A stretch of DNA of 64,000 bases from Chimonanthus salicifolius (lineage: Eukaryota > Streptophyta > Magnoliopsida > Laurales > Calycanthaceae), in NCBI GenBank assembly GCA_013350335.1, contig CM023540.1, positions 54,374,905 to 54,438,904 on the forward strand, written 5' to 3'. The notes below the pieces were generated by a model, which was not told the origin of the DNA, did not search any database, and saw only the letters and a list, made by a program, of their open reading frames with translations. Shown piece by piece: positions 1-64,000 of the stretch. The first letter of the stretch is position 1. Each line of letters opens with the position of its first letter. Both the position numbers and the translations under genes were made by a program.

Positions 1-995
1 AGAGCTCCTCTTTTAATAAAAAACACAGAACAAAAGCAAAACAAACAAGCGAAAAAGAAAAATGACATCCCTAATTTTGCTAGACGATCAGCTTCTTCAT
101 TCAAGGATCGGTGTGTCCTCCAACTTCTTCATATTCCCAGATTGGTGTATCAGCCTCTTCATACCTGGTTTCGGGTCTTGTTAACATTAAAAAAAGGGTT
201 TTGTTCACGAACAAAATGTTATCAGGAGGATCCAGATCCACCCCAGAGCAAACAATGTACAATCTATAAAAGAACAAATGATAACATGACAAATTGGGTT
301 TTGCATTCTACACCTCTGATCCACTTCTTAACCTAAGACACTAAAGGTCGACACTGCTTATACTACTAAAAATCTCAGTATAGTTTCTCACAAGGTCTTA
401 TGTTTATAACCAGTGATCTGTGTAAATCCATCAACCCTGTTAGGGGGCTATTGTCACACCATTGGTTCACAAGTCTTTCACTAGTTGGCTTTCCAAATAT
501 CATATCTAGGTGTTACTTGAAGGAACTCTAAACAAAACCATAAGAGATGCTAGATCATCACATTAAGCCTTCCTATTTTGTCATTGACTTTCATCCCGAT
601 CTGCATTCTGAGTTCCATATGTACCTCTTATCAAGGTGCTTATAGTATCAACAAAGAAGGTTCCATAGTTGACAGGCTCGTTGGAAATGTCTTTTCAAGA
701 TTAACCACACAAAGATGTGGACTTTCAAACTGCAGCTATGGACCTCGAATTTTTGATTTTATGCATTCATTTGATCGTTCATAGTATATAATCACAACTT
801 TATAGAAGATTTAGTAGAATCTTCTTCCTAGATTACTAACATCCGAAGTAGCAAATAAACCCTCCAGCATCTCCTGAGGTGCGGGTTTAAGTTGATACCA
901 TCTTTGCTTTTGCTGCAGGCAGGAAACAAGTTAGGTAGTTCAGCAGTCATTTGATTAATGTTAACAAAATGTTTCTCTCTCTTATAGACATGCAC
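1..995. other. 5' edge, probably intron of PEX2
   Basis: No exon was recognised here. The expected upstream PEX2 exons (N-terminal Pex2/Pex12 domain) could not be found in any frame, so this is probably intron sequence whose 5' exons lie left of the window. Short open frames are unconvincing, with no family resemblance and ordinary AT-rich composition. Confidence 0.5.
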
Positions 996-1010
996 AAATG
1001 TTTCCCCCTT
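996..1010. repeat. LINE target-site duplication, left copy
   Basis: AAATGTTTCCCCCTT matches 14 of 15 bases of the copy at 2492-2506 (AAATGTTCCCCCCTT). The pair flanks the truncated LINE and defines its ends. Confidence 0.8.
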
Positions 1011-2491
1011 GTTCTCTGGGTGTTTTGAAAGGGAGTTTGTTCCATTTCATTGCTTTATGAATCATGTACCAGGTATTGTGTTTACTCTGGAAAGGATATT
1101 TTCTTCTCGATTGATAGATGTTTGGGTGATGCTCCGTCAGCCTCCACCTTTCCTGTTCTCTTTTCCCTGGCTGCTGATAAAGATGCTAAGGTCAGGGTGT
1201 GTTTTGATCGTTGGTGTCCTTAGTTTAGAAGACCTTTGGAGGATTGGTTATCCTTAATGGCCCAGTTGACTAGTGTTTTTGTTGTGGGACATGGCGAGGA
1301 TAGACGTATCTGGGATCCTGATCCTCATGGTTGGTTTTTTTTTTTTTTTTATTCAGTTAAGTCTTTTTGTATTAAACTGATATGGGTTGGTGATGTCTCT
1401 CGGATGAATCTGAAAATTTGGAAGGGTGTGGCTCCTTTCAAGGTGAGTTTTTGGTGGGTGACTTGTTTAAAGAGGATCTTGACTGATAGACAATTGTGGG
1501 TGCGACAAATGCTTATTGTTAATGCTTGTCCTCTCAGTATGGTGGATGAAGAGACAATGAATCATCTTCTTCTTCGTTGTAGGTTTGCATATCAGATTTG
1601 GTGTCATTTCTTTCAGTTGCTAGGAATGGTTTTTTGTCTTTCGAACGCTTGGTCAGGTTTGTTTAATGAAGAAGTTCTGTTGGTTGGTAGTTCTTTTAGA
1701 AGGACACTTTGTGCAACGACCGTTCTGAGCATAGTGTGGTCTATGTGGTTGGAAAAGAATTCTAGGATCTTTAATGGCAATGAATTCTCGGTCAGGCATC
1801 TTATTGTAGTCATAAAGAACAGAGTTGCATGGTGGTTGGTGCGGTCAGGGGAGTTTCGTGGTATCACTATCTCTAATATTTGTAGGGGTTGGGAGTCAGT
1901 GGATCACTTTTTTCTCCATTCTGTTTCGTTGAGGTCTGATGCTTCGTCTCCTCCAGAGATGGGTCTCCTCAAGCTTAATTTTGATGGGAGTTGTGTGCAT
2001 GAACTTGTCTTAGCAGGTTATCGGGGAATCATTCGTAATGGTTCTGGTGGCACCTTGCTTTCTTTTGCGGAACCTCTTCCGAATGGCTCGGTGCTTGATG
2101 TGGAGCTATATGCTCTATGGAGAGTTGTTATGGCATTGGATGAATTGGGGGTAGTTGGGAGTCTCTTAGAAGGTGAGACTGTGATTGTTGTTGGTTGGGC
2201 CTCTGGGTCTGTTTGTCCATGGTCTTGTTTGGATAAAGTTGATAAAATTCACCATTCCATTGAGGCTTATGGCTTTTCAGTCTCTTTGGTTCCTCGATCT
2301 GCAAATTCAGAGGGGATGAGTTGGCTCGTCGGGGTGTGACTTTGTCATCGGAAATTGTAAACAATTTTATGTAATGTGAGAGGAGGTGGGAGTTGGTGTT
2401 TGGCTGTTTTTTGGTTGTAGGCGTTTTGTGCCTGCTAAGGTTTTTGTTTGTTCTCCTTGTTTTTTATTAATGAAGTTACTTTTCAATAAAA
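1011..2491 (+). mobile_element. 5'-truncated L1-type LINE with RNase H
   Basis: This is the 3' remnant of a plant L1 retrotransposon. The open frame 1236-2339 (367 codons) begins in the tail of the reverse transcriptase ORF. It contains a zf-RVT-like region (around residues 60-130, with W-K/F-W and C/H-rich stretches such as NHLLLRCRFAYQIW) and a C-terminal RNase H domain starting near LKLNFDGSC. Upstream, 1090-1235 continues the same protein in another frame (GDAP...STFPVLFSLAADKDAKVRV), so a frameshift is present. Endonuclease and catalytic RT are missing, as expected for 5' truncation. The 3' end is a short A-rich tail (AATAAAAAAA), and a 15-bp target-site duplication brackets the insert. 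It lies in a PEX2 intron, same strand as the gene. Confidence 0.9.
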
Positions 2492-2506
2492 AAATGTTCC
2501 CCCCTT
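2492..2506. repeat. LINE target-site duplication, right copy
   Basis: AAATGTTCCCCCCTT directly follows the A-rich tail of the LINE and pairs with 996-1010 with one mismatch. Confidence 0.8.
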
Positions 2507-3065
2507 TGACATCAAACAACTCTCCTGGAAAGAATGGATTTTTTTGTTACTGTATTATCTCAATTGGACCTACTTTTAGTAATAAATCCTACTCCATTTA
2601 TGAACATGCCAAAAGTATAATAATCTTAGAAGAATGTTGTTTTCTTACTTTGCGTCATTAAAAATGGATTCAAGTGCAGAGTAAGTATTATAAACAAATG
2701 GATGCAGGGGTTTGAGATCCATATGGGACTGAACAAGTATGGGTGCTTAACGTCATTTGAAATGATCAGAAACAATGGTGATGGAGATAGATACTGATTA
2801 CGATTAAGTACAATCAGTTCATTGTTCAAATTACTTGATTGCTTCATCACATGGTTACTCCATCTAATATGTGATGTTAATGGCATTCATGATTTGCACT
2901 CTGTCTGATAGCCAAGTTCATTGTTCAAAGTTTGTGTTTGTCTAAATTCTAGTTTTATGCTCTATTTGTAATATTACCATTTTGTGTGCTCTACTCCTTC
3001 CAAATCTCATATTTGTTGGTCGAATACTTGGTGATTTTCTTTTTCTATTAATTGTAATTGTCCAG
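2507..3065. other. PEX2 intron, no feature seen
   Basis: AT-rich sequence between the LINE insertion and the first visible exon. It ends in a T-rich stretch and the acceptor TTGTCCAG at 3065. No other coding or repeat signal is recognised. Confidence 0.6.
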
Positions 3066-3202
3066 TGAGAACAGGGTTAGAAGGACCTGGGCTTTCTGTT
3101 CCTCAAAAGATTTGGTACTGTCTTGCCACAGTTGGGGGCCAATATATTTGGGCCCGTCTACAATCTTTTTCTGCATTTCGTAGATGGGGCGATTCTGAAC
3201 AG
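3066..3202 (+). CDS. PEX2: PEX2 exon (first in window)
   Basis: The exon begins with TG of a split GTG (Val) codon after the acceptor TCCAG and ends GAACAG|GTTCTC. It encodes RTGLEGPGLSVPQKIWYC through RRWGDSEQ, a block strongly conserved in plant PEX2. Length 137 nt, ending in phase 0. Confidence 0.95.
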
Positions 3203-6200
3203 GTTCTCCTTAACTCTTCATACGTCATCTGTTATAGTCAATTGAGATGAGCAGACACTGACATTATCCTTGCAAATGCTTCAGAGATCATTGGCACGTC
3301 GAGCCTGGATTTTTATACAACGCATTGAAGGTTTCTATAAAGCTGCTTCCTTTAGCAATCTGCTGATATTTCTTTACACAGGAAGGTATCAATTTGAAAA
3401 TCACATGTTTGTGTAGAATAATATAAAATACAGTCCATTTCATCTAGTAAAATACTTGTTAATTATCTACTTAGTATTGTATACGCTACCTACACAAATA
3501 CTTTTGCAAACTTAAAACTTTTCACTGAGTAGTTGTGTTGAGGGGCATCTAATTTTTCTTCTGACAAGAGCCTATAGCACAGTTGGTAGGTGCTCGTTGT
3601 CACCCTTGTCACAAATATCGGCGGTATTTTCAAATTTACCGCGTCTTTATCGGCAAAATACCATTACCGCGTTAAAAACGCGTTTTTATCGCCACAATGA
3701 TAAATTGCCAGTAAATTCTCGATAAAATCGCGTTAAAAACGCAATAAACGTTAATAACGCGATAAATTCCCGGTAAATTCCCGATAAATTCCCTGTAAAT
3801 TCCCGGTAAATTCCTGGTAAATTCCCTATACCATTTTTATTTCATTAAATTTTTTATTTATTCTATTTTTTTTTAAAATATTATAATTTCCGCGAGATTT
3901 TCCCGTTAAATTCCCGGTAAAATCCGAGAATTTAAAAATATCCCGTTATTACCAATTGCCGTTAATATCCCGAAAACGGTATTTGTCACTTTGGTTGTCA
4001 CAACCAAAGCGTGGTGGGCTTGAGTCATATGGCCATCTCAAATGTTATATACATATATACATATGTACATGCATACATACATATATACGTATACACATAC
4101 ATAGAATACAAACATTCATTGCTTCGTACATATTGATATATATATATATATAGGCGCAAACTAGTTTGCATAAACTTTATTGCTAACTTTGAATTTTGGG
4201 GCCCATAGTGGATTAAATGGATCCACTCCCCCGACACCCACTTATATATATAATATATGATGGTGGGTCCATCTTTTAACATATTGGATGGGATGTATGA
4301 ATTGGATATCTTGCAATTGAAGTATATTTGAGTTGTGGGTTCATCTAAATGATCCTTGTTAGATTTGAAACTTTCTGTTAAATGCCCTTGAAAATTTGTA
4401 ATATAAGATAATTGTTTACACGATCATATGGGCTCTAAAGTTTTATAGATATCTATATCTCAAAATTTCAAATTTCTACATCTAATCCATGTGTTTTACA
4501 TAGTGGATCCTATCTTCTTGCATGGGGCTCTTGATTCTACTTTGAGACACATAATAACTAAAAACATCAAATGCGATATCCAAATGTTTGGCTCTCTGTG
4601 CATGAGTGCATGACAACACATGCACAATAATGTAATCAAAGTATCCAGTTGTGTTATGTATGAAGTGAAAAATGGCATGTGATATGTGAAGATATAATTT
4701 TATCAAGTGAAAAGAAAAATAGTCATCAAATAATGAACGATTTTGATATTTTGTGATATTAAATGTTTACTTCATAGCGAGTTTCTAGCCTTTTGATCAT
4801 GATTAGACTGAGGACTTCGATAAATCTTTTTCTACCAATCATATGGGTTTGAAGGGGGGCACATTCAAGAGAGAGTAGTTAATAAAATGTAAAGGCGATG
4901 AGAGAGCTATAGTGAACAAAGATCATGATTTTATTGTTGAGTGTTTCAAACTTATATTCTTATGCTTTACCATTTTTTCTAAATATTTTGCTAATTTTGT
5001 TAGATTCTTTTGACCCATAAATGTTACTTTACATGACTTGGTCAAATCAGGTCGATTTTATGTTGACTCAGTACTGGTACCCACCAAAGCTATTACTGTT
5101 TTTGAGTTTTTAAAATGTGATTGTGGAGTGCAAGTGTCTACAATGTCAAATTAGACTACTAGGTTGGGTCAAGTCAAGTTCAGGTTGATCCAGTTATCCA
5201 AAATGTCGATCCATTACCTACCTTTTTTGCACAATTGGTAAGGTCTCATTGTTGTAACCTAAAAGTTGTGGGTTTAAGTCCCATGGGTGTTTAGATAAGC
5301 AATTGACCCATGGAAAACGATTTACCAGAATAAAATATGAATGCCAACTCCAGATTGATGGGATAAACGCCCTGAAGATGATGATGATAATTACCTATCC
5401 ATTTATTATTATTATAATTTTTCAAGTGGTACCTACCCTTTTGTTGTCCTAGTCACTCATCTTTACCTATTGTTAAAATCTTATGATACACAATTCATAT
5501 CTTACGATTCATAAGATATGATAAGAGGAACAATTCATATCTATTAACAAATCTTATGATTCCTAAAAGTAACAAAATTATGGGGTTATTAGGGATGTGA
5601 AAGCATGAAGCTTTTTGTTTTGATGGTTTTTAAGGCTTAAATGGTGGCAAATAAGCTGGGTTGCAGTAGAGTCGATGCTCAGAAAATTTTGATTGCGGGT
5701 TGTCGAATGGGAATCAAATTCCAAAATTTGGAATCAGCTAAGGAGGCCATGTAGTGGATTGATGAGCATGATCGTTTTTCTCTCGAGTCACAACATTCAA
5801 AGAAATTAGGCAGAACACAGGGACTATTGGGCACTCCCCTTCCCCTGAAAGTGTACAGCTCAAGGGACAACCTAAGAAGCACCGATACGAGTGTGCGTAT
5901 CGGATACGACACGTATCTGATACGGGGATATAACAAATTTTGAAAAACTAGGATACGGGTGGGGCGGGATACACCGAATTAAAATAAATATATATAATCA
6001 ACAAAATAAACTGAGACATTTACAAAAAGATCATAAATTCTACTATGAGATAAAAAGAGTCAACAAATACTAAGTACATGATAAGAAAACACCACTTTTA
6101 GATAGATAATTTAGAAAAATTATTTGTTAAATGTAATTATCAAAATTTAACTTCAATTGAATAAATTGAATAAAATTGTCATTAAGATGATAATAATATG

Positions 6201-9200
6201 AGCTATAAAAGAAATTTCTACATATCTTTTAAGATTTATAAACTCGAAAATAGTTAGTGTACTATTTTAAATAATAATTGTTTAATTGAGATGTGTACTA
6301 TTTTAAATAATAATTATGTTAAAATAGTTAGTGTACTGTTTTAAATAATAATTATTTAATTGAGATGTGTAATATTTTAAATAATAATTATGTTAAAATA
6401 GTTAGTGTACTATTTTAAATAATAACTATTTAATTGAGATGTGTATTATTTTAAATAATAATTATGTTAAAATAGTTAGTTTAGTATTTTAAATATTATC
6501 TGTTAAATTGACACAAATCAATAACATTTAAAATTTTAAATAATCTTTAATAACATCTATCAAATAATTTTTTTAAAATAGATACAAAATATTAAGAAGA
6601 TGTTTAAAATATAAAAACGATAATAAAAAGTTAAAAATATAAAAGATGTTTTAATGTTTCTTTGCAATAGTGTCGTAGAACGACATTACTACGAACATAA
6701 GTTGGGGGCTTAAGGCAACAACTTATCCACGTAAGTAAATAACTTAGGTAAAGCCTTACGGTGAAACGTAGGGTAAAGTTGGGTGTTACGAATGAAAAAA
6801 AGGGGAGATAGAGAAACCATCTGCGGCGGCGGAGAAGGGAATGAGAAAAAGAAAAGAAAAAAACCGAAAATCAAGTAGAGAACGATGGCATGTCCTTCTC
6901 TTTCGTAAGTACCTCTTCTTCCATTTCACATCTCCTTTCTTCCATTCGAGTCTTCCCTCTTTTACTCCTTTTTCTCTCTTTTTTTTCTTCCCTTTATTGT
7001 ACGTATTTTCCTTTTTTTTTTTTTTCTATTTTCCCTCTTCTTCTTTTTTCTTCTACATCGCACACACCTACGTGTGTCGTGTGTCCCGCCGTCTCGCGTG
7101 TCGTATCCTCGCACACCTACGCGTATCGGTGGCGTATCCGTATTTAAAAAATATTTTAATTTATTGGGTGCGTATCCGACACGTATCCGAGCCGTATCCG
7201 TGTCGGATACGCACCCGACATGGATACTCTAAGGGTTTCGAAGTATTTGTGCTTCATAGGGGGCCGCAAACTTTCGGTTTCTTAATGAAAATCATTACAT
7301 GGAATGTTAGGGGCCTTGGCCTGGGCCCTAAGGCTGAAGAGGGGGCTGTGAGAAAATTGTTCAGAAAGCATAAATCTTATTTTATTTTCATACAGGAAAC
7401 TAAAAAGGATGACATATCCAATAGAGATATCAGGGAAGTTTGGGGTGGCCGAAGAGAAGAATGGAGGTTCAAACCATCCATAGGGAGTGCAGGAGGTCTA
7501 CGTATCATTTGGAGACCATAAATATTCTACATTACCGACACTTTAGTGGGCAACATACCAATTTCGATAAAAGGGCGGTTGATAGATGAAAATAAAGAGG
7601 TAATGCTCAAAATGTTTACGGACCAAATGCGGCTGGTGAGAGATGCATTTTGGGAGGAGATTATTACTGCTGAGGAATTCATGGAATGGTCCGTGGTGCC
7701 TTGGGGGTGATTTTAATGCAACACGGTATCCTTCAGAGAGAAGGGGAAGAGCAAGTTTAACAGATTTATCATCTGGATTCTCAGATTGCATTAACCTTTG
7801 TGGCCTTGTTGATTATCCCATGGGTGGTGGTAGATTTACATGGACAAATGGGCAAAGCTGTCCATCTATGAGCCGATAGGACAGATTTCTAGTGTCTCTC
7901 TCTTGGGAAGACATCTTCCCCAATGCCTCGCAAACGAAATTGAGTAGACCTGTCTCGAATCATTGGCAAGTTACATCAACACGGAGGTTGTGGATTGGGG
8001 ACCGAGGCCGTTCAGATTTAATAACCTTTTGCTAGAGAATAAGGATTTCCACCACAAAGCATCTACTTGGTGGAAATCATTTTAGGTGGAGGGGTGGGCT
8101 GGATTTGTGCTACACAAAAAACTGAAATTGCTAAAACAAGAAATTAGAGAATGGTGCAAATCTAAGTTTAGAGCGGTAGAAGAGGAAAAAGAGTTCCACT
8201 CTTACATAGTGGAAGAGTGGGAAGGTATTGAGGAGGAAAGAGACTTGTCTAAAGAGGAACTTAGGGAGAAACACAGCCATATGTCCAAGTTTTGGGAGCT
8301 TCTCAGGAGGGTGGAATGGAGACCGAAGTCGAGGGCTATATGGCTCAGAGGGTGACAAAAACTCTAAGTTCTTTCACTGGGCGCCCAATGCGATCAGGGT
8401 AATTATTGTAGACAGGGAGGAGGGTGGAGGGGAAAAGGGAGGTGAGGAAAGCAGTCAAGTCATACTTCAGTTCAGTTTTTGCACCGGTCAGTTCTGTCTT
8501 ACCAGTCCCTACGGTTGTACTTGATTCTCAGCCCCATGCTAGCTTCCATTCATTGGATCCACACGTCTTGGTGAACGCTCTTGCAGGTATCATCTCCTCA
8601 TCTCTTCCTTCCATTTCTTCAGGTTTTGTTGCTCTAACCCCTGCACATATACAGGCAGGGGATGTTTCTGCTTTTGCATTATCCAGGTTTTGCCAAGCTT
8701 GTAGCAAGGAGTTCGGCTTAGGAGATAGTAGGATAACATGACAGTAGGAATTCCGCCTACAGTGTCGGCAAATCTACTCCTCGATACTAGTGGGTTCATG
8801 GCTAGATCACAGGCGACACATTCACGACATATTACAAGTGCTATCCCTTTTACACCTTATTTCCAAAATGCAATCTTCAGTACAATCCAAATACCAGGGA
8901 ATTTACATCCTAGTTCTAGGTCGAGTCGCCAACAGTAGGGGTTACCATTCCCAATACTAGTGTGCCAATGACACACAAGCTAGGAGGCCCTCGACCTCAT
9001 CCCACTCGTAGAACCCTTAACTCAAGGGGTAGAGTTAGGTCGGTCTTAGAAGGAATTCAGTTTAACAAAATCTCTAGGGGAACAACTGCTTGGCTGGAGA
9101 GACAATTTGAGGAAAAGGAGGTGTTGGAAGCACTAGGTAGTGTTGACGGAGATAAGGCACTAGGTCCAATGGCTTTAACTTCAGATTCTTGAAGTCTTGT

Positions 9201-12200
9201 TGGGTTCCTGTGGGAGGACTTCCTGAGGTTCTTTAGTGAGTTTCATTCTAGAGGCATCCTAAACAAGGAGTTAAAGAACTCCTTAATCGCCTTAATTCCG
9301 TAAGAAAAGAAGGAGCTTCAGAGCTCTCTCACTTCAGACCAATCAGTTTGGTTGGGTGCATTTACAAACTTTTGGCTAAACTCCTTGCCACAATACTTAG
9401 GATAGCAGTTAGCGAGGTCATAGGAGAAACACAAGGTGCATTGATTCAGGGTCGACAAATCCTAGGTGGAATTATGATAGCAAATGAAATCATACATTCT
9501 CGACGTAGGGATAAAAAGAAGACAATGTTATTAAAATTAGATATGGAGAAAGCTTATGACCATGTTGGGTGGGATTTTGTCGATTATCTGTTTGTCCAAA
9601 TGGGATTTGGAAATAGGTGGAGACAATGGATGAGAGCTTGTTGTATTCAGAACTCATCCTACTCCATAGTAAATGGCTCACCAATTGAGCAAATTGTTGC
9701 GACAAGGGGTCTTAGGCAAGGGGACCGACTATGGCCCTTTTTATTTACCGTGGTTGTTGAAGCCTTAAACCGCCTATTGGTCAAGGCTAAAGAAGTGTGC
9801 TTGGTAAAGGGACTTGAGATGGGTGTAGGTAGTTCTCCTATTTTCCATTTACAATTTGCTCTAGAGAGGAACTATTCAAGGAAAAAGCGGTCCTTTGTTG
9901 CTTTGAACTGGTATCTGGATTAAAGATTAATTTGGGAAAAAGCAACTTAATCGGTATTGGTGTGGAGGTTGAGCTAGAGGAGTCCTTGGCAAGGGAGTTG
10001 GTGTGTGGAGTTGGAAAAGTTCCTTTCACTTACTCGAGCCTTCGCATTGGTGGAAATCCTAGATCCAAGTCATTTTGGAACCCAATAATTGAAAGGGTGG
10101 ATAAGAAACTTAGTGCATGGAGTAAACACTGCCTATCTTTCGGAGGAAGGTTGACCCTCATTCAGTCTATCTTAGCGAATCTCCCTACATACTTCATGTC
10201 CTTATTTGAGATGCCAAAAGGAGTCACTAAAACGGTGGAAAAGTTACAAAGGGCTTTTCTCTGGGAAAGAAAGAGGGGAAAAAAACGCATTCATTTGGTC
10301 AAATGGGACGAAGTCATAAACTTGAAGAAAGAAGGGGGAGTAGGGTTTACAATGTGAGGGACAAAAATCATGCATTGTTGTGCAAATGGGTTTGGAGGTT
10401 TACCTTGGAGAAAGATTCCCTATGGAGGAAGCTGTTAGTGTCTAGATATGGCCTTCAGGATGAAGGGGGTTGGAAACTAGGTAATAGGGCAGCCACAGAA
10501 GGGTCAGCAATGATCAAATCCATTGTCAAATTAGCGAGTGGAGAAGGGAAGATAGGTGCAACCTTCTTGAGGGGTCTCAGAATCTTAGTAGGCAGAGGGG
10601 ACATGACCCTATTCTGGAAAGACAATTGGATAGGGGAGAGTTCTTTGAGTCAGGCTTTCCCCCGGCTCTTTTGAGCGGCGTTGGATAGAGAAGCCTTAGT
10701 GAAGGACTACTACAGTGAAGTGAATGGAGACCCATATTAGAGTATCGCTTTTAGGAGAATCCTTAGGGACTTTGAGGAAGATCAACTCCGCTCCTTGAAG
10801 AGCTTGTTAAAGGAATCTGTTATTAGTATGGAGCAAGAGGATAGGTGGGTCTGGACCATTTACCCATCCGATGTCTTCTCAGGTAAATCTATACTTATAT
10901 CCATCTACTCCCTAGGGCAAGAAGACTATCCACCATCCGCCTTGGCCTGGAATAATAAAGTTCCACCAAGAATACAAGTATTCTTGTGGGCTGCATTAGG
11001 ATGGAGGATCTTAGTCATACGCAACCTAAGGAGTAGAGGCCCCCTCCCTGAGGGAGTTTCAGATCTGTGTGTTCTTTGGGAAGAGGGGGAGGAGTCGGTG
11101 GATCACCTCTTGTGTGCCTGTCCATACGTGACATGGATCTGGTGCCTATTCATCAACTTGATGGAATGCCCAGGGGCGATGAACAACACGATAGGAAAAA
11201 TTGTCATAGAATGGAAAAGGGGGGCCTTTTGTCGAAAGAAGAAGGGTGGCATGGAGCTTGATTCCAGTAGCGATCATGTGGGCAATTTGGAAGGAGAGGA
11301 ATAATAGAACCTTTGAAGGAAAACGGGCTCTAGAGGTGTTTGAGAAGGCCAAATGGAATTTAGCATGTTGGCTCTCTCTAAGCAAGGAAATCTCTGGGTG
11401 CTCCCCTGAACATTTCTACCTATCGTGGGAGAGATGTATAAAAGGTAGCAAAAAAGTTGAAGAAACCTAGGGTGGATTGGGTGAAACCAGAGAAAGAGTT
11501 CTTTAAGTTTAACGTTGACGGTGCAGCTAAAGGAAAGCAGGGTCCGACAGGTATAGGAGGAGCACTTCATGATGATGAGGGTAGAATGCGATTAATTTTC
11601 TCGGAGTCGGTAGGAGTCATGGAGTTAACAGGGCGGAGCAGAGGGCTATTAGGCTCGCAATTTTTTTCTCTGGGTGAGTATTGGGAATGGCAACCTTATC
11701 ATTGAAGGCGACTCTTCAAATGCAATCGCTTGGGCTAGCGGGAAGGTAAACTACCTTGGAAACTGGTCAACACTGTTAGATTCATTAGGAGGTTGTGTAG
11801 GAATGGTATTATCAGGTTTGTGCATTCCGCATGATCGACAAACAATGTCGTCGACTTTCTAGTGAAGATCGGGGTTCAAAAGACCCATTCAGCAGTGGAG
11901 ATGTTCCCGATTGAGTAATCCCAGGATGTTGTTCGGGTGTGAGGGCTCTACATCTAGGGTGGTGGGAGTCCTTGTATTGTGCCATCGAGGCATTCTTTGT
12001 AACCTTTTTGTACTTTGTAGACTCTATCTTCTCATTGGGTGGGCGGTTGTACACACCTCTCGTGCTCTCCCCCCTATTGCTTCTATTTGAATTTTATTAA
12101 TATTATATTTATGTCTCCGTTTTCAAAAAAGTTGTTAGCTTTTAAGTCATTTTGAATTTTTGGGGATTTTTAGTTCATTTTTTACTTTTCATAGTATACT

Positions 12201-15200
12201 TAGATTACATATTGGTCTTATACATTTTGGAGTTGGGAGCATTGAAATTTGAGCTCCACTAATTATATAATATTAACTTAATATTAAAAGAAAGTTGGAG
12301 AATTGCTTATATTATTATCTTTTAGATATATTTTACATAATTTCCACGATTACAAAAGAAAATATTTTAGAGGGAGAACACTTATAAATCTTAAGATTAT
12401 GTGGTTTACGATACACAATTTGCTGTTCAAGATGTATAGCTATTTTATGATACGTTTTGATTTTCACAACATTGCATATACCTATATCCCTTTAGATGAA
12501 TGGGTCAACCTACCCAAACCCACTTAGCCATTTATTAAGTGTGTCAGTATATTTACCCATGTATCTTACTTGATGTTTACCCATTTAAGTGTATTTTTTA
12601 TTAAAAACAAAAAGGTGACCTTTTTTTGTCAAGTTCCATTGCATAAAAAATGTGTGAAATTTTGTAAATGTCTTGAATATCAAATGAGTCAACTATCTCC
12701 AAAGAACTAAACAAAGTGACTTGTCCCAAACCGGATTTCCTATGTATTACCTGTTTACACAACAGGTGCAATCAACCCAACCTAGTCATGTTCCTAGGGT
12801 CAACCCAAATCCAACCTCTTTATAAGTTGGGTCAGCTTGACCCAACCCATGCCATAAACAGGCCGTGAACATGAGACCGTACCTTAAATAAGGCATGTTC
12901 AGGTCATTGTATGGGTCGGGTTTAGTGTTACTGATGCTGGGTAATAGCTTTGTGGCAAATTTGGTGGGCCAAGGAGAGTCATGTCAACCAGATTTTTCTT
13001 TGCTTGCAATCCAATTTGTTGTCCAAGTGCTATTTTCCATGGGTGAAAAGGTGTTGCCAATAAGCCCCTATGACCTTCTTTGGGAATGTTGCTGGAACAT
13101 CATTTGTCCTTTTTTTTCTGCTGCACTCCACCCTATCCCATCCCCTCCTCCCCTCCCTCGCGCATTGGTCATGTCGTTGGGATCTGACCTGATGCAGTCC
13201 AACCTACCATGGGTTGTCGGAGGTTGCATTGGGTCATGTTTGGGGTGACACTTCTATAGTGTTGGACTTTGGTTCTCGATCCAACTTTATCTACCTTAGT
13301 TTCACCTCTACTACTAGCATAAAAACATACTTCTTACATATCTTACTAATTTTAGCATTTGAGGTTTTATTTATGAAAACCTTAGTTTATCATGTATATG
13401 TTCTGTACCAGGTATCGAAGTCTTATTGAAAGAGCTCTCAGAGCAAGGCTTGTGTATGGGAGTCCCAACATGAATAGAGCTGTTAGTTTTGAGTACATGA
13501 ATCGTCAATTGGTGTGGAATGAGTTCTCTGTAAGTCTTTTCCATTATTTATTGAAATCTGTGTGATTCAGATTTGGATCATTAGGTTTATCCTAAATGAC
13601 ATGAGTAGATTGATGGATGGATCTTTCAAATTTTGTTTCTGTCCATGCAATTTCTATGTCCATGTTTGGTAATTTTGCAATTCATGAGATTCCTTTCAAT
13701 TGAGGATTGGAGTATAGGTGATGGGATATTCTGAATCTCTTGGAAAGTTGAAGTTGATATTTGTTTCTATGACCCCTCCCTAGAGATTAGCTACACAAGA
13801 TTGCAGTGTCACTTTTTTTTTAATAACCAGTTGTCTTTCCATGAATTGTGAATGAATTTTACTACAGATGGATACATAATAATTGATATTAATTTATTCA
13901 TATTATGATTGATGTTTATATTTTCAACTTTGATGTAAATAAATTTATATTTCATGTGTTTATTTTATTTTTTCAATTTTTTTATATTAAAATCTGTTGA
14001 AATAGCTTGATGCCAATATTTGAATGTATAAAAAAATTCAAAAAATATCAAACAATATTTGAATATTAGAGGGTTTTTAGAAACTACCAACTAAAATCAA
14101 TTTGAATCTCATAGGATTTTAATCTAACTTCCATGTTTGACATCGAACATATTCTGAACCTATTAATGTTGTTAGATTTTTAAGTTTGTTATATTAAAAT
14201 CCTATGAGATTGAAACTAACGCCATTTGATAGTTTCTAGAAATCTCGTAAGAATTGAACTGTAATTTTAATAGTTTCAAATATTGTTGTTTTGCTACTTC
14301 CATGGATTTTAATATAAAAACTTGAAAAGATAAAAATACACACTAATAAAAGATGAATTAGAAAACATCATCAACATTGACCATAATATGAATTTGTTAA
14401 CATCAATTACTATATATCCCTTCATAATATAAATTCATTCACAATTTATGGAAAGACATGTGACCATTAAAAAAGTGAGAATACAACTTGCGTAGATAAT
14501 CTCTGGCTAGGGGCCATAGGAGCAAATCTCACCTTTTGAAGATATCAAATGTAATCTCACACATGTGAGAGATTTTCCAAACACAAATATATCACTTCTA
14601 AGATTTCAATATTTAACAAAAGTGAATCAAACAAATCCCACTAGGGGTGGCAAGGGTTGGGTTCGAGTCAAGTTGTGTATAGATAATAACAGATTTTTTC
14701 CATTCAAAAAAAGAAGGTAATTAACGGATATTCTATCTGACCCGATCCAATTTTTTAATTATGGTCCGACTCGAATTTTATTTTATTCAATCAGACCCAT
14801 CTCAAATTTCTATGAAAGTTTTAAAAATTAGAAAAATGAGAGGATTTTTTTTTTAATAGAAAATGAAAGTTAAAGAGGGCTTCCCTTTCATGTGAGCCCA
14901 TTGAGGGCTTTAGAAAATTGATGCAATAGGCTAAGACTTTTTAACGTTGGTTGGGTACATTAGGTTAAAATTAATAGGTAAGAAATAAATAAATTATTTA
15001 AATATTAATTTTAATTCAATTGAAGTCAGTTTTGGATCAATGACTGCTCTATCCACAATCCATTCCGAATTTATTTTGAGTTAGGTTGGGTCAGGCAGTT
15101 TAATTCATTTAAGAAATGCATGACCCAATCCCACTTTTTTTCGGGTCGGGATTGGTTGGGTAAAAAATTGCAACCCCTAAATTTTAGAGTTACCAAATAG

Positions 15201-16010
15201 GTACTCAATATTTTTAACCTACAGGTTCAAAATCTCAATGAAAGTCATAATCTGGGTGTGATGTGAATTTGTTCATATTATTAGCATCTTCAATATTTTG
15301 CTTGATTTTTGAAAAAATATGGATAAAAGCAACTTTTTAAAAGATTATATTCTCATTCTATTTTTCCAGCTAATGGGATGGGATTGAATTGGACTTCGAC
15401 ATCCTAAATTTTGAGTTGGCATGCTCCAGTCTTTGAGGAGCTTGCCCAATTAATTTGAAACCCAACCCCCATGGACCCTTATTTACTATTATTAGTTTTG
15501 AGTAACATGGGTATCCACACTCCACTTGGAGGTGAGACTAATCCCACATATACATGAAAGTGTTTGCAAGCATGTATTGGGTTACTCCAGGAGGAGTCGA
15601 ACCCAAGATTTCTTGTCTATTCCTAGAAGTTCAAGCCAATTGAGTTATCCGTTCTACTATTGCTCACTTAGAACATGGGGGTGATGTATGATGGTGTGAA
15701 TAAGAAAAATAGTGGTTGATACTAAATGTTGTCAACTTACAATTAATTATTTTGCTATTTTCTGTGGGAACTTACACATTTGATTGTCACTTAGGAGATG
15801 TTGCTCTTGCTTCTTCCGCTTCTCAACTCATCATCCATTAAGAAGTTTCTTCTTCCCTTTTCAAAAGATAGATCTTTTGGTTCTTCTGGCGATGAAGCTG
15901 TATGTCCCATTTGCCAAGCAAATCCAACTATACCATTCATTGCCCTCCCTTGCCAACATAGGTATATACTACTCTTTGGATCTTTATTTTATTTTTAATA
16001 TGCAGACTAA

Positions 16011-16044
<34 letters not shown>

Positions 16045-19000
16045 GATGGAAAGTAGTCTTTTATTTATTATTTTTGAAAGATATTATACAAATTAGTCAT
16101 TGAGCCGTAGTCATAAATGTTTCTGTTGTTTTGATAAGTATCTTGATATTTTCATCTCTTGATATTATCTTCCAACATTATTCCTATGGATGATAATATC
16201 ACGATGTATATCATATTATTACCCCGATAATTGCTTAAAATCTCTACAAATTTTTAATTTATACATTTTATGCTTTTAAATATACATTTTAAGATATTTT
16301 TTAATGTTTAGTTCTTTTATTTTCTTTGACATTTTTTTGATAATTTCTTGATAGAATTCTAATAATCTGAAAGTATCTCTATGAAACAATCCCCATAAGG
16401 AAAATTGAAAAGTTGTAGGGCAGTGGTGGGTATGGATTTTGGTGGGATAGAATGGAAGAGAACACGTAGAGCCTACTCCACATAGGTGGGATAAGTGGCT
16501 TTGATAATGATGATGATGAGTTTAAAAATATATCGATATCTTTTTTTTTTTTGAAAATTAAATATATCGATATCGTTATTCATTGATTATATCCCAATAA
16601 TAACGTTTGTGAGATGTTGCCAACAAGTTGCTAAAGTTGTGGTAATCAGCCAAGCCTTAACCTCCAAACCTTGAGTTTGTTATATAAGCCTTAGCTTGAG
16701 AACATGGAGAGTATTCTTAAAGCCTTGAGAATTTGTATATGATTGACCCATGGTTAACTATATACGTATATGCCTGGAAAGTGCCTAGATTGGAGGATCC
16801 TAAACATGGTCGTTTTCTTGTATTTTACCTTTCAAAAAAAGGTTTTCCTGTATTTTCAATGGGATTTGGATTTCCAGTCTTTTTAATTTAAAGGTTGTTT
16901 GTCACCATGGTTCAAAAAGACTTTAAGATGGGGGGGGGGGATGTATAGGTTGGACATTTAAAACTATAATAGCCAAACCAAAGAGTATTAGATGGAAAGT
17001 AGTCTTTTACTACTTTTTTAGTAGTTAGTAGGCAAGCTCATTTATCTTAACAGGAGATGGTAAGAATCAATCTACGTTTAATATTCATGGGTACTCTAAT
17101 GCTGACTGGATTGGTTCTCCTGATGATCGACGATCTACCTTGGGCTATTGTATTCTTTTAGGTTCTTATTTAGTTTTTTGGCGAAGCAAGAAAGAAACTG
17201 TTGTTGCTCATTTTAATGCAGAAGTAGAATACAAGGCCATGGCCAACCCAATATGTGAATTACTGTGGTTCAAACAATTTCTTGATGAATTGAGCTTTAC
17301 TTTATCATAGGCACTTATTATATTCTGTGACAATCTAAGTTGCAGTCAATATTGCTTCCAATCCAGTTTTCCATGAGCATACAAAGTATATAGAGATTGT
17401 GTTGAAAATAAGAATAGGAAATACGAGAGGAGAAGAAGAGAGTTTGTTGCGTCTTCCTTAATCAAGGAGAGATCCCATGATTTATATTTATAGGGAAAAC
17501 ATAATACAAATAAGGAAGGTAAAATCAAATAAAGGGAAAAACCCCAAAATGGGAAGTACAACTTTAGTAAATAAATATATCTAACTAAATACTATATCAA
17601 AATCATCTAAATATATCTCAACCCCCCCACACACACACCCCACAAGCTCAAGTGGGTCCCACTTGAGGTTGAACATATTCAACTTGACGATCAAATTGTG
17701 ATGCCATCTAAATGGAGCGAAAGAAGATCAACAAGAATCTCCAAAAACTGAGCCTCGTCCCGCAGTAGCATTTATTGAAACAAGGATTGGAGAAGGAATG
17801 GTGGAAACTCAGTTATGGAAACAACAAGGCTGCAACTCCACCATACAGATGTATAGGTCTCCAAAAATGGTAGGGAAAGAGAGGGATCCCGCCGGTTGAA
17901 AATGTTTCGGTGGTGATCTGATGCTGGAAAGTGCTAACTGCGAAGGGAAGAAATGCTGGTAGGCATAAAAATCTGCTACAGAAGTTCGTTGGTGAGAAAT
18001 TGATCCGAAGTAGATGTCGAAGTTTGGCGAGAAACAATAACGTGGCAGGAACAGTAAGATGGAGGAAAGCTCAAACCTCCATTCAACGAGACCAAACATA
18101 TGTCTTAGAGGCATTCAAACTCGAAATCATGCCATATAAATGTGATATAGGGCCAAAATTGACTGTAGAGTTGTCAGATTATTGGTTCAAATCTGAAGAA
18201 ATACTACAGATCTAAGGGAACAAACAAAGATGGTCTTATGAACCACCCACAAAATGCAGGGAAAAAAAGTCTGAAATGAGAGGTCACAGGGTTGTAGAAT
18301 CAAATCTGGGAGGCAAATGGGGGATCGTTTGGCAAACAAAATGGAAGGGAGTGAGGATTGTATTTATTTATTGAGATCCAGGAATAACAACGGAAGAAAA
18401 GGCAAATCTAAGGGCAACAACAGATTCAAGAGGAAGATCTTCTGCAAAAGTGGGCCCCACTAGTGCCAGAACCAAAATCAACTGGGTGGGATCCAATAGG
18501 CAACAAGGGGAGAAATCAGAGGGTAGATTGAAGACAACCCTACAGCAAAGCCTGCCGATCTGGAAAAAAATCAGAAAAAATTTGGTTGCTGGCTCCCAGA
18601 TAGCGGATGAAGAAACCATCAAAAGGGGGGCCCACCGATCAGAAAAGTGGGGGGCCACCAGATGTGTTGAAGCACAAGCTAGGGGGGGTGATCCAGGCTG
18701 GCTTGATTTCAAGCAAAAAATGTGTAAAAGCCAGCAGATCTAGCACAAAATCTGGTGTGTTGGCGTCTAAGGCAGCGGATGAAGAAACTAGCAAAAAGGG
18801 CCCCACACTTGACCGAAACCCTATGTCAACCTTAGGCGTGAGGAGGTGGGCCAAGGGAGACACTAGTGTTGTTGATTCCAGTCGCAGAAGTGTTGGATCC
18901 ACTTGGATCGAAGGAAAAGAACCCAAAAACAGAGTTTTTGAATGGTAATGCCCCAGCAAAAAGGGGGCCCAAAAAGTGTAGGCCAAAGGAGTCATATGGC

Positions 19001-22000
19001 AGATCCAAGCTGTTGGATGGGTAGCCCTACTAAAAATGGTAGGGGTATGGTAGAGTCCCACCGGTGAAAGCCTCATCGGAAAGACAATCGCAGGCCGAGA
19101 AGGAGAGACAACAACAATTAGTTTATATCTAGCGGCAACAGAAAACAAAGAGGAGAGGCAACAAAAGATTTTTTTCCTTTTTTTTTTTTTTTGGTTTTTT
19201 GTGAAGTAGACGGAAGAAGGTGGTGGTGGACTGAATGTATGGCTCCTCCCTTTGCCGAAAAATTGTCACCGGCATAGGGAGAGAAGGAAGTGCCTAATCT
19301 GAGTCAGAGCCTATGATCGAATCTTGCTCTGCATACCATGTTGAAAATAAGAATATGAAATAGGAGAGGAGAAGAGAAGAGAGTCTATTGTGTCTTCCTT
19401 AATCAAAGAAAGAAGACCCTATGGTTTATAGTATATGGAAAACATAATACAAATAAGGAAGGTAAAATCAAATAAAGGAGAAAGCCCTAAAATGATAAAT
19501 ACAACTTTAGTAACTAAATATATATAACTAAATACTATATCAAAATCTAAATCATCTAATTATATCTCAACAGATTGATTGTCATTTTCTTCGTCATTAT
19601 GTATTGGAAGATTGTCACTCCATGTTTGAAGTCCAAGGATCAATTAGCTGACATGATGACGAAAGTCATCTCTCGCTCTCAACTAGATGATGTTTTCAGC
19701 AAGTTGGTCTTGATTGATAGCTTTGCGCCAGCTTCAGGGGTGTGTTGTAGGATATGGTGTATCACATTTTACATGTTAGTTGACTTTTAGACTTTGTTAG
19801 ATATCATTTGATTGTAAATGATTTTTCTTTTCCTTTTTCCTCGCCTTGATTGGCTCCATGTACTCTTTATATACATGTATCCTCCTTTGTTAGAAAGAAC
19901 AAGAAACACAAACTCAAGAGAATGATTACTCATATTTTTTCATTGTTTTTTCTTCTTCTCTTTGTTTTCATTCTAATAGGTTCAACCAAACCCAGAAGCA
20001 TGTTCTATTTGGGTCCTCCTGTAAACTGTCTCAGCTCAAAACTAGTTAGAAGTCGTTGAAACATGTTGGGCTCGTGGGTTTGAATGGTTAATCCACCACT
20101 ATGTTGACTGTTTGAAACCTGTGTACAATCTTTTAATATATAAAATGTCATTTCGTGTTCCCACATCCCAGATGTATAGGGAGACATCTCATGTTCCTAG
20201 AAAGAGAGTTCGTTCTAGTGTCCAGATGTTCTTTGTATTGTTGCTTCATGTAGCCTACCCTAGGCACATATGTAGCCATCTTCTTTCAGTTATCTTTCCT
20301 CTTTTTGTCTTTCTCAAATCCCACTGTTGGATCAACAACCCCTCTTCATTTTCCTTTATGTTGTCCTTTTATTTCCATCTGCTGTTCTTATTTGCTTTTT
20401 CCTCTTTCTTCTTCAATGAAACTTATAGCTGTAAGCTGCCGTAAAAGAAAAAAAAAACGGTTTGAGTATCGTAACGGTTGTTACGGCACGTGGTGGCTGC
20501 TACGGTTTCTCTCTCCATTTTCTTAATTTTTAATTTTTTTTTTTGAAAATTTTATAGCAAATCAAGAAATTTCTAAGATTCATTTCTATGTAATTTTTCA
20601 TTATTTCACGGTCATTTGGATATTTAAATATAATTTTAAAGTTACGAAATCGAGAATTTTAAAATATTTTGAAAAATAACTGAGAAAAATCCCAAAAATT
20701 CCAGAAGCATAGAAAATGGGTGTTGATTTGTGCACTTTAAGTTTTACTAAATGCAACACCGTGTGAATTTTTTTATCGAATTTCCCATTCTTCCCTTCTC
20801 TCTTCTCTTCCTACTTTTCCGTTCCACGCCTCTTCTCTTCTGACGCAGTGGGAATTGGATTTGAGAGGATTAAGGCTGGGTTGAACTGGGACGATGGGAG
20901 AGGTCAACACCTAAGAGGGGCACACGGTTTTAACGGATGGAGTTCTCGATTAGGTGGCTTGGATTTACTATATTTGCCTGCAATATAGGAGTGAAGGGAG
21001 AAAGGTTGGGTAGTTTTGGGTTTCAGGGAGATGAGGATTGGTTGGGCTTGAATGAAAGGAAGGGATGGCGGTTGGTGTTGGGTGATTGGGAAGGGGATGG
21101 AGAAAGTGGAATGGGTCTGAAATGAGGGAGATGGGTGGATCTAGGCTCGGTGGGACGATGGAGGTGAAAGAGGGGATTTACGAGCTTGGTTGGGTCTGAA
21201 TGGATGTAAGGTGGAGACTTTTGGGCTTAGGTAAGGCTGAGAAGATCAGGGTGAAGGAGGAGGAGAGAAGGAAAGGAACCTGGGTTGTGGAACGACGAAT
21301 GGGACAGTGAATGGGCTTCAAGTAGGCGCAACAACAATGGAGGGAGGTTGGGTGTTTGTGCGAACGCTCGGCCTGAGTACAATACCAGGCAGCAAGTGTG
21401 GGTGAACGCAGGCAGCTGAAGGCAAGGCCTGCTTGTGTTGCAGTGCCCAAGCAAACGAATGGAGGACAGATCCTCTCCCAACAGGCAAAAAGACGGTGGA
21501 AGATTCCTGTGAGTGTTGTCGAATGCTAGCGGTAGCTGTATACCCACAGAGGAAACAGACAGGGTAAAAACAAAAGACGTGTGCTTTAAAAAAAAAAAAA
21601 ACAGAAGATGCGAAAGAGATTAGTAAACTGAGAGTTTGTATTGAATTATCGCGTGCTGAATTTACATCCCAAACAGATTTTATACACATTCAACCAACCC
21701 AAAAAAAAAGAAACGAAAATACACTAAATGGAAGAAGGCTAACCACACTAAATAGGATCTCATACTTTGCTCCTTCGACACCACTGAGGCTTGCTGACCA
21801 ATACAAATTGAAGGGAAGTGTACAAACTTGATTTTCCTACTGAGCCACCTGTTGGTTCATCTCGATTTCAAATATCCATAATTAATTGTACATATAGGGG
21901 ATTTAGTCGTTTTCTAGACCAAGGATACAACTATCCAGAGTTACCACTTGGATGGATATGCATTTTTTTTAGCTGGGATGGATTATGGGGAATGGACAGA

Positions 22001-22849
22001 GTCCGAGTTGTGAGTCAGCTTGCATGTTAGATCGGGAAATGCATCGTGCGATTTTTGGGAGACCCGCACATCCAAAGATTGTCTATCGTTACGTCGTGCG
22101 ATCTAGAAGAAGAAAGGAAAAAAAAGAGGGAAAAAGGAGTAAAAGAGGGAAGTTTATCGATAAAGTCTAAAAAGATTAGAAGTTTTATCGATAAATACTC
22201 TTTGGCCCTTGTATCCGTCGTCCTTCACTCTGCAAGTCTGCTAAGAAAGAGAAACCCCTTCCTTCATCCATCACCTCTGGAGATCTCTTCTATGCAAGCT
22301 GTTGCCTTTGGAAATCGTCTTCTCTGGAAGCCGTCCTCGTGTCTGCTCTCTCTGCAAGTTCTTCAAGCCTTCCAGAGTTTGAGGTATGCTTTTTATTTTC
22401 GTTATTCTCTGTTTCCTCCTCCCTCCTTCCTCTTCCCTCTTTTCTTCTTCTTCTTATCTTCTTCTTCCCTTTATTTCTTCTCCTCTCATTCATCGTCGTC
22501 CCTCTGCATCTTCATTTTCTTCTTTGTCCCTCTGCATCTTCATCTTCTTCGTCGTTCCTCTGCATTTTTCTCTCGAAACTTCTTTGTTTTTACAGAAGCT
22601 CGAAACAACAACTTTGTTTTTACGGAAGCCTATGTAATGTGAATAAAAAAAACATGTGCATAAGTTTGCTGGTCCTCTCCAGAGGACCTGTAAGATATTT
22701 TAGGCCCTTTCGCATGATGCAGGTCCTCTGGCGAGACAATTCTGTAACTTAATTGAGGACCTGTAAGAGGCCCTTTCGCAACAAGTTAATAGGTCCCCTT
22801 TCACAAATATCGTTTATTTTATCCTTAAGTTACAAATTCGTAGCAGGTT

Positions 22850-22911
<62 letters not shown>

Positions 22912-24564
22912 TTTTAACCTCGATAAAGTTTGCACATATTTTCAAATTTTCATCACCTGGAACATATTTTCACCATATTTTATAATACTAATAGTCTAAT
23001 ATTGTAACTGTATATAACTATGTATTTCAGTATTTTGTAATACTGTATTATATATATTGTATTGATTATAATATAAAAATATATTTTTCTAATAATAGAA
23101 AACAATTTATATACTTAATAATCATGTTTAAATCTCATATTGATATTTTTTTGTCTCTTTTTTTGTGGATGATTATTTCTAATGGATGACACAAATATAT
23201 GGATGTGGCTTTAGAAATTTGTAAAGATTGTTAAAATGGTCCGAGGTAGTGGAAATATTATTCTATGTCATTTTATATGTAATTGTAGTATAAATAATAA
23301 TTATAGAAAAAAAATAAAAAATGTTATGACTCCTACGATTCACGATTCACAATACGATTCGAGTTTTGACAATATTGGGACAAAGAATAGCAGGGGCACT
23401 TACAATAAGTGGGATGGAGTTGCACACTATACAACTCAGGTCTTGCCTAGAGCATGGCAAATTAGGAACGAAGAAAAGATGGAACGGAAGACTAGGAAGA
23501 GAAGAGAGAAGGGTAGAGTGGGAAGTTTGAGAAAAAAAAAAAAATTCAGAGTGTAACACTGAGTGTACAAATCAACACCCTAGAAAATAAAGTCTATTAA
23601 TTTTCTGCTAATTTTCTCCTAAAGAATGATTGTTTTCAGTCTTTATCGTTTTTTTTTTTGAATTTTGACTTAAATAATCTAAAATTCAATAATAAAGTGT
23701 GGAATTTTTTTTTTCTTCAATCTCCATTCTTGTCGCGTAACTCTCTGAGTCCTCTTTCCAACACCTCTGAAATCACCTCGATCGGAGTCCGAATGACAGT
23801 TATGACCATTTTACCAAAAGCGCCCAGAATATCGTTACGAGCCAATACATATCTCCATTACGGAATACTATGTAACGATAAGTAACGGCCTCGCGATTTC
23901 CTGCTCTCTTAGCCTATACGTAATGGCCGATACACAAGCCATTTTAATCACCTTAGGTTGAGAGAGTGGCTTTTTTTTCTTGTGTGTATAGGTATCTTTA
24001 TCTTGGCTTTTCTTCTTTAATTCCTGTTTTCCAATTGAATGCCTGTTAGTTTCGTTTACTAAATAAATACAAAAGTTTAGGGCTTTTTTTATAACTTGCC
24101 TTTGATCAGTATTAGCCTTTAATTAGTATTTGGTTTTAAGTATGAACGATATTGTTTGAGAGATGTTTTATTCAATCAATATTTATTTACTTTATTGCAG
24201 CATAATTTTATATTTTAGATTATTCATTTTATATGTTATCATCTTTTAGTGTTATTTATTTTATTTAATGTTTGTTAGTATTCATGATGTCATGATGATG
24301 CCTTGTATTTGGCTAGTTGACTAACTTTGAACCTAGGTTTAACTCTTTGTTACCCATGTTTGGCCCTAAAACTGAGCCAGACAGAACAAAAAATAATTCT
24401 AAAACTGCATTACATATTTGTTTATGCTTGAGTGCAGGTACTGTTACTATTGCCTTAGGACGCGTTGTACTGCTTCTCCTTCATTCCGGTGCGTGCGTTG
24501 CAATGAGCCAGTCATTGCCATGCAAAGGCACAGCTTCATTGGCACTAAAATTCCGAAGCCTTGA
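3066..24564 (+). CDS. PEX2: PEX2 peroxisome biogenesis RING E3 ligase (5'-partial gene)
   Basis: Join 3066-3202, 3285-3385, 13412-13529, 15795-15961, 24438-24564. All junctions are GT-AG and phases match (phase 0 after exons one and three; split AG|G arginine codons after two and four). The product is the C-terminal ~215 residues of PEX2 (TED3 in Arabidopsis). In known biology this is a peroxisomal membrane RING ligase that works with PEX10 and PEX12 to ubiquitinate and recycle the import receptor PEX5. Visible landmarks are RTGLEGPGLSVPQKIWYC, FSAFRRWGDSEQ, RIEGFYKAASF with a following hydrophobic stretch, FEYMNRQLVWNEFS, the hydrophobic MLLLLLPLLN, then the RING. The RING has CPIC, PCQH, YCYYC and CVRC, a full C3HC4 set. 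Exons have no stops or frameshifts, so the gene looks functional. Introns of 10.0, 2.3 and 8.5 kb are packed with transposons. The N-terminal exons are outside the window. Confidence 0.96.
3285..3385 (+). CDS. PEX2: PEX2 exon
   Basis: Acceptor CTTCAG|AGATCA, donor GGAAG|GTATCA. Encodes RSLARRAWIFIQRIEGFYKA and then a hydrophobic segment ending FLYTG. An 82-bp intron precedes it and a 10,026-bp intron follows. Confidence 0.95.
3596..3603. repeat. hAT MITE target duplication, left
   Basis: GTTGTCAC, identical to 3994-4001. It lies in the body of the SINE. Confidence 0.75.
3604..3993. mobile_element. non-autonomous hAT-like MITE
   Basis: 390 bp flanked by a perfect 8-bp duplication GTTGTCAC (3596-3603 and 3994-4001), the size typical of hAT elements. 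Imperfect inverted ends: the left begins CCTTGTCACAAATATCGG and the right, reversed, begins CAAAGTGACAAATACCG. The interior is AT-rich with a run of 11-bp CGGTAAATTCC-type direct repeats at about 3710-3835. No coding capacity. Confidence 0.75.
3994..4001. repeat. hAT MITE target duplication, right
   Basis: GTTGTCAC, identical to 3596-3603; the interrupted SINE resumes here. Confidence 0.75.
5223..5389 (+). mobile_element. tRNA-derived SINE
   Basis: A-box-like GCACAATTGGTAAGG (about 5229-5243) and B-box-like GTGGGTTTAAGTCCC (about 5268-5282) sit at normal SINE spacing. The 3' end has GATGGGATAAACGCCCTG and a (GAT)n tail rather than poly(A). Flanks repeat ATTACCTACC (5213-5222) and ATTACCTATCC (5390-5400), a likely TSD. 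The same tail type is seen again near 16,500. It carries no gene. Confidence 0.75.
5877..7228. mobile_element. putative DNA element with GATACG-rich inverted ends
   Basis: The left end (5877-5965) is packed with CGATACG/GGATACG copies, e.g. GTGTGCGTATCGGATACG. The right end (7075-7228) has the same motifs in reverse, e.g. ACACGTATCCGAGCCGTATC. CTAAG is found just outside both ends (5872-5876 and 7229-7233) as a possible 5-bp TSD. The interior is AT-rich, includes the 74-bp tandem array and a C/T-rich stretch (6890-7060), and has no transposase. Class uncertain; MULE-like is my best guess. Exact ends are provisional. Confidence 0.45.
6247..6500. repeat. 74-bp tandem array of alternating 37-bp units
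   Basis: About 3.4 copies of a 74-bp unit; TGAGATGTGT starts at 6287, 6361 and 6435. Each unit holds two related 37-bp monomers, one starting AAAATAGTTAGTGTAC and the other AATTGAGATGTGTAC, sharing the core TATTTTAAATAATAATT. This is a small higher-order arrangement inside the intronic element. Confidence 0.85.
7285..8020 (+). pseudogene. LINE endonuclease domain (broken)
   Basis: Begins MKIITWNVRGLG, the APE-type endonuclease start with the conserved W-N. QETKK (about residue 43) carries the catalytic Glu. GGDFNATRYPSERRG (about 7703-7745) carries the D-F-N motif after a frame change, and GRFTWTNGQ follows at about 7830. In-frame stops occur at 7519 and 7877, so the domain cannot be made as one protein. 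Confidence 0.85.
8475..9025 (+). other. unexplained segment in the LINE between linker and RT
   Basis: After KSYFSSVFA the LINE should lead directly to the pre-RT region, which resumes near VLEGIQFNKISRG (9047). The intervening ~550 bp has two frames with Ser/Pro-rich, LINE-unlike sequence (including FCQACSKEFGLGDS). No TSD was found, so it may be a small insertion or a divergent stretch of the LINE itself. Confidence 0.4.
9030..10360 (+). pseudogene. LINE reverse transcriptase, catalytic FADD deleted
   Basis: RT motifs in order: SHFRPISLVGCIYKLLAK, GALIQGRQILGG, LKLDMEKAYDHVGWDF (first catalytic Asp), GLRQGDRLWPFLF, then HLQFA. In active plant LINEs this last motif continues as FADD. Here HLQFA (about 9845-9859) runs straight into LERNYSRKK, so the two catalytic aspartates are lost by a short deletion and frame change. 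The thumb-like part continues in another frame from 9932 (INLGKSN, LRIGGNPRSKSFW, LSFGGRLTLIQSILANLP). Confidence 0.85.
10795..11304 (+). pseudogene. LINE zf-RVT region
   Basis: Contains VPPRIQVFLWAALGWRI and a Cys/His set (CVLWEEGEESVDHLLCACPY), typical of the zinc-binding region after RT in plant L1 elements. An upstream open frame (10,303-10,674) carries the preceding NHALLCKWVWRF and GRGDMTLFWKDNW blocks. Frames differ, so it is inactive. Confidence 0.8.
11455..11862 (+). pseudogene. LINE RNase H domain
   Basis: FKFNVDGAAKGKQGPTGIGG is the conserved RNase H start with the first catalytic Asp. IEGDSSNAIAWASGK (frame-shifted, about 11,701-11,745) carries the later Asp. The domain is split across two frames between about 11,600 and 11,700. 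Confidence 0.82.
12127..13411. other. PEX2 intron stretch after the LINE
   Basis: AT-rich. Around 12,500-12,850 there are several copies of GGGTCAACC/CAACCCAA-type motifs, similar in style to the hAT-like element at 14,642. Two short open frames (12,895-13,248 and 13,214-13,429) show no recognisable family and are probably chance. Confidence 0.5.
13412..13529 (+). CDS. PEX2: PEX2 exon
   Basis: Acceptor GTACCAG|G, donor TTCTCT|GTAAGT. The first G completes the split Arg codon. Encodes YRSLIERALRARLVYGSPNM and the signature FEYMNRQLVWNEFS. 118 nt, ends in phase 0. Confidence 0.96.
13770..14516. mobile_element. long foldback (hairpin) element
   Basis: Two arms of roughly 340-370 bp are inverted copies over nearly their whole length, meeting near 14,150. 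Examples: the outer end GACCCCTCCCTAGAGATTAG against the reversed right end TGGCCCCTAGCCAGAGATTA, TGTCTTTCCAT...TTGTGAATGAATT in both arms, and ATCTCATAGGATTTTAAT around the centre. TA lies outside both ends, a possible 2-bp TSD. No protein. It sits in the 2.3-kb PEX2 intron. Confidence 0.75.
14642..15179. mobile_element. hAT-like MITE with TAGGGGTGGCAA ends
   Basis: The left end is TAGGGGTGGCAA and the right end, reversed, is TAGGGGTTGCAA. Subterminal GGGTTGGG/GACCCGATCC motifs lie near both ends (e.g. 14,735 and 15,140). This layout is common in plant hAT MITEs. The flanking 8 bp do not form a good duplication (AATCCCAC against AATTTTAG), so it is old or the ends are slightly off. Confidence 0.5.
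15480..15670 (-). mobile_element. tRNA-derived SINE (minus strand)
   Basis: On the minus strand an A-box-like GATAACTCAATTGGCTTG is followed, about 40 bp later, by a strong B-box GGTTCGACTCC (+ strand GGAGTCGAACC at 15,593-15,603). No acceptor-stem pairing that would make a tRNA gene was found, so a SINE is more likely. Ends approximate. Confidence 0.55.
15795..15961 (+). CDS. PEX2: PEX2 exon with first half of the RING
   Basis: Acceptor CACTTAG|GAG, donor CATAG|GTATAT. Encodes the hydrophobic MLLLLLPLLN, a basic stretch, then the RING start CPICQANPTIPFIALPCQH. 167 nt, leaving AG of a split Arg codon. Confidence 0.96.
16013..16042. repeat. CT microsatellite
   Basis: About 14 CT dinucleotides, directly before one copy of a 22-bp direct repeat. 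Confidence 0.9.
16400..16520 (+). mobile_element. SINE 3' end fragment
   Basis: The stretch ends GTGGGATAAGTGGCTTTG followed by a (GAT)n-type tail, closely resembling GATGGGATAAACGCCCTG plus (GAT)n of the SINE at 5223. The 5' tRNA-like part is not clear. Confidence 0.45.
17040..17399 (+). pseudogene. Ty1/Copia RNase H fragment, 5' part
   Basis: Encodes, with few breaks, the Copia RNase H landmarks HGYSNADWIGSPDDRRST, GYCILLGSYLVFWRSKKE, and HFNAEVEYKAMA followed by ELLWFKQFLDEL, then HEHTKYIEI. It is cut at 17,399 by a small LTR element and resumes at 19,578. No upstream gag, protease, integrase or RT is visible, so this is a fragment. Confidence 0.88.
17400..17622 (-). repeat. 3' LTR of the small LTR element
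   Basis: Aligns along its whole length with 19,339-19,572, with small indels. The element is read on the minus strand, where the LTR begins TGTTGAGATATA; the last base is changed from the expected A. Confidence 0.85.
19339..19572 (-). repeat. 5' LTR of the small LTR element
   Basis: 234 bp, TG...CA, directly followed (minus strand) by the tRNA-Met-like primer site. Confidence 0.85.
19578..19745 (+). pseudogene. Ty1/Copia RNase H fragment, 3' part
   Basis: Continues the frame broken at 17,399: ...YIEI then DCHFLRHYVLE, and (shifted) TPCLKSKDQLADMMTKVISR and LIDSFAPA, the usual end of Copia polyproteins. A purine-rich stretch CAGGGGTGTG (19,735-19,744) and a TGTTGTAGGATATGG start look like the polypurine tract and 3' LTR start. 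The LTR end was not located. Confidence 0.8.
20850..23440. other. interior of the long-TIR element
   Basis: GC-richer than its surroundings at 20,830-21,570. An A-run and LTR-like AT-rich stretch follow (21,580-21,780), then a C/T-rich leader-like stretch (22,190-22,640) and AT-rich DNA. Several short open frames exist but none resembles a family I know. Low-complexity Ser/Phe-rich frames at 22,300-22,640 reflect TTC/CTT repeats. Confidence 0.4.
22850..22917. repeat. compound (AT)n(TTTA)n microsatellite
   Basis: About 16 AT units followed by about 9 ATTT units. Confidence 0.9.
24438..24564 (+). CDS. PEX2: PEX2 last exon with second half of the RING
   Basis: Acceptor GTGCAG|G. Encodes YCYYCLRTRC, FRCVRCNEPV and a short tail ending IPKP, stop TGA at 24,562-24,564. 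The C-terminal tail after CNEPV is variable in the family. Confidence 0.96.
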
Positions 24565-25153
24565 TTTTGATGAAAATTCAATTCCATACTCACTTCCAGT
24601 GTAAGATATAATCAGAAAAAGAGGGCCTGAAAATGGGCAAAATTGTTGTCCATTGGAAACATTCAACAGATCATTCCAATATTCTTTTTATTTTTTTTTC
24701 AATTTTTCCTCTTTCTTTTCTTTTCAAGCCCTATTTCTAGGTGCTTAAATCTGCATTTCTGAATATAATGGCTGCATTTGAGCATGTAAATGAGAAGAAA
24801 GGAGAGTTGACGCCCAATTACTGCTGCCCTGCCCATGTTAGAGATGTCTATGGATGCATCTGAACAAAAGATCATTTGCTTATATGTTAATAGTTTCATT
24901 TCAGTATGAAGATACCCGTTCGATCGGTTGTAGTGTATTAATGTTTTCAGAAATCGGATGGGGGCTGAAATATTGTTCAAATATGTTGCTTTAGAAATGC
25001 TATATTTTGTTAAATTTTGTATCAGGGCTAAATTTGCAGGAGCTTGGACATGATAGCTTCTGGTAGTAATGTGGGTATAGTAACTTAATTGCAGATTTTG
25101 TTGCTTCAGAAACATCTTGTGTTACTTCTGAACATTTTTTATTGTATAATAAA
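24565..25153 (+). promoter_or_regulatory. PEX2: probable PEX2 3' UTR with poly(A) signal
   Basis: The stretch after the stop codon is AT-rich. A canonical AATAAA is at 25,148-25,153, about 585 bp downstream. Its use is inferred; no other clear AATAAA was noted between the stop and this point. Confidence 0.45.
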
Positions 25154-28100
25154 AAGGTCATAAATTCATAATAATCATCATCAATGTTTTATGAGAGGTA
25201 ATATAATGAAGAGGATAAATGAAGGAAAGTAAAGGAAAACACTCTGGTGTATTCTCCTAACATACGCCTTGATACATACTACATAAAAAAAAGGAGGCCG
25301 TCATGCAAGAATTTATCAGCATTATATGTGCCCTTGTGGTATATCTGAATCCGTTTGTACATTTTTACCCCTATCTTGGGCCATAAAAATGGCCGTTGTC
25401 TTAGCAGTCCCCTCACCATGTATTGGGTGATGTCTTCTATAATACTTTTTTGTATTGGTGCCACCTTTAGTATAACACATTTGCTTAGGAGTTGGTATTA
25501 TTTATTTTTGTTTACTGGATTTCTCAAGTTCTCAGCTAACTTTCATCTGGGACAAGAACATGTAGCATAATTTGTAAGACTTAGTCGTTAGTTTAATATT
25601 GCGGGTGCAAGTCGTGTAGGTGTTAGATATGAATATGTCAGCTTACGAAAATAGTAGTTTGCCAAAATTAAAGGTCAAGTGAAGATGATTTTGAAATTTA
25701 GAATTTAGGTTTTAAATTTTAAATTGTCCGTTTTGAGAGTCCATACTAGCACATTGTTTTGTTCTCACACTACATGGTGGTCTGTCAATGATGTTCTCAC
25801 ACTACATGGTAGTCTGTCAATGATGTAGCCGGCCAATGCCTCGCTACTGCCAAAAACACCTGCCCACAAACAATTCATGTTTTGCAGTCATAGATGTCTA
25901 TATATACTAATTGGGTGTAATTGAAAAGTGTCCTTGGTTTAATGAGGCTCATATAGGTCTCAATCTAGTCTTTTTGGTGGTTGACCAAAGATACATCGGT
26001 ATGGGTGTGTGCCCTTAGCATGAATGTGGTAACTAGATGTACCATATGGGTCGATCACATAATTTAGTCCTATGAAATATGCTGGCCCAAAAAAATTAAG
26101 AAGTGTATAATTGATAAGAACAGGACAAGCCAAAATTTCCCTTTATTTTTGTTCAATTAGCAGCTATCATCCATCTACAAGCCCACATAATTTTAAAAGA
26201 AATTGTTTTTCAGTATGGAGACTCATCGAGGTTTCTTAGGCCAATAAATCCATCTACTCATTTTAAAATGGATAGACCTAAAACTAAATGGGCTTTTGAT
26301 ATAAATGTATGTAGTCTATCAAATGTTTATGGCAAGAAACATCTGCAGGTGTAGAAAATTCTGTAGACACAGAGACTAACAGGCCCCCGAAAATTCTGCA
26401 GGCCTGGAATCATGTGAGCCCAGAAAAAGTCTGAAACTTCTTCAAAGTCTGGCTTAAATTTGGTTCATAAAAACAACATAATTTTTTTAAAAAAGTAAAA
26501 AATATACTAAAATATAAAGACAATAATATAATTTTAAAAATATATTTAAATTACTTATTTTCATTTTTTGCAATAATCTACATAAATAAAAAAATAAATA
26601 TCATTAAATTACTACTTATGTTTGTAATATTAATTTATAATAGTGTAATTATCAAATACTGAATGTTTGAATTTTACTCTAATAAGAATCAAATACAAAT
26701 TGAATCAGAAAAAAATCCAAAAAAATATCTAAGAAATAAACTTTAATTCTTATTTTATTCAAACATTAATGTCATAAATTAAAAAACATATAGGCACATC
26801 AGGTCCATTTTTTTTTTCTCAATTTTTTTATATACATTAAAATAAACCATATGAATTGCAAATTTGCTTCATGAACCAACGAATCAAATTTCAACCAAAA
26901 ATTTAACTTTTAGTCACTTCATTTGAACGACCAAAGTCAGCATGAGTCCTTGAATTAAAGATGCTTGATAATTTTGACCACTAAGATCAACTAATTTTAA
27001 GTTGAATTTTAAATTCAAATTTTTTTAGTTGTAACTCAGGATGTCCATTTTTTAGTTGTACAGTTGAATTTCATATGTATATTTAAAAATTTAAAAAAAA
27101 AATGATATCTAATAGAGCGGAACTAGTAGGGTCAGGGTTGAAACAAACCAGAACGAAACGAAGTACTAAAATTGAAATCATTCCATTTTATTTTTTTAGC
27201 TAGGTCCATAATGTTCCAGCCGTTCTGACTGGAATTGAATGGACAACAAAGCTTAATACAACATAAATTTATTAACCCTCAAATCATGTTTTTCTTTTAT
27301 AAATGAACCAAAACAATTTCATGGCTTTATTTGTACCCATCGCTTTATTTATTCGAGTGGGTGGATATTCTCATCTTGTGTGAGAGGTTTTGCCTTCGAA
27401 CCCTTAGGTTACCTAATCTGATCTATGGTACTTGTGAGTGTTGTCATGGATCTAGAGTTGATGAGTTTCCACATATTAAAAAAAGGGATTTCAAGGCTAT
27501 TGATTAGGGCCTAAAGCATTTGAGTGACAACCACATAACCAAAAAAAAATCCATATTGTTTATAAATTTAATAAACTCTAATGGGTTTGTTGGCTCAATG
27601 GTTAAAACACACTCATATTTATGAAAAATCTTAAGATCAAGTTTCCCTCAACAGAAAAAGGACATTCCCCATTATTTTATACGTGTCATGTATGAATTTA
27701 GAAATTCACACATGCTCCAAAGATCAATTAGGTGAGATTGCACACCTTGGTCATTTGAAAAAAAAAATCCAAGTCATTAAATCATATTGAATTCAAATAA
27801 TATTTACACTTGTGCATTGATGTGAGCAAAAACAGTTAATCTATTACATCTAAAAGAAAAAAAAATTAAATCGAGATATTGTTGAGGATATGGCTCGAAT
27901 AACCTGTGGTAGGATTTTTCGGGACTGACTTGACACTTTGTGGAGGATAAAACACACGACATTGTGTGTTTTTGGAGTGGTCGCATGGTGCAGGTCTTTT
28001 GGCATTGCCTTGGGCTATACGCATGGAGATGGCCTCTTGGCCATATGCGTAGAGAGGTTTCAGAACGAAGTGCTCAGATTGTCTGCAACAACATATCATA

Positions 28101-29125
28101 CACGTCATCTGCGGGAAAATGAGTGGCAATCATGCCACTCATCATGGGCATTGGAAGAAGACTGGGATGGATGCATGTCTTCTTGTATTATTGAAACAAT
28201 TGGCGTGGGTACAACGCAGGAAAGGCGACCATCACATGAAGCACACTAGAGAGCGGGTCTGAAGTTGGTTCTTTCTTTTGGGTATGAGAATGGTAAGAAG
28301 AGAGGGGTGTATGACTCAAGTATTTGGGTTTGGGATTTAAACTCATGGAGTCATACATTGTATCTTGTAAGGGTAATATCTCTTTACTCTCATAGTGGAT
28401 TATTTGTTCCGTGGACGTAGGCTGATCTTTACCGAACCACGTAAATCGTATCTTGTGGTGTGTTTGATAATATTATCGTGCTTTGGATTATTCCGCTTAT
28501 TATTATTCCTAACCGATATCTTTATGACACGAAGAATGTTCGTCTTGTGAAAATGATAAAAAATAGTAAATAATATTAAATGAAAATTGAAAGAAAAATA
28601 GAAAAAGGGCAAGGAGCACCGATCATTTGTAGATGGACTCACTGAAATTCTGTCCTCGTGCCTTTAGCTTTATTTGATGGTCTTGCAACCCAATAAACCA
28701 AGATCCAAATAAAAAATAAAATAAAATAATTAGAAATTTAGAAAGAGAGTGTGCCCATTTCATTGCCTAACCTATTTATTTGTAGACATAGAAGAGAGAG
28801 AGCCTTTGATCTCTCCATCCTTTTGTTTCTTTCTTTTTCTTATTTTATTATACTTATTATAAAATATTCTATACTTTTTATTTGTCCCTTCATTTGCAGA
28901 AGACAAGAGTAGCTCCCAGGCATGGAAGACTCGGGAAGATAAATGGGTTGAGAGGGTATTTATAGTTCAATCTCTTTTCCAATTTCTCTTCCAATACCAA
29001 TGTAGGACTAAAAAAGAAATTATATAAAATAAATTCCAATTTTTTAAAACATTTGCCCCCAACTTTGATTTTTTAGTTTGGCTAAAACTTCTTAAACGAT
29101 AATATTAAAAAGAATTTGAGATTTG
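25154..29125. other. intergenic, AT-rich
   Basis: No gene is recognised. Weak tRNA-like boxes occur near 27,370-27,420 (TTCGAACCC) and 27,590-27,640 (TGGCTCAATGGTTAAAAC), possibly old SINEs. Open frames at 27,938-28,249 show no family resemblance. The right end abuts the truncated Gypsy element at 29,126. Confidence 0.5.
28255..28520 (+). repeat. degenerate Copia-type LTR (R/U5-like)
   Basis: The sequence around CTCATAGTGGATTATTTG...CCGTGGACGTAGG...CCGAACCACGTAAATC resembles the conserved end of Tnt1/Tork-type Copia LTRs. No partner LTR, primer site or TSD was found. Confidence 0.45.
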
Positions 29126-29348
29126 CTAAAATGGAGATAATTGCAATGTGTGAAGGATTGTCTCCCAGGAGCGCAATGCAGTATCCACTACGTCCACCTT
29201 TGTTGTACCTCGAACATATGAGATGAACCTTGATGGAGGTCTCCCATATACTACCTCAAAGGGAGTCAATTTGGTAGAGGCATGGGTGTTGGTGTTATAC
29301 CAAAATTCGGCTAATGACAACCAGGTGCTCCAATCCTTGGACTTTAAC
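29126..29348 (-). pseudogene. E0 integrase core, last part (truncated)
   Basis: LAEFWYNTNTHASTKLTPFEVVYGRPP is the hallmark end of the integrase core. The frame continues to about DTALRSWETILHTLQ and then loses similarity at 29,126, so the C-terminal domain and 3' LTR are missing. Confidence 0.88.
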
Positions 29349-32300
29349 TGTAACGACCCACCCTTTTTCCATCTATAAAATCAAAGTGAATTTATTTTTT
29401 ATAGAAAAAGGATGGAGACGTCATGATGCGAGTCAAATCTGAGTTCCGAAAACTCGACCCTTAAGTGGCTCAACCTAACACATGCGTGGTATAAGCCCAC
29501 GGTTACATTTTGCACGTGCTAGCATAACCTATCGAATATTTAAGCATTTACATTGCATGACTAGCAAATCACGATTCTAGCAAAGACAAGGTAATTCCCA
29601 ACAATTATGAGTCAAAGACAAAACAAGAATATTAACTGTCCAAGGTCACAATATTACATTACCAAAAAAGAAGACCTTCTTACAATTCATATTATTCTCA
29701 AAAGATAACAATTTAACTAGGCTATTCAAGCTTCTTTTCGCATCCATCCTTTTGTCAGACTTGGCTATCACTAGGCCCAGCCTCTTTTCCTTTGTCATGA
29801 TCTGCATTAACATCTGAGGGGAAAAATGTACGGGCTTAATCAACTTGCCTAGTAGGAAATTCCGACCACAAAGTGCACTAGGTGTGAAATCTCATAATAA
29901 CATATATTAGAAAATCAAAGGTAATGATTAACACATGTTTCTCAAAATATGATAAGAGAATACAAATGTCTTATAACTCAGAAATCATAAAAATGATATG
30001 CCATGGGTGCCATGCATCAATGATATGCCCACCCATTTCCATGCATCAGATCATAACTATCACTTCAAATAATGATTCTCAATATTGGCCACTTATGTCC
30101 ACAACATTTGAGGCGGCGACCACAAGAGTGCTGTTACCCATCTACAAATTAACCGAGACTATCAGTGGAGTGTGGACTCCTCCCTCTGCACAGGGTTTCG
30201 GAACCTACCCCGGGGCTCTTTGGCCCAATTAATGCCGTAGGATTTATGCACAAGGACGGGGGCAAAGTCTAATATTTGACTTATTGTACAAGAGATCAAG
30301 CAAAGTCCAGACAGTTCATTCTTGGCTCGATACTACAAATCACTCTCATTCGAAACCAAACAAAGTTCGGACATTTCCTTATTGGCTTGCTAATGTCAAC
30401 CCTCCCATGCAACCATGCATGAGATAATGTGTGCAATCATGATGACAAAATCATAAATCAAATTATTTCTCATCAAAATTATTCCCATATACATAATAAA
30501 ATCATAATATCATAAATCCATATTTATGCTTTTGAAAGATATAACATATAATAAAATCATTCACCTCATTGTGCTTCAATAAAGTAGGAACTCCTACCTG
30601 ATCGAAAGTGATCAACCAAAGGAAAACTCAAACGTTCGTTCGAATGGCGTCGGAATTACCATCGATTCCTTTCGTCCATATACATGTTTTAAATCACAAT
30701 TTATAGATTATAAACACATAAAATCTTTGTCTAATCCGTGTAGGTCTAAACCAGACCTAAAGGTCTACTGTATAATTTTCAAGACCTAAAAAAAAATTCC
30801 ATTCATATTTGATTTTAACAACAGATACATTAACCTTAATAAATTGTTTCTATTTCAAGTCGACATATCTACACTATCGATACATCGCCGTTGGACACAG
30901 TCAACACATCGACCATCTCGATATGTCGACTAGGCTCTGTTTGTTTCAGTTCATATTTTCTAGTCCCTCTTTGGTCATATATGTATATATCAACATAGTC
31001 GATATATCCAATAGTTCGTACAGTCGATATGTCGAGTCTGTCAACATATCCTCCTGATTTGATTTATTAGTTTCTTAAATCGTCCTCTGCTTTTGAACTA
31101 TATGTATCGACCAAGTTGATACATATATTGGTGCATATATTCGATGTGTCGACATTCGTCGACAAGTCTGTCAGTATTAATAATTATTTTGTGTTCATAG
31201 GCCGATATATTGACTCCGTCGATACATCGTCCTTTTCATGTTTATGTCGGATCATCTTCAGGCCAACAAATCGACCTGGTTGATATATCGTTCTGAGATT
31301 AATTTATCACCTTTTTATTTCATCTCCGGTTCTACCATACTCAGACCGACACATCGACTATGTCGATGGGTCGTCCTGAGATCAGTTCATCGGCCATTCG
31401 TTCCATATTATATCTGTTGTACCTCAGGCCGGCATATCATTGTCGATAGGTTGTCCCGAGATTAGTTTGTCATTTGTACATTTCATTTTCATTTCGGTCA
31501 TATCATCGACATAGGTGATGTGTCGTCTTGGATTCCAGTTCCATACTTATCACTTTCTATTAGCTGAATATTGCCCCAGCCGACACATCGATAGAGTCGA
31601 CATGTCGACTGGTTCGAGTAAGAAGTCATAGACCCATCATCCATGGCTTCCTTTTACTTGTGTGTTCGTCATTCTTAGGTTATTTCTTTTCAATTCCAAT
31701 CATACAAGTTTTCAAGACAACCTAGTGGTATTGATTTCCTCAAAAACACCATAGATCTACCTACCTCGAAGGATTTGTAGGTGTGTTCGAATGGATGCAA
31801 TCTGATATCCCTTGTCTCCTTACTCTCCACCCTCCTTACTAGCTCGATTTCTCTTTCCCCTCTCTTGGTCTCTCCTTCCTTTCCCTGAACAGAGGAAGCC
31901 CGTGAGGAGGTGAAGAGGTTCTTGGTTGAGTTCAGAGCTAGAATGTGAGTGATAGGGTGCACTCGGATGAGTAAGAGGGGTGGTTAGGCATTTTGGTTCT
32001 TCTTTCCCTTTCACTGTTTTTCCTCTCATTTGCTTTCTTTCTTTTCTTATCTTTCCCTTCATTTTCTCTTCTTTTTATATTCATCTTTTGATTGCCCTAG
32101 ACTCTTAATTGAGTGATTGGAAAATGGAAGAGGCATTGTGAATACCCATGAATAGAAAAATGAAGAGTTTGGGCGGTGGTAGACAGAGCATCCGACCCAT
32201 TTGATTTTCTTTTCCCCGATACATCGTCCATGTCGATGTTTTCTTCTAACAACTTATACCTCGGATTTGGATATCAGTTTTCCCTGACACATCGATCTAG

Positions 32301-32490
32301 TCGATGCATCTTCTGGAAACATTCAACTTTGCCGACACATCGACCAAGTCGATGTATCGTCTAGGGGAAATTTAGTTTCCCTTTATTTATTTGAATAAAT
32401 ATTTACATTATTTGGACTAAAATCATATATTTTATTCATATGATAAAAAAAATTACATAAAATGAGGATTTAAAATTCCGGCTCCTTACA
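29349..32490 (-). mobile_element. E1: solo-LTR-like element with CGACACATCGA hairpin array
   Basis: 3,142 bp inserted in the E0 integrase with TSD TTAAC (29,344-29,348 and 32,491-32,495). The + strand left end is TGTAACGACCCACCC and the right end CTCCTTACA. Read on the minus strand it starts TGTAAGGAGCCGGAATTTT and ends like the other LTRs of this group. No gag/pol or primer site inside, so a solo LTR is most likely. It contains the group core (about 29,830-29,865) and a dispersed array of cgacacatcga/tcgatgtgtcg hairpins (30,858-31,612 and 32,215-32,361). Confidence 0.85.
30858..32361. repeat. E1 hairpin array (cgacacatcga type)
   Basis: About 13-14 imperfect copies of an inverted motif around CGAYAYATCGA...TCGATRTGTCG. 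They lie near 30,859, 30,904, 30,990, 31,106, 31,140, 31,202, 31,262, 31,347, 31,431, 31,500, 31,580, 32,216, 32,286 and 32,332. Spacing is irregular, about 35-90 bp, with one ~600-bp gap (31,613-32,214) holding a C/T-rich leader-like stretch. Confidence 0.8.
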
Positions 32491-32495
32491 TTAAC

Positions 32496-32878
32496 CCATT
32501 AAAGCTCCGTAGGAACTGCTCCACGCATTTGTTGACCACCTCAGTTTGACCATCTAACTACGGGTGGTAGGTGGAGACATATTCAATTTAGTGCCTTGAA
32601 GGTGAAAAAGTTCCTTCCAGAAAAGACTTTAGAAATATTGGGTCCCTGTCACTGACGATTGATTGGGGCATGCCATGGAGTTTGAACACATGGTCAAGGA
32701 AGACCCGTGCCACACCTGCCGTGGTAAAGGGATGTCCAAGTGCCACAAAATGTCCATACTTACTCAAGCGGTCAACCACAACCATGATGGTGCTTTTTCC
32801 GTATGAAATGGTAGGCCTTTGATAAAGTCCAATGAGATAGAGTACATGGTTCAGATGGAATGTCCAACTGTAACACCC
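32496..32878 (-). pseudogene. E0 integrase core, first part
   Basis: MVVVDRLSKYGHFVALGHPF carries the first catalytic Asp and IVSDRDPIF the second. YHP then a stop, followed by LDGQTEVVN, is the region just before the catalytic Glu. The piece is bounded by E2 (right) and E1 (left). Confidence 0.88.
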
Positions 32879-34077
32879 CGAATTTTCATCATTTATAATA
32901 TAATGGATTTGGTCTATTTTGAATTAAAAATTGATTGAATTTAAGATTAATGATTGAAATGGACCTTAGATGGGTAAGGAGTTGGGTCAATAACCCAATT
33001 AAGACCCAAAGGATCATGGATAGGATTTGATTGGGAAGTAATTGGATAAATGTAATTAAATGGGTCGATTACCCAACTGGGACTGAATGGGTCATAGATG
33101 AGCTGATTTTAAGGTAAATGGGTAAGGTTAATTTAATTGGGTCAACTATCCAATTAAGATCCAATGCGTTAAGTCCACCTCATCAAGTGAGGTGGCATAT
33201 AAGTGACATTGCAAGGATGGGACCCACGTGTCATGTGGTGACCATGTCACCACATGCATGATTGGCTAAGTCATGGTTGACTTGGTCAACCATGAATGAG
33301 TCCAAGTAAGTAAATAAGGCTTGAGTTGAGAGTATGAGTTAAGATGGAAGTTGAGGAGACTTCCATCTCAAGGTGAGTTGAGTGGGAATATGAGGAGTTT
33401 TCTATCTCAAGGGAAAGGAACCAAGGAAAAATGTGGGAAGACAAAGGATCTCCTTGGTTTTAACCAGGAGACACCTTGATTAGATAAAGCATTAAGGGAG
33501 GAGATGAAAGGGTGAACTCTTATACAAGAGACACAATCCAAGGGGCACACCCCACCCCTTGGCCGATCATTCTATTTTGTTTGTAACAAAGAGTTTTCTC
33601 CTCTCCTCTATCTCCATCTCTTTCACCTATACCTCTGAACTTAGAGCAAAGGAAGAAGAAGGAGTAAGGAAGGAAAAGACAGAGCAAAAGAAACGAAGGA
33701 GACGGGAAATAATGTATGTTTTAAGTTAGAACACAATATGGGATTAAAGGAAACCATACCTTGGCCATGGTATGGCCGAATCTATGGGTTCCAGATTGGT
33801 TGAAAGGACTGGCCAAATTATCATAGGGCCATGGAATTGGATATCCATTTGAAGAATGGATATGTGTTGGAAACAAAGTTGATGTCCTGAATCCAAGTTA
33901 TAAACCAAGGATTGAAAGAAATATGAAAAGACTCTAGCTTTGGCTAGAAGGTAGAGTAAACTCACTAAAAGTTATGTGAATGATATTATTTATGCCTAGA
34001 TAATATTAGGAGTGAATTCTATGAGGAAGGGTCGAAACATATAAGCAAACAAAAGAGACTGACTAACAGTGAACCGA

Positions 34078-34370
34078 CTGAATCTGGGATTCAGTCGACT
34101 GAACTGGTGTTGGCCGAAGACATATCTGGGAGTTTCAGCCTACTGAATCTTGTGATTCAGTCAACCGAACAGAGACGTAACAAATAAGTAAAAGGATCAG
34201 GTGTGTTTCAGCCGATTGAATCTAGGATTCAGTCGACTGAATGATTACTTATCAAACACGAAAACTGTTGGTTGAGGATTCAGTTGACTGAATCTATACT
34301 GGCCGAACACACAATTAATTTGATCCAAAGTCAGCCGACTGAATCTGTGATTCAGTTGACTAAAGAGGAT
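34078..34370. repeat. E2 hairpin array, left part (gattcagtcgactgaat type)
   Basis: Five copies of CTGAATC...GATTCAGTCGACTGAA-type hairpins near 34,078, 34,138, 34,207, 34,277 and 34,332, 55-70 bp apart. Two more follow E3 at about 44,717 and 44,792, so the array had at least seven members before E3 landed in it. Confidence 0.88.
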
Positions 34371-35193
34371 TGACTGTAACGCCCCGCCCTTTTTCACTCG
34401 CTTTCAAAAAATCAGAGTCTATTTTTTTTTTTAATAAAGAGCGAGAGAGAGCGGGACGTCACGACGCGAGCTAAGTCCGAGCTTCTAAAGCCCGACCCTT
34501 AACTGGCCAACCATACGTGTGCATGGATTAAGTCCACGAATATGGTTCACACGCAAAAGTTTAACTTGCGGATTACATCATAACTGCATAATTATAATAG
34601 AACCTAATTCTATTCCATTTTAGATAACAAAGTAATCCATGTCTTAACCAATGTCTTTCCATGGGGTTCGGCCATACAACATGGCCGAACCCTATGGTTC
34701 ATCATCTACCCTTTAAAATCACTTAGACCCATATAACTTCCTTAATACCTTTCCATGGGGTTCGGCCATACAACATGGCCGAACTCCTCTGGTTTCTTTC
34801 TTCGCTCCGACTTGTTCCTTGGATCTTTTCCTTCCATAGCTTCTTCTTCCTTCCTTCTTGATCCTTGTGAGAGGGTCGGTCTTAGGTTCTTGTGAGAGGG
34901 AGAGGATCTTGAGATGAAGCCTTAAGTCCTTCCTCCTTTGTCTTTGGGATAGGTTGGCCTTGTGTGAGAGGGAAAGAGTGAGATAAAAATATTCTAAGTG
35001 CCCCTTGTCTTGAGGTGTGGTTCGGCCAAGAGAGAGCTTGAGAGAGAGAGAGTCTAAGATGCAACCCCTTAGTCTTTTCTTGTTTAATGAAATCCAACCA
35101 AGGGTGGTGTCCTTTGGTGACACCCCTTGTAACTCCCAAGCTCCTTTACCTCCCTCCTTAATGGTCCATTTGGGGTGTTTCATCCATGAGATG

Positions 35194-38100
35194 TGTAACA
35201 CCCTGGATTTTCAAGTTATTTATATATATGAAAATTACCCATTTAATTTGTGAATTATTAGATATGGATTTTATATGGGTAAAATGTTGGGTCATTGCCC
35301 AATTAAGACCCAACGGTTGAGGAAATGGTTTCAATTTAAATTAAATGGGGTTGAATTAATTTAGTAATGCATTATGTCTAAAATTAAATAAAATATTGTG
35401 CATAGGCCGAACATTGGATTTGTATATCCAAGAAGGTGTTTAAAAAAAAATTAAATAAAGATTACATAGGCCGTGTATAGCGATTTCCATATCTATGTGA
35501 TATGCATAGGACCATTTAAAAGGGGTATTTCCTTGGTTAAGAGTGAAATTAAGGGATTACTAAATAAAGAAGTTGTCTTAAGATTAAAATTAGACATGCC
35601 TTGCCGTGTGGGAGTTATGCGCAATCCATGTAGTGTATCTCTTTAAAAAGAGTCCTTTCCTTGTTAGAAGAGGGGCGCATGGCAATTGCTATATCAACAC
35701 CTTCTAAGTTGGCATCAATTAGAAGTTGATAAAAGGAGAGACACAAGGGCGCACGGCAATAGGCAAGGGCTAAATTAAAGGGTCTTGGTACCTTCTAAAT
35801 TAGGACCCATTGCAAATGATAAAAAGGCAAACATAGGGGGCGCACGGCATTACACAAAATCAGCAAGGATTGACGCTGGTTTGCACATTAGCAAGAGGTG
35901 TTCTCAGCTTTGAGAAAGATCAAGAAGAAAGAGGAAAAGGCTAAAGAAGGAAAAGGATTGGAAGAGCAAGAACAAGCGAAGGAAAACCGGAGGAGTCGCG
36001 GAACCGGTAAGTGATTTGATATTTTGTTTAAAAATAAGGAACCATAGGGTTCGGCCATGTTGATGGCCGAACCCCATGGAAGGAAATTGGATGATCATGA
36101 TATTTAATTTTAATGGAAAGACATGGTTATTTTTATGGGTTGGAAACCATGTAAGGACTTTGGTAAATTTTAAGGGAAGTTTGGAGGATCAAAATCATAG
36201 TTATGGTTATAGTTTTAAAAGGGTTTTAATGGATGATTTTTGTGAAGATCCTTAGACCATGGGTTCGGCCATGGAGTATGGCCGAACCCCATAAATATTA
36301 TGGAATTATGTTCATATACTTAGAACATGGAAAATGATGGGAAAGTTTATTTATGATTAATTTTAAATGGATAGAAGGTTTGATGGTTTTAGATGCCATT
36401 GGATCATGAAAACCATGGAGGGTTATGATGTTTTGATTGCATTTGAAAGAGAATATTATGAACCATAGGGTTCGGCCATGGTGTATGGACAAACCCATGA
36501 AGGTGTATTGGTATTTTTAATGTATGTTAATTGATTAAAATGGAAGATGGAGATTAAATTAGAAAGTTTCTAATTATGGATTTTTGGATAAAAAAGGAAA
36601 GAACTTTGATTTATGGATCCAAGTATGGCAATTAATATAATTGGAAAGTTTACATCATAGGGTTCGGCCATGGTGTTTGGCTGAACCCCATGAATCAAGT
36701 TTTTGGTTCAATTGTGGATTTGTTATTACTAAATAAATTTAGAAGGAGGATGGAACCATGATATCATGGGTTCGGCTATGGGGTATGGCCGAACCCCATG
36801 AACCAATTTTTATGGGTCTTGAATAGACTTAATATGATTAAAGGAATGGAAGGTTTTATTTATGGTTCTATGGTTGTGAATCTTTGGTGAATCCATGTAA
36901 TTGATGTCTAAAATTATGGACCTATATTGTGGACCTAAAATTAAGGAGATGAAAGATCATGGGTTCGGCCATGATGTATGGCCAAACCCCATGAGATGGT
37001 TTGTGGATCAAAATGAACTTGGGTAATTGTTAATGAATGAGAGGATTGGTTATGGAATGTTAGCCATGAATGACAATATTGTAATTTAATTGGAGAAGAA
37101 CTATGGACCATGGGTTCGGCCATGTGGCATGGCTGAACCCCATGGAAAATTATTTGGTGGACTTGGGATTTTGATGTCATTGTTAATGGATCATTTATGG
37201 ATTGGTTATGGACTTAACATAGTGATTGATTAAATATTAATTGGAGGATACAAGTATGTTAGTGGATTATGGGTTATATTAGCCATGGATGGAAATGTTG
37301 TAAATAGGTGAAAATAATGGACATAGGGTTCGGCCATGGTGTATGGCCGAACCCCATGAACTATTTGTATGAATTATTTTGGAACATATGTCTTATGAAA
37401 ATAAGCAAGGTAAATGGCTATGGATATGTATAATGGCATTGTTGTAAATATGGTAAAAAATGAAAGACCATGGGTTCAGCGATGGTATATGGCCGAACCC
37501 CATTAGGAATGTTTTATGGACTTGGACTTTATGGTAAATCAAATGGGACATGGTTTTAATTGATTGATATATTATAGGGTAACGGGACCTCACAAGGTGT
37601 GTAAGATCATGACCGGTTACCAGACGGAAGTGCAAGGACACGTTAGTGGTCTTTGGTAGGATTCCACCTCTTTGAAACCATGGGTTTATGTACAATTGTT
37701 TTATCTTATTTTTGATGAAATTATGTTGTAAAGGAATATGTTTCAAATTGTGATTTTAAATGCTATGTTTATTATATAAAATAGCATGTGTTTCAAATGT
37801 GAGGTTTTAATGGTATGTTGATTATATAAATAACATGTGTTTCAAATGTGAGGTTTTAATGCTATGCTTATTATATAAAATAGCATGTGTTTCATTGGCA
37901 TCTCATGCATGGCATGGGGTGAAGGATATGTAACCGGAGGGGCCACACTCCGTCGGGGCGTCCGAAAAACCTATGTGGGATACCTTGATGGTGAGAATCC
38001 CATCAAGAAGAAACCGGAGCGGCCACACTCCATCAACTCATCCGAAAGATCTATGTGGGGGTACCTTGATGATGAGAATTCCATCAAGAGGATACATGTG

Positions 38101-38742
38101 TTTATGATGGGTGGGACTCATTGCATACTACACATGTCATGGCATTGTTTTTATATGGTTTTTGACATTATGATATTATTATATATGTTGTGTACTAACC
38201 ATATGTTAGCCCTAATTGGAATACCTACTGGGCGCGTTGTTCTAACGCCCTACTTCTACCCTAGTGGTTGATACAGGAAACGAGGGAAACGTTGAACACG
38301 AAAAGGGCCAAGCATAGGAGCTTGGATATGCGATTGGAATATATTTTATTTGAGATACTCATGTACTTGTATTTGAGTAACTAGACTTCGGACATGTAAT
38401 AATTTAGAAGATTGGCTATGGTTAGATGTTTACTTGGATAATTATGTTATGATAATGATGATTAAGGTTTTGACGTACTTTGCTATCTGAAAAAGAATAG
38501 AACTGGGTTCTATTATAATTCCGCATGTTATGATTTTATTCCGCATGTTTATAATGTTATGTGTGAACCGTTTCCATGGACTTAGTCCATGCACACATAG
38601 GGTTGGCCAGTTAAGGGTCGGACTTTAGAAGTTCGGACTTAGCTCGAGTCGTGACGTCCCGCTCTTGCTCACTTATGTTATAAAAAAAAATTTGACTATG
38701 ATTTTCGGAAGGGAAAGCGAGTGAAAAAGGGCAGGCGTTACA
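35194..38742 (+). mobile_element. E4: solo-LTR-like element with ggttcggccat hairpin array
   Basis: 3,549 bp in the left LTR of E3, TSD AGATG (35,189-35,193 and 38,743-38,747). Start TGTAACACCCTGGATTTTC, end GGGCAGGCGTTACA. No coding region. Visible parts in order: leader; GGAGGAGTCGCGGAACCG followed by GTAAGTG (36,007); nine hairpins (36,042-37,504); a duplicated ~85-bp block with CCGGAGGCCACACTCC-like sequence (37,932-38,100); core GGGCGCGTTG...TAACGCCC (38,222-38,260); acceptor-like GATACAG|GAAA (38,276); GCCAAGCATAGGAGCTTGG; and a tail that is inverted relative to the E3 head. Confidence 0.9.
36042..37504. repeat. E4 hairpin array (ggttcggccat type, nine copies)
   Basis: Nine inverted repeats, arms GGGTTCGGCCAT and ATGGCCGAACCCC with a 3-7-bp loop. 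Starts are near 36,042, 36,257, 36,463, 36,656, 36,765, 36,958, 37,108, 37,322 and 37,468; spacing about 110-215 bp. Sequence between hairpins is AT-rich and not repeated in an obvious way. Confidence 0.95.
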
Positions 38743-39561
38743 AGATGAAACACCCATGTCCCAACGGTGTAGTCTTGACTTAGATTGTGTATCCACCACA
38801 AACCGTCCCCTCTCATTCATGATACATTTTGGGGGTTTCATCCATGAAATGAAACTCCCATGTCCCAACGGTGTAGCCTTGAGTTGGTTTGTGTAACCTC
38901 CACAAAACCGCCTCCTCTCCATTAATGGCCCATTTGGGGGTTTCATCCATAAGATGAAACTCCCATGTCCAACGTGTAGCCTTGTATAGGCTTGTGTAAC
39001 AACACAAAAACGGTCCACCTCCCATTGATGTTCCATTTGGGGGTTTCATCCATGAGATGAAACTCCCATTCCAACATGTATGCCTTGGTTTGGTTTTTGA
39101 AACAACACCACCACCTTCATCTTCACATTTCACTCACTCTTTAATTCGACTCACCACTTTAATTTAACTCATTTCAATCCCTTGATTCCATTTCCAATTT
39201 AATTCAGCCCTACTTAATTTAAACTTGAACTCACTTGGTGGTCAATCAAGTCAACGACGACCCATTGGGTCCCAATTGGACATTTTGACCCAATTAACAA
39301 ATTTTGACCCAATTAACAATCTTAACCCAATTGAATACACCTTACCCATTTATTTCAATTGAAACCATATCCACAATCCGTTGGGTCTTAATTGGGCAAT
39401 TGATCCAACACCTTACCCATCTAAGGTCCTTATCATTTAATTCACAAATTAAATGGGCAAATTTCATATATATTGATAACTTGAAAATCCGGGGTGTTAC
39501 AGTACAACCCTCTTTTTAAAATTTTCATCCCGAAAATCGAGCGAAATAGGGTTTCAAACGA

Positions 39562-40758
39562 TTACATAAATAGCTCAGGGTGAGCTGTTCTCATTTCCGA
39601 TTCAAGTTCCCAAGTGGCTTCCTCATTACCATGTCGATCCCATACCACCTTGATGAACTGAATCGCTCGGTTTCGTAATACCCTTTGCTCTGTCTCCACC
39701 ACTCTAACCAGCTTTTCGATGTATGTTATGTCGCTTTGCACCTCTATGTTTTGTACATTCAGTACATGTGAGGGATCGGAATTGTACTTCCTCAATATAG
39801 ATATATGAAACAAATCGTGCAAGGTTGACAACTGTGAAGGAAGTGCCAATTGATAAGCCACCTCCCCCATCCTCCTTATGATTGAAAACGGTCCCACATA
39901 CCTAGACGACATTTTCCCTTTCTTTCCAAATCTCATGTGTCCCTTTCGTGGTGAGACTTTCAAGAACACTATATCCCCCACCTTAAATTCAAGGAACCTC
40001 CTCCTCTTGTCAGTGTAGCTCTTCTGACGACTTTGTGCAGCCAATAGGTGCTGCCGTATCAACTGTATTTGAGCCGTAGTCTATGCAACTAACTCGAGTC
40101 CAATCAGTGCAGGCTCACCGGCTTCTGTCTAGCACACGGGTGATCTATATGGTCTACCATATAAAGCCTCCAATGGAGCCATCTGGAGGCTTGCCTGGTA
40201 ACTGTTGTTGTATGAGAATTCTACCAGTGACAAGTGATCCTCCCATCCACCCTTGAAGTCTAGCATACATGCTCTCAGCATATCCTCCAATGTTTGTGTT
40301 GTCCTCTCCGACTGTCCATCAGTCTGTGGATGGAATGCTGTACTAGTCAGTAGATCTGTTCCCATGGCCGACTGCATGCTCTGCCACACTCTTTTGAGTC
40401 CATGCCACCACTAGTGTCTCTTTAGGCCGTGATACATCTTGGTGCTGCCTGGAGGAATGGAGAGTTTGGTCTGGTGTGCCTCGATCAACAACTCTCTTCT
40501 GCAGTTATTAGGCACATATGTCATTCCTCGGAATACAAGACCCTGTCTTGGTCGTAACTCCCATTCCGGTATGACTTCACCAGTAGACATCTTGGCCCAT
40601 ATCTCCTCCACTTCCGGATCTATCCGCTGCTCCTGTTCAATCTTGGAGACCATGTTGGACTGTATGATTAGATTATACTTACTCCCATGGTTACTGATAT
40701 ATAGATTGAACTCTCGAATAGTATTTTCCATACGTACTCCCTCAATACATTCATTCAC
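39562..40758 (-). pseudogene. E3 integrase remnant with chromodomain-like tail
   Basis: From the 5' side: 40,411-40,758 (RNase H-integrase linker, QGLVFRGMTYVPNNCRRELL and PPGSTKMYHGLKRH), then a join to WQSMQSAMGTDLLTSTAFHP and QTDGQSERTTQTLEDMLRA (catalytic Glu region, 40,129-40,389). Next come LEFKVGDIVFLKVSPRKG and, at the end, LRNRAIQFIKVVWDRHGNEE with ATWELESEM, a chromodomain-like tail of the Tekay/Del type. The zinc finger and the first two catalytic Asps of integrase are deleted at the join (about 40,390-40,410). A stop lies near 40,080. Confidence 0.88.
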
Positions 40759-40789
40759 CTATTTTCTGTGTGAGGTTAGTGATGTCCTT

Positions 40790-42004
40790 GCTCCTCATTG
40801 AAATTTGTTAGTGAGGTAGCCTGCCAATGCAAACCTATGCTCAAGGCTTTCGCTGATTCCATTTTAACTACGTTTCTAACTGCACTCTCTTGGAACTCCA
40901 TCGGCTAACTACAGAGTCAGCTGATCAGTCTAACTCGCAGTCGTCCATAGCTTCCCATTCGAATTTCACTAGACTCTTAACTTTTCCATTAAGTACATCT
41001 CCAAAAGTAGGCATATCTTCATTTGCACATAAGTTACTATGTGACTAACACATTTTGTTCAAAACTTCCACGATACCGAGTATTTCTCAACACTTACTTT
41101 CCAATCCACTATGGGAATCATCATCCACGGTTATACACATCCATCCCTGGTATCACTCCATCAGTGAGTATCAACTATCCAAGGTTAATAACCATCCATG
41201 AATATAATCCCCTTCTGGGTATAATCCATTCATGGGCATAATCCATCGTTGGGCATAATTAATCCAGGGCACATCATCTACCCTGAGATATTCCATCCGT
41301 ATGAACAACACTCGAATGAATCACTATGTGACTGTGGCAACAATATCAAATCATAAATATACCCCGACCCCTAGCAAGACTTAGGGCCCATGACTTACTA
41401 AGCGGAAGACCCACGTCCAACGTGATCAAGTCTACCTCGCCCTGCATCCCTTCACCCCAAGGGTGATTTAGTCAAGCTCTAAGGCGGTCGGACCGCGTCT
41501 AACGAAGCTAGCACCACCCCCCCGGGGTAAAATAGTACCTAGCTCTGCTCATCAATACACATCAAATGTGCGAAATAGCCGTGAGAGCGCCCTCCAGCCC
41601 ATAGCATGTGAGGGGTCCACTCCTCAACGGCAACCCTACTGAACCAAGTCTCCATATCTCATATCAAGGCTCCCACAGTCTCATGGCTACTCTAAGCCTT
41701 AATCTATATACTTATCTCATCAATATCACGTGAGGGACGCACCCATACCATGTCTCAATCATCAATATCACGTGAGGGACGCACCTATACCACGTCTCAA
41801 TGTAATCAAGTGACCTCGTCACCTACATCTCAGTGCCAAAGTTCTCATAAACTCTTAAGTTTGCATACTTTAAAAATCATTCCAACTTACATCACAATAC
41901 AAAGGTTGGTAGGGTTAGGAAAAACCCTTCAAAGAACCAGAACGTACGACCAACCTTTACAAAATCTTTCCCTTTTCCCCGACATTTTCTTACCATTTCT
42001 TAGC
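40790..42004. other. E3 interior without recognised coding
   Basis: About 1.2 kb between the integrase remnant and the cysteine-rich frame. Repeated GGGTATAATCCATCC-like and TCACGTGAGGGACGCACC (twice, 41,727 and 41,770) stretches are seen, and no RT or protease motif. Confidence 0.5.
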
Positions 42005-42328
42005 CTAACCTTCCGTAGAAGACCCTGCATCATCATAACAATCGAAGAAGTTGTTAGGGCATGTCGTCGACGTGTGCCCCAACACTCCACAAGTCAGACG
42101 GTGTATTATTCCCGGTCCTTCAATGTAAGGACAGCTAGTCCTCTCCTTCCCGTGCTCGTGAAGTCCACAAACAGGGCAAATAACCTCAAGGGGGTAGGGG
42201 CAGAAAGTACATTTGTGCTCTTCCTGGTTGCACAACTCACACATATACCCGGGCGCTATCTCCCCTATAGATTCTCCTATCATTGGGATATCTCCCATAT
42301 ACTCTTCTGGAAAAGGGGCTAGATTCAC
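42005..42328 (-). pseudogene. E3 cysteine-rich open frame (gag-like zinc knuckles?)
   Basis: 107 codons. It contains three successive Cys/His clusters: CELCNQEEHKCTFC, CPVCGLHEHGKERTSC and LTCGVLGHTSTTCP. The last resembles a CCHC knuckle with its first Cys replaced. An acidic start (PFPEEYMGD) precedes them. The position, about 680 bp after the primer site, fits gag, but the capsid part is missing. Function is inferred only. Confidence 0.55.
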
Positions 42329-42989
42329 CTCGACATCCTCGGGGATACCTGTACGACTACGTTAACTTCCACAGCGTGGTCTGGCCTGCTGGAGTTGTTG
42401 GAAGAAGAAATCAGATTGATAGGACAGCTAGGGGTTCCCCTGTCCCACAACTCTGTATACTCTATGTTGCTCGACATATCTGCTATCATAACAACAGAAG
42501 CATATTAATGACAACCGCATTTCTAATCAAACTAATCTTTGTTTTGGGGAATTTCCCTATGTATCACATAATGTCTCTTGTTTGGGGAACTTTCCTATGT
42601 ATCATATAATGTCTCTTGTTTGGGGAAATTGCCAAATAAACATCTTGTGTTTCTTGTCCTTGGGGAAATTGCCAAATCAGCACTCTTTGTATTTCCTTTG
42701 TTTTTGGGGAAAATTCCTAAGTATCTTTTGTTTGTTTCTCAATTTGGGTATATCGGGAAAGTGTCTCATAATTTGCTATGTTTGATAAATCCAGCTATTT
42801 TGACTGTACTTCCTTTGCTATCATTCCTTGTTGTTCTCAGATTGAATGTTTCAGTCTGAGTCTAACGAAGTGAATTAATCCGGCCTCCGTACAGCGGACT
42901 TCGAAGAGTTGGTCAGTTGGGATTCCTATCTGTCAGTGAGACATGAAACCGTCTTAATCTTACTTTGAAAGATTCAACCTTCCCGTTTC

Positions 42990-43003
42990 GCTCTGATACC
43001 AAC
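42990..43003 (-). other. E3 primer binding site (tRNA-Met)
   Basis: Minus strand GTTGGTATCAGAGC directly follows the 5' LTR; TGGTATCAGAGC is the classic initiator tRNA-Met complement of plant retrotransposons. Confidence 0.9.
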
Positions 43004-44687
43004 TGTAACGCCCCGCCCTTTTTCACTCGCTTTCCGACAATCAGAGTCTATTTTTTTTTAATAAAGAGTGAGAGAGAGCGGGACGTCACGATGCGAGGTA
43101 AGTTCGAGCTTCTAAAACCCAACCCTTAACTGGCCAACCATACGTGTGCATGGACTAAGTCCACGAATACGGTTCACACGCAATAGTTTAACTTGCGGAT
43201 TACATCATAACTGCAGAATTATAATAGAACCTAATTCTATTCCATTTTAGATAGCAAAGTAATCCATGTCTTAACAAATGTCTTTCCATAGGGTTCGGCT
43301 ATACAACATGGCCGAAGCCTATGGTTCATCATCTACCTTTTAAATCACTTAGACCCATATAACTTCCTTAATACCTTTCCATGGGGTTCGGCCATACAAC
43401 ATGGCCGAACCCTATGGTTCATCATTGAGTCTTTAGCCATAATAAAATCAGGGTTCGGCCATGCAATGGCTGAACCATGTCCTTGACCCTCTTTTATTAT
43501 TTATGAAGTTTAGCGAGCACTTACCGATTCCGCTACTCCTCCGGTTTCTTTCTTCGCTCCGACTTGTTCCTTGGAACTTTTCCTTCCTTAGCCTCTTCTT
43601 CCTTCCTTCTTGATCCTTGTGAGATGGTCGGCCTTAGGTTCTTGTGAGAGGGAGAGGATCTTGAGATGAAGCCTTAAGTCCTTCCTCCTTTGTCTTTGGG
43701 ATAGGTCGGCCTTGTGTGAGAGGGAGAGAGTGAGATTAAAATATTCTAAGTGCCCCTTGTCTTGAGGTGTGGTTCGGCCAAGAGAGAGCTTGAGAGAGAG
43801 AGTCTAAGATGCAACCCCTTAGTCTTTTCTTGTTTAATGAAATTCAGCCAAGGGTGGTTTCCTTTGGTGACACCCCTTGTAACTCCCAAGCTCTTTTACC
43901 TCCTTCCTTAATGGTCCATTTGGGGGTTTCATCCATGAAATGAAACACCCATGTCCCAACGGTGTAGTCTTGACTTAGATTGTGTATCCTTCACAAACCG
44001 TCCCCTCTCATTCATGATACATTTTGGGGGTTTCATCCATGAAATGAAACTCCCCTGTCCCAACGGTGTAACCTTGAGTTGGTTTGTGTAACCTCCACAA
44101 AACCGCCACCTCTCCATTAATGGCCCATTTGGGGGTTTCATCCATAAGATGAAACTCCCATGTCCAACGTGTAGCCTTGTGTAGGCTTGTGTAACAACAC
44201 AAAAACGGTCCACCTCCCATTGATGTTCCATTTGGGGGTTTCATCCATGAGATGAAACTCCCATTCCAACGTGTATGCCTTGGTTTGGTTTTTGAAACAA
44301 CAACAACACCTTCATCTTCACATTTCACTCACTCTTTAATTCAACGCACCACTTTAATTTAACTCATTTGAAATCAACTCAATCCCTTGATTCCATTTTC
44401 ACTTTAATTCAGCCCTACTTAATTTAAACTTGAACTCACTTGGTGGTTAATCAAGTCAACGGCGACCTATTGGGTCCCAATTGGGCATTTTGACCCAATT
44501 AACAATCTTGACCCAATTGAATACACCTTACCCATTTATTTCAATTAAAACTATATCCACAATCCGTTGGGTCTTAATTGGGCAATTGACCCAACAACTT
44601 ACCCATCTAAGGTCTTTATCATTTAATTCACAAATAAAATGGGCAAATTTCATATATATTGATAACTTGAAAATCCGGGGTGTTACA
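43004..44687 (-). repeat. E3 5' LTR (right copy, intact)
   Basis: 1,684 bp. Minus-strand start TGTAACACCCCGGATTTTC, end GGGCGGGGCGTTACA. It contains three ggttcggccat hairpins (about 43,287, 43,378, 43,451), four gtttcat...atgaaac hairpins (about 43,920, 44,024, 44,129, 44,231) and a conserved GGTAAGTG (minus strand, 43,518-43,525). It lacks the core and acceptor region seen in E4-E6. Confidence 0.9.
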
Positions 44688-46266
44688 TTGACCAGGAATA
44701 CAAAGGGTTTGACTCAGAGTCAGCAGACTGAATCTATGATTTAACAGACTGAAAGGTTACGAGTCAGGGTTAAAACAGTTTTGAGTTGGATTTCAGCCGA
44801 CTGAATATTGTATTCAGTCGACTGAATTATAAAGTTTAAATTTTGTATAATTTTCCAAATGTTTCTGTCTGTCTGGAAGGATGTAAGGGATGATTTAAAT
44901 TAAATGGATAATTAAATTGATTATTGTATACGATTGAATTCATTAAGGTAAAAAGATTTGCACAACTGAGTGTGCGATTGGTTTTGACGTAATCGTTGTA
45001 CGTCACGTCACAAAACAACAAGGATATTATACTGGACCTTGGTAGGATTCCTAGCTTATTAAAATACATGTGGATCTTATATATACTTGTGTTACTGATT
45101 TGTATTTCCAAACATGATAACTTACTTTGATTATTGAAATGTGTATGATTATGAACTGTTTCCAATGGTAACATGTGATTTGAAATGAGATGGCATTATT
45201 GCATTCATGATCTCATGCATGGCATGGGAGGGAGCACATAGGACAACAAGCTAAGTTATGAGCTGTCCGGACATTGCTTGGGGCTTGAAAACTAGCTTGA
45301 AAGAAGTTATGTGAACCATTGGTATTTTGGCTTTGTCCAGGATTGCTAGATAGGGGTACGTTGTAATTTGGGCCAAAGAGCTCAGGGGTAACCAGTCCAA
45401 AAACCCTGCACAGAGGGAGGAGTCTACGCTCCATCGGTAATTCAGATTAACATACGTGGGGAGGTATAACAGTGACCCAGTGGTGCCGTCACAAAATACT
45501 GCAGAAGTAAATGGCCAAGGGAACACCTTAATATGGCAATAATTTATCAAGGAAAGCATTGATATGATATATGATGTTTGGATATGGAATTGGGTAAGAG
45601 GTCATTGGCATATGACACCTATGACATGACACATACATTAGCCTGATTTGGATATGATTATCATGCGCTGTTTTTAGTTATATGATATGTTTTATAGTTT
45701 TGGATTGATGTACTTACCTTGATTTTTATATTAATCCTATGTGTACATAACCCTATTTGGAATTCCTACGGGCGCGTTGACTAACGCCCTACTTCTACCT
45801 TATAGATGATGGAACAGGAAATGACAAGGACATGGGACATGATGGGAGCCAAGCATAGGAGCTTGGGCAGATTTATGTTTAGTTTATTTAGTTGGATTTT
45901 TGGAAAGATGTATTGGGAGAACAGTTATGTTGGTTTGTAATAACTTAGAGTTTATTTTGTTGTGGTTTGATGATATTTAAACTTCAGTTAATTTTATGTG
46001 ATTAACTTCCTTCCTTAATATTGATGTCATGTATATGGATGAAATCTTATCCATATGTTTATTCCGCAATTATTTGTGAGCGTGTGAAATACCTTAGTGG
46101 TCTTAGCCCACACACACGCATTGGTAGCCAGTTAAGGGTCGGGTTTTGGGAACCCGAACTTAGCTCGCGTTGTGACGTTTCCCAGCTCTCTCTCACTCTT
46201 TATTATTAAAAAAAAAAATATACTCTGATTTTCGACGAGTGAAAGAGGGCGGGGCGTTACACCAAC

Positions 46267-46689
46267 AGCTGGAGTAGGTCGACTGGATGGACATTCTCCC
46301 CCTTATTGTACTGGCATGGATCACAATGTTTTACGTGGTCCCGAACCATTTTTTTCATGCCCGGCCATTTGAAGTCTCTCTTAAGATGTTGATAGGTCTT
46401 TTGGAACCCAGAGTTCCCCCCAGTGGGACTGTCATGCACTTGAGACATGACCTTTGGAATGAGTGTTGAGTTGGGGGAAAGGTAGAAACGCCCTTTGTAA
46501 AAGAGAATACCAGCATGTTCAGTATAACATTTAAGATCCAAGGTGTCGTCCTGTAACTGGGATTGAAGCTTCTGGATATGTCAATTGGACGAGTGGAGCA
46601 TACGGATCTCGTTGGTCCAGGATGGCACAGGAAAAGAAATAGTTGCGAGTTCTCCTTCTTGACGGGAGAGTGCGTCACCACAATGTTGG
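46267..46689 (-). pseudogene. E0 end of RNase H and integrase zinc finger
   Basis: Resumes after E7 with the GDALSRQ end of RNase H (one base lost). Then YTEHAGILFYKGRFYL and the integrase HHCC region: HDSPTGGNSGFQKTYQHL, then MVRDHVKHCDPCQYNKGE. It ends at the E2 insertion in HPVDLLQLL. Confidence 0.88.
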
Positions 46690-48214
46690 TGTTAGTGCCC
46701 CGACTTTGCCGACTCCCTATGTTTGTCAATTCCATGACTCGGGAAGAAGCACTTGGTAGAAGCTTGAAGACTCAAGGTGATCAAGATTGAAGAGCATGCT
46801 CCACCGGATTAAAGCTCATCATTATGGTAATCACAAAATATGTATTTAGCCATATATGACTTTAGGTGGTACTCACACTTGGAAGACCATTCATGTGCTT
46901 AGTTGAATAAATGGTAAAATCATAAAGAACCTATAGAGGAAGCTTGATAGTGAATTGGAAGAGAACTTGGAAATATGAAAAAAGTTCACTATCAGCTCGA
47001 CCAGTCGTTCTCACTGACCCCTCGGTGGAGATAGGATCGACCCATCGTGGTCAAAGACTGGTCAGCTAGATTGACAAAGGTTCTAGAACATTGAACTGTC
47101 ATTCTGGATATGCCTCAAATCGACATTCTCTTATGCACCGACCCCTCGGTGATGAACTTAACGACCCCTCATGGTCAACGACTCGTCGATGAAAAAATTG
47201 TGAGTTTTAGTCTTTGAACTCAAATGGGCTCTCGAGAAAATAGACATCTTGGTATTTCAAGATCGATCGAGAGTACTAGGATCGACCCCTCTGTAAAGGG
47301 CGACAAGTCATTCTTGGCAGGACAAGTTTCGGGACATGAAACTCTATCTGCATGGTGTTGCCCTAGATCGAGACCCTCGTATGGACCGACCTCTTGGTGC
47401 CATGACTGTCGACCCATCGACAACACCGACTTGTCGGATTGCTCAACGACGGCTACGAGGCGGAACGTCGAGTTTAATTTGGGCACACATTGGGTGGATC
47501 TTTGAGAAACACACATCGTCGAGAAAGAACTACAAAGGCAATTGCTTCTTGGTTTTAATTTTGTTTAAAACCTTTACCCTGAGAAAGTGGATTAAGGAGG
47601 CTTGACTCCGGAATAATTATAAAAAATCTAGAGCGTCGTCTTTGACACATGTGGTGGGTGGAATTCCTATTATACATGTGGTGGGTGGAATTCCCAGCCA
47701 AATGGATAGGTGGAATTCCTATTCTACATGTGATGGGTGAAATTCCCAGCCAAATGAGTGAGGTGGAATTCCTACACTAAATGTGAGGATGTAAGTCTCC
47801 ACTTATTGAATTTGGGGATAGCCCAAGGTTTAGCTAGTCCTAACAGTGGATGTAGGTTGGCTAACCGAACCACTATAAATTTGGTCTTCTGGTGTTTGAT
47901 CATTGTGTGGTTGTGTTTTAGTATTTAAGCACCCTTTGCAACACAAATCACTTTGCATTTGATTATCTTTATTTATACATTGTGAAGAAGCGTTGATAAT
48001 CAAGCAATATGCAAAGGGTTCTAAACTTAGTGTGATCATTTAAGTAATTAAAAACAATTTATCACACTAACCAAATATCTTGATTATTATTGTCATTCCG
48101 CTGCACTTAAACTTTAAACAATCAAGAAACTTGTGAACACCATGGAAACTGGGATTCACCTATTCACCCCCCCTCTAGAGTCAATCGTATTCTAGCACCA
48201 AGGGAGAACTTCCA
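46690..48214 (+). repeat. E7 5' LTR
   Basis: 1,525 bp, start TGTTAGTGCCCC, end GAACTTCCA. It aligns with the right LTR throughout, but lacks about 380 bp present there at roughly 60,160-60,550. Contains ACCGACCCCTCGGT-type small hairpins (46,990-47,200 and 47,370-47,440) and repeated GGTGGAATTCC blocks (47,650-47,770). Confidence 0.9.
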
Positions 48215-49534
48215 ATTGATATCAGAGCCTCGTGCTCTTCAGAAAGGATGTAACCATCCGAGTTGATCCGTGCTAGAACAATGGCTATGAGAGAAAGCCA
48301 TGATATTTCCAAACCTCCATTTGTGATGAAATATGGAAAGCAAAAATAAAAAACTTTAATTATTTTCATCAATAAATATGTTTGGAAATAGGTGAATTGA
48401 AAGTGGTCTAAACCTATGGAAGATGTATTTGATTAACCCTCAAATTACATGACCACTCAGTCCAAAAACAAGTAGCTAGGATTTGTGATGAAATGTCTAT
48501 GCTCTTTTATTTAAACACTGGTAGCTTTCATCAATGATGTTTCATAAAATGATTAGGAGAGACTCATGAGATATGAAACATATAAGAGGCTAAAAGAATT
48601 CATTAAGAGATTGCCTCTTCTAGCCCGATGGATGAAATCACCTATCTAGACCAATTAAAGTAACGAGAAAAAATGTGACTGTCTAACTCATCCATTGAAA
48701 AAGTCCAAGATGAATCCTCTAGAGAAGAAGAGAATGGAGCAAAGGTACTTGATGAGGGTGGTAACCTCCAGGTATCCTAAAAGGACATGTACCAAAAGAG
48801 TTTTCCCTTCAAGTTGGGTCAACATCATGGTACAAAATCTAGAGTTTTGATTCGCAAAGTCAAATGGGAAGGCACCCAAGATGAAAACCAGATTTGATGA
48901 AAGATCATCACTGGATTGTGGACTTAGATTCCAAGTCTCACAATGTTACGTTCAAATGTGTGGAGGGATACCATTGTTGGTATCACATTTGAAATCACCA
49001 GTTATGTTCAAATGTCTTGGAATCATCATTGTATATTGCCTTCAATCCATGTTTTTGTTTGATTGTTGGATTGATCTTATGTAAGATACTCATGTGTACA
49101 TGAAGGTTAGCACGATCGTATTGGATTATACTTGTCTCATTTCATTTCACATGCCATGTGATTTGTGCATCTTTTTGAAATGAATGTAGGTTATGCATTA
49201 CCTCATGTATAGGGTGTGTATGTGCTAACGGATGATATGGTACACATATACAATGTCGTTTCATTCAAAGTTCTTAAACTTGTGAATCTCTTGTGGAATG
49301 AAACATGCTCCATGCCTTTGAATGGATTTTTGGTTTGGTATGACTTACCCATGGTGTTGATCAAAATGATCAAATATGCTTATCTATAATCCATTTATGT
49401 ACCAGCTCTTTCCAGGGAATGAACCTCATTGGAGTGTTTTTGAAAGAATGGTAAAATTGTTTATCATGTTTGAGTAATTACATGGTAATAGGTATGAGAG
49501 ATGAGTGGTTAGTGTCGTACTTCATTTCCATATG
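48215..49534 (+). pseudogene. E7 interior, 5' part with Copia-gag-like remnant
   Basis: From 48,282 a frame reads MAMRESHDISKPPFVMKYGK and then hits a stop. Downstream, in mixed frames, LIIFINKYVWK and KWSKPMEDVF resemble Copia gag (…W K x x M x x F I …). Many stops and shifts. E5 cuts the region at 49,535. Confidence 0.5.
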
Positions 49535-52500
49535 TGTAACGCCCCGCCCTTTCCGAGAATACAGAGTCTAATTTTTTTTTTTTTAAGTAATAATGAAACA
49601 TCGAAAGAGAGCGGGCGGCGTCACGACGCGAGTTAAGTTCAGACTACCTAAGTCTGAATCTTAACTGGCCACCCATGTGTACATGGACTAGACCATGATA
49701 ATGAACACACATGGAACTAACATCAACTTGCGGAATAGTATAAGTTAACTGCGGAATAATACGAAAAGATAGCCAGTACCAGTCTCAAATAATAATTACA
49801 TAAATCAATCATACATTGTCAATATCCTAAGCAAACCATAGCAAGTGACTACTTTATTACATGTCCATAATAAAGTATCAAATAAACAGCAAATAGAAAT
49901 TCATTCCCGCATTCAAGCACTTAGGCTCAGCTCCCCTCTCGGTCAATGACCTTTTCTTTTCCTTTACTTGTACCTGCAATCTCCTCTGAGGATAGAATTA
50001 GGGCGTTAGATCAACACGCCCAGTAGGTTCCCGAATCAGGGCTACCACATGTTAGCATATAAAATATGCATATACATATCATAATACATGATCATCAAAA
50101 CAGGTAAAACAATGCTATGAAGTATGCACATGCAATGAGCATCCCCCATCATGTACATTTATAGCCATCACTTGACGTGCCTTGCACCGTCAAGGTAAAT
50201 TACAATACACTTTCATCTCTTCATCATTGACTGATTCATATCACGTATGAGTCCTCCTGGCGGGACTCTCATCGCCTAAGGAGACCAATGTGACTATGAT
50301 CATCATGTTACTCCTCTTGGCGTGACTTGCACCACCGAGGCAGGACGTAACCCATAAATTGCAACACTGTAGAACCTCATTCATAATCCCATGTCTATGC
50401 ATGAGATGGCAATGCCTGTATGCCATTTGTTAATGCATAATATATCATTTGAAACACATAAAATAAAACAAGAGTATCATAAGAAAACTGGGGTAAAACC
50501 ATGGTTACAAGTAGGTAGGAAACCTACTGAAGAATCACTTCAGCGTCCGTTCTTTCTTAGGCTTTATCCGGTCACTGTTCGTAGTCGTGCACCGTCAGAG
50601 ATCCGTCACCTTATTCACATAAATCATGGACCAACTTTAATCCCTTACTTTATTTGATTCCCATTTTTGAGTCTGAGTCCACAAATACCAACTCATGGTT
50701 GTGACCCTTATTTACAAACATGCCATTGCTACCAATACCTTGATTAAACTCTACAACCTTAACCGCAACTTTAACGTGGTTCAATCATGTTTTGGACGAC
50801 CAAAACAGCAAACATAATTCCATCTTTGATCACATACACATCCATAAAATGACCCATGAAAACAGTCCATGGGGTTCGGCCATACTCATGGCCGAACCCT
50901 TATGGTTCTTTGCTCAATAATGTCCTTTATTTAAATACTAATTGGCTCTACCCCCTTAGCCATGTTAACCCATAGTTTAGCCATCCTATGGCCAACCCAA
51001 AACAGCAAGCTTATTTCATTTAACATACATAAGAAAACCCATAAATCTTGGTCCATTCATCCCAAAACTAGCCCCATGGGGTTCGGCCATGCACATGGCC
51101 GAACCCAATGGTTCTCTTGATCTGATTGATCCCTCACTTTCCATGGTTATTCATGATTTAATCAGTGCTTACCCAACCATGAATTACACATGGTTCAGCT
51201 ACATAACCAACCACCAAAACAGTCATTTAAACTTCACCAAAACCCATTACTTACTTACATGGGGTTCGGCCATCCAAGGTGGCCGAACCCTATGTCCATG
51301 TTTTGATCTTTCACACATGCTTTAGGCATTATTTAAACATGCAATATCAGTATCATATTACTGCCTTTAAACCTCTTAGAAACCATCTAATTAAATTCAT
51401 CCAAACAGCCCATAAAAGTCCATGGTTTCCATGTTTCCCAACATGAAAACCAACACTCTTTTACATGGGGTTCGGCCCTCCATGGTGGTCGAACCCAATG
51501 GTTATGTTTACTGTTTTTAAACCTCAAATAATCATGTAATAACAGTATATTATTATCAGGTTTTTGCCTTTCAAACAAACATCCAAAAATTAGCCCAATT
51601 TCATAGGGTTCGGCCATGCTCATTGGCCGAACACCATAACCTTTGGTTTTGAACATTTAACCCTTTATCTTGGGTCTGAAACCAACATCCAAATCCATGT
51701 TTTAACCTCCTTAAAACATGCATTTTAAATCCAACAATAACATCTAATATCAGTCCCAAATTATATGGTTTTAATTTCCAAAAACTATAAAAAACAACCA
51801 CTTGTTTCCATGGGATTCGGCCATGCAAAGTGGCCGAACCCAATGGTCCATTTCCATCTTTTAATCCACTGATTTAGACCATATAAACTTCAGCCTTTTC
51901 TGACATTCAGATATAGGTTTATAATCCTTTTAATAACATGTATTTAATTCTCAAATAAAAACCCAAAAATCAGTCTATAAACCCATGGTTTTCATGTTTC
52001 CAAAACATGAAAACCAAGCAATCTTTCACATGGGGTTCGGCCCTTCATGATGGCCGAACCCAATGGTCATCTTCACCATTTCTAAATCTCCATTAAATCA
52101 AGGTTAAACATTGGTGTATTCGGCCATGATCATGGCCCAATACACACCCATTTTATTAATCCAAAAGTCCATGAAACACTTACCAAATTCCAAGCTCTTC
52201 CTATTGTCTTTGCTCATTGTCTTCTTCCTTTTATTTCTTCCTTTCTTCCTTAATTCCTTGCTGGTTTAAGCTTGAATATTTGGTACCAAAAACCTCTGCT
52301 GTTCCAGCCAAGAACACCAATTGGAGAGAGGGAGAAAGAGATGGGAAAACTTGGGTTTGCAATGACAAAAGTCGGCTAACCTTGGTGTTCATTGCTTTTG
52401 TATTTCAGCCATCATTTCTCATCAATTCATGCACAAAACGATGGGTATTGGTGCCATCCAAGGCACCCCTTGGTACCTACCCATGCAGCCATTCAGATTT

Positions 52501-53271
52501 CCATGTAACTCACCTCAAACCCATCATTTGCATTCATGATTCAACATGGAACTCACCAAAACAAGTCCCCAACGTGTGGGACTTGTTTTGGTTGGTTTAA
52601 GACCAGCCAACCTCTTCAAATTTCCACTTAGCTCACTGAGTTACAGTCCCATGGATTTCCATTTTGACTCACCCAACTCAAGATCATTTAGATTTCCATC
52701 TCAACTCACCCAACTCACATACTTAATGCATTTCATTTAACGCACATGAGTTGGCTCACTACTTGATTTAATTTCAACTCACTTCAGTCCCACTCAACTG
52801 ATTTGACTCGTGTTTTAGCTACCTTGAGGGTCCACACGGTCAACCATAGTCAACTCGACCCGTTGGGTCCACTTTTAGCTCCTTGACCCGTTTTTGACTC
52901 CATGACCCAATTATGGTATTTTGGTCATTTGTAAATGGTTTTCACATATGGATCAAGCCTACCCATTTCTTCTCCACTTGATTTCCAATCAAATAGACTT
53001 AACCCCATTTAATTTAAATTCAAAAAACGGTCAAATAATCCAGTAAGACCCGATGGGTCCCATTTGGGCCCTTTGACCCATTTAGCCATTTTTGTCCCAA
53101 ATGATGAAAATTACCCATCCAATCAAGCTTAACATTTATAATGTGCTCATATGATTTTAATTTGAGCAATGGACCTCACTATTTCCTTATTTGTCATCAC
53201 AAAATAATTAATTTAATAACTCAGGGGCATTTTCGTAATTTTCCACTTCATTGAGAAACTGAGGTGTTACA
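49535..53271 (-). mobile_element. E5: solo-LTR-like element with ggttcggccat hairpin array
   Basis: 3,737 bp in the E7 interior. + strand left end TGTAACGCCCCGCCC, right end GAGGTGTTACA. Flanks ATATG and ATAAG form an imperfect 5-bp TSD. No gag/pol. On the minus strand the order matches E4/E6: GGTAAGTG donor-like site (52,177-52,184), hairpins, core (49,994-50,030) and acceptor-like GCAG (about 49,974). The intervals between hairpins differ in sequence from E4 and E6, so it is another subfamily. Confidence 0.85.
50867..52148. repeat. E5 hairpin array (ggttcggccat type, eight copies)
   Basis: Hairpins start near 50,867, 51,074, 51,258, 51,463, 51,602, 51,808, 52,028 and 52,112. The first seven share GGTTCGGCC...GGCCGAACC arms with 5-10-bp loops. 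The last has changed arms (TGTATTCGGCCATG/CATGGCCCAATACA) that have nevertheless largely co-varied. Confidence 0.92.
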
Positions 53272-56006
53272 ATAAGCATGTTAAGTATATTCAAAATGTA
53301 ACATGAATGTATGATTTGTGTGCTTAGTGTTTCATTCCAATATTTATTATTTTATACATTATGTGGAATGATTTGTCTTCATAGACACCTAGTCTTTGTT
53401 AAAGCCTGGAGATGGCATATCTCATGACATCACACACTTGGGTAATATGGTTGAATTGGTAAATTAAATGTGCCCAAGGTTCTTGGATTGGATTGGATCT
53501 AGGAAAAGAGATCCGTAATCCATGTTTTATGCTTACCTTCAGAAGGATGTGTTGAATCTTCTAATGGCACAAAACTAGTGTGAATGTATGTATCTACATT
53601 GGCATTGAAATGTGTATAAGCAAAGTTTGATGAACTATGAATATCGCAAGCACACACACACACATACACATAGACACACCTAGTCATCCTTCAATTTTAA
53701 AAATCCAGGTCGAAGGACAGACTAGTCGGAGGAATAGACATGTCACTCTGTTGGAAATCAGAACACAGACTAAAAAGGGAGAAAAATCGAAAGGAGAGAC
53801 AGGTCGATACTTATCGACATGTCGACATAGACCGGTCGTTGGTCATGACCTATAGGTAAGACAGAAAAATTAAGTTAAAAATCTCTTTCTACGAAAACGA
53901 CAGATCATTCTTGCGATCTCCAAACGATTTCCTCTTCTCCTCCCGTGCCCTAGACCAATCGATAGGACATCTCAGAGCGATATGTCACTGGAAAACCATA
54001 GGTTTTTTGCTTCTCTCACTTCAAGAAGCAAGGGTGTCATGGTGTTTGTGAGATTTAGTGGTCGGGTAAGCCTTGGTCATATCTCCCCTATTTCTGATCA
54101 CTGATTGAAAAGCTCTTCCTAAGCAACCATGTCAAAAAGAAAGGATGATAAATCTTGGTGTTTGACCACTGGAAAAATCCCTGAGTCCAGCTCCCATTTC
54201 CTTAGGAGATTACCTAGGTTTATGCAGGATAATCCCAAATCAAGCTCTGCTCCTGAGAGTACCCCTTAATCCTTGGCCCTAGGACTGGATCCAGCCGTCG
54301 GTATCATCTCAGGTCTGAATCTGGACAAAACTTGAGAACCGAAGCAGAAGCGATTTCCGTTGTGTACAGTCTTAATGAGGAAGAAGGGGTAAATGTCGAA
54401 GATACTAATTGTTATGAGTCTGGTAATACCCACTTCTTCGGTAACCTTGCTGCAGAACAAGGAAGTGGTGAAGCAAAACCACCTGTAACGCAACCCCTGA
54501 CTCGATTTGTCTGCAAAACCGAGGTACATGCATATCAAATAGAGGAGCAGATGGACACAATAGATTTTCGTGTGGAAAATTTAGCTCAAAGAGTTCATGA
54601 TGACTATTTTTCCCTGTGTCGTCTTATCATCGATCTCTCCCGATGTATTGACCCTTCCCCTCCAGCATCACCTCAGGATGGCTCTACTTAGGATAGTTTT
54701 TCACATTTTGCTTGATCTGAAAAACTGTATATTTTTGGTATTTTTATCTAAGCATCCATGATGTCCCCTCCAAAACCATATGTACTGCACATATTTATCA
54801 ATGATATGATATGGTTTGCTATGGTTGATTTGTGTATTGCTGTGTTTGAATGCCTTCTATCTCCTGTCTATGGTTAACATGGTTTTTGTTAAATAGACTA
54901 ACATGAATGTTTGAATGAGTTGGGTTTGTATTGGCATGTTAAGGAGATAGGAATCGGGCTTGTGATGTTGCACGCATCCTTCGAGTTTGGGGGAGCACAA
55001 TATTTTTGCTGTTTAGCACCTATCACTGGTTAGGACAGTGTAGGGAGGAATGATGATGCAAGCTTGGATGAAAACTTGGAGAAAAATAAACTTAGAGGCA
55101 GCTATGTTTATGGGGGAGTTGAGTCAAAGAAGTTAGAAAAGTTAGCTTAGAGAATGGGGGAGAAGACTCCAAAAAGGGAAGCTAGGTAAGTTAGCTTGAC
55201 CTCATTGGGAGAACACCTTTAAGACAACACAACTCTTAGAGGAGAAGAAGAAGAAAAATAGTAATGCAATGGCAATTTGTATTGTATTGTGGGGGAGATC
55301 AATGCTTGAATGCATGAGAAGCATGCATTGATCAATGGAAAGATTAAATGATTTGGAAGTGAAGTACTAAATGCAAGAAGCATTGGGGGGGTGCTTGAAA
55401 TCCAATTCCTTTAATATGAAAGGAAACTCGATGTTTGTCTACTAATCTTTGTCAATTGTATGACAAAATTGGGGAGAAATTAGTAAAGTTATAAGACATC
55501 AAAACCAATTGTGGGGAGTAATTGGTGAAGCCTAGGTGCTTGGGCCTCTAGAAAGAGAGAGCCATGAAGGGGAGGAATATTCAAAAGCCAATGGACATGG
55601 GAGAATGTCTATGCTTGGAGTTTGGGACTTCAAACTCAAAAAAGATTAGCTTTGGGACTTCTCAACACTGATAGCTTGGATATGTTATGGTAGTGTTGGT
55701 TTCTAGGAAATCATGGTGTATGGGGGAGCATGAATAAAAAACTAGTTTAGTCCATGGACAAATATTTATGTTTTGGACTAACCACTCTAATGATTTTCTA
55801 GTGTTGCTTGCTTATGTGCTTTCTTAGGAAAACATGAAATGAAGCAAGATGAACAAGAATATGTGAAGATCATAATCTTGTTTCTCATTTGAATATGTAC
55901 ATGTAATCAATGCAATATTTTTGTATTCAAATGTGATATAATAAGGGTGGGATTATAATTGGGTTAACTTCTATGTTTTTGTCATGAAATTGACAAAGGG
56001 GGAGAT
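53272..56006 (+). pseudogene. E7 interior, 3' part with repeated purine tracts
   Basis: A 46-codon frame at 54,129-54,269 (MSKRKDDKSW...) and a 119-codon frame at 54,332-54,691 are the only sizeable open frames. The latter is acidic, ends PSPPASPQDGST and has a heptad-like stretch (QIEEQMDTIDFRVENLAQRV). I do not recognise a family. After them, TGGGGGAG-type tracts recur near 54,988, 55,110, 55,154, 55,289, 55,386 and 55,724 before the true polypurine tract at 55,993. Confidence 0.5.
53648..53682. repeat. AC microsatellite
   Basis: Imperfect CA-repeat (CACACACA...CATACACATAGACACACC). Confidence 0.85.
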
Positions 56007-56606
56007 TGTTAATGCCCCAGCTTTGCCAAGTCCCTATGTCTGTCAATTCCATGACTCGGGAAGAAACACTTGCTAGAAGCTTGAAGACTCAAGGTGATCG
56101 AGATTGAAGATCATGCTCCACCGGATTAAATATAACACCCCGGATTTTCAAGATATCAATTTACATGAATTTTGTCCATTTAAATTATGAATTAATGGAC
56201 ATGGACCTTAGATGGGTAAGGTGTTGGGCAATGGCCCAATTAAGACCCAACGGTTATGGAATGAGTGTTCAATGTAGGGTAAATGGATAAGATACATTTA
56301 ATTGGGTCAAGGTGGTTATTTGGGTCAAAATGCCCAAAAGGGACCCAATGGGTCATGGTTGACTTGGTTGACCACCAAGTGAGTCCAAGCTTAACTTGGT
56401 TGGGGCTGATTTGAGTTGGAAATGGAATCAAATGGTTGAGTTGAATTAAATGGTAGAGTTGAATTAAATGTTTGAGTTGAATTAATTGGATGAGTTGAGT
56501 TAATTGAGTTAAATATATTTGAATTAAATTTATTTGAAAAGTGAATTGGATGGAAAGGTTTTGGGGGTTACATATTTCAAATTCAACAATGGCTACACGT
56601 TGGATG

Positions 56607-56925
56607 CATGGGAGGTCTATCTCATGCATGAAACTCCAAGATGAATAATGAATGGGAGGTGGCGTTTCTGTGAGAGTTATACAAGGGGTTCACACTTGGA
56701 GGCGGGAGTTTCATCTCATGGATGAAATCCCCAAATGAGAACTAAAGGGGAGATGGACGGTTTTGTGGTCTAAGGCAAGACAAAACCGTTGGCTACATGG
56801 GAGTTTCATCTCATGGATGAAACCCCCAAGATGGAAGATGAATGAGGTTTGTGGAGGTTACACAAGGCACCCCATTGCAGCCGTTGGAGCCTTGGGAGTT
56901 TCATCTCATGGATGAAACCCCCCCA
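56607..56925. repeat. E6 gtttcat...atgaaac hairpin set
   Basis: Four hairpins of the form GGGAGTTTCATC...GATGAAACCCCC (about 56,607, 56,701, 56,801, 56,891) at ~95-bp spacing. The E3 LTR carries the same class (43,920-44,265 and 38,743-39,065). Confidence 0.88.
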
Positions 56926-57373
56926 AGGGAGGCATTAAGGAGGGAGATTATGAAATGGGAGTTACACAATGGGCTGCACCAAAGCCATCACCTTGGCCGA
57001 CCACCTCATTTGGAACAAAACAATTGGATACTCATCTCATACTCTCTCTCTCCCTCTTGGCTGTTCTTCTCTCCCTCAAAATCATCTTTTGGCCGATCAC
57101 TCCTCAAGACCAAAGGACTTAGAAAAGTGTTGATCTCAAACTATTATGCAAACTGAATTCTGTCTCTCTCTAAAACCTATACCCCTCTTGGCCGAACAAC
57201 TTTTGGAGGTTTTATATTGATCAAGCTCACACTCGGCCAAATGAACAAGAAAGAAGGAGGAAGAGGCTAAGGAAAGGATCGGAAGAACAAGTAGGAGGGA
57301 AAGAACCGGAGGAGTCGCGGAATTAGTAAGTGCTCAATAAACTCTTATTAAGTAAGATGGTCAAGGAAACATG

Positions 57374-58411
57374 ATCCGGCCATTGCATGGCCAAGCCCTA
57401 AAGGGGATATACAAGAACCATTAAGAATTAAAAAAAGGGGTTGAATAGGTTGGGCCATAATGTATGGCCGAACCCATTAAAGGTTAAGATCATGGCTATT
57501 GAATTTAAAAGAGGAGATAAGGAACCATAGGGTTCGGCTATGGTGTATGGCCGAACCCCGTGAAAGAAAAATGAAGGGATATATGATATGTTTTAATGTA
57601 AGGTTATTGATGTTTTTAAAAGGTTTAAAATGAATGTAATATGATGGACTTGGATGCATTTTGATTATAAAAAAGAATGAAAAAGAGGAGCACCAAAACC
57701 CAAAGGTGAGGTTCGGCCATGGTGTATGGCTGAACCCCACCAAGTACTACTTTTGGATTTAGATATCATAGGGTTCGGCCATGGTGTATGGCCGAACCCC
57801 ATGAACCATGTTTGTGGGATAGTTACTAGCTTAAGTATGTCTTAAACGAATGGAATGGACAGCCATAGATAAAATAATGGCAAAGATGTAATTAAGGGTG
57901 AAAAGGATGAACCATGGGTTCGGCCATGGTGTATGGCCGAACCCCATGGAAAATATTTGGTGGATTTAAATTGTAATCAATGATAAACAATTATGGTACA
58001 AGTGATTAGATGTATGAATCAAGAGGTCATGATCTTGTATCTAACTTAAAAATCAAAGGGTTGAAAGATGAGCATGAAACCAAGGACGTGAGGTTCGGCC
58101 ATATTGTATGGCCGAACCCCACTAAGGAATTTTTATGGACTTAGGTTGTTGTTGTGTTAAAAGGTTAATATGTGAATGATTAGATTAATGGATTGGTGAT
58201 TGGACTTAATTAAAAGGATCAAATGACTTGAAAGAGGGACCAAAATCAAGATGGTGAGGTTCGGCCATGTTGTATGGCCGAACCCCACTAAGGTGGATTT
58301 TGGTGGACTAAGGGTTAAGTAATTAGTTAAGTGGTGATTGAGTAATAAATAAAGGAAGGGTTAAAATCAAAGTAAGTGAGGTTCGGCCATGGTGTATGGC
58401 CGAACCCCACA
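57374..58411. repeat. E6 hairpin array (ggttcggccat type, nine copies)
   Basis: Starts near 57,374 (degenerate), 57,448, 57,525, 57,706, 57,766, 57,911, 58,088, 58,254 and 58,376. Flanking bases pair too: copies beginning GTGAGG end CCCCAC, and those beginning CATAGG or CATGGG end CCCCATG. The stems therefore extend beyond the core by variant-specific pairs. Confidence 0.95.
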
Positions 58412-61311
58412 AGGGTGTGTTTATGGACTTAGACCAAATGGTAAATCAAATGGAATATGGATTGACTTGTTGATATGTAACAAGGTGACGGGACCACACA
58501 AACGGTGTGCAATCTTGAGCGGTGACCGGTTTAAGAAGCAAGGACATTTTTAGTGGTCTTCGTAGGATTCTACCTCATTGGAACATGGTTATGTAATATG
58601 TTTTTATCTTTATTTTGATGATTTATGTTGTAAATATATTATGTTTCAAATGTGGAGTTTTTAATGCTATGGTTATTTATATTACATTGCATATGGACAT
58701 GTGCATCTCATGCATGGCATGGGAGGGAAGTTTGTAACCGGAGGCCACGCTCTGTCGGGGCGTCCGTAAGGCAATCGTGGGAAGACTTTGATGTTTATAA
58801 TCCCATCAAGAAGAATCCGGAGGCCACACTCCGTCGGGGCGTCCGAAAGACCACTGTGGGGATACCTTGATGAGGAGAATTTCATCAAGAGGTTACATGT
58901 AGTGTGATGGGTGGGACTCATTGCATAAGACATGATGCATGGCATGATTTCATAAGGTCTTGAGGATATGATATTATATATGATTTTGTTACGAACCCAT
59001 GTGTTAGCCTTATTTAGAATTCCTACTGGGCTTGTTGTTCTAACACCCTACTTCTACCCTAGTGAATGACACAGGAAAGGAAGGGATCGATGATCATCAA
59101 AGATGCCAAGCGTAGGAGCTTGGATATGTGATTGGATGTCTTTTGTTATATGAACTTGTAATTTGAATAGTTAGATGTCGGCATGTAATAACTTAGATAA
59201 TTTTACTATGGTTTGGAATGGTTTGTTTGGATGTTTAAGTTAAGGTAATTTTGGTTAAGTGACTAAGTACTTTGCTATCTAAAATGGAGTAGACTTAGGT
59301 TCTATTATAATCCGCAATTAGTTTATGTTATATTCCTCAAAGTTAATAAATTACTATGTGTGAACCATTTACATGGACTTAGTCCATGCACACATAGGGT
59401 TGGCCAGTTAAGGGTCGGACTTTAAAAGTCCGGACTTAGCTCGCGTCGTGATGTCCCGCTCTCTATCACTTTTTAAAAAAGAAATAGACTCTGATTTTCG
59501 ATTAAAAGCGAGTGAAAAGGGCGGGGTATTACATTAAAGCTCATCGTTATGGCAATCATAAAACAAGTATTTGTCTATAGATGACTTTAGGGGGTACCCA
59601 CACCTTTGGAGGACCATTCCTGTGCTTAGTTGAACAAATAGTAAAATTATAAAAAGCCTAGAGAGGAAACTTGAAAGTGAATTGGAAACGAACTTGGAAA
59701 TATGAATTAAATTCACTGTTAGCTTGACCAGTTGTTCTCATCGACCCTCGGTGGAGACAGGATCGAGCCATTGTGGTCAAAGATTGGTTGGCCATATTGA
59801 CAAAGGTTCTAGAACATTGAACTGTCATTCTAGGTATGCCTCTGATCGAGAGTCTCGTTTGCACCGACCCCTTGGTAATGAACTTAACGACCCCTCGTGG
59901 TCAACAACTTGTCGATGAAAAACTTGTGAGGTTTGGTCTTTGAACTCAAGTGGGCTCTCGAGAAAACAGGCATCTCGGTATTTCAAGACCGATCAAGAGT
60001 GCTAGGACAGACCCCTCTTTAAAGGGCGACAGGTCATTATGGGTAGGACAAGTTTCGGGACATGAAACTCTGTCTGTATGATGTTGCTCTAGATCGAGAC
60101 GCTTGTATGGACTTACCTCTTGGTGCCATGACTGTCGACCCATCAGCGACACCGACCTGTCGACCGGGAAATAATTATACCGTTGGGAGTTCATTCAATG
60201 CGCAACGGTAGGGTGGTTGAATGGTAATATTCTTAGCCACCAACCCCTCGGTGCCCCCGACCTGTCGGTACATGACAAATTCTGCAACTGATTGCCTTTT
60301 CTATAAATACCAATCTTTGTGAAACCAGTTGATATCCTTTGGCAAATCCGTTGGACGCTCATCATTATCAGTGAGCTTACACAAGGGCCAACAAAAGGAT
60401 CACTCTCTCTCTTGTGCTTACACTTGGGAAATCTAATACAACCAATCATGGTGATAGATGTTGTGAAAAGAGAGAGAGGGGAAAGGATAATCAACTAGGA
60501 TAGATATTGGTAGAACCAATTTCCTAGTCACCTTGAGATTATGATTGCTCAACGACGGCTAGAAGGTGGAACATCGAGATTAATTCGGGCACACATGGAT
60601 CTTTGAGAAGAACACATCATCGAGAAAGAGCTACAAAGGAAAGTTCTTGTAGGTTTTAATTTTTTTAAAACCTTTATCCTGAGAAAGTGGATTAAGGAGG
60701 AGCGTCGTCGCTGGCACATGTGGTGGGTGGAATTTCCAGCCAAATGAATATGTGGATTCCTATTCTACATGTGGTGGGTGGAATTCCCAGTTAAATAAAT
60801 AGGTGGAATTCCTATTTTACATGTGGTGGTTGAAATTCTCAGTCAAACGAGTGAGGTGGAATTCCTACTCTAAATGTGAGGGTATAAGTTCCCACTTAGT
60901 GGATTTGGGGATAGCTTAAGGTTGATCTAGTCCTAACAGTGGATGTAGGTTGGCTAACCAAACAACTATAAATTTGGTCTTTTGGTGTTTGGTCATTGTG
61001 TGGTTGTGTTTTAGTATTTAAGCAGTCTTCTCAACACACATCACTTTGCATTTGATTATCTTTATTTATACATTGTGCACAAACATTGATAATCAAGCAA
61101 TATGCAAAGGGTTCTAAACTTAGTGTGATCATTTAAGTAATTAAAATAATTTATCACACTAAACAAATCTCTTGATTAATATTATCATTCTGTTGCATTT
61201 AAACGTTAGACAATCAAGAAATTTGTGAACACCATGGAAACTGGGATTGACCTATTTACCCCCCCTCTAGGGTCAATCGTGTTCTAGCAACAAGGGAGAA
61301 CTTTCAGTTGG

Positions 61312-61879
61312 TTTTGCCACTGCGGTATTCAATAGAAAAAACATATCTGAATAGCTTCGTCGCCCATTGTTGATGAGTTGGTGTGCTGATCTTCTGTTCT
61401 AAGAGGAAATTGAGGCTCCTCTGATCTATTTTAACCACAAATCGTCGGCCAAACAGGTAAGGCCGCCATTTTCTGATTGTAAGAACTAGGGCCAACAATT
61501 CTTTTCATAGGCTGAGAGAGAGAGGGTTGTCCCGGACAGAGGTTGGCTGAAGTAGGCAAGAGGTCACCCATTTTTTGTGAATACTACCCCGATTCTAGTG
61601 CCAGAGGCGTCACACTTGACATAAAATGTTTGTTGGAAGTCAGGAAGGGACAAGATAGGCAGGGTGCTCATCACCTCCTAGAGTTACTGAAAGGCCAACA
61701 CGGCCTCAACGTCCACTCAAAAGCATTCTTTTTAAGTATGTTTGTGAGAGGGCCTACGATTTGGCCATAATTTTTGATGAATTGCCGATAGTAGCTGGTA
61801 AGCCCTAGAAATGCTCTTAATCCATGAATCGTCTTAGGCTGTGGCCAGTTGACCATGATGCACAACTTATTAGGATTAA
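61312..61879 (-). pseudogene. E0 RT thumb and RNase H
   Basis: FLGLTSYYRQFIKNYGQI (61,671-61,886 frame) is the Gypsy RT-RNase H connector. RRFVVKIDQRSLNFLLEQ and FSIEYRSGKTN (61,304-61,498 frame) are late RNase H. The domain is then cut by E7 at 61,311 and resumes at 46,684. Confidence 0.85.
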
Positions 61880-62830
61880 CTACCACTTTATTGTATGGAA
61901 TAATGTGTCCCAGGTATTCGATGGAGGAAAGACCAAAGTGACACTTACTTTCTTAGTATATAGTTGGTGATTACGAAAAATACCAAGAACACAACTAAGA
62001 TGCGACTTGTGAGCATTCACTGTTACACTGTAGACCAAGATGTCATCAAAGAATACAAGGACAAAGCGTCGCAAATATGGCCGAAATAATTCATTCATAA
62101 GGCTTTGGAAGATGGCTGGAGCATTTGTTAATCCGAAGGGCATGACGAGGAGCTTATAATGACCATCGTGAGTTCGGAAGGAGGTGTTGGGCACATCCTC
62201 TTGCTTGACCTGAATCTACTGATACCCTGAGCAGAGATCTAGTTTGGAAAAGATTCGAGCCCCATGGAGTTCATCTAGTATCTCTTCAATGACTGGCATT
62301 GGAAACTTGTCCTTGACCATCTGTTGATTGAGAACCCGATAGTCGACACACATCCGCCATATTGTGGATGAGAAGGACATGAGAAGAGAAGGGACTTTGA
62401 CTTGGTCGAATGATGCCACTTTGTAAGAGGTAATGCACTAACCTCTAGATCTCAGTCTTTTGATAGTAGGGGTACCGATAAAGTCGAGCATTGACTGGCT
62501 GGGCCCCCGGTATGAGTGGTATTTTGTGATCATGAGAGTGAGAAGGAGGTAATCCCTTTGGTTCAGCAAAGATGTCCTTGAAATGATCGAGCAAATCATC
62601 GTGGGAGTCAGGTTTGAACCCGAAATGCACGTGTCTCGCTCCGCATGGAGAAAATGAATTTGAAGCAAATAGTACAACTTGCGATCGGGATTAAAATGTT
62701 TGATTCGGCCTTCCATTATGCTCATCTCCCCTCGTTTCTCAATTTCTTGCCAAATAATAGAACGGTTCTGAGCTTGGAATGCCATTGTTAATTCCTGGAT
62801 ATCCCACGTGATGGGTCCCAGAGTTCGCAA
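61880..62830 (-). pseudogene. E0 reverse transcriptase
   Basis: [19 protein letters not shown] and LDLCSGYQ (62,216-62,419) are followed by an in-frame TAG at 62,216-62,218. The domain continues with [19 protein letters not shown] and the catalytic FFDDILVYS (about 62,030-62,056). Upstream (62,438-62,830) is the protease-RT linker. Catalytic Asps are present, but stops and frameshifts disable it. Confidence 0.9.
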
Positions 62831-62967
62831 TCATTGTGCCCCTAAAACAACATCATATCCACTTAAGGCCAACATTTAGAAATCAGTAGAGTTCTCCACC
62901 TCTTGAACCTTAAGCACAATTTCCCTACAGAGTCAAGGATACTGAATGCAATCTCCATGTGCGACCA

Positions 62968-63427
62968 CTACTTGAAAGGTTCGGTCACTTGCAACAGGCA
63001 GCTCGGCCTTCTTGCGACGTGTGGGTTCATGAAATTGTGTGTGCTACCCGAGTCCACCAGGATAGTCACGGCCGTACGGCCTAAGTGTCCCACCAATCGC
63101 ATGGTTTGCAGTGAGTGGCTGCCAATCATAGCATGTAAAGAGACCTTAGATTGTGAGGAAAACCCTTCATTATCTGCTGGTTCAACATCAATCTCACCGT
63201 CTGACTCATCTTCATCATCATTTTTAGGCCAATTTTCCTCCATGAGAAACAGTTTCTGGGTGCGGCACTTATGCCCCGGTGCAAATTTTTCGTCACAATT
63301 ATAACAAAGCACTTTTTGACGACGTTTCTTCATCTCCAAGGGTGTTAGGTTTTTTTTATGATGGGTGTCGTAACCTTGGATGGAACCGAAGAAGAGGGCA
63401 GTGAATCCGGATTGGCTCAGTCCGAAA
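62968..63427 (-). pseudogene. E0 zinc knuckle and aspartic protease
   Basis: CYNCDEKFAPGHKC (about 63,262-63,303) is the nucleocapsid zinc knuckle. TILVDSGSTHNFM (about 63,026-63,067) is the aspartic protease active site with D-S-G. An acidic linker lies between them. Confidence 0.9.
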
Positions 63428-63985
63428 CTATTGACGTCGAGCATTAACCTTCTCCTCCTGTAACATGGCCAATCGCACTGCTTCGGAGAGCGATTGTGGC
63501 CTCAGCATCCTGATGCTAAGTTGGATGCCATCTCGTAGACCTCCCAAGAAACAACTCACCATGAAGGGTTCATGGAACCCTTCTGTCTGGTTGGCGAGTT
63601 CCTCAAAACGGGTCTGGTAGTCCTCCATTGTGGTAGAATATCTTAGTTTAGTGAGAGAAGAAGTTGCATTCGCATACGGAAAGCGTCCCAAAATGAGTCT
63701 GCATCCCCTTTATGAAATCATCCCAGCTAGCAATGGCGTCAGATTTCTCCTTCCAATGGAACCATTGCAGAGCCTTTTCTTCTAGATGGAAGGAAGCCAA
63801 TAGGAGTTTTTGTGACACCGGTGTTTGCTGATGTAGAAAAAATTGTTCGGCCTTGTATATCCTGCCGGACAGGTCGGAACCATTGAATTGAGGAAATTCC
63901 AGACAAGTCGTTCGTGTTGAGACTACATTGTCCGACTCATTCCGAGATCCTCCTCCATTGAATCGGGATCCCGAGAATTCTCCCG
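63428..63985 (-). pseudogene. E0 gag (capsid region)
   Basis: On the minus strand, LEFPQFNGSDLSGRIYKAEQ, then HLEEKALQWFHWKEKS and a frame change near 63,690, followed by YSTTMEDYQTRFEELANQ and FLGGLRDGIQLSIRM. These are the standard landmarks of plant Gypsy retrotransposon gag. The start is upstream of the visible part or beyond the window. Confidence 0.88.
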
Positions 63986-64000
63986 AGTCAATTGGTCGGG

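Follow-up and report, generated by a model that had tools for sequence, protein, structure and literature searches.

Background

The nearest precedent for the arrays described here is the palindromic repeated motif of the Sireviruses (PMC2829016). Sireviruses are Ty1/copia elements, and in passages of that paper the motifs are described as element-specific dyads, with 8–32 copies in each element and many of these lying within LTRs. CpG is concentrated in the motif, most have a CGG-CCG core, their reader is not known, and among the elements compared there the motifs are specific to Sireviruses (PMC2829016). The sequence analysed here, called the window, is a 64,000 nt stretch of contig CM023540.1 from Chimonanthus salicifolius, whose genome is 853 Mb. 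It is similar in having dyad arrays in LTRs, but the carriers are gypsy/chromovirus-like, as judged from the integrase end of one element (A), and the other units are without a coding part.

VANDALs are DNA transposons. As described in portions of PMC5735166 and PMC10398659, the VANDAL/VANC motifs are arrayed in non-coding parts, introns included, and resemble the present arrays in being short, subfamily-specific and spread as tandem repeats. They differ in being same-orientation repeats and not dyads, and their reader is encoded by the element, with binding shown (same portions). Retrosat2 of rice, from the Tekay/Del lineage (PMC6317226), has an LTR of more than 3.2 kb with inverted ends of 10 bp and a long R region (2023 bp) that contains tandem repeats, according to sections of PMC3485330. 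In these features it resembles the present LTRs, but palindrom, hairpin and intron are not among the terms of the main text of PMC3485330. Among the titles and abstract openings listed by searches of open-licence literature, none dealt with arrayed palindromes in LTRs of gypsy elements or with an intron within a plant LTR.

Nested LTRs in the window

Three alphabets of near-palindromes are present: GGTTCGGCCAT (GTC; in A, B, E and F), GACTGAATC (CAG; in E2) and CGACACATCGA (CGA; in E1). They are mutually unrelated, are almost exclusive of one another and are carried by related LTRs. The units E1, E2 and so on, which an earlier note had taken for elements, are LTRs of one gypsy chromovirus-like lineage inserted in one another. 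That note proposed different palindromes at a common position of related units, which holds for these LTRs, but its segmentation does not, since the units are nested and E2 is a single LTR interrupted by element A. It gives no coordinates for single elements; the stretch ending at 46261, under whatever name, is the second half of E2 and has the E2 motif, not GGTTCGGCCAT. LTRs E and F are beyond the range stated in that note. The features are as follows.

29349–32490, minus strand: LTR E1, 3142 bp, target duplication TTAAC, CGA alphabet, eight hairpins at the threshold used
30861–31607, minus strand: main CGA array of E1, six hairpins of 11-5-11 geometry, with donor-like GTAGGT upstream near 31767
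32285–32359 (LTR positions 132–206), minus strand: two upstream CGA hairpins of E1, outside the intron-like stretch
32869–34374, plus strand: LTR E2, part 1, target duplication CCAAC, CAG alphabet
33758–33782, plus strand: decayed GTC palindrome in E2, 44 nt past donor-like GTATGT, orthologous to the first hairpin of loci L051 and L057
34061–34368, plus strand: CAG array of E2, part 1
34375–44687, minus strand: retroelement A, nested in E2, target duplication TTGAC
34375–35193, minus strand: 3' LTR of A, distal part
35194–38742, plus strand: solo LTR B, target duplication AGATG, dividing the 3' LTR of A
36048–37499, plus strand: GTC array of B, nine hairpins, with donor-like GTAAGT (36007) before and acceptor-like CTAAC..CTAG (38242–38264) after
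38743–39501, minus strand: 3' LTR of A, proximal part, containing a GGAGTTTCAT tandem array
42990–43001, minus strand: PBS-like TGGTATCAGAGC of A, recognised from sequence
43004–44687, minus strand: 5' LTR of A (A5), 1684 bp, internally shortened, with GTC at 43292–43476 and a GGAGTTTCAT array at 43923–44261
44693–46261, plus strand: LTR E2, part 2, beyond nested element A, target duplication CCAAC
44711–44830, plus strand: CAG array of E2, part 2
49535–53271, minus strand: LTR E, 3737 bp, GTC array at 50873–52142
56131–59533, plus strand: LTR F, target duplication TTAAA, GGAGTTTCAT array at 56611–56921 and GTC array at 57373–58406
57326 and 59040–59062, plus strand: donor-like and acceptor-like sites of LTR F

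The LTRs are 1.6–3.7 kb long. They have the TG..CA ends (F, which begins with TA, is the exception) and the 5-bp target duplication of Ty3/gypsy elements; the duplication is present in five of the six units, and none was found for LTR E (49535–53271). Element A is mostly non-coding, but its internal region (39502–43003) retains a C-terminal stretch of integrase. Pfam analysis of this window protein gave the SH3_Tf2-1 integrase end only. The relatives of this integrase end are of gypsy/chromodomain type, with PF00385 in 12 of the 120 relatives listed; no reverse transcriptase of the chromovirus-like lineage was identified in the window. The PBS-like TGGTATCAGAGC is presumably a match to tRNA-Met.

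Palindrome alphabets

Half-sites were counted with at most two mismatches, as motif plus reverse complement. Those of GGTTCGGCCAT number 9+9 in B, 8+8 in E, 9+10 in F, 3+4 in A5 and 2+3 in A3; outside the GTC bearers, E1 and E2 have 0+2 each and the 29 kb to the left of the region has 0+5. E2 has 6+10 half-sites of GATTCAGTCGAC, and nowhere else does either strand have more than one. CGACACATCGA half-sites number 7+11 in E1, 0+1 in E and zero in the other five LTRs, and there are 2+1 in the left 29 kb and 3+0 in a copia-type LTR. Each array has 3–9 palindromes with a score of at least 8, compared with means of 0.05–0.16 in 100 Markov resamples. A and F also carry a second motif, GGAGTTTCAT, in an array of its own further upstream, where the units are about 95–105 bp long. 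A candidate fourth alphabet, GCCGATAC (L038/L041), was dropped because the stretch that holds it does not belong to the LTR, and L038 was reassigned to CAG.

The GTC core contains CGG-CCG (TTCGGCC/GGCCGAA), as in most Sirevirus motifs, but CAG, CGA and GGAGTTTCAT do not. LTRs B, E, F, L025, L026, L028, L033, L044 and others have 8–11 GTC hairpins each, and many more LTRs have 1–7. The Sirevirus copy number of at least 8 is per element, whereas most units here are LTRs without an element. Statistics were compiled for 195 GTC hairpins from 32 LTRs, after exclusion of 6 of 201 initial candidates that represent a small stem of the backbone tail. The loop is 5 nt in 153 of the 195 and in 39 of 44 CGA hairpins.

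In 26 GTC arrays there are 300 CpG in 6,654 nt of hairpin and 49 in 21,430 nt of spacer; outside the arrays the same LTRs have 1,453 in 62,601 nt. The GTC LTRs are thus similar to Sireviruses in having a CpG-rich motif, but E1 is not, with 21 CpG in hairpins and 20 in spacers. Concentration of CpG in the GTC hairpins is consistent with an epigenetic role, where dyads would be anti-silencing sites comparable to VANC targets, or sources of double-stranded RNA for host small RNAs, with turnover by an arms race. Arm changes are led by G-to-A and C-to-T, as in the decay of methylated sites. VANDAL targets are likewise family-specific, arrayed, fast evolving and partly intronic (portions of PMC5735166), and maize Sirevirus regions with strong predicted structure draw small RNAs, as told in part of PMC10760457. 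Such a role is nevertheless quite improbable. A pure source of small RNA should be lost and not conserved, element A has little coding sequence, the VANC motifs are reported in a single orientation, and the CpG of E1 is not confined to its hairpins.

Backbone relationships and replacement of the alphabet

LTRs A5, B and F have a backbone in common, 150–350 bp at the 5' end and 258–925 bp at the 3' end, with 78–85% identity. E1 can be aligned to the others only in blocks within its last 1.2 kb; these are 65–77% identical to E2, B, F and A5 of the window, with one 35-nt block at 86%, and there are none to E. The backbone that the earlier note described as shared is unequal among the LTRs. A global LTR alignment that gave 82–84% likeness throughout had lenient gaps, and masked BLAST and MAFFT pairs were used in its place.

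In the backbone tree CAG forms one clade, which sits among GTC bearers, and CGA forms one clade. Monophyly of CGA rests on a chosen sample, because L064 and L066 were picked by their CGA hairpins; L065 was picked in the same way and is absent from the tree. Locus L063, also not on the tree, has 13 CGA hairpins and is collinear with L066 at 62–70%. Alphabet labels cluster on the later tree, which omits A5, L035, L040 and L058 (7 changes, shuffled mean 10.9, 0/200 as low), but not on an earlier tree with one CGA row only and other labels (10 changes, mean 10.8, 29/200 as low). The expectation that motifs cluster by backbone family is thus upheld by one tree and not by the other.

E2 and L057 have collinear flanks but different arrays, CAG and GTC, respectively. 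E2 retains the decayed GTC palindrome at a site where its kin hold a better-preserved one, and the GTC-bearing kin of E2 already contain GACTGA/TCAGTC repeats. The relic and these repeats point to coexistence of the two motifs followed by replacement. Together with the clustering on the later tree, the collinear flanks and the relic support the suggestion of the earlier note that variable repeats have turned over at one shared position. Tracing of an alphabet switch on one backbone is a further difference from the Sirevirus motifs. GTC is common to lineages with unalignable spacers. The motif is constant across old subfamilies, yet it has been exchanged for another at least once, and there was probably a second exchange (two in all). 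This combination of constancy and exchange hints at a sequence-specific address that is read by some factor.

Intron-like position of the arrays

The main arrays lie between donor-like and acceptor-like splice sites. The order in B, E, E2 and F is a purine-rich stretch with a GT donor, the array, a branch-like CTAAC, and AG. The array starts 41–53 nt past the donor in 17 of the 19 LTRs where a donor was found. In 13 of 38 LTRs a strict donor lies no more than 80 nt before the first hairpin, compared with 1.4% of control windows, and in 19 of 38 a looser donor lies no more than 180 nt before it, compared with 15%. An acceptor block was recognised in 33 of the 38 LTRs having at least three hairpins, and 212 of the 213 hairpins there lie 5' of the block; the five LTRs without a recognised block have 31 more hairpins. 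Sirevirus motifs are upstream of the TATA box, whereas the main arrays here are in an intron-like stretch past the presumed start of transcription, with smaller arrays upstream. The upstream copies (E1 132–206, and GGAGTTTCAT in A and F) show that the motifs are not limited to the intron-like stretch.

The order of the sites, the enrichment of donors over controls and the position of the hairpins 5' of the acceptor block would be expected if the arrays were RNA hairpins in an LTR intron, kept only in unspliced genomic RNA as a sorting label for packaging, dimerisation or export. The BARE element (Ty1/copia) maintains separate pools of spliced and unspliced RNA with different fates, but splicing is at the gag end and not in the LTR, and sections of the paper describing it mention no palindrome arrays (PMC3735527). 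LTRs with a precise spliced junction had 0 matches in the genome (counts are lower bounds), although in 14 of the 46 LTRs available both exon ends are preserved well enough for detection. The absence of such copies would follow if spliced RNA were not reverse transcribed, and would follow equally if nothing were spliced.

For the sense strand, the predicted cognate pairing is uneven; in B, the antisense strand pairs better. Mismatches in GTC hairpins comprise 55 G.T and 82 A.C (p 0.026, opposite to the RNA-pairing expectation), and with G.T not above A.C there is no sign of sense-RNA pairing. The core is nearly invariant, with the commonest base at 84–99% at each position of the 195 hairpins. 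Some compensation is found at two core positions, with 4 two-sided pair-keeping changes at position 2 (expected 0.8) and 6 at position 5 (expected 2.2). In the outer stem, pairing is kept within the hairpin: the observed pairing at -4, -5, -6 and -1 is reached by 0/500 within-LTR reshuffles, and at -3 and -2 by 66 and 232 of 500. Covariation as proof of an RNA hairpin is not reached, although the outer stem covaries. Outer-stem pairing within hairpins exceeds what half-sites alone require, and this counts, like the compensation in the core, against the arrays being read as DNA and for an RNA label. Given also the copies upstream of the donor in E1, and a CAG sequence shared with an unalignable family (see below) that is unexpected for a private label, an RNA label is judged improbable.

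Conservation of the arms

Among 17 MAFFT pairs with identity <0.97 outside the array, arm identity exceeds spacer identity in 16, of which one (E2–L041, a pair that aligns poorly) amounts to a tie (0.478 vs 0.472); MAFFT can pair non-orthologous hairpins, which inflates arm identity in gappy pairs. In E1–L064, identity of the arms (0.839) is below that of the LTR sequence beyond the array (0.896). Closer pairs have no excess in three of four cases. An excess in diverged but not in close pairs is as expected if source lineages conserve the arms and copies decay neutrally. A comparison of B and F with the hairpins masked aligned 0 of 1082 nt of array spacer, but 925 of 1235 nt aligned 3' of the array of B at about 78%.

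Tandem units are clear in several LTRs: A has units of about 103 bp, F of about 95 bp and L070 of 72 bp, and L027 also has repeats. Such units would also be produced if tandem duplication and template switching spread and perfected quasi-palindromes without any reader, with the alphabets drifting. Correction of palindromes by template switching predicts the outer-stem covariation as well. This purely mutational origin is unlikely, in that GTC arms are nearly unchanged across lineages with unalignable spacers, and the same CAG sequence recurs with similar spacing in an unalignable family. The absence of an arm-over-spacer excess in three of the four near-identical pairs also argues against a constant mutational bias.

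CAG in a second family

CAG arrays are also present in the L068/L069 family, which cannot be aligned to the backbone lineage outside the motif. No convincing homology was found for L068/L069 outside the motif, the best masked E values being 0.018 (E2-type LTRs) and 0.005 (L057). CAG palindromes are 21–22 and 50–54 bp apart in both E2 kin and L068/L069. That CAG recurs at similar spacings in a family that cannot be aligned argues for a shared reader, presumably of the host. The L068/L069 array may have been acquired by exchange, with decay of the spacers since. The earlier proposal of a family-specific palindrome goes too far, as GTC spans lineages with unalignable spacers and CAG occurs in two unalignable families. 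Sharing of this kind makes private self-recognition less likely and favours a reader common to the families.

CAG spacings are helically phased (p about 1e-11), but they are not independent, as they reflect the tandem repetition of a unit about 72 bp long. Phasing is absent for GTC and CGA spacings (p about 0.07 and 0.16), and helical phasing was rejected as a general rule.

Abundance in the genome

Genome-wide there are 144,184 GTC, 3,188 CAG and 2,366 CGA sites (reversed controls 0, 1 and 0) and 37,719 backbone blocks (control 22). Tabulation of the motif by backbone, as the earlier note had proposed, was done for 40 stretches retrieved by backbone alone, with GTC in 34, CAG in 2 and no alphabet in 4. 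The last four (L043, L045, L049 and L058) were retained in the counts; three have close GTC kin and L058 is a long branch. The GTC hairpin matched 12 loci in genome_contigs, bacterial or archaeal by title, with one palindrome apiece, and these were taken as chance. In viral_contigs there were 0 matches for the GTC hairpin and 0 for the acceptor block; the CAG word had two matches, and one stretch of each was inspected and judged not to be an LTR array.

Proposed role of the arrays

The arrays may well be sequence-specific dyad sites recognised at the DNA level by a trans-acting factor, which would more probably belong to the host than to the element, although this is put forward tentatively. 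A protein reader can reasonably be inferred from the sequences, and with it a function of the arrays. A dyad-binding reader would drive or shelter LTR transcription, as proposed for the Sirevirus motifs. Arrays would expand through tandem duplication, spacers would then diverge, and arms would be kept in lineages still transposing. Occasionally a second dyad would appear in the same stretch, coexist with the old one and then replace it.

A more extended version is possible but doubtful. The array would be an exchangeable address, in that a backbone could take any alphabet by coexistence and replacement, and it would be read by the host and shared by unrelated families. Lying in an LTR intron, it would be present in chromatin and in unspliced RNA but stripped from translated RNA.

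The alphabet switch traced on a constant backbone makes the role of palindromic LTR motifs, and the drivers of their turnover, testable. An alphabet swap on one LTR would distinguish recognition of the sequence from an effect of the hairpin as a structure. The GTC palindromes have more than 140,000 sites, so a host factor that reads them, if there is one, would act on much of the genome.

LTR units and their backbone

The elements of the window and the relatives of those elements mark it as plant DNA. The units that the earlier note called elements are LTRs, as judged by their TGTAACRCCCC..GGGGYGTTACA ends, which mark LTR starts and ends, and by 5-bp duplications. The duplications surround five of the six window units examined (E1 TTAAC, E2 CCAAC, A TTGAC, B AGATG, F TTAAA); E is without one. 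The units are nested. B is a solo LTR inside the 3' LTR of retroelement A, and A lies inside LTR E2, whose second half is the stretch ending at 46261. Two parts of A are placed as follows.

43004–44687, minus strand, 5' LTR of A (A5); the 3' LTR is split
43001–42990, minus strand, PBS-like TGGTATCAGAGC

An integrase end (SH3_Tf2-1) is the sole part identified in the 3.5-kb interior of A. Its relatives show at most 61% identity, the named ones are nearly all from plants, and 12 of the 120 relatives listed have a chromodomain. Pieces of a plant LINE-like element with zf-RVT, RNase-H-like and reverse transcriptase domains are found at window 1224–11304.

Termini, core and tail had been described as common to the LTRs. 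The backbone (the LTR outside the arrays) does extend past the termini: A5, B and F align over 150–350 bp at the 5' end and 258–925 bp 3' of the array, at 78–85%. E2, E and E1 have fewer aligned blocks, and the description was overstated for E1, which has only four blocks in common with E2, within the last 1.1 kb of E1 (67–77%), and none with E at the threshold of the masked LTR comparison. The 3' backbone block contains a small stem (e.g., window 38606–38640), GGACTT..AAGTTC or GGGCTT..AAGCTC, and the two sides of this stem seem to vary in concert from copy to copy.

Palindrome arrays

Three near-palindrome motifs, GTC, CAG and CGA, are arrayed in the LTRs. Near-palindromes of score at least 9 reach 2–4 per kb in A's LTRs, in B, E and F and in the first half of E2. 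E1 and the second half of E2 each have 0.64 per kb, and the first 29 kb of the window has 0.37. Ten Markov resamples of each unit except the first 29 kb give means of 0–0.3 per unit. B, E and F have nine GTC hairpins each (4–5 mismatches in two hairpins of E and one of F) and A5 has three. E1 has eight CGA hairpins, and E2 has five CAG motifs at up to 2 mismatches and two more with 4. Arms of 11 nt with a 5-nt loop form 153 of 195 GTC hairpins (32 LTRs) and 39 of 44 CGA hairpins (four loci); the CAG unit is two 14-bp palindromes spaced 21–22 bp. A5 and F each display four GGAGTTTCAT palindromes as a separate upstream array. Several LTRs also have recurring single-copy palindromes in their upstream part, e.g., CCACCTCATCAAGTGAGGTGG and GGTTGACTTGGTCAACC (window 33174–33368; L027, L051 and L056, fetched from elsewhere in the genome).

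GTC-array spacers are C-poor on the LTR sense strand, with a mean of 7.6% versus 15.5% outside and G at 23.2% in both (26 LTRs: window 36048–37499, 50873–52142, 57373–58406 and 23 fetched). This is not seen in E1 (16.2%) and is weak in E2 (12.9%). Two LTRs nested nearby, 46690–48215 and 59539–61313, which we take to be copia-type from their TGTTAGTG start, have five CACCGACCCCTCGGTG-kind half-sites each (up to 2 mismatches, one orientation) that resemble Sirevirus motifs.

The motifs are abundant in the 852.6 Mb of genome searched. There are 144,184 GTC hairpins at up to 2 mismatches (reversed control 0), 2,366 CGA at up to 2 (control 0) and 3,188 CAG cores at up to 1 (control 1). A backbone block near the LTR 3' end, at up to 3 mismatches, gives 18,898 + 18,821 sites (controls 8 + 14). 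Forty stretches were fetched around the first of 100 exact backbone matches listed, in order on one contig with some neighbours skipped, a sample blind to hairpins and not random over the genome. At least two GTC hairpins are found in 31, one in three, CAG in two (L038 and L041) and none in four. L038 and L041 have a common foreign stretch ahead of the CAG array, with GCCGATAC..GTATCGGC palindromes and a copia-like CACCGACCCCTCGGTG; both may have been copied from a single locus, or from a single recombined LTR.

Replacement of the motif

The main tree is based on the region 3' of the arrays. Its 44 rows are L064, L066 and all window and fetched LTRs but A5, L035, L040 and L058 (42 of 46). CAG forms one clade (100/98), and its sister is L057, with one GTC hairpin (100/96). 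Next out are the GTC-bearing L027, L051, L052 and L056 (99/96), then CGA (100/100). The remaining 33 rows comprise 30 with GTC and three with none. Seven label changes are needed, a number as low in 0 of 200 shuffles. The simplest reading is that GTC would be the old state, with two replacements, by CAG and by CGA; the second is less secure because the motif itself was used to select the CGA loci. In a first tree, built from the final 620 bp, where E1 is the sole CGA row and L038 is labelled by its foreign-stretch hairpins, labels are not significantly clustered: 10 changes are needed against a shuffled mean of 10.8, and 29 of 200 shuffles need as few. E2, L038 and L041 are also together there within a clade of GTC bearers (100/100). 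A fetched stretch, L065, has near position 2125 the start of a GTC-bearing F-like LTR within a CGA-bearing E1-like LTR.

The flanks of the array are collinear between E2 and L057 (E2 218–1009 with L057 130–986 at 67%; E2 1700–3075 with L057 1531–2875 at 78%). Between these flanks are CAG dyads in E2, and a GTC hairpin with short GACTGA repeats in L057. E2 retains ACCTTGGCCATGGTATGGCCGAATC at its first hairpin place, with GGAAACCATA..TTCC flanks as around the GTC hairpin of L051. GACTGA/TCAGTC words occur at 1.1–4.9 per kb in all eight members of the E2 clade and its GTC sisters; the mean in 38 other LTRs is 0.24 per kb, with a maximum of 1.39 that overlaps this range. L067, with an E2-like backbone, has a single intact CAG pair together with two decayed hairpins of GTC-like type in the E2-like part, and the E2-like L070 has six CAG pairs at 72-bp steps and two more. 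These features together indicate that a new dyad coexists with the old one and expands in tandem, and that the old dyad decays. The turnover proposed in the earlier note is thus borne out by the GTC bearers that flank CAG on the tree, the seven changes and the GTC relic in E2; a strict code of one palindrome per family is not.

CAG is also present outside the E2 kin. L068 and L069, two of the four loci selected on the CAG core, are 81% identical over 314 bp; they may resemble copia LTRs. They do not match the E2 backbone (masked best E 0.018 to an E2-type LTR, 0.005 to L057). Their CAG palindromes are spaced 22 and 51–54 bp, with one gap of 316; E2 kin have 21–22 and 50–52 bp, apart from one interval of 44 and one of 73 in E2. 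We regard this agreement as the strongest hint of a putative reader common to unrelated elements. Alternatively, an array may have been exchanged between families and its spacers then decayed.

Intron-like setting

Splice-site-like sequences flank the main arrays. In A5, B, E and F the first hairpin comes 41–48 nt after a GTAAGT. GTAGGT is 160 nt ahead of the first downstream hairpin in E1, and GTATGT is 44 nt ahead of the GTC relic in E2, far upstream of CAG. Purine-rich sequence precedes the donor in most window LTRs. A CTAAC..CCCTA(C/A)TTCTA..AG block lies downstream of the array in B, E, E2 and F; the E1 block differs (CCCCTCAG). A5 is internally shortened, with the donor-like site and three GTC hairpins retained; the acceptor block was not found in it, nor the donor pattern in the 3' LTR of A.

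Position was analyzed in 38 window and fetched LTRs with at least three hairpins. The acceptor block is recognised in 33, where 212 of 213 hairpins are 5' of it; the 31 hairpins in the other five cannot be placed by this test. For 13 of the 38 LTRs a strict donor is no more than 80 nt from the first hairpin (control windows 1.4%). With a looser pattern and a limit of 180 nt the number is 19 (control 15%); 17 of these distances are 41–53 nt, and the remaining two are 99 and 131. Half of the 38 show no donor at the expected place by the patterns used. Judged by these signals, the array stretch looks like a candidate intron inside the LTR. A genome search for LTRs with an exact spliced junction, by a method whose counts are lower bounds, found 0; 14 of the 46 LTRs in hand have both exon ends detectable if spliced.

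Conservation of arms and stems

With hairpins masked, 0 of 1082 nt of B's array spacers and 925 of 1235 nt 3' of its array align to F. Some flanks still show a residual repeat unit, so the arrays are probably old and tandem in origin, their spacers having decayed. Arms are more alike than spacers in 17 of 21 aligned pairs, counting one poorly aligned pair with a tie; the exceptions are L036–L032 and three pairs more than 97% identical outside the array.

Identity of gap-poor pairs (arms, spacers, outside)
F–L059: 0.874, 0.695, 0.758
L024–L028: 0.901, 0.757, 0.775
L027–L051: 0.898, 0.821, 0.782
E1–L064: 0.839, 0.762, 0.896 (arms-versus-outside trend reversed)

The core arms of the 195 GTC hairpins vary little (commonest base 84–99%). 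Their mismatches (G.T 55, A.C 82, other 83) do not favour sense-RNA pairing. Paired double changes are few in the core and are in excess at positions 2 and 5. Within single hairpins the outer stem covaries at -4, -5, -6 and -1, where none of 500 within-LTR reshuffles attains the observed pairing, and shows no such covariation at -2 and -3. This pattern could result either from selection on the stem or from template switching that corrects the palindrome.

Comparison with known systems

The nearest precedent is the repeated motifs of Sireviruses. These are mostly different palindromes in 13 elements, with at least 8 copies, CpG-rich and upstream of TATA, and a regulatory role is proposed (PMC2829016). 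The arrays here would work alike, but the carrier is not a Sirevirus. VANDAL/VANC is the precedent in which subfamily-specific arrays of motifs have a known reader (PMC5735166, PMC10398659). The present arrays are set apart by superfamily, position and the traced replacement. Action by DNA-level recognition is a tentative reading, to which we give somewhat less than an even chance; RNA sorting and a mutational origin are unlikely, to about the same degree, and an epigenetic role is slightly less likely again. The LTR palindrome arrays themselves are a real, abundant and orderly phenomenon.
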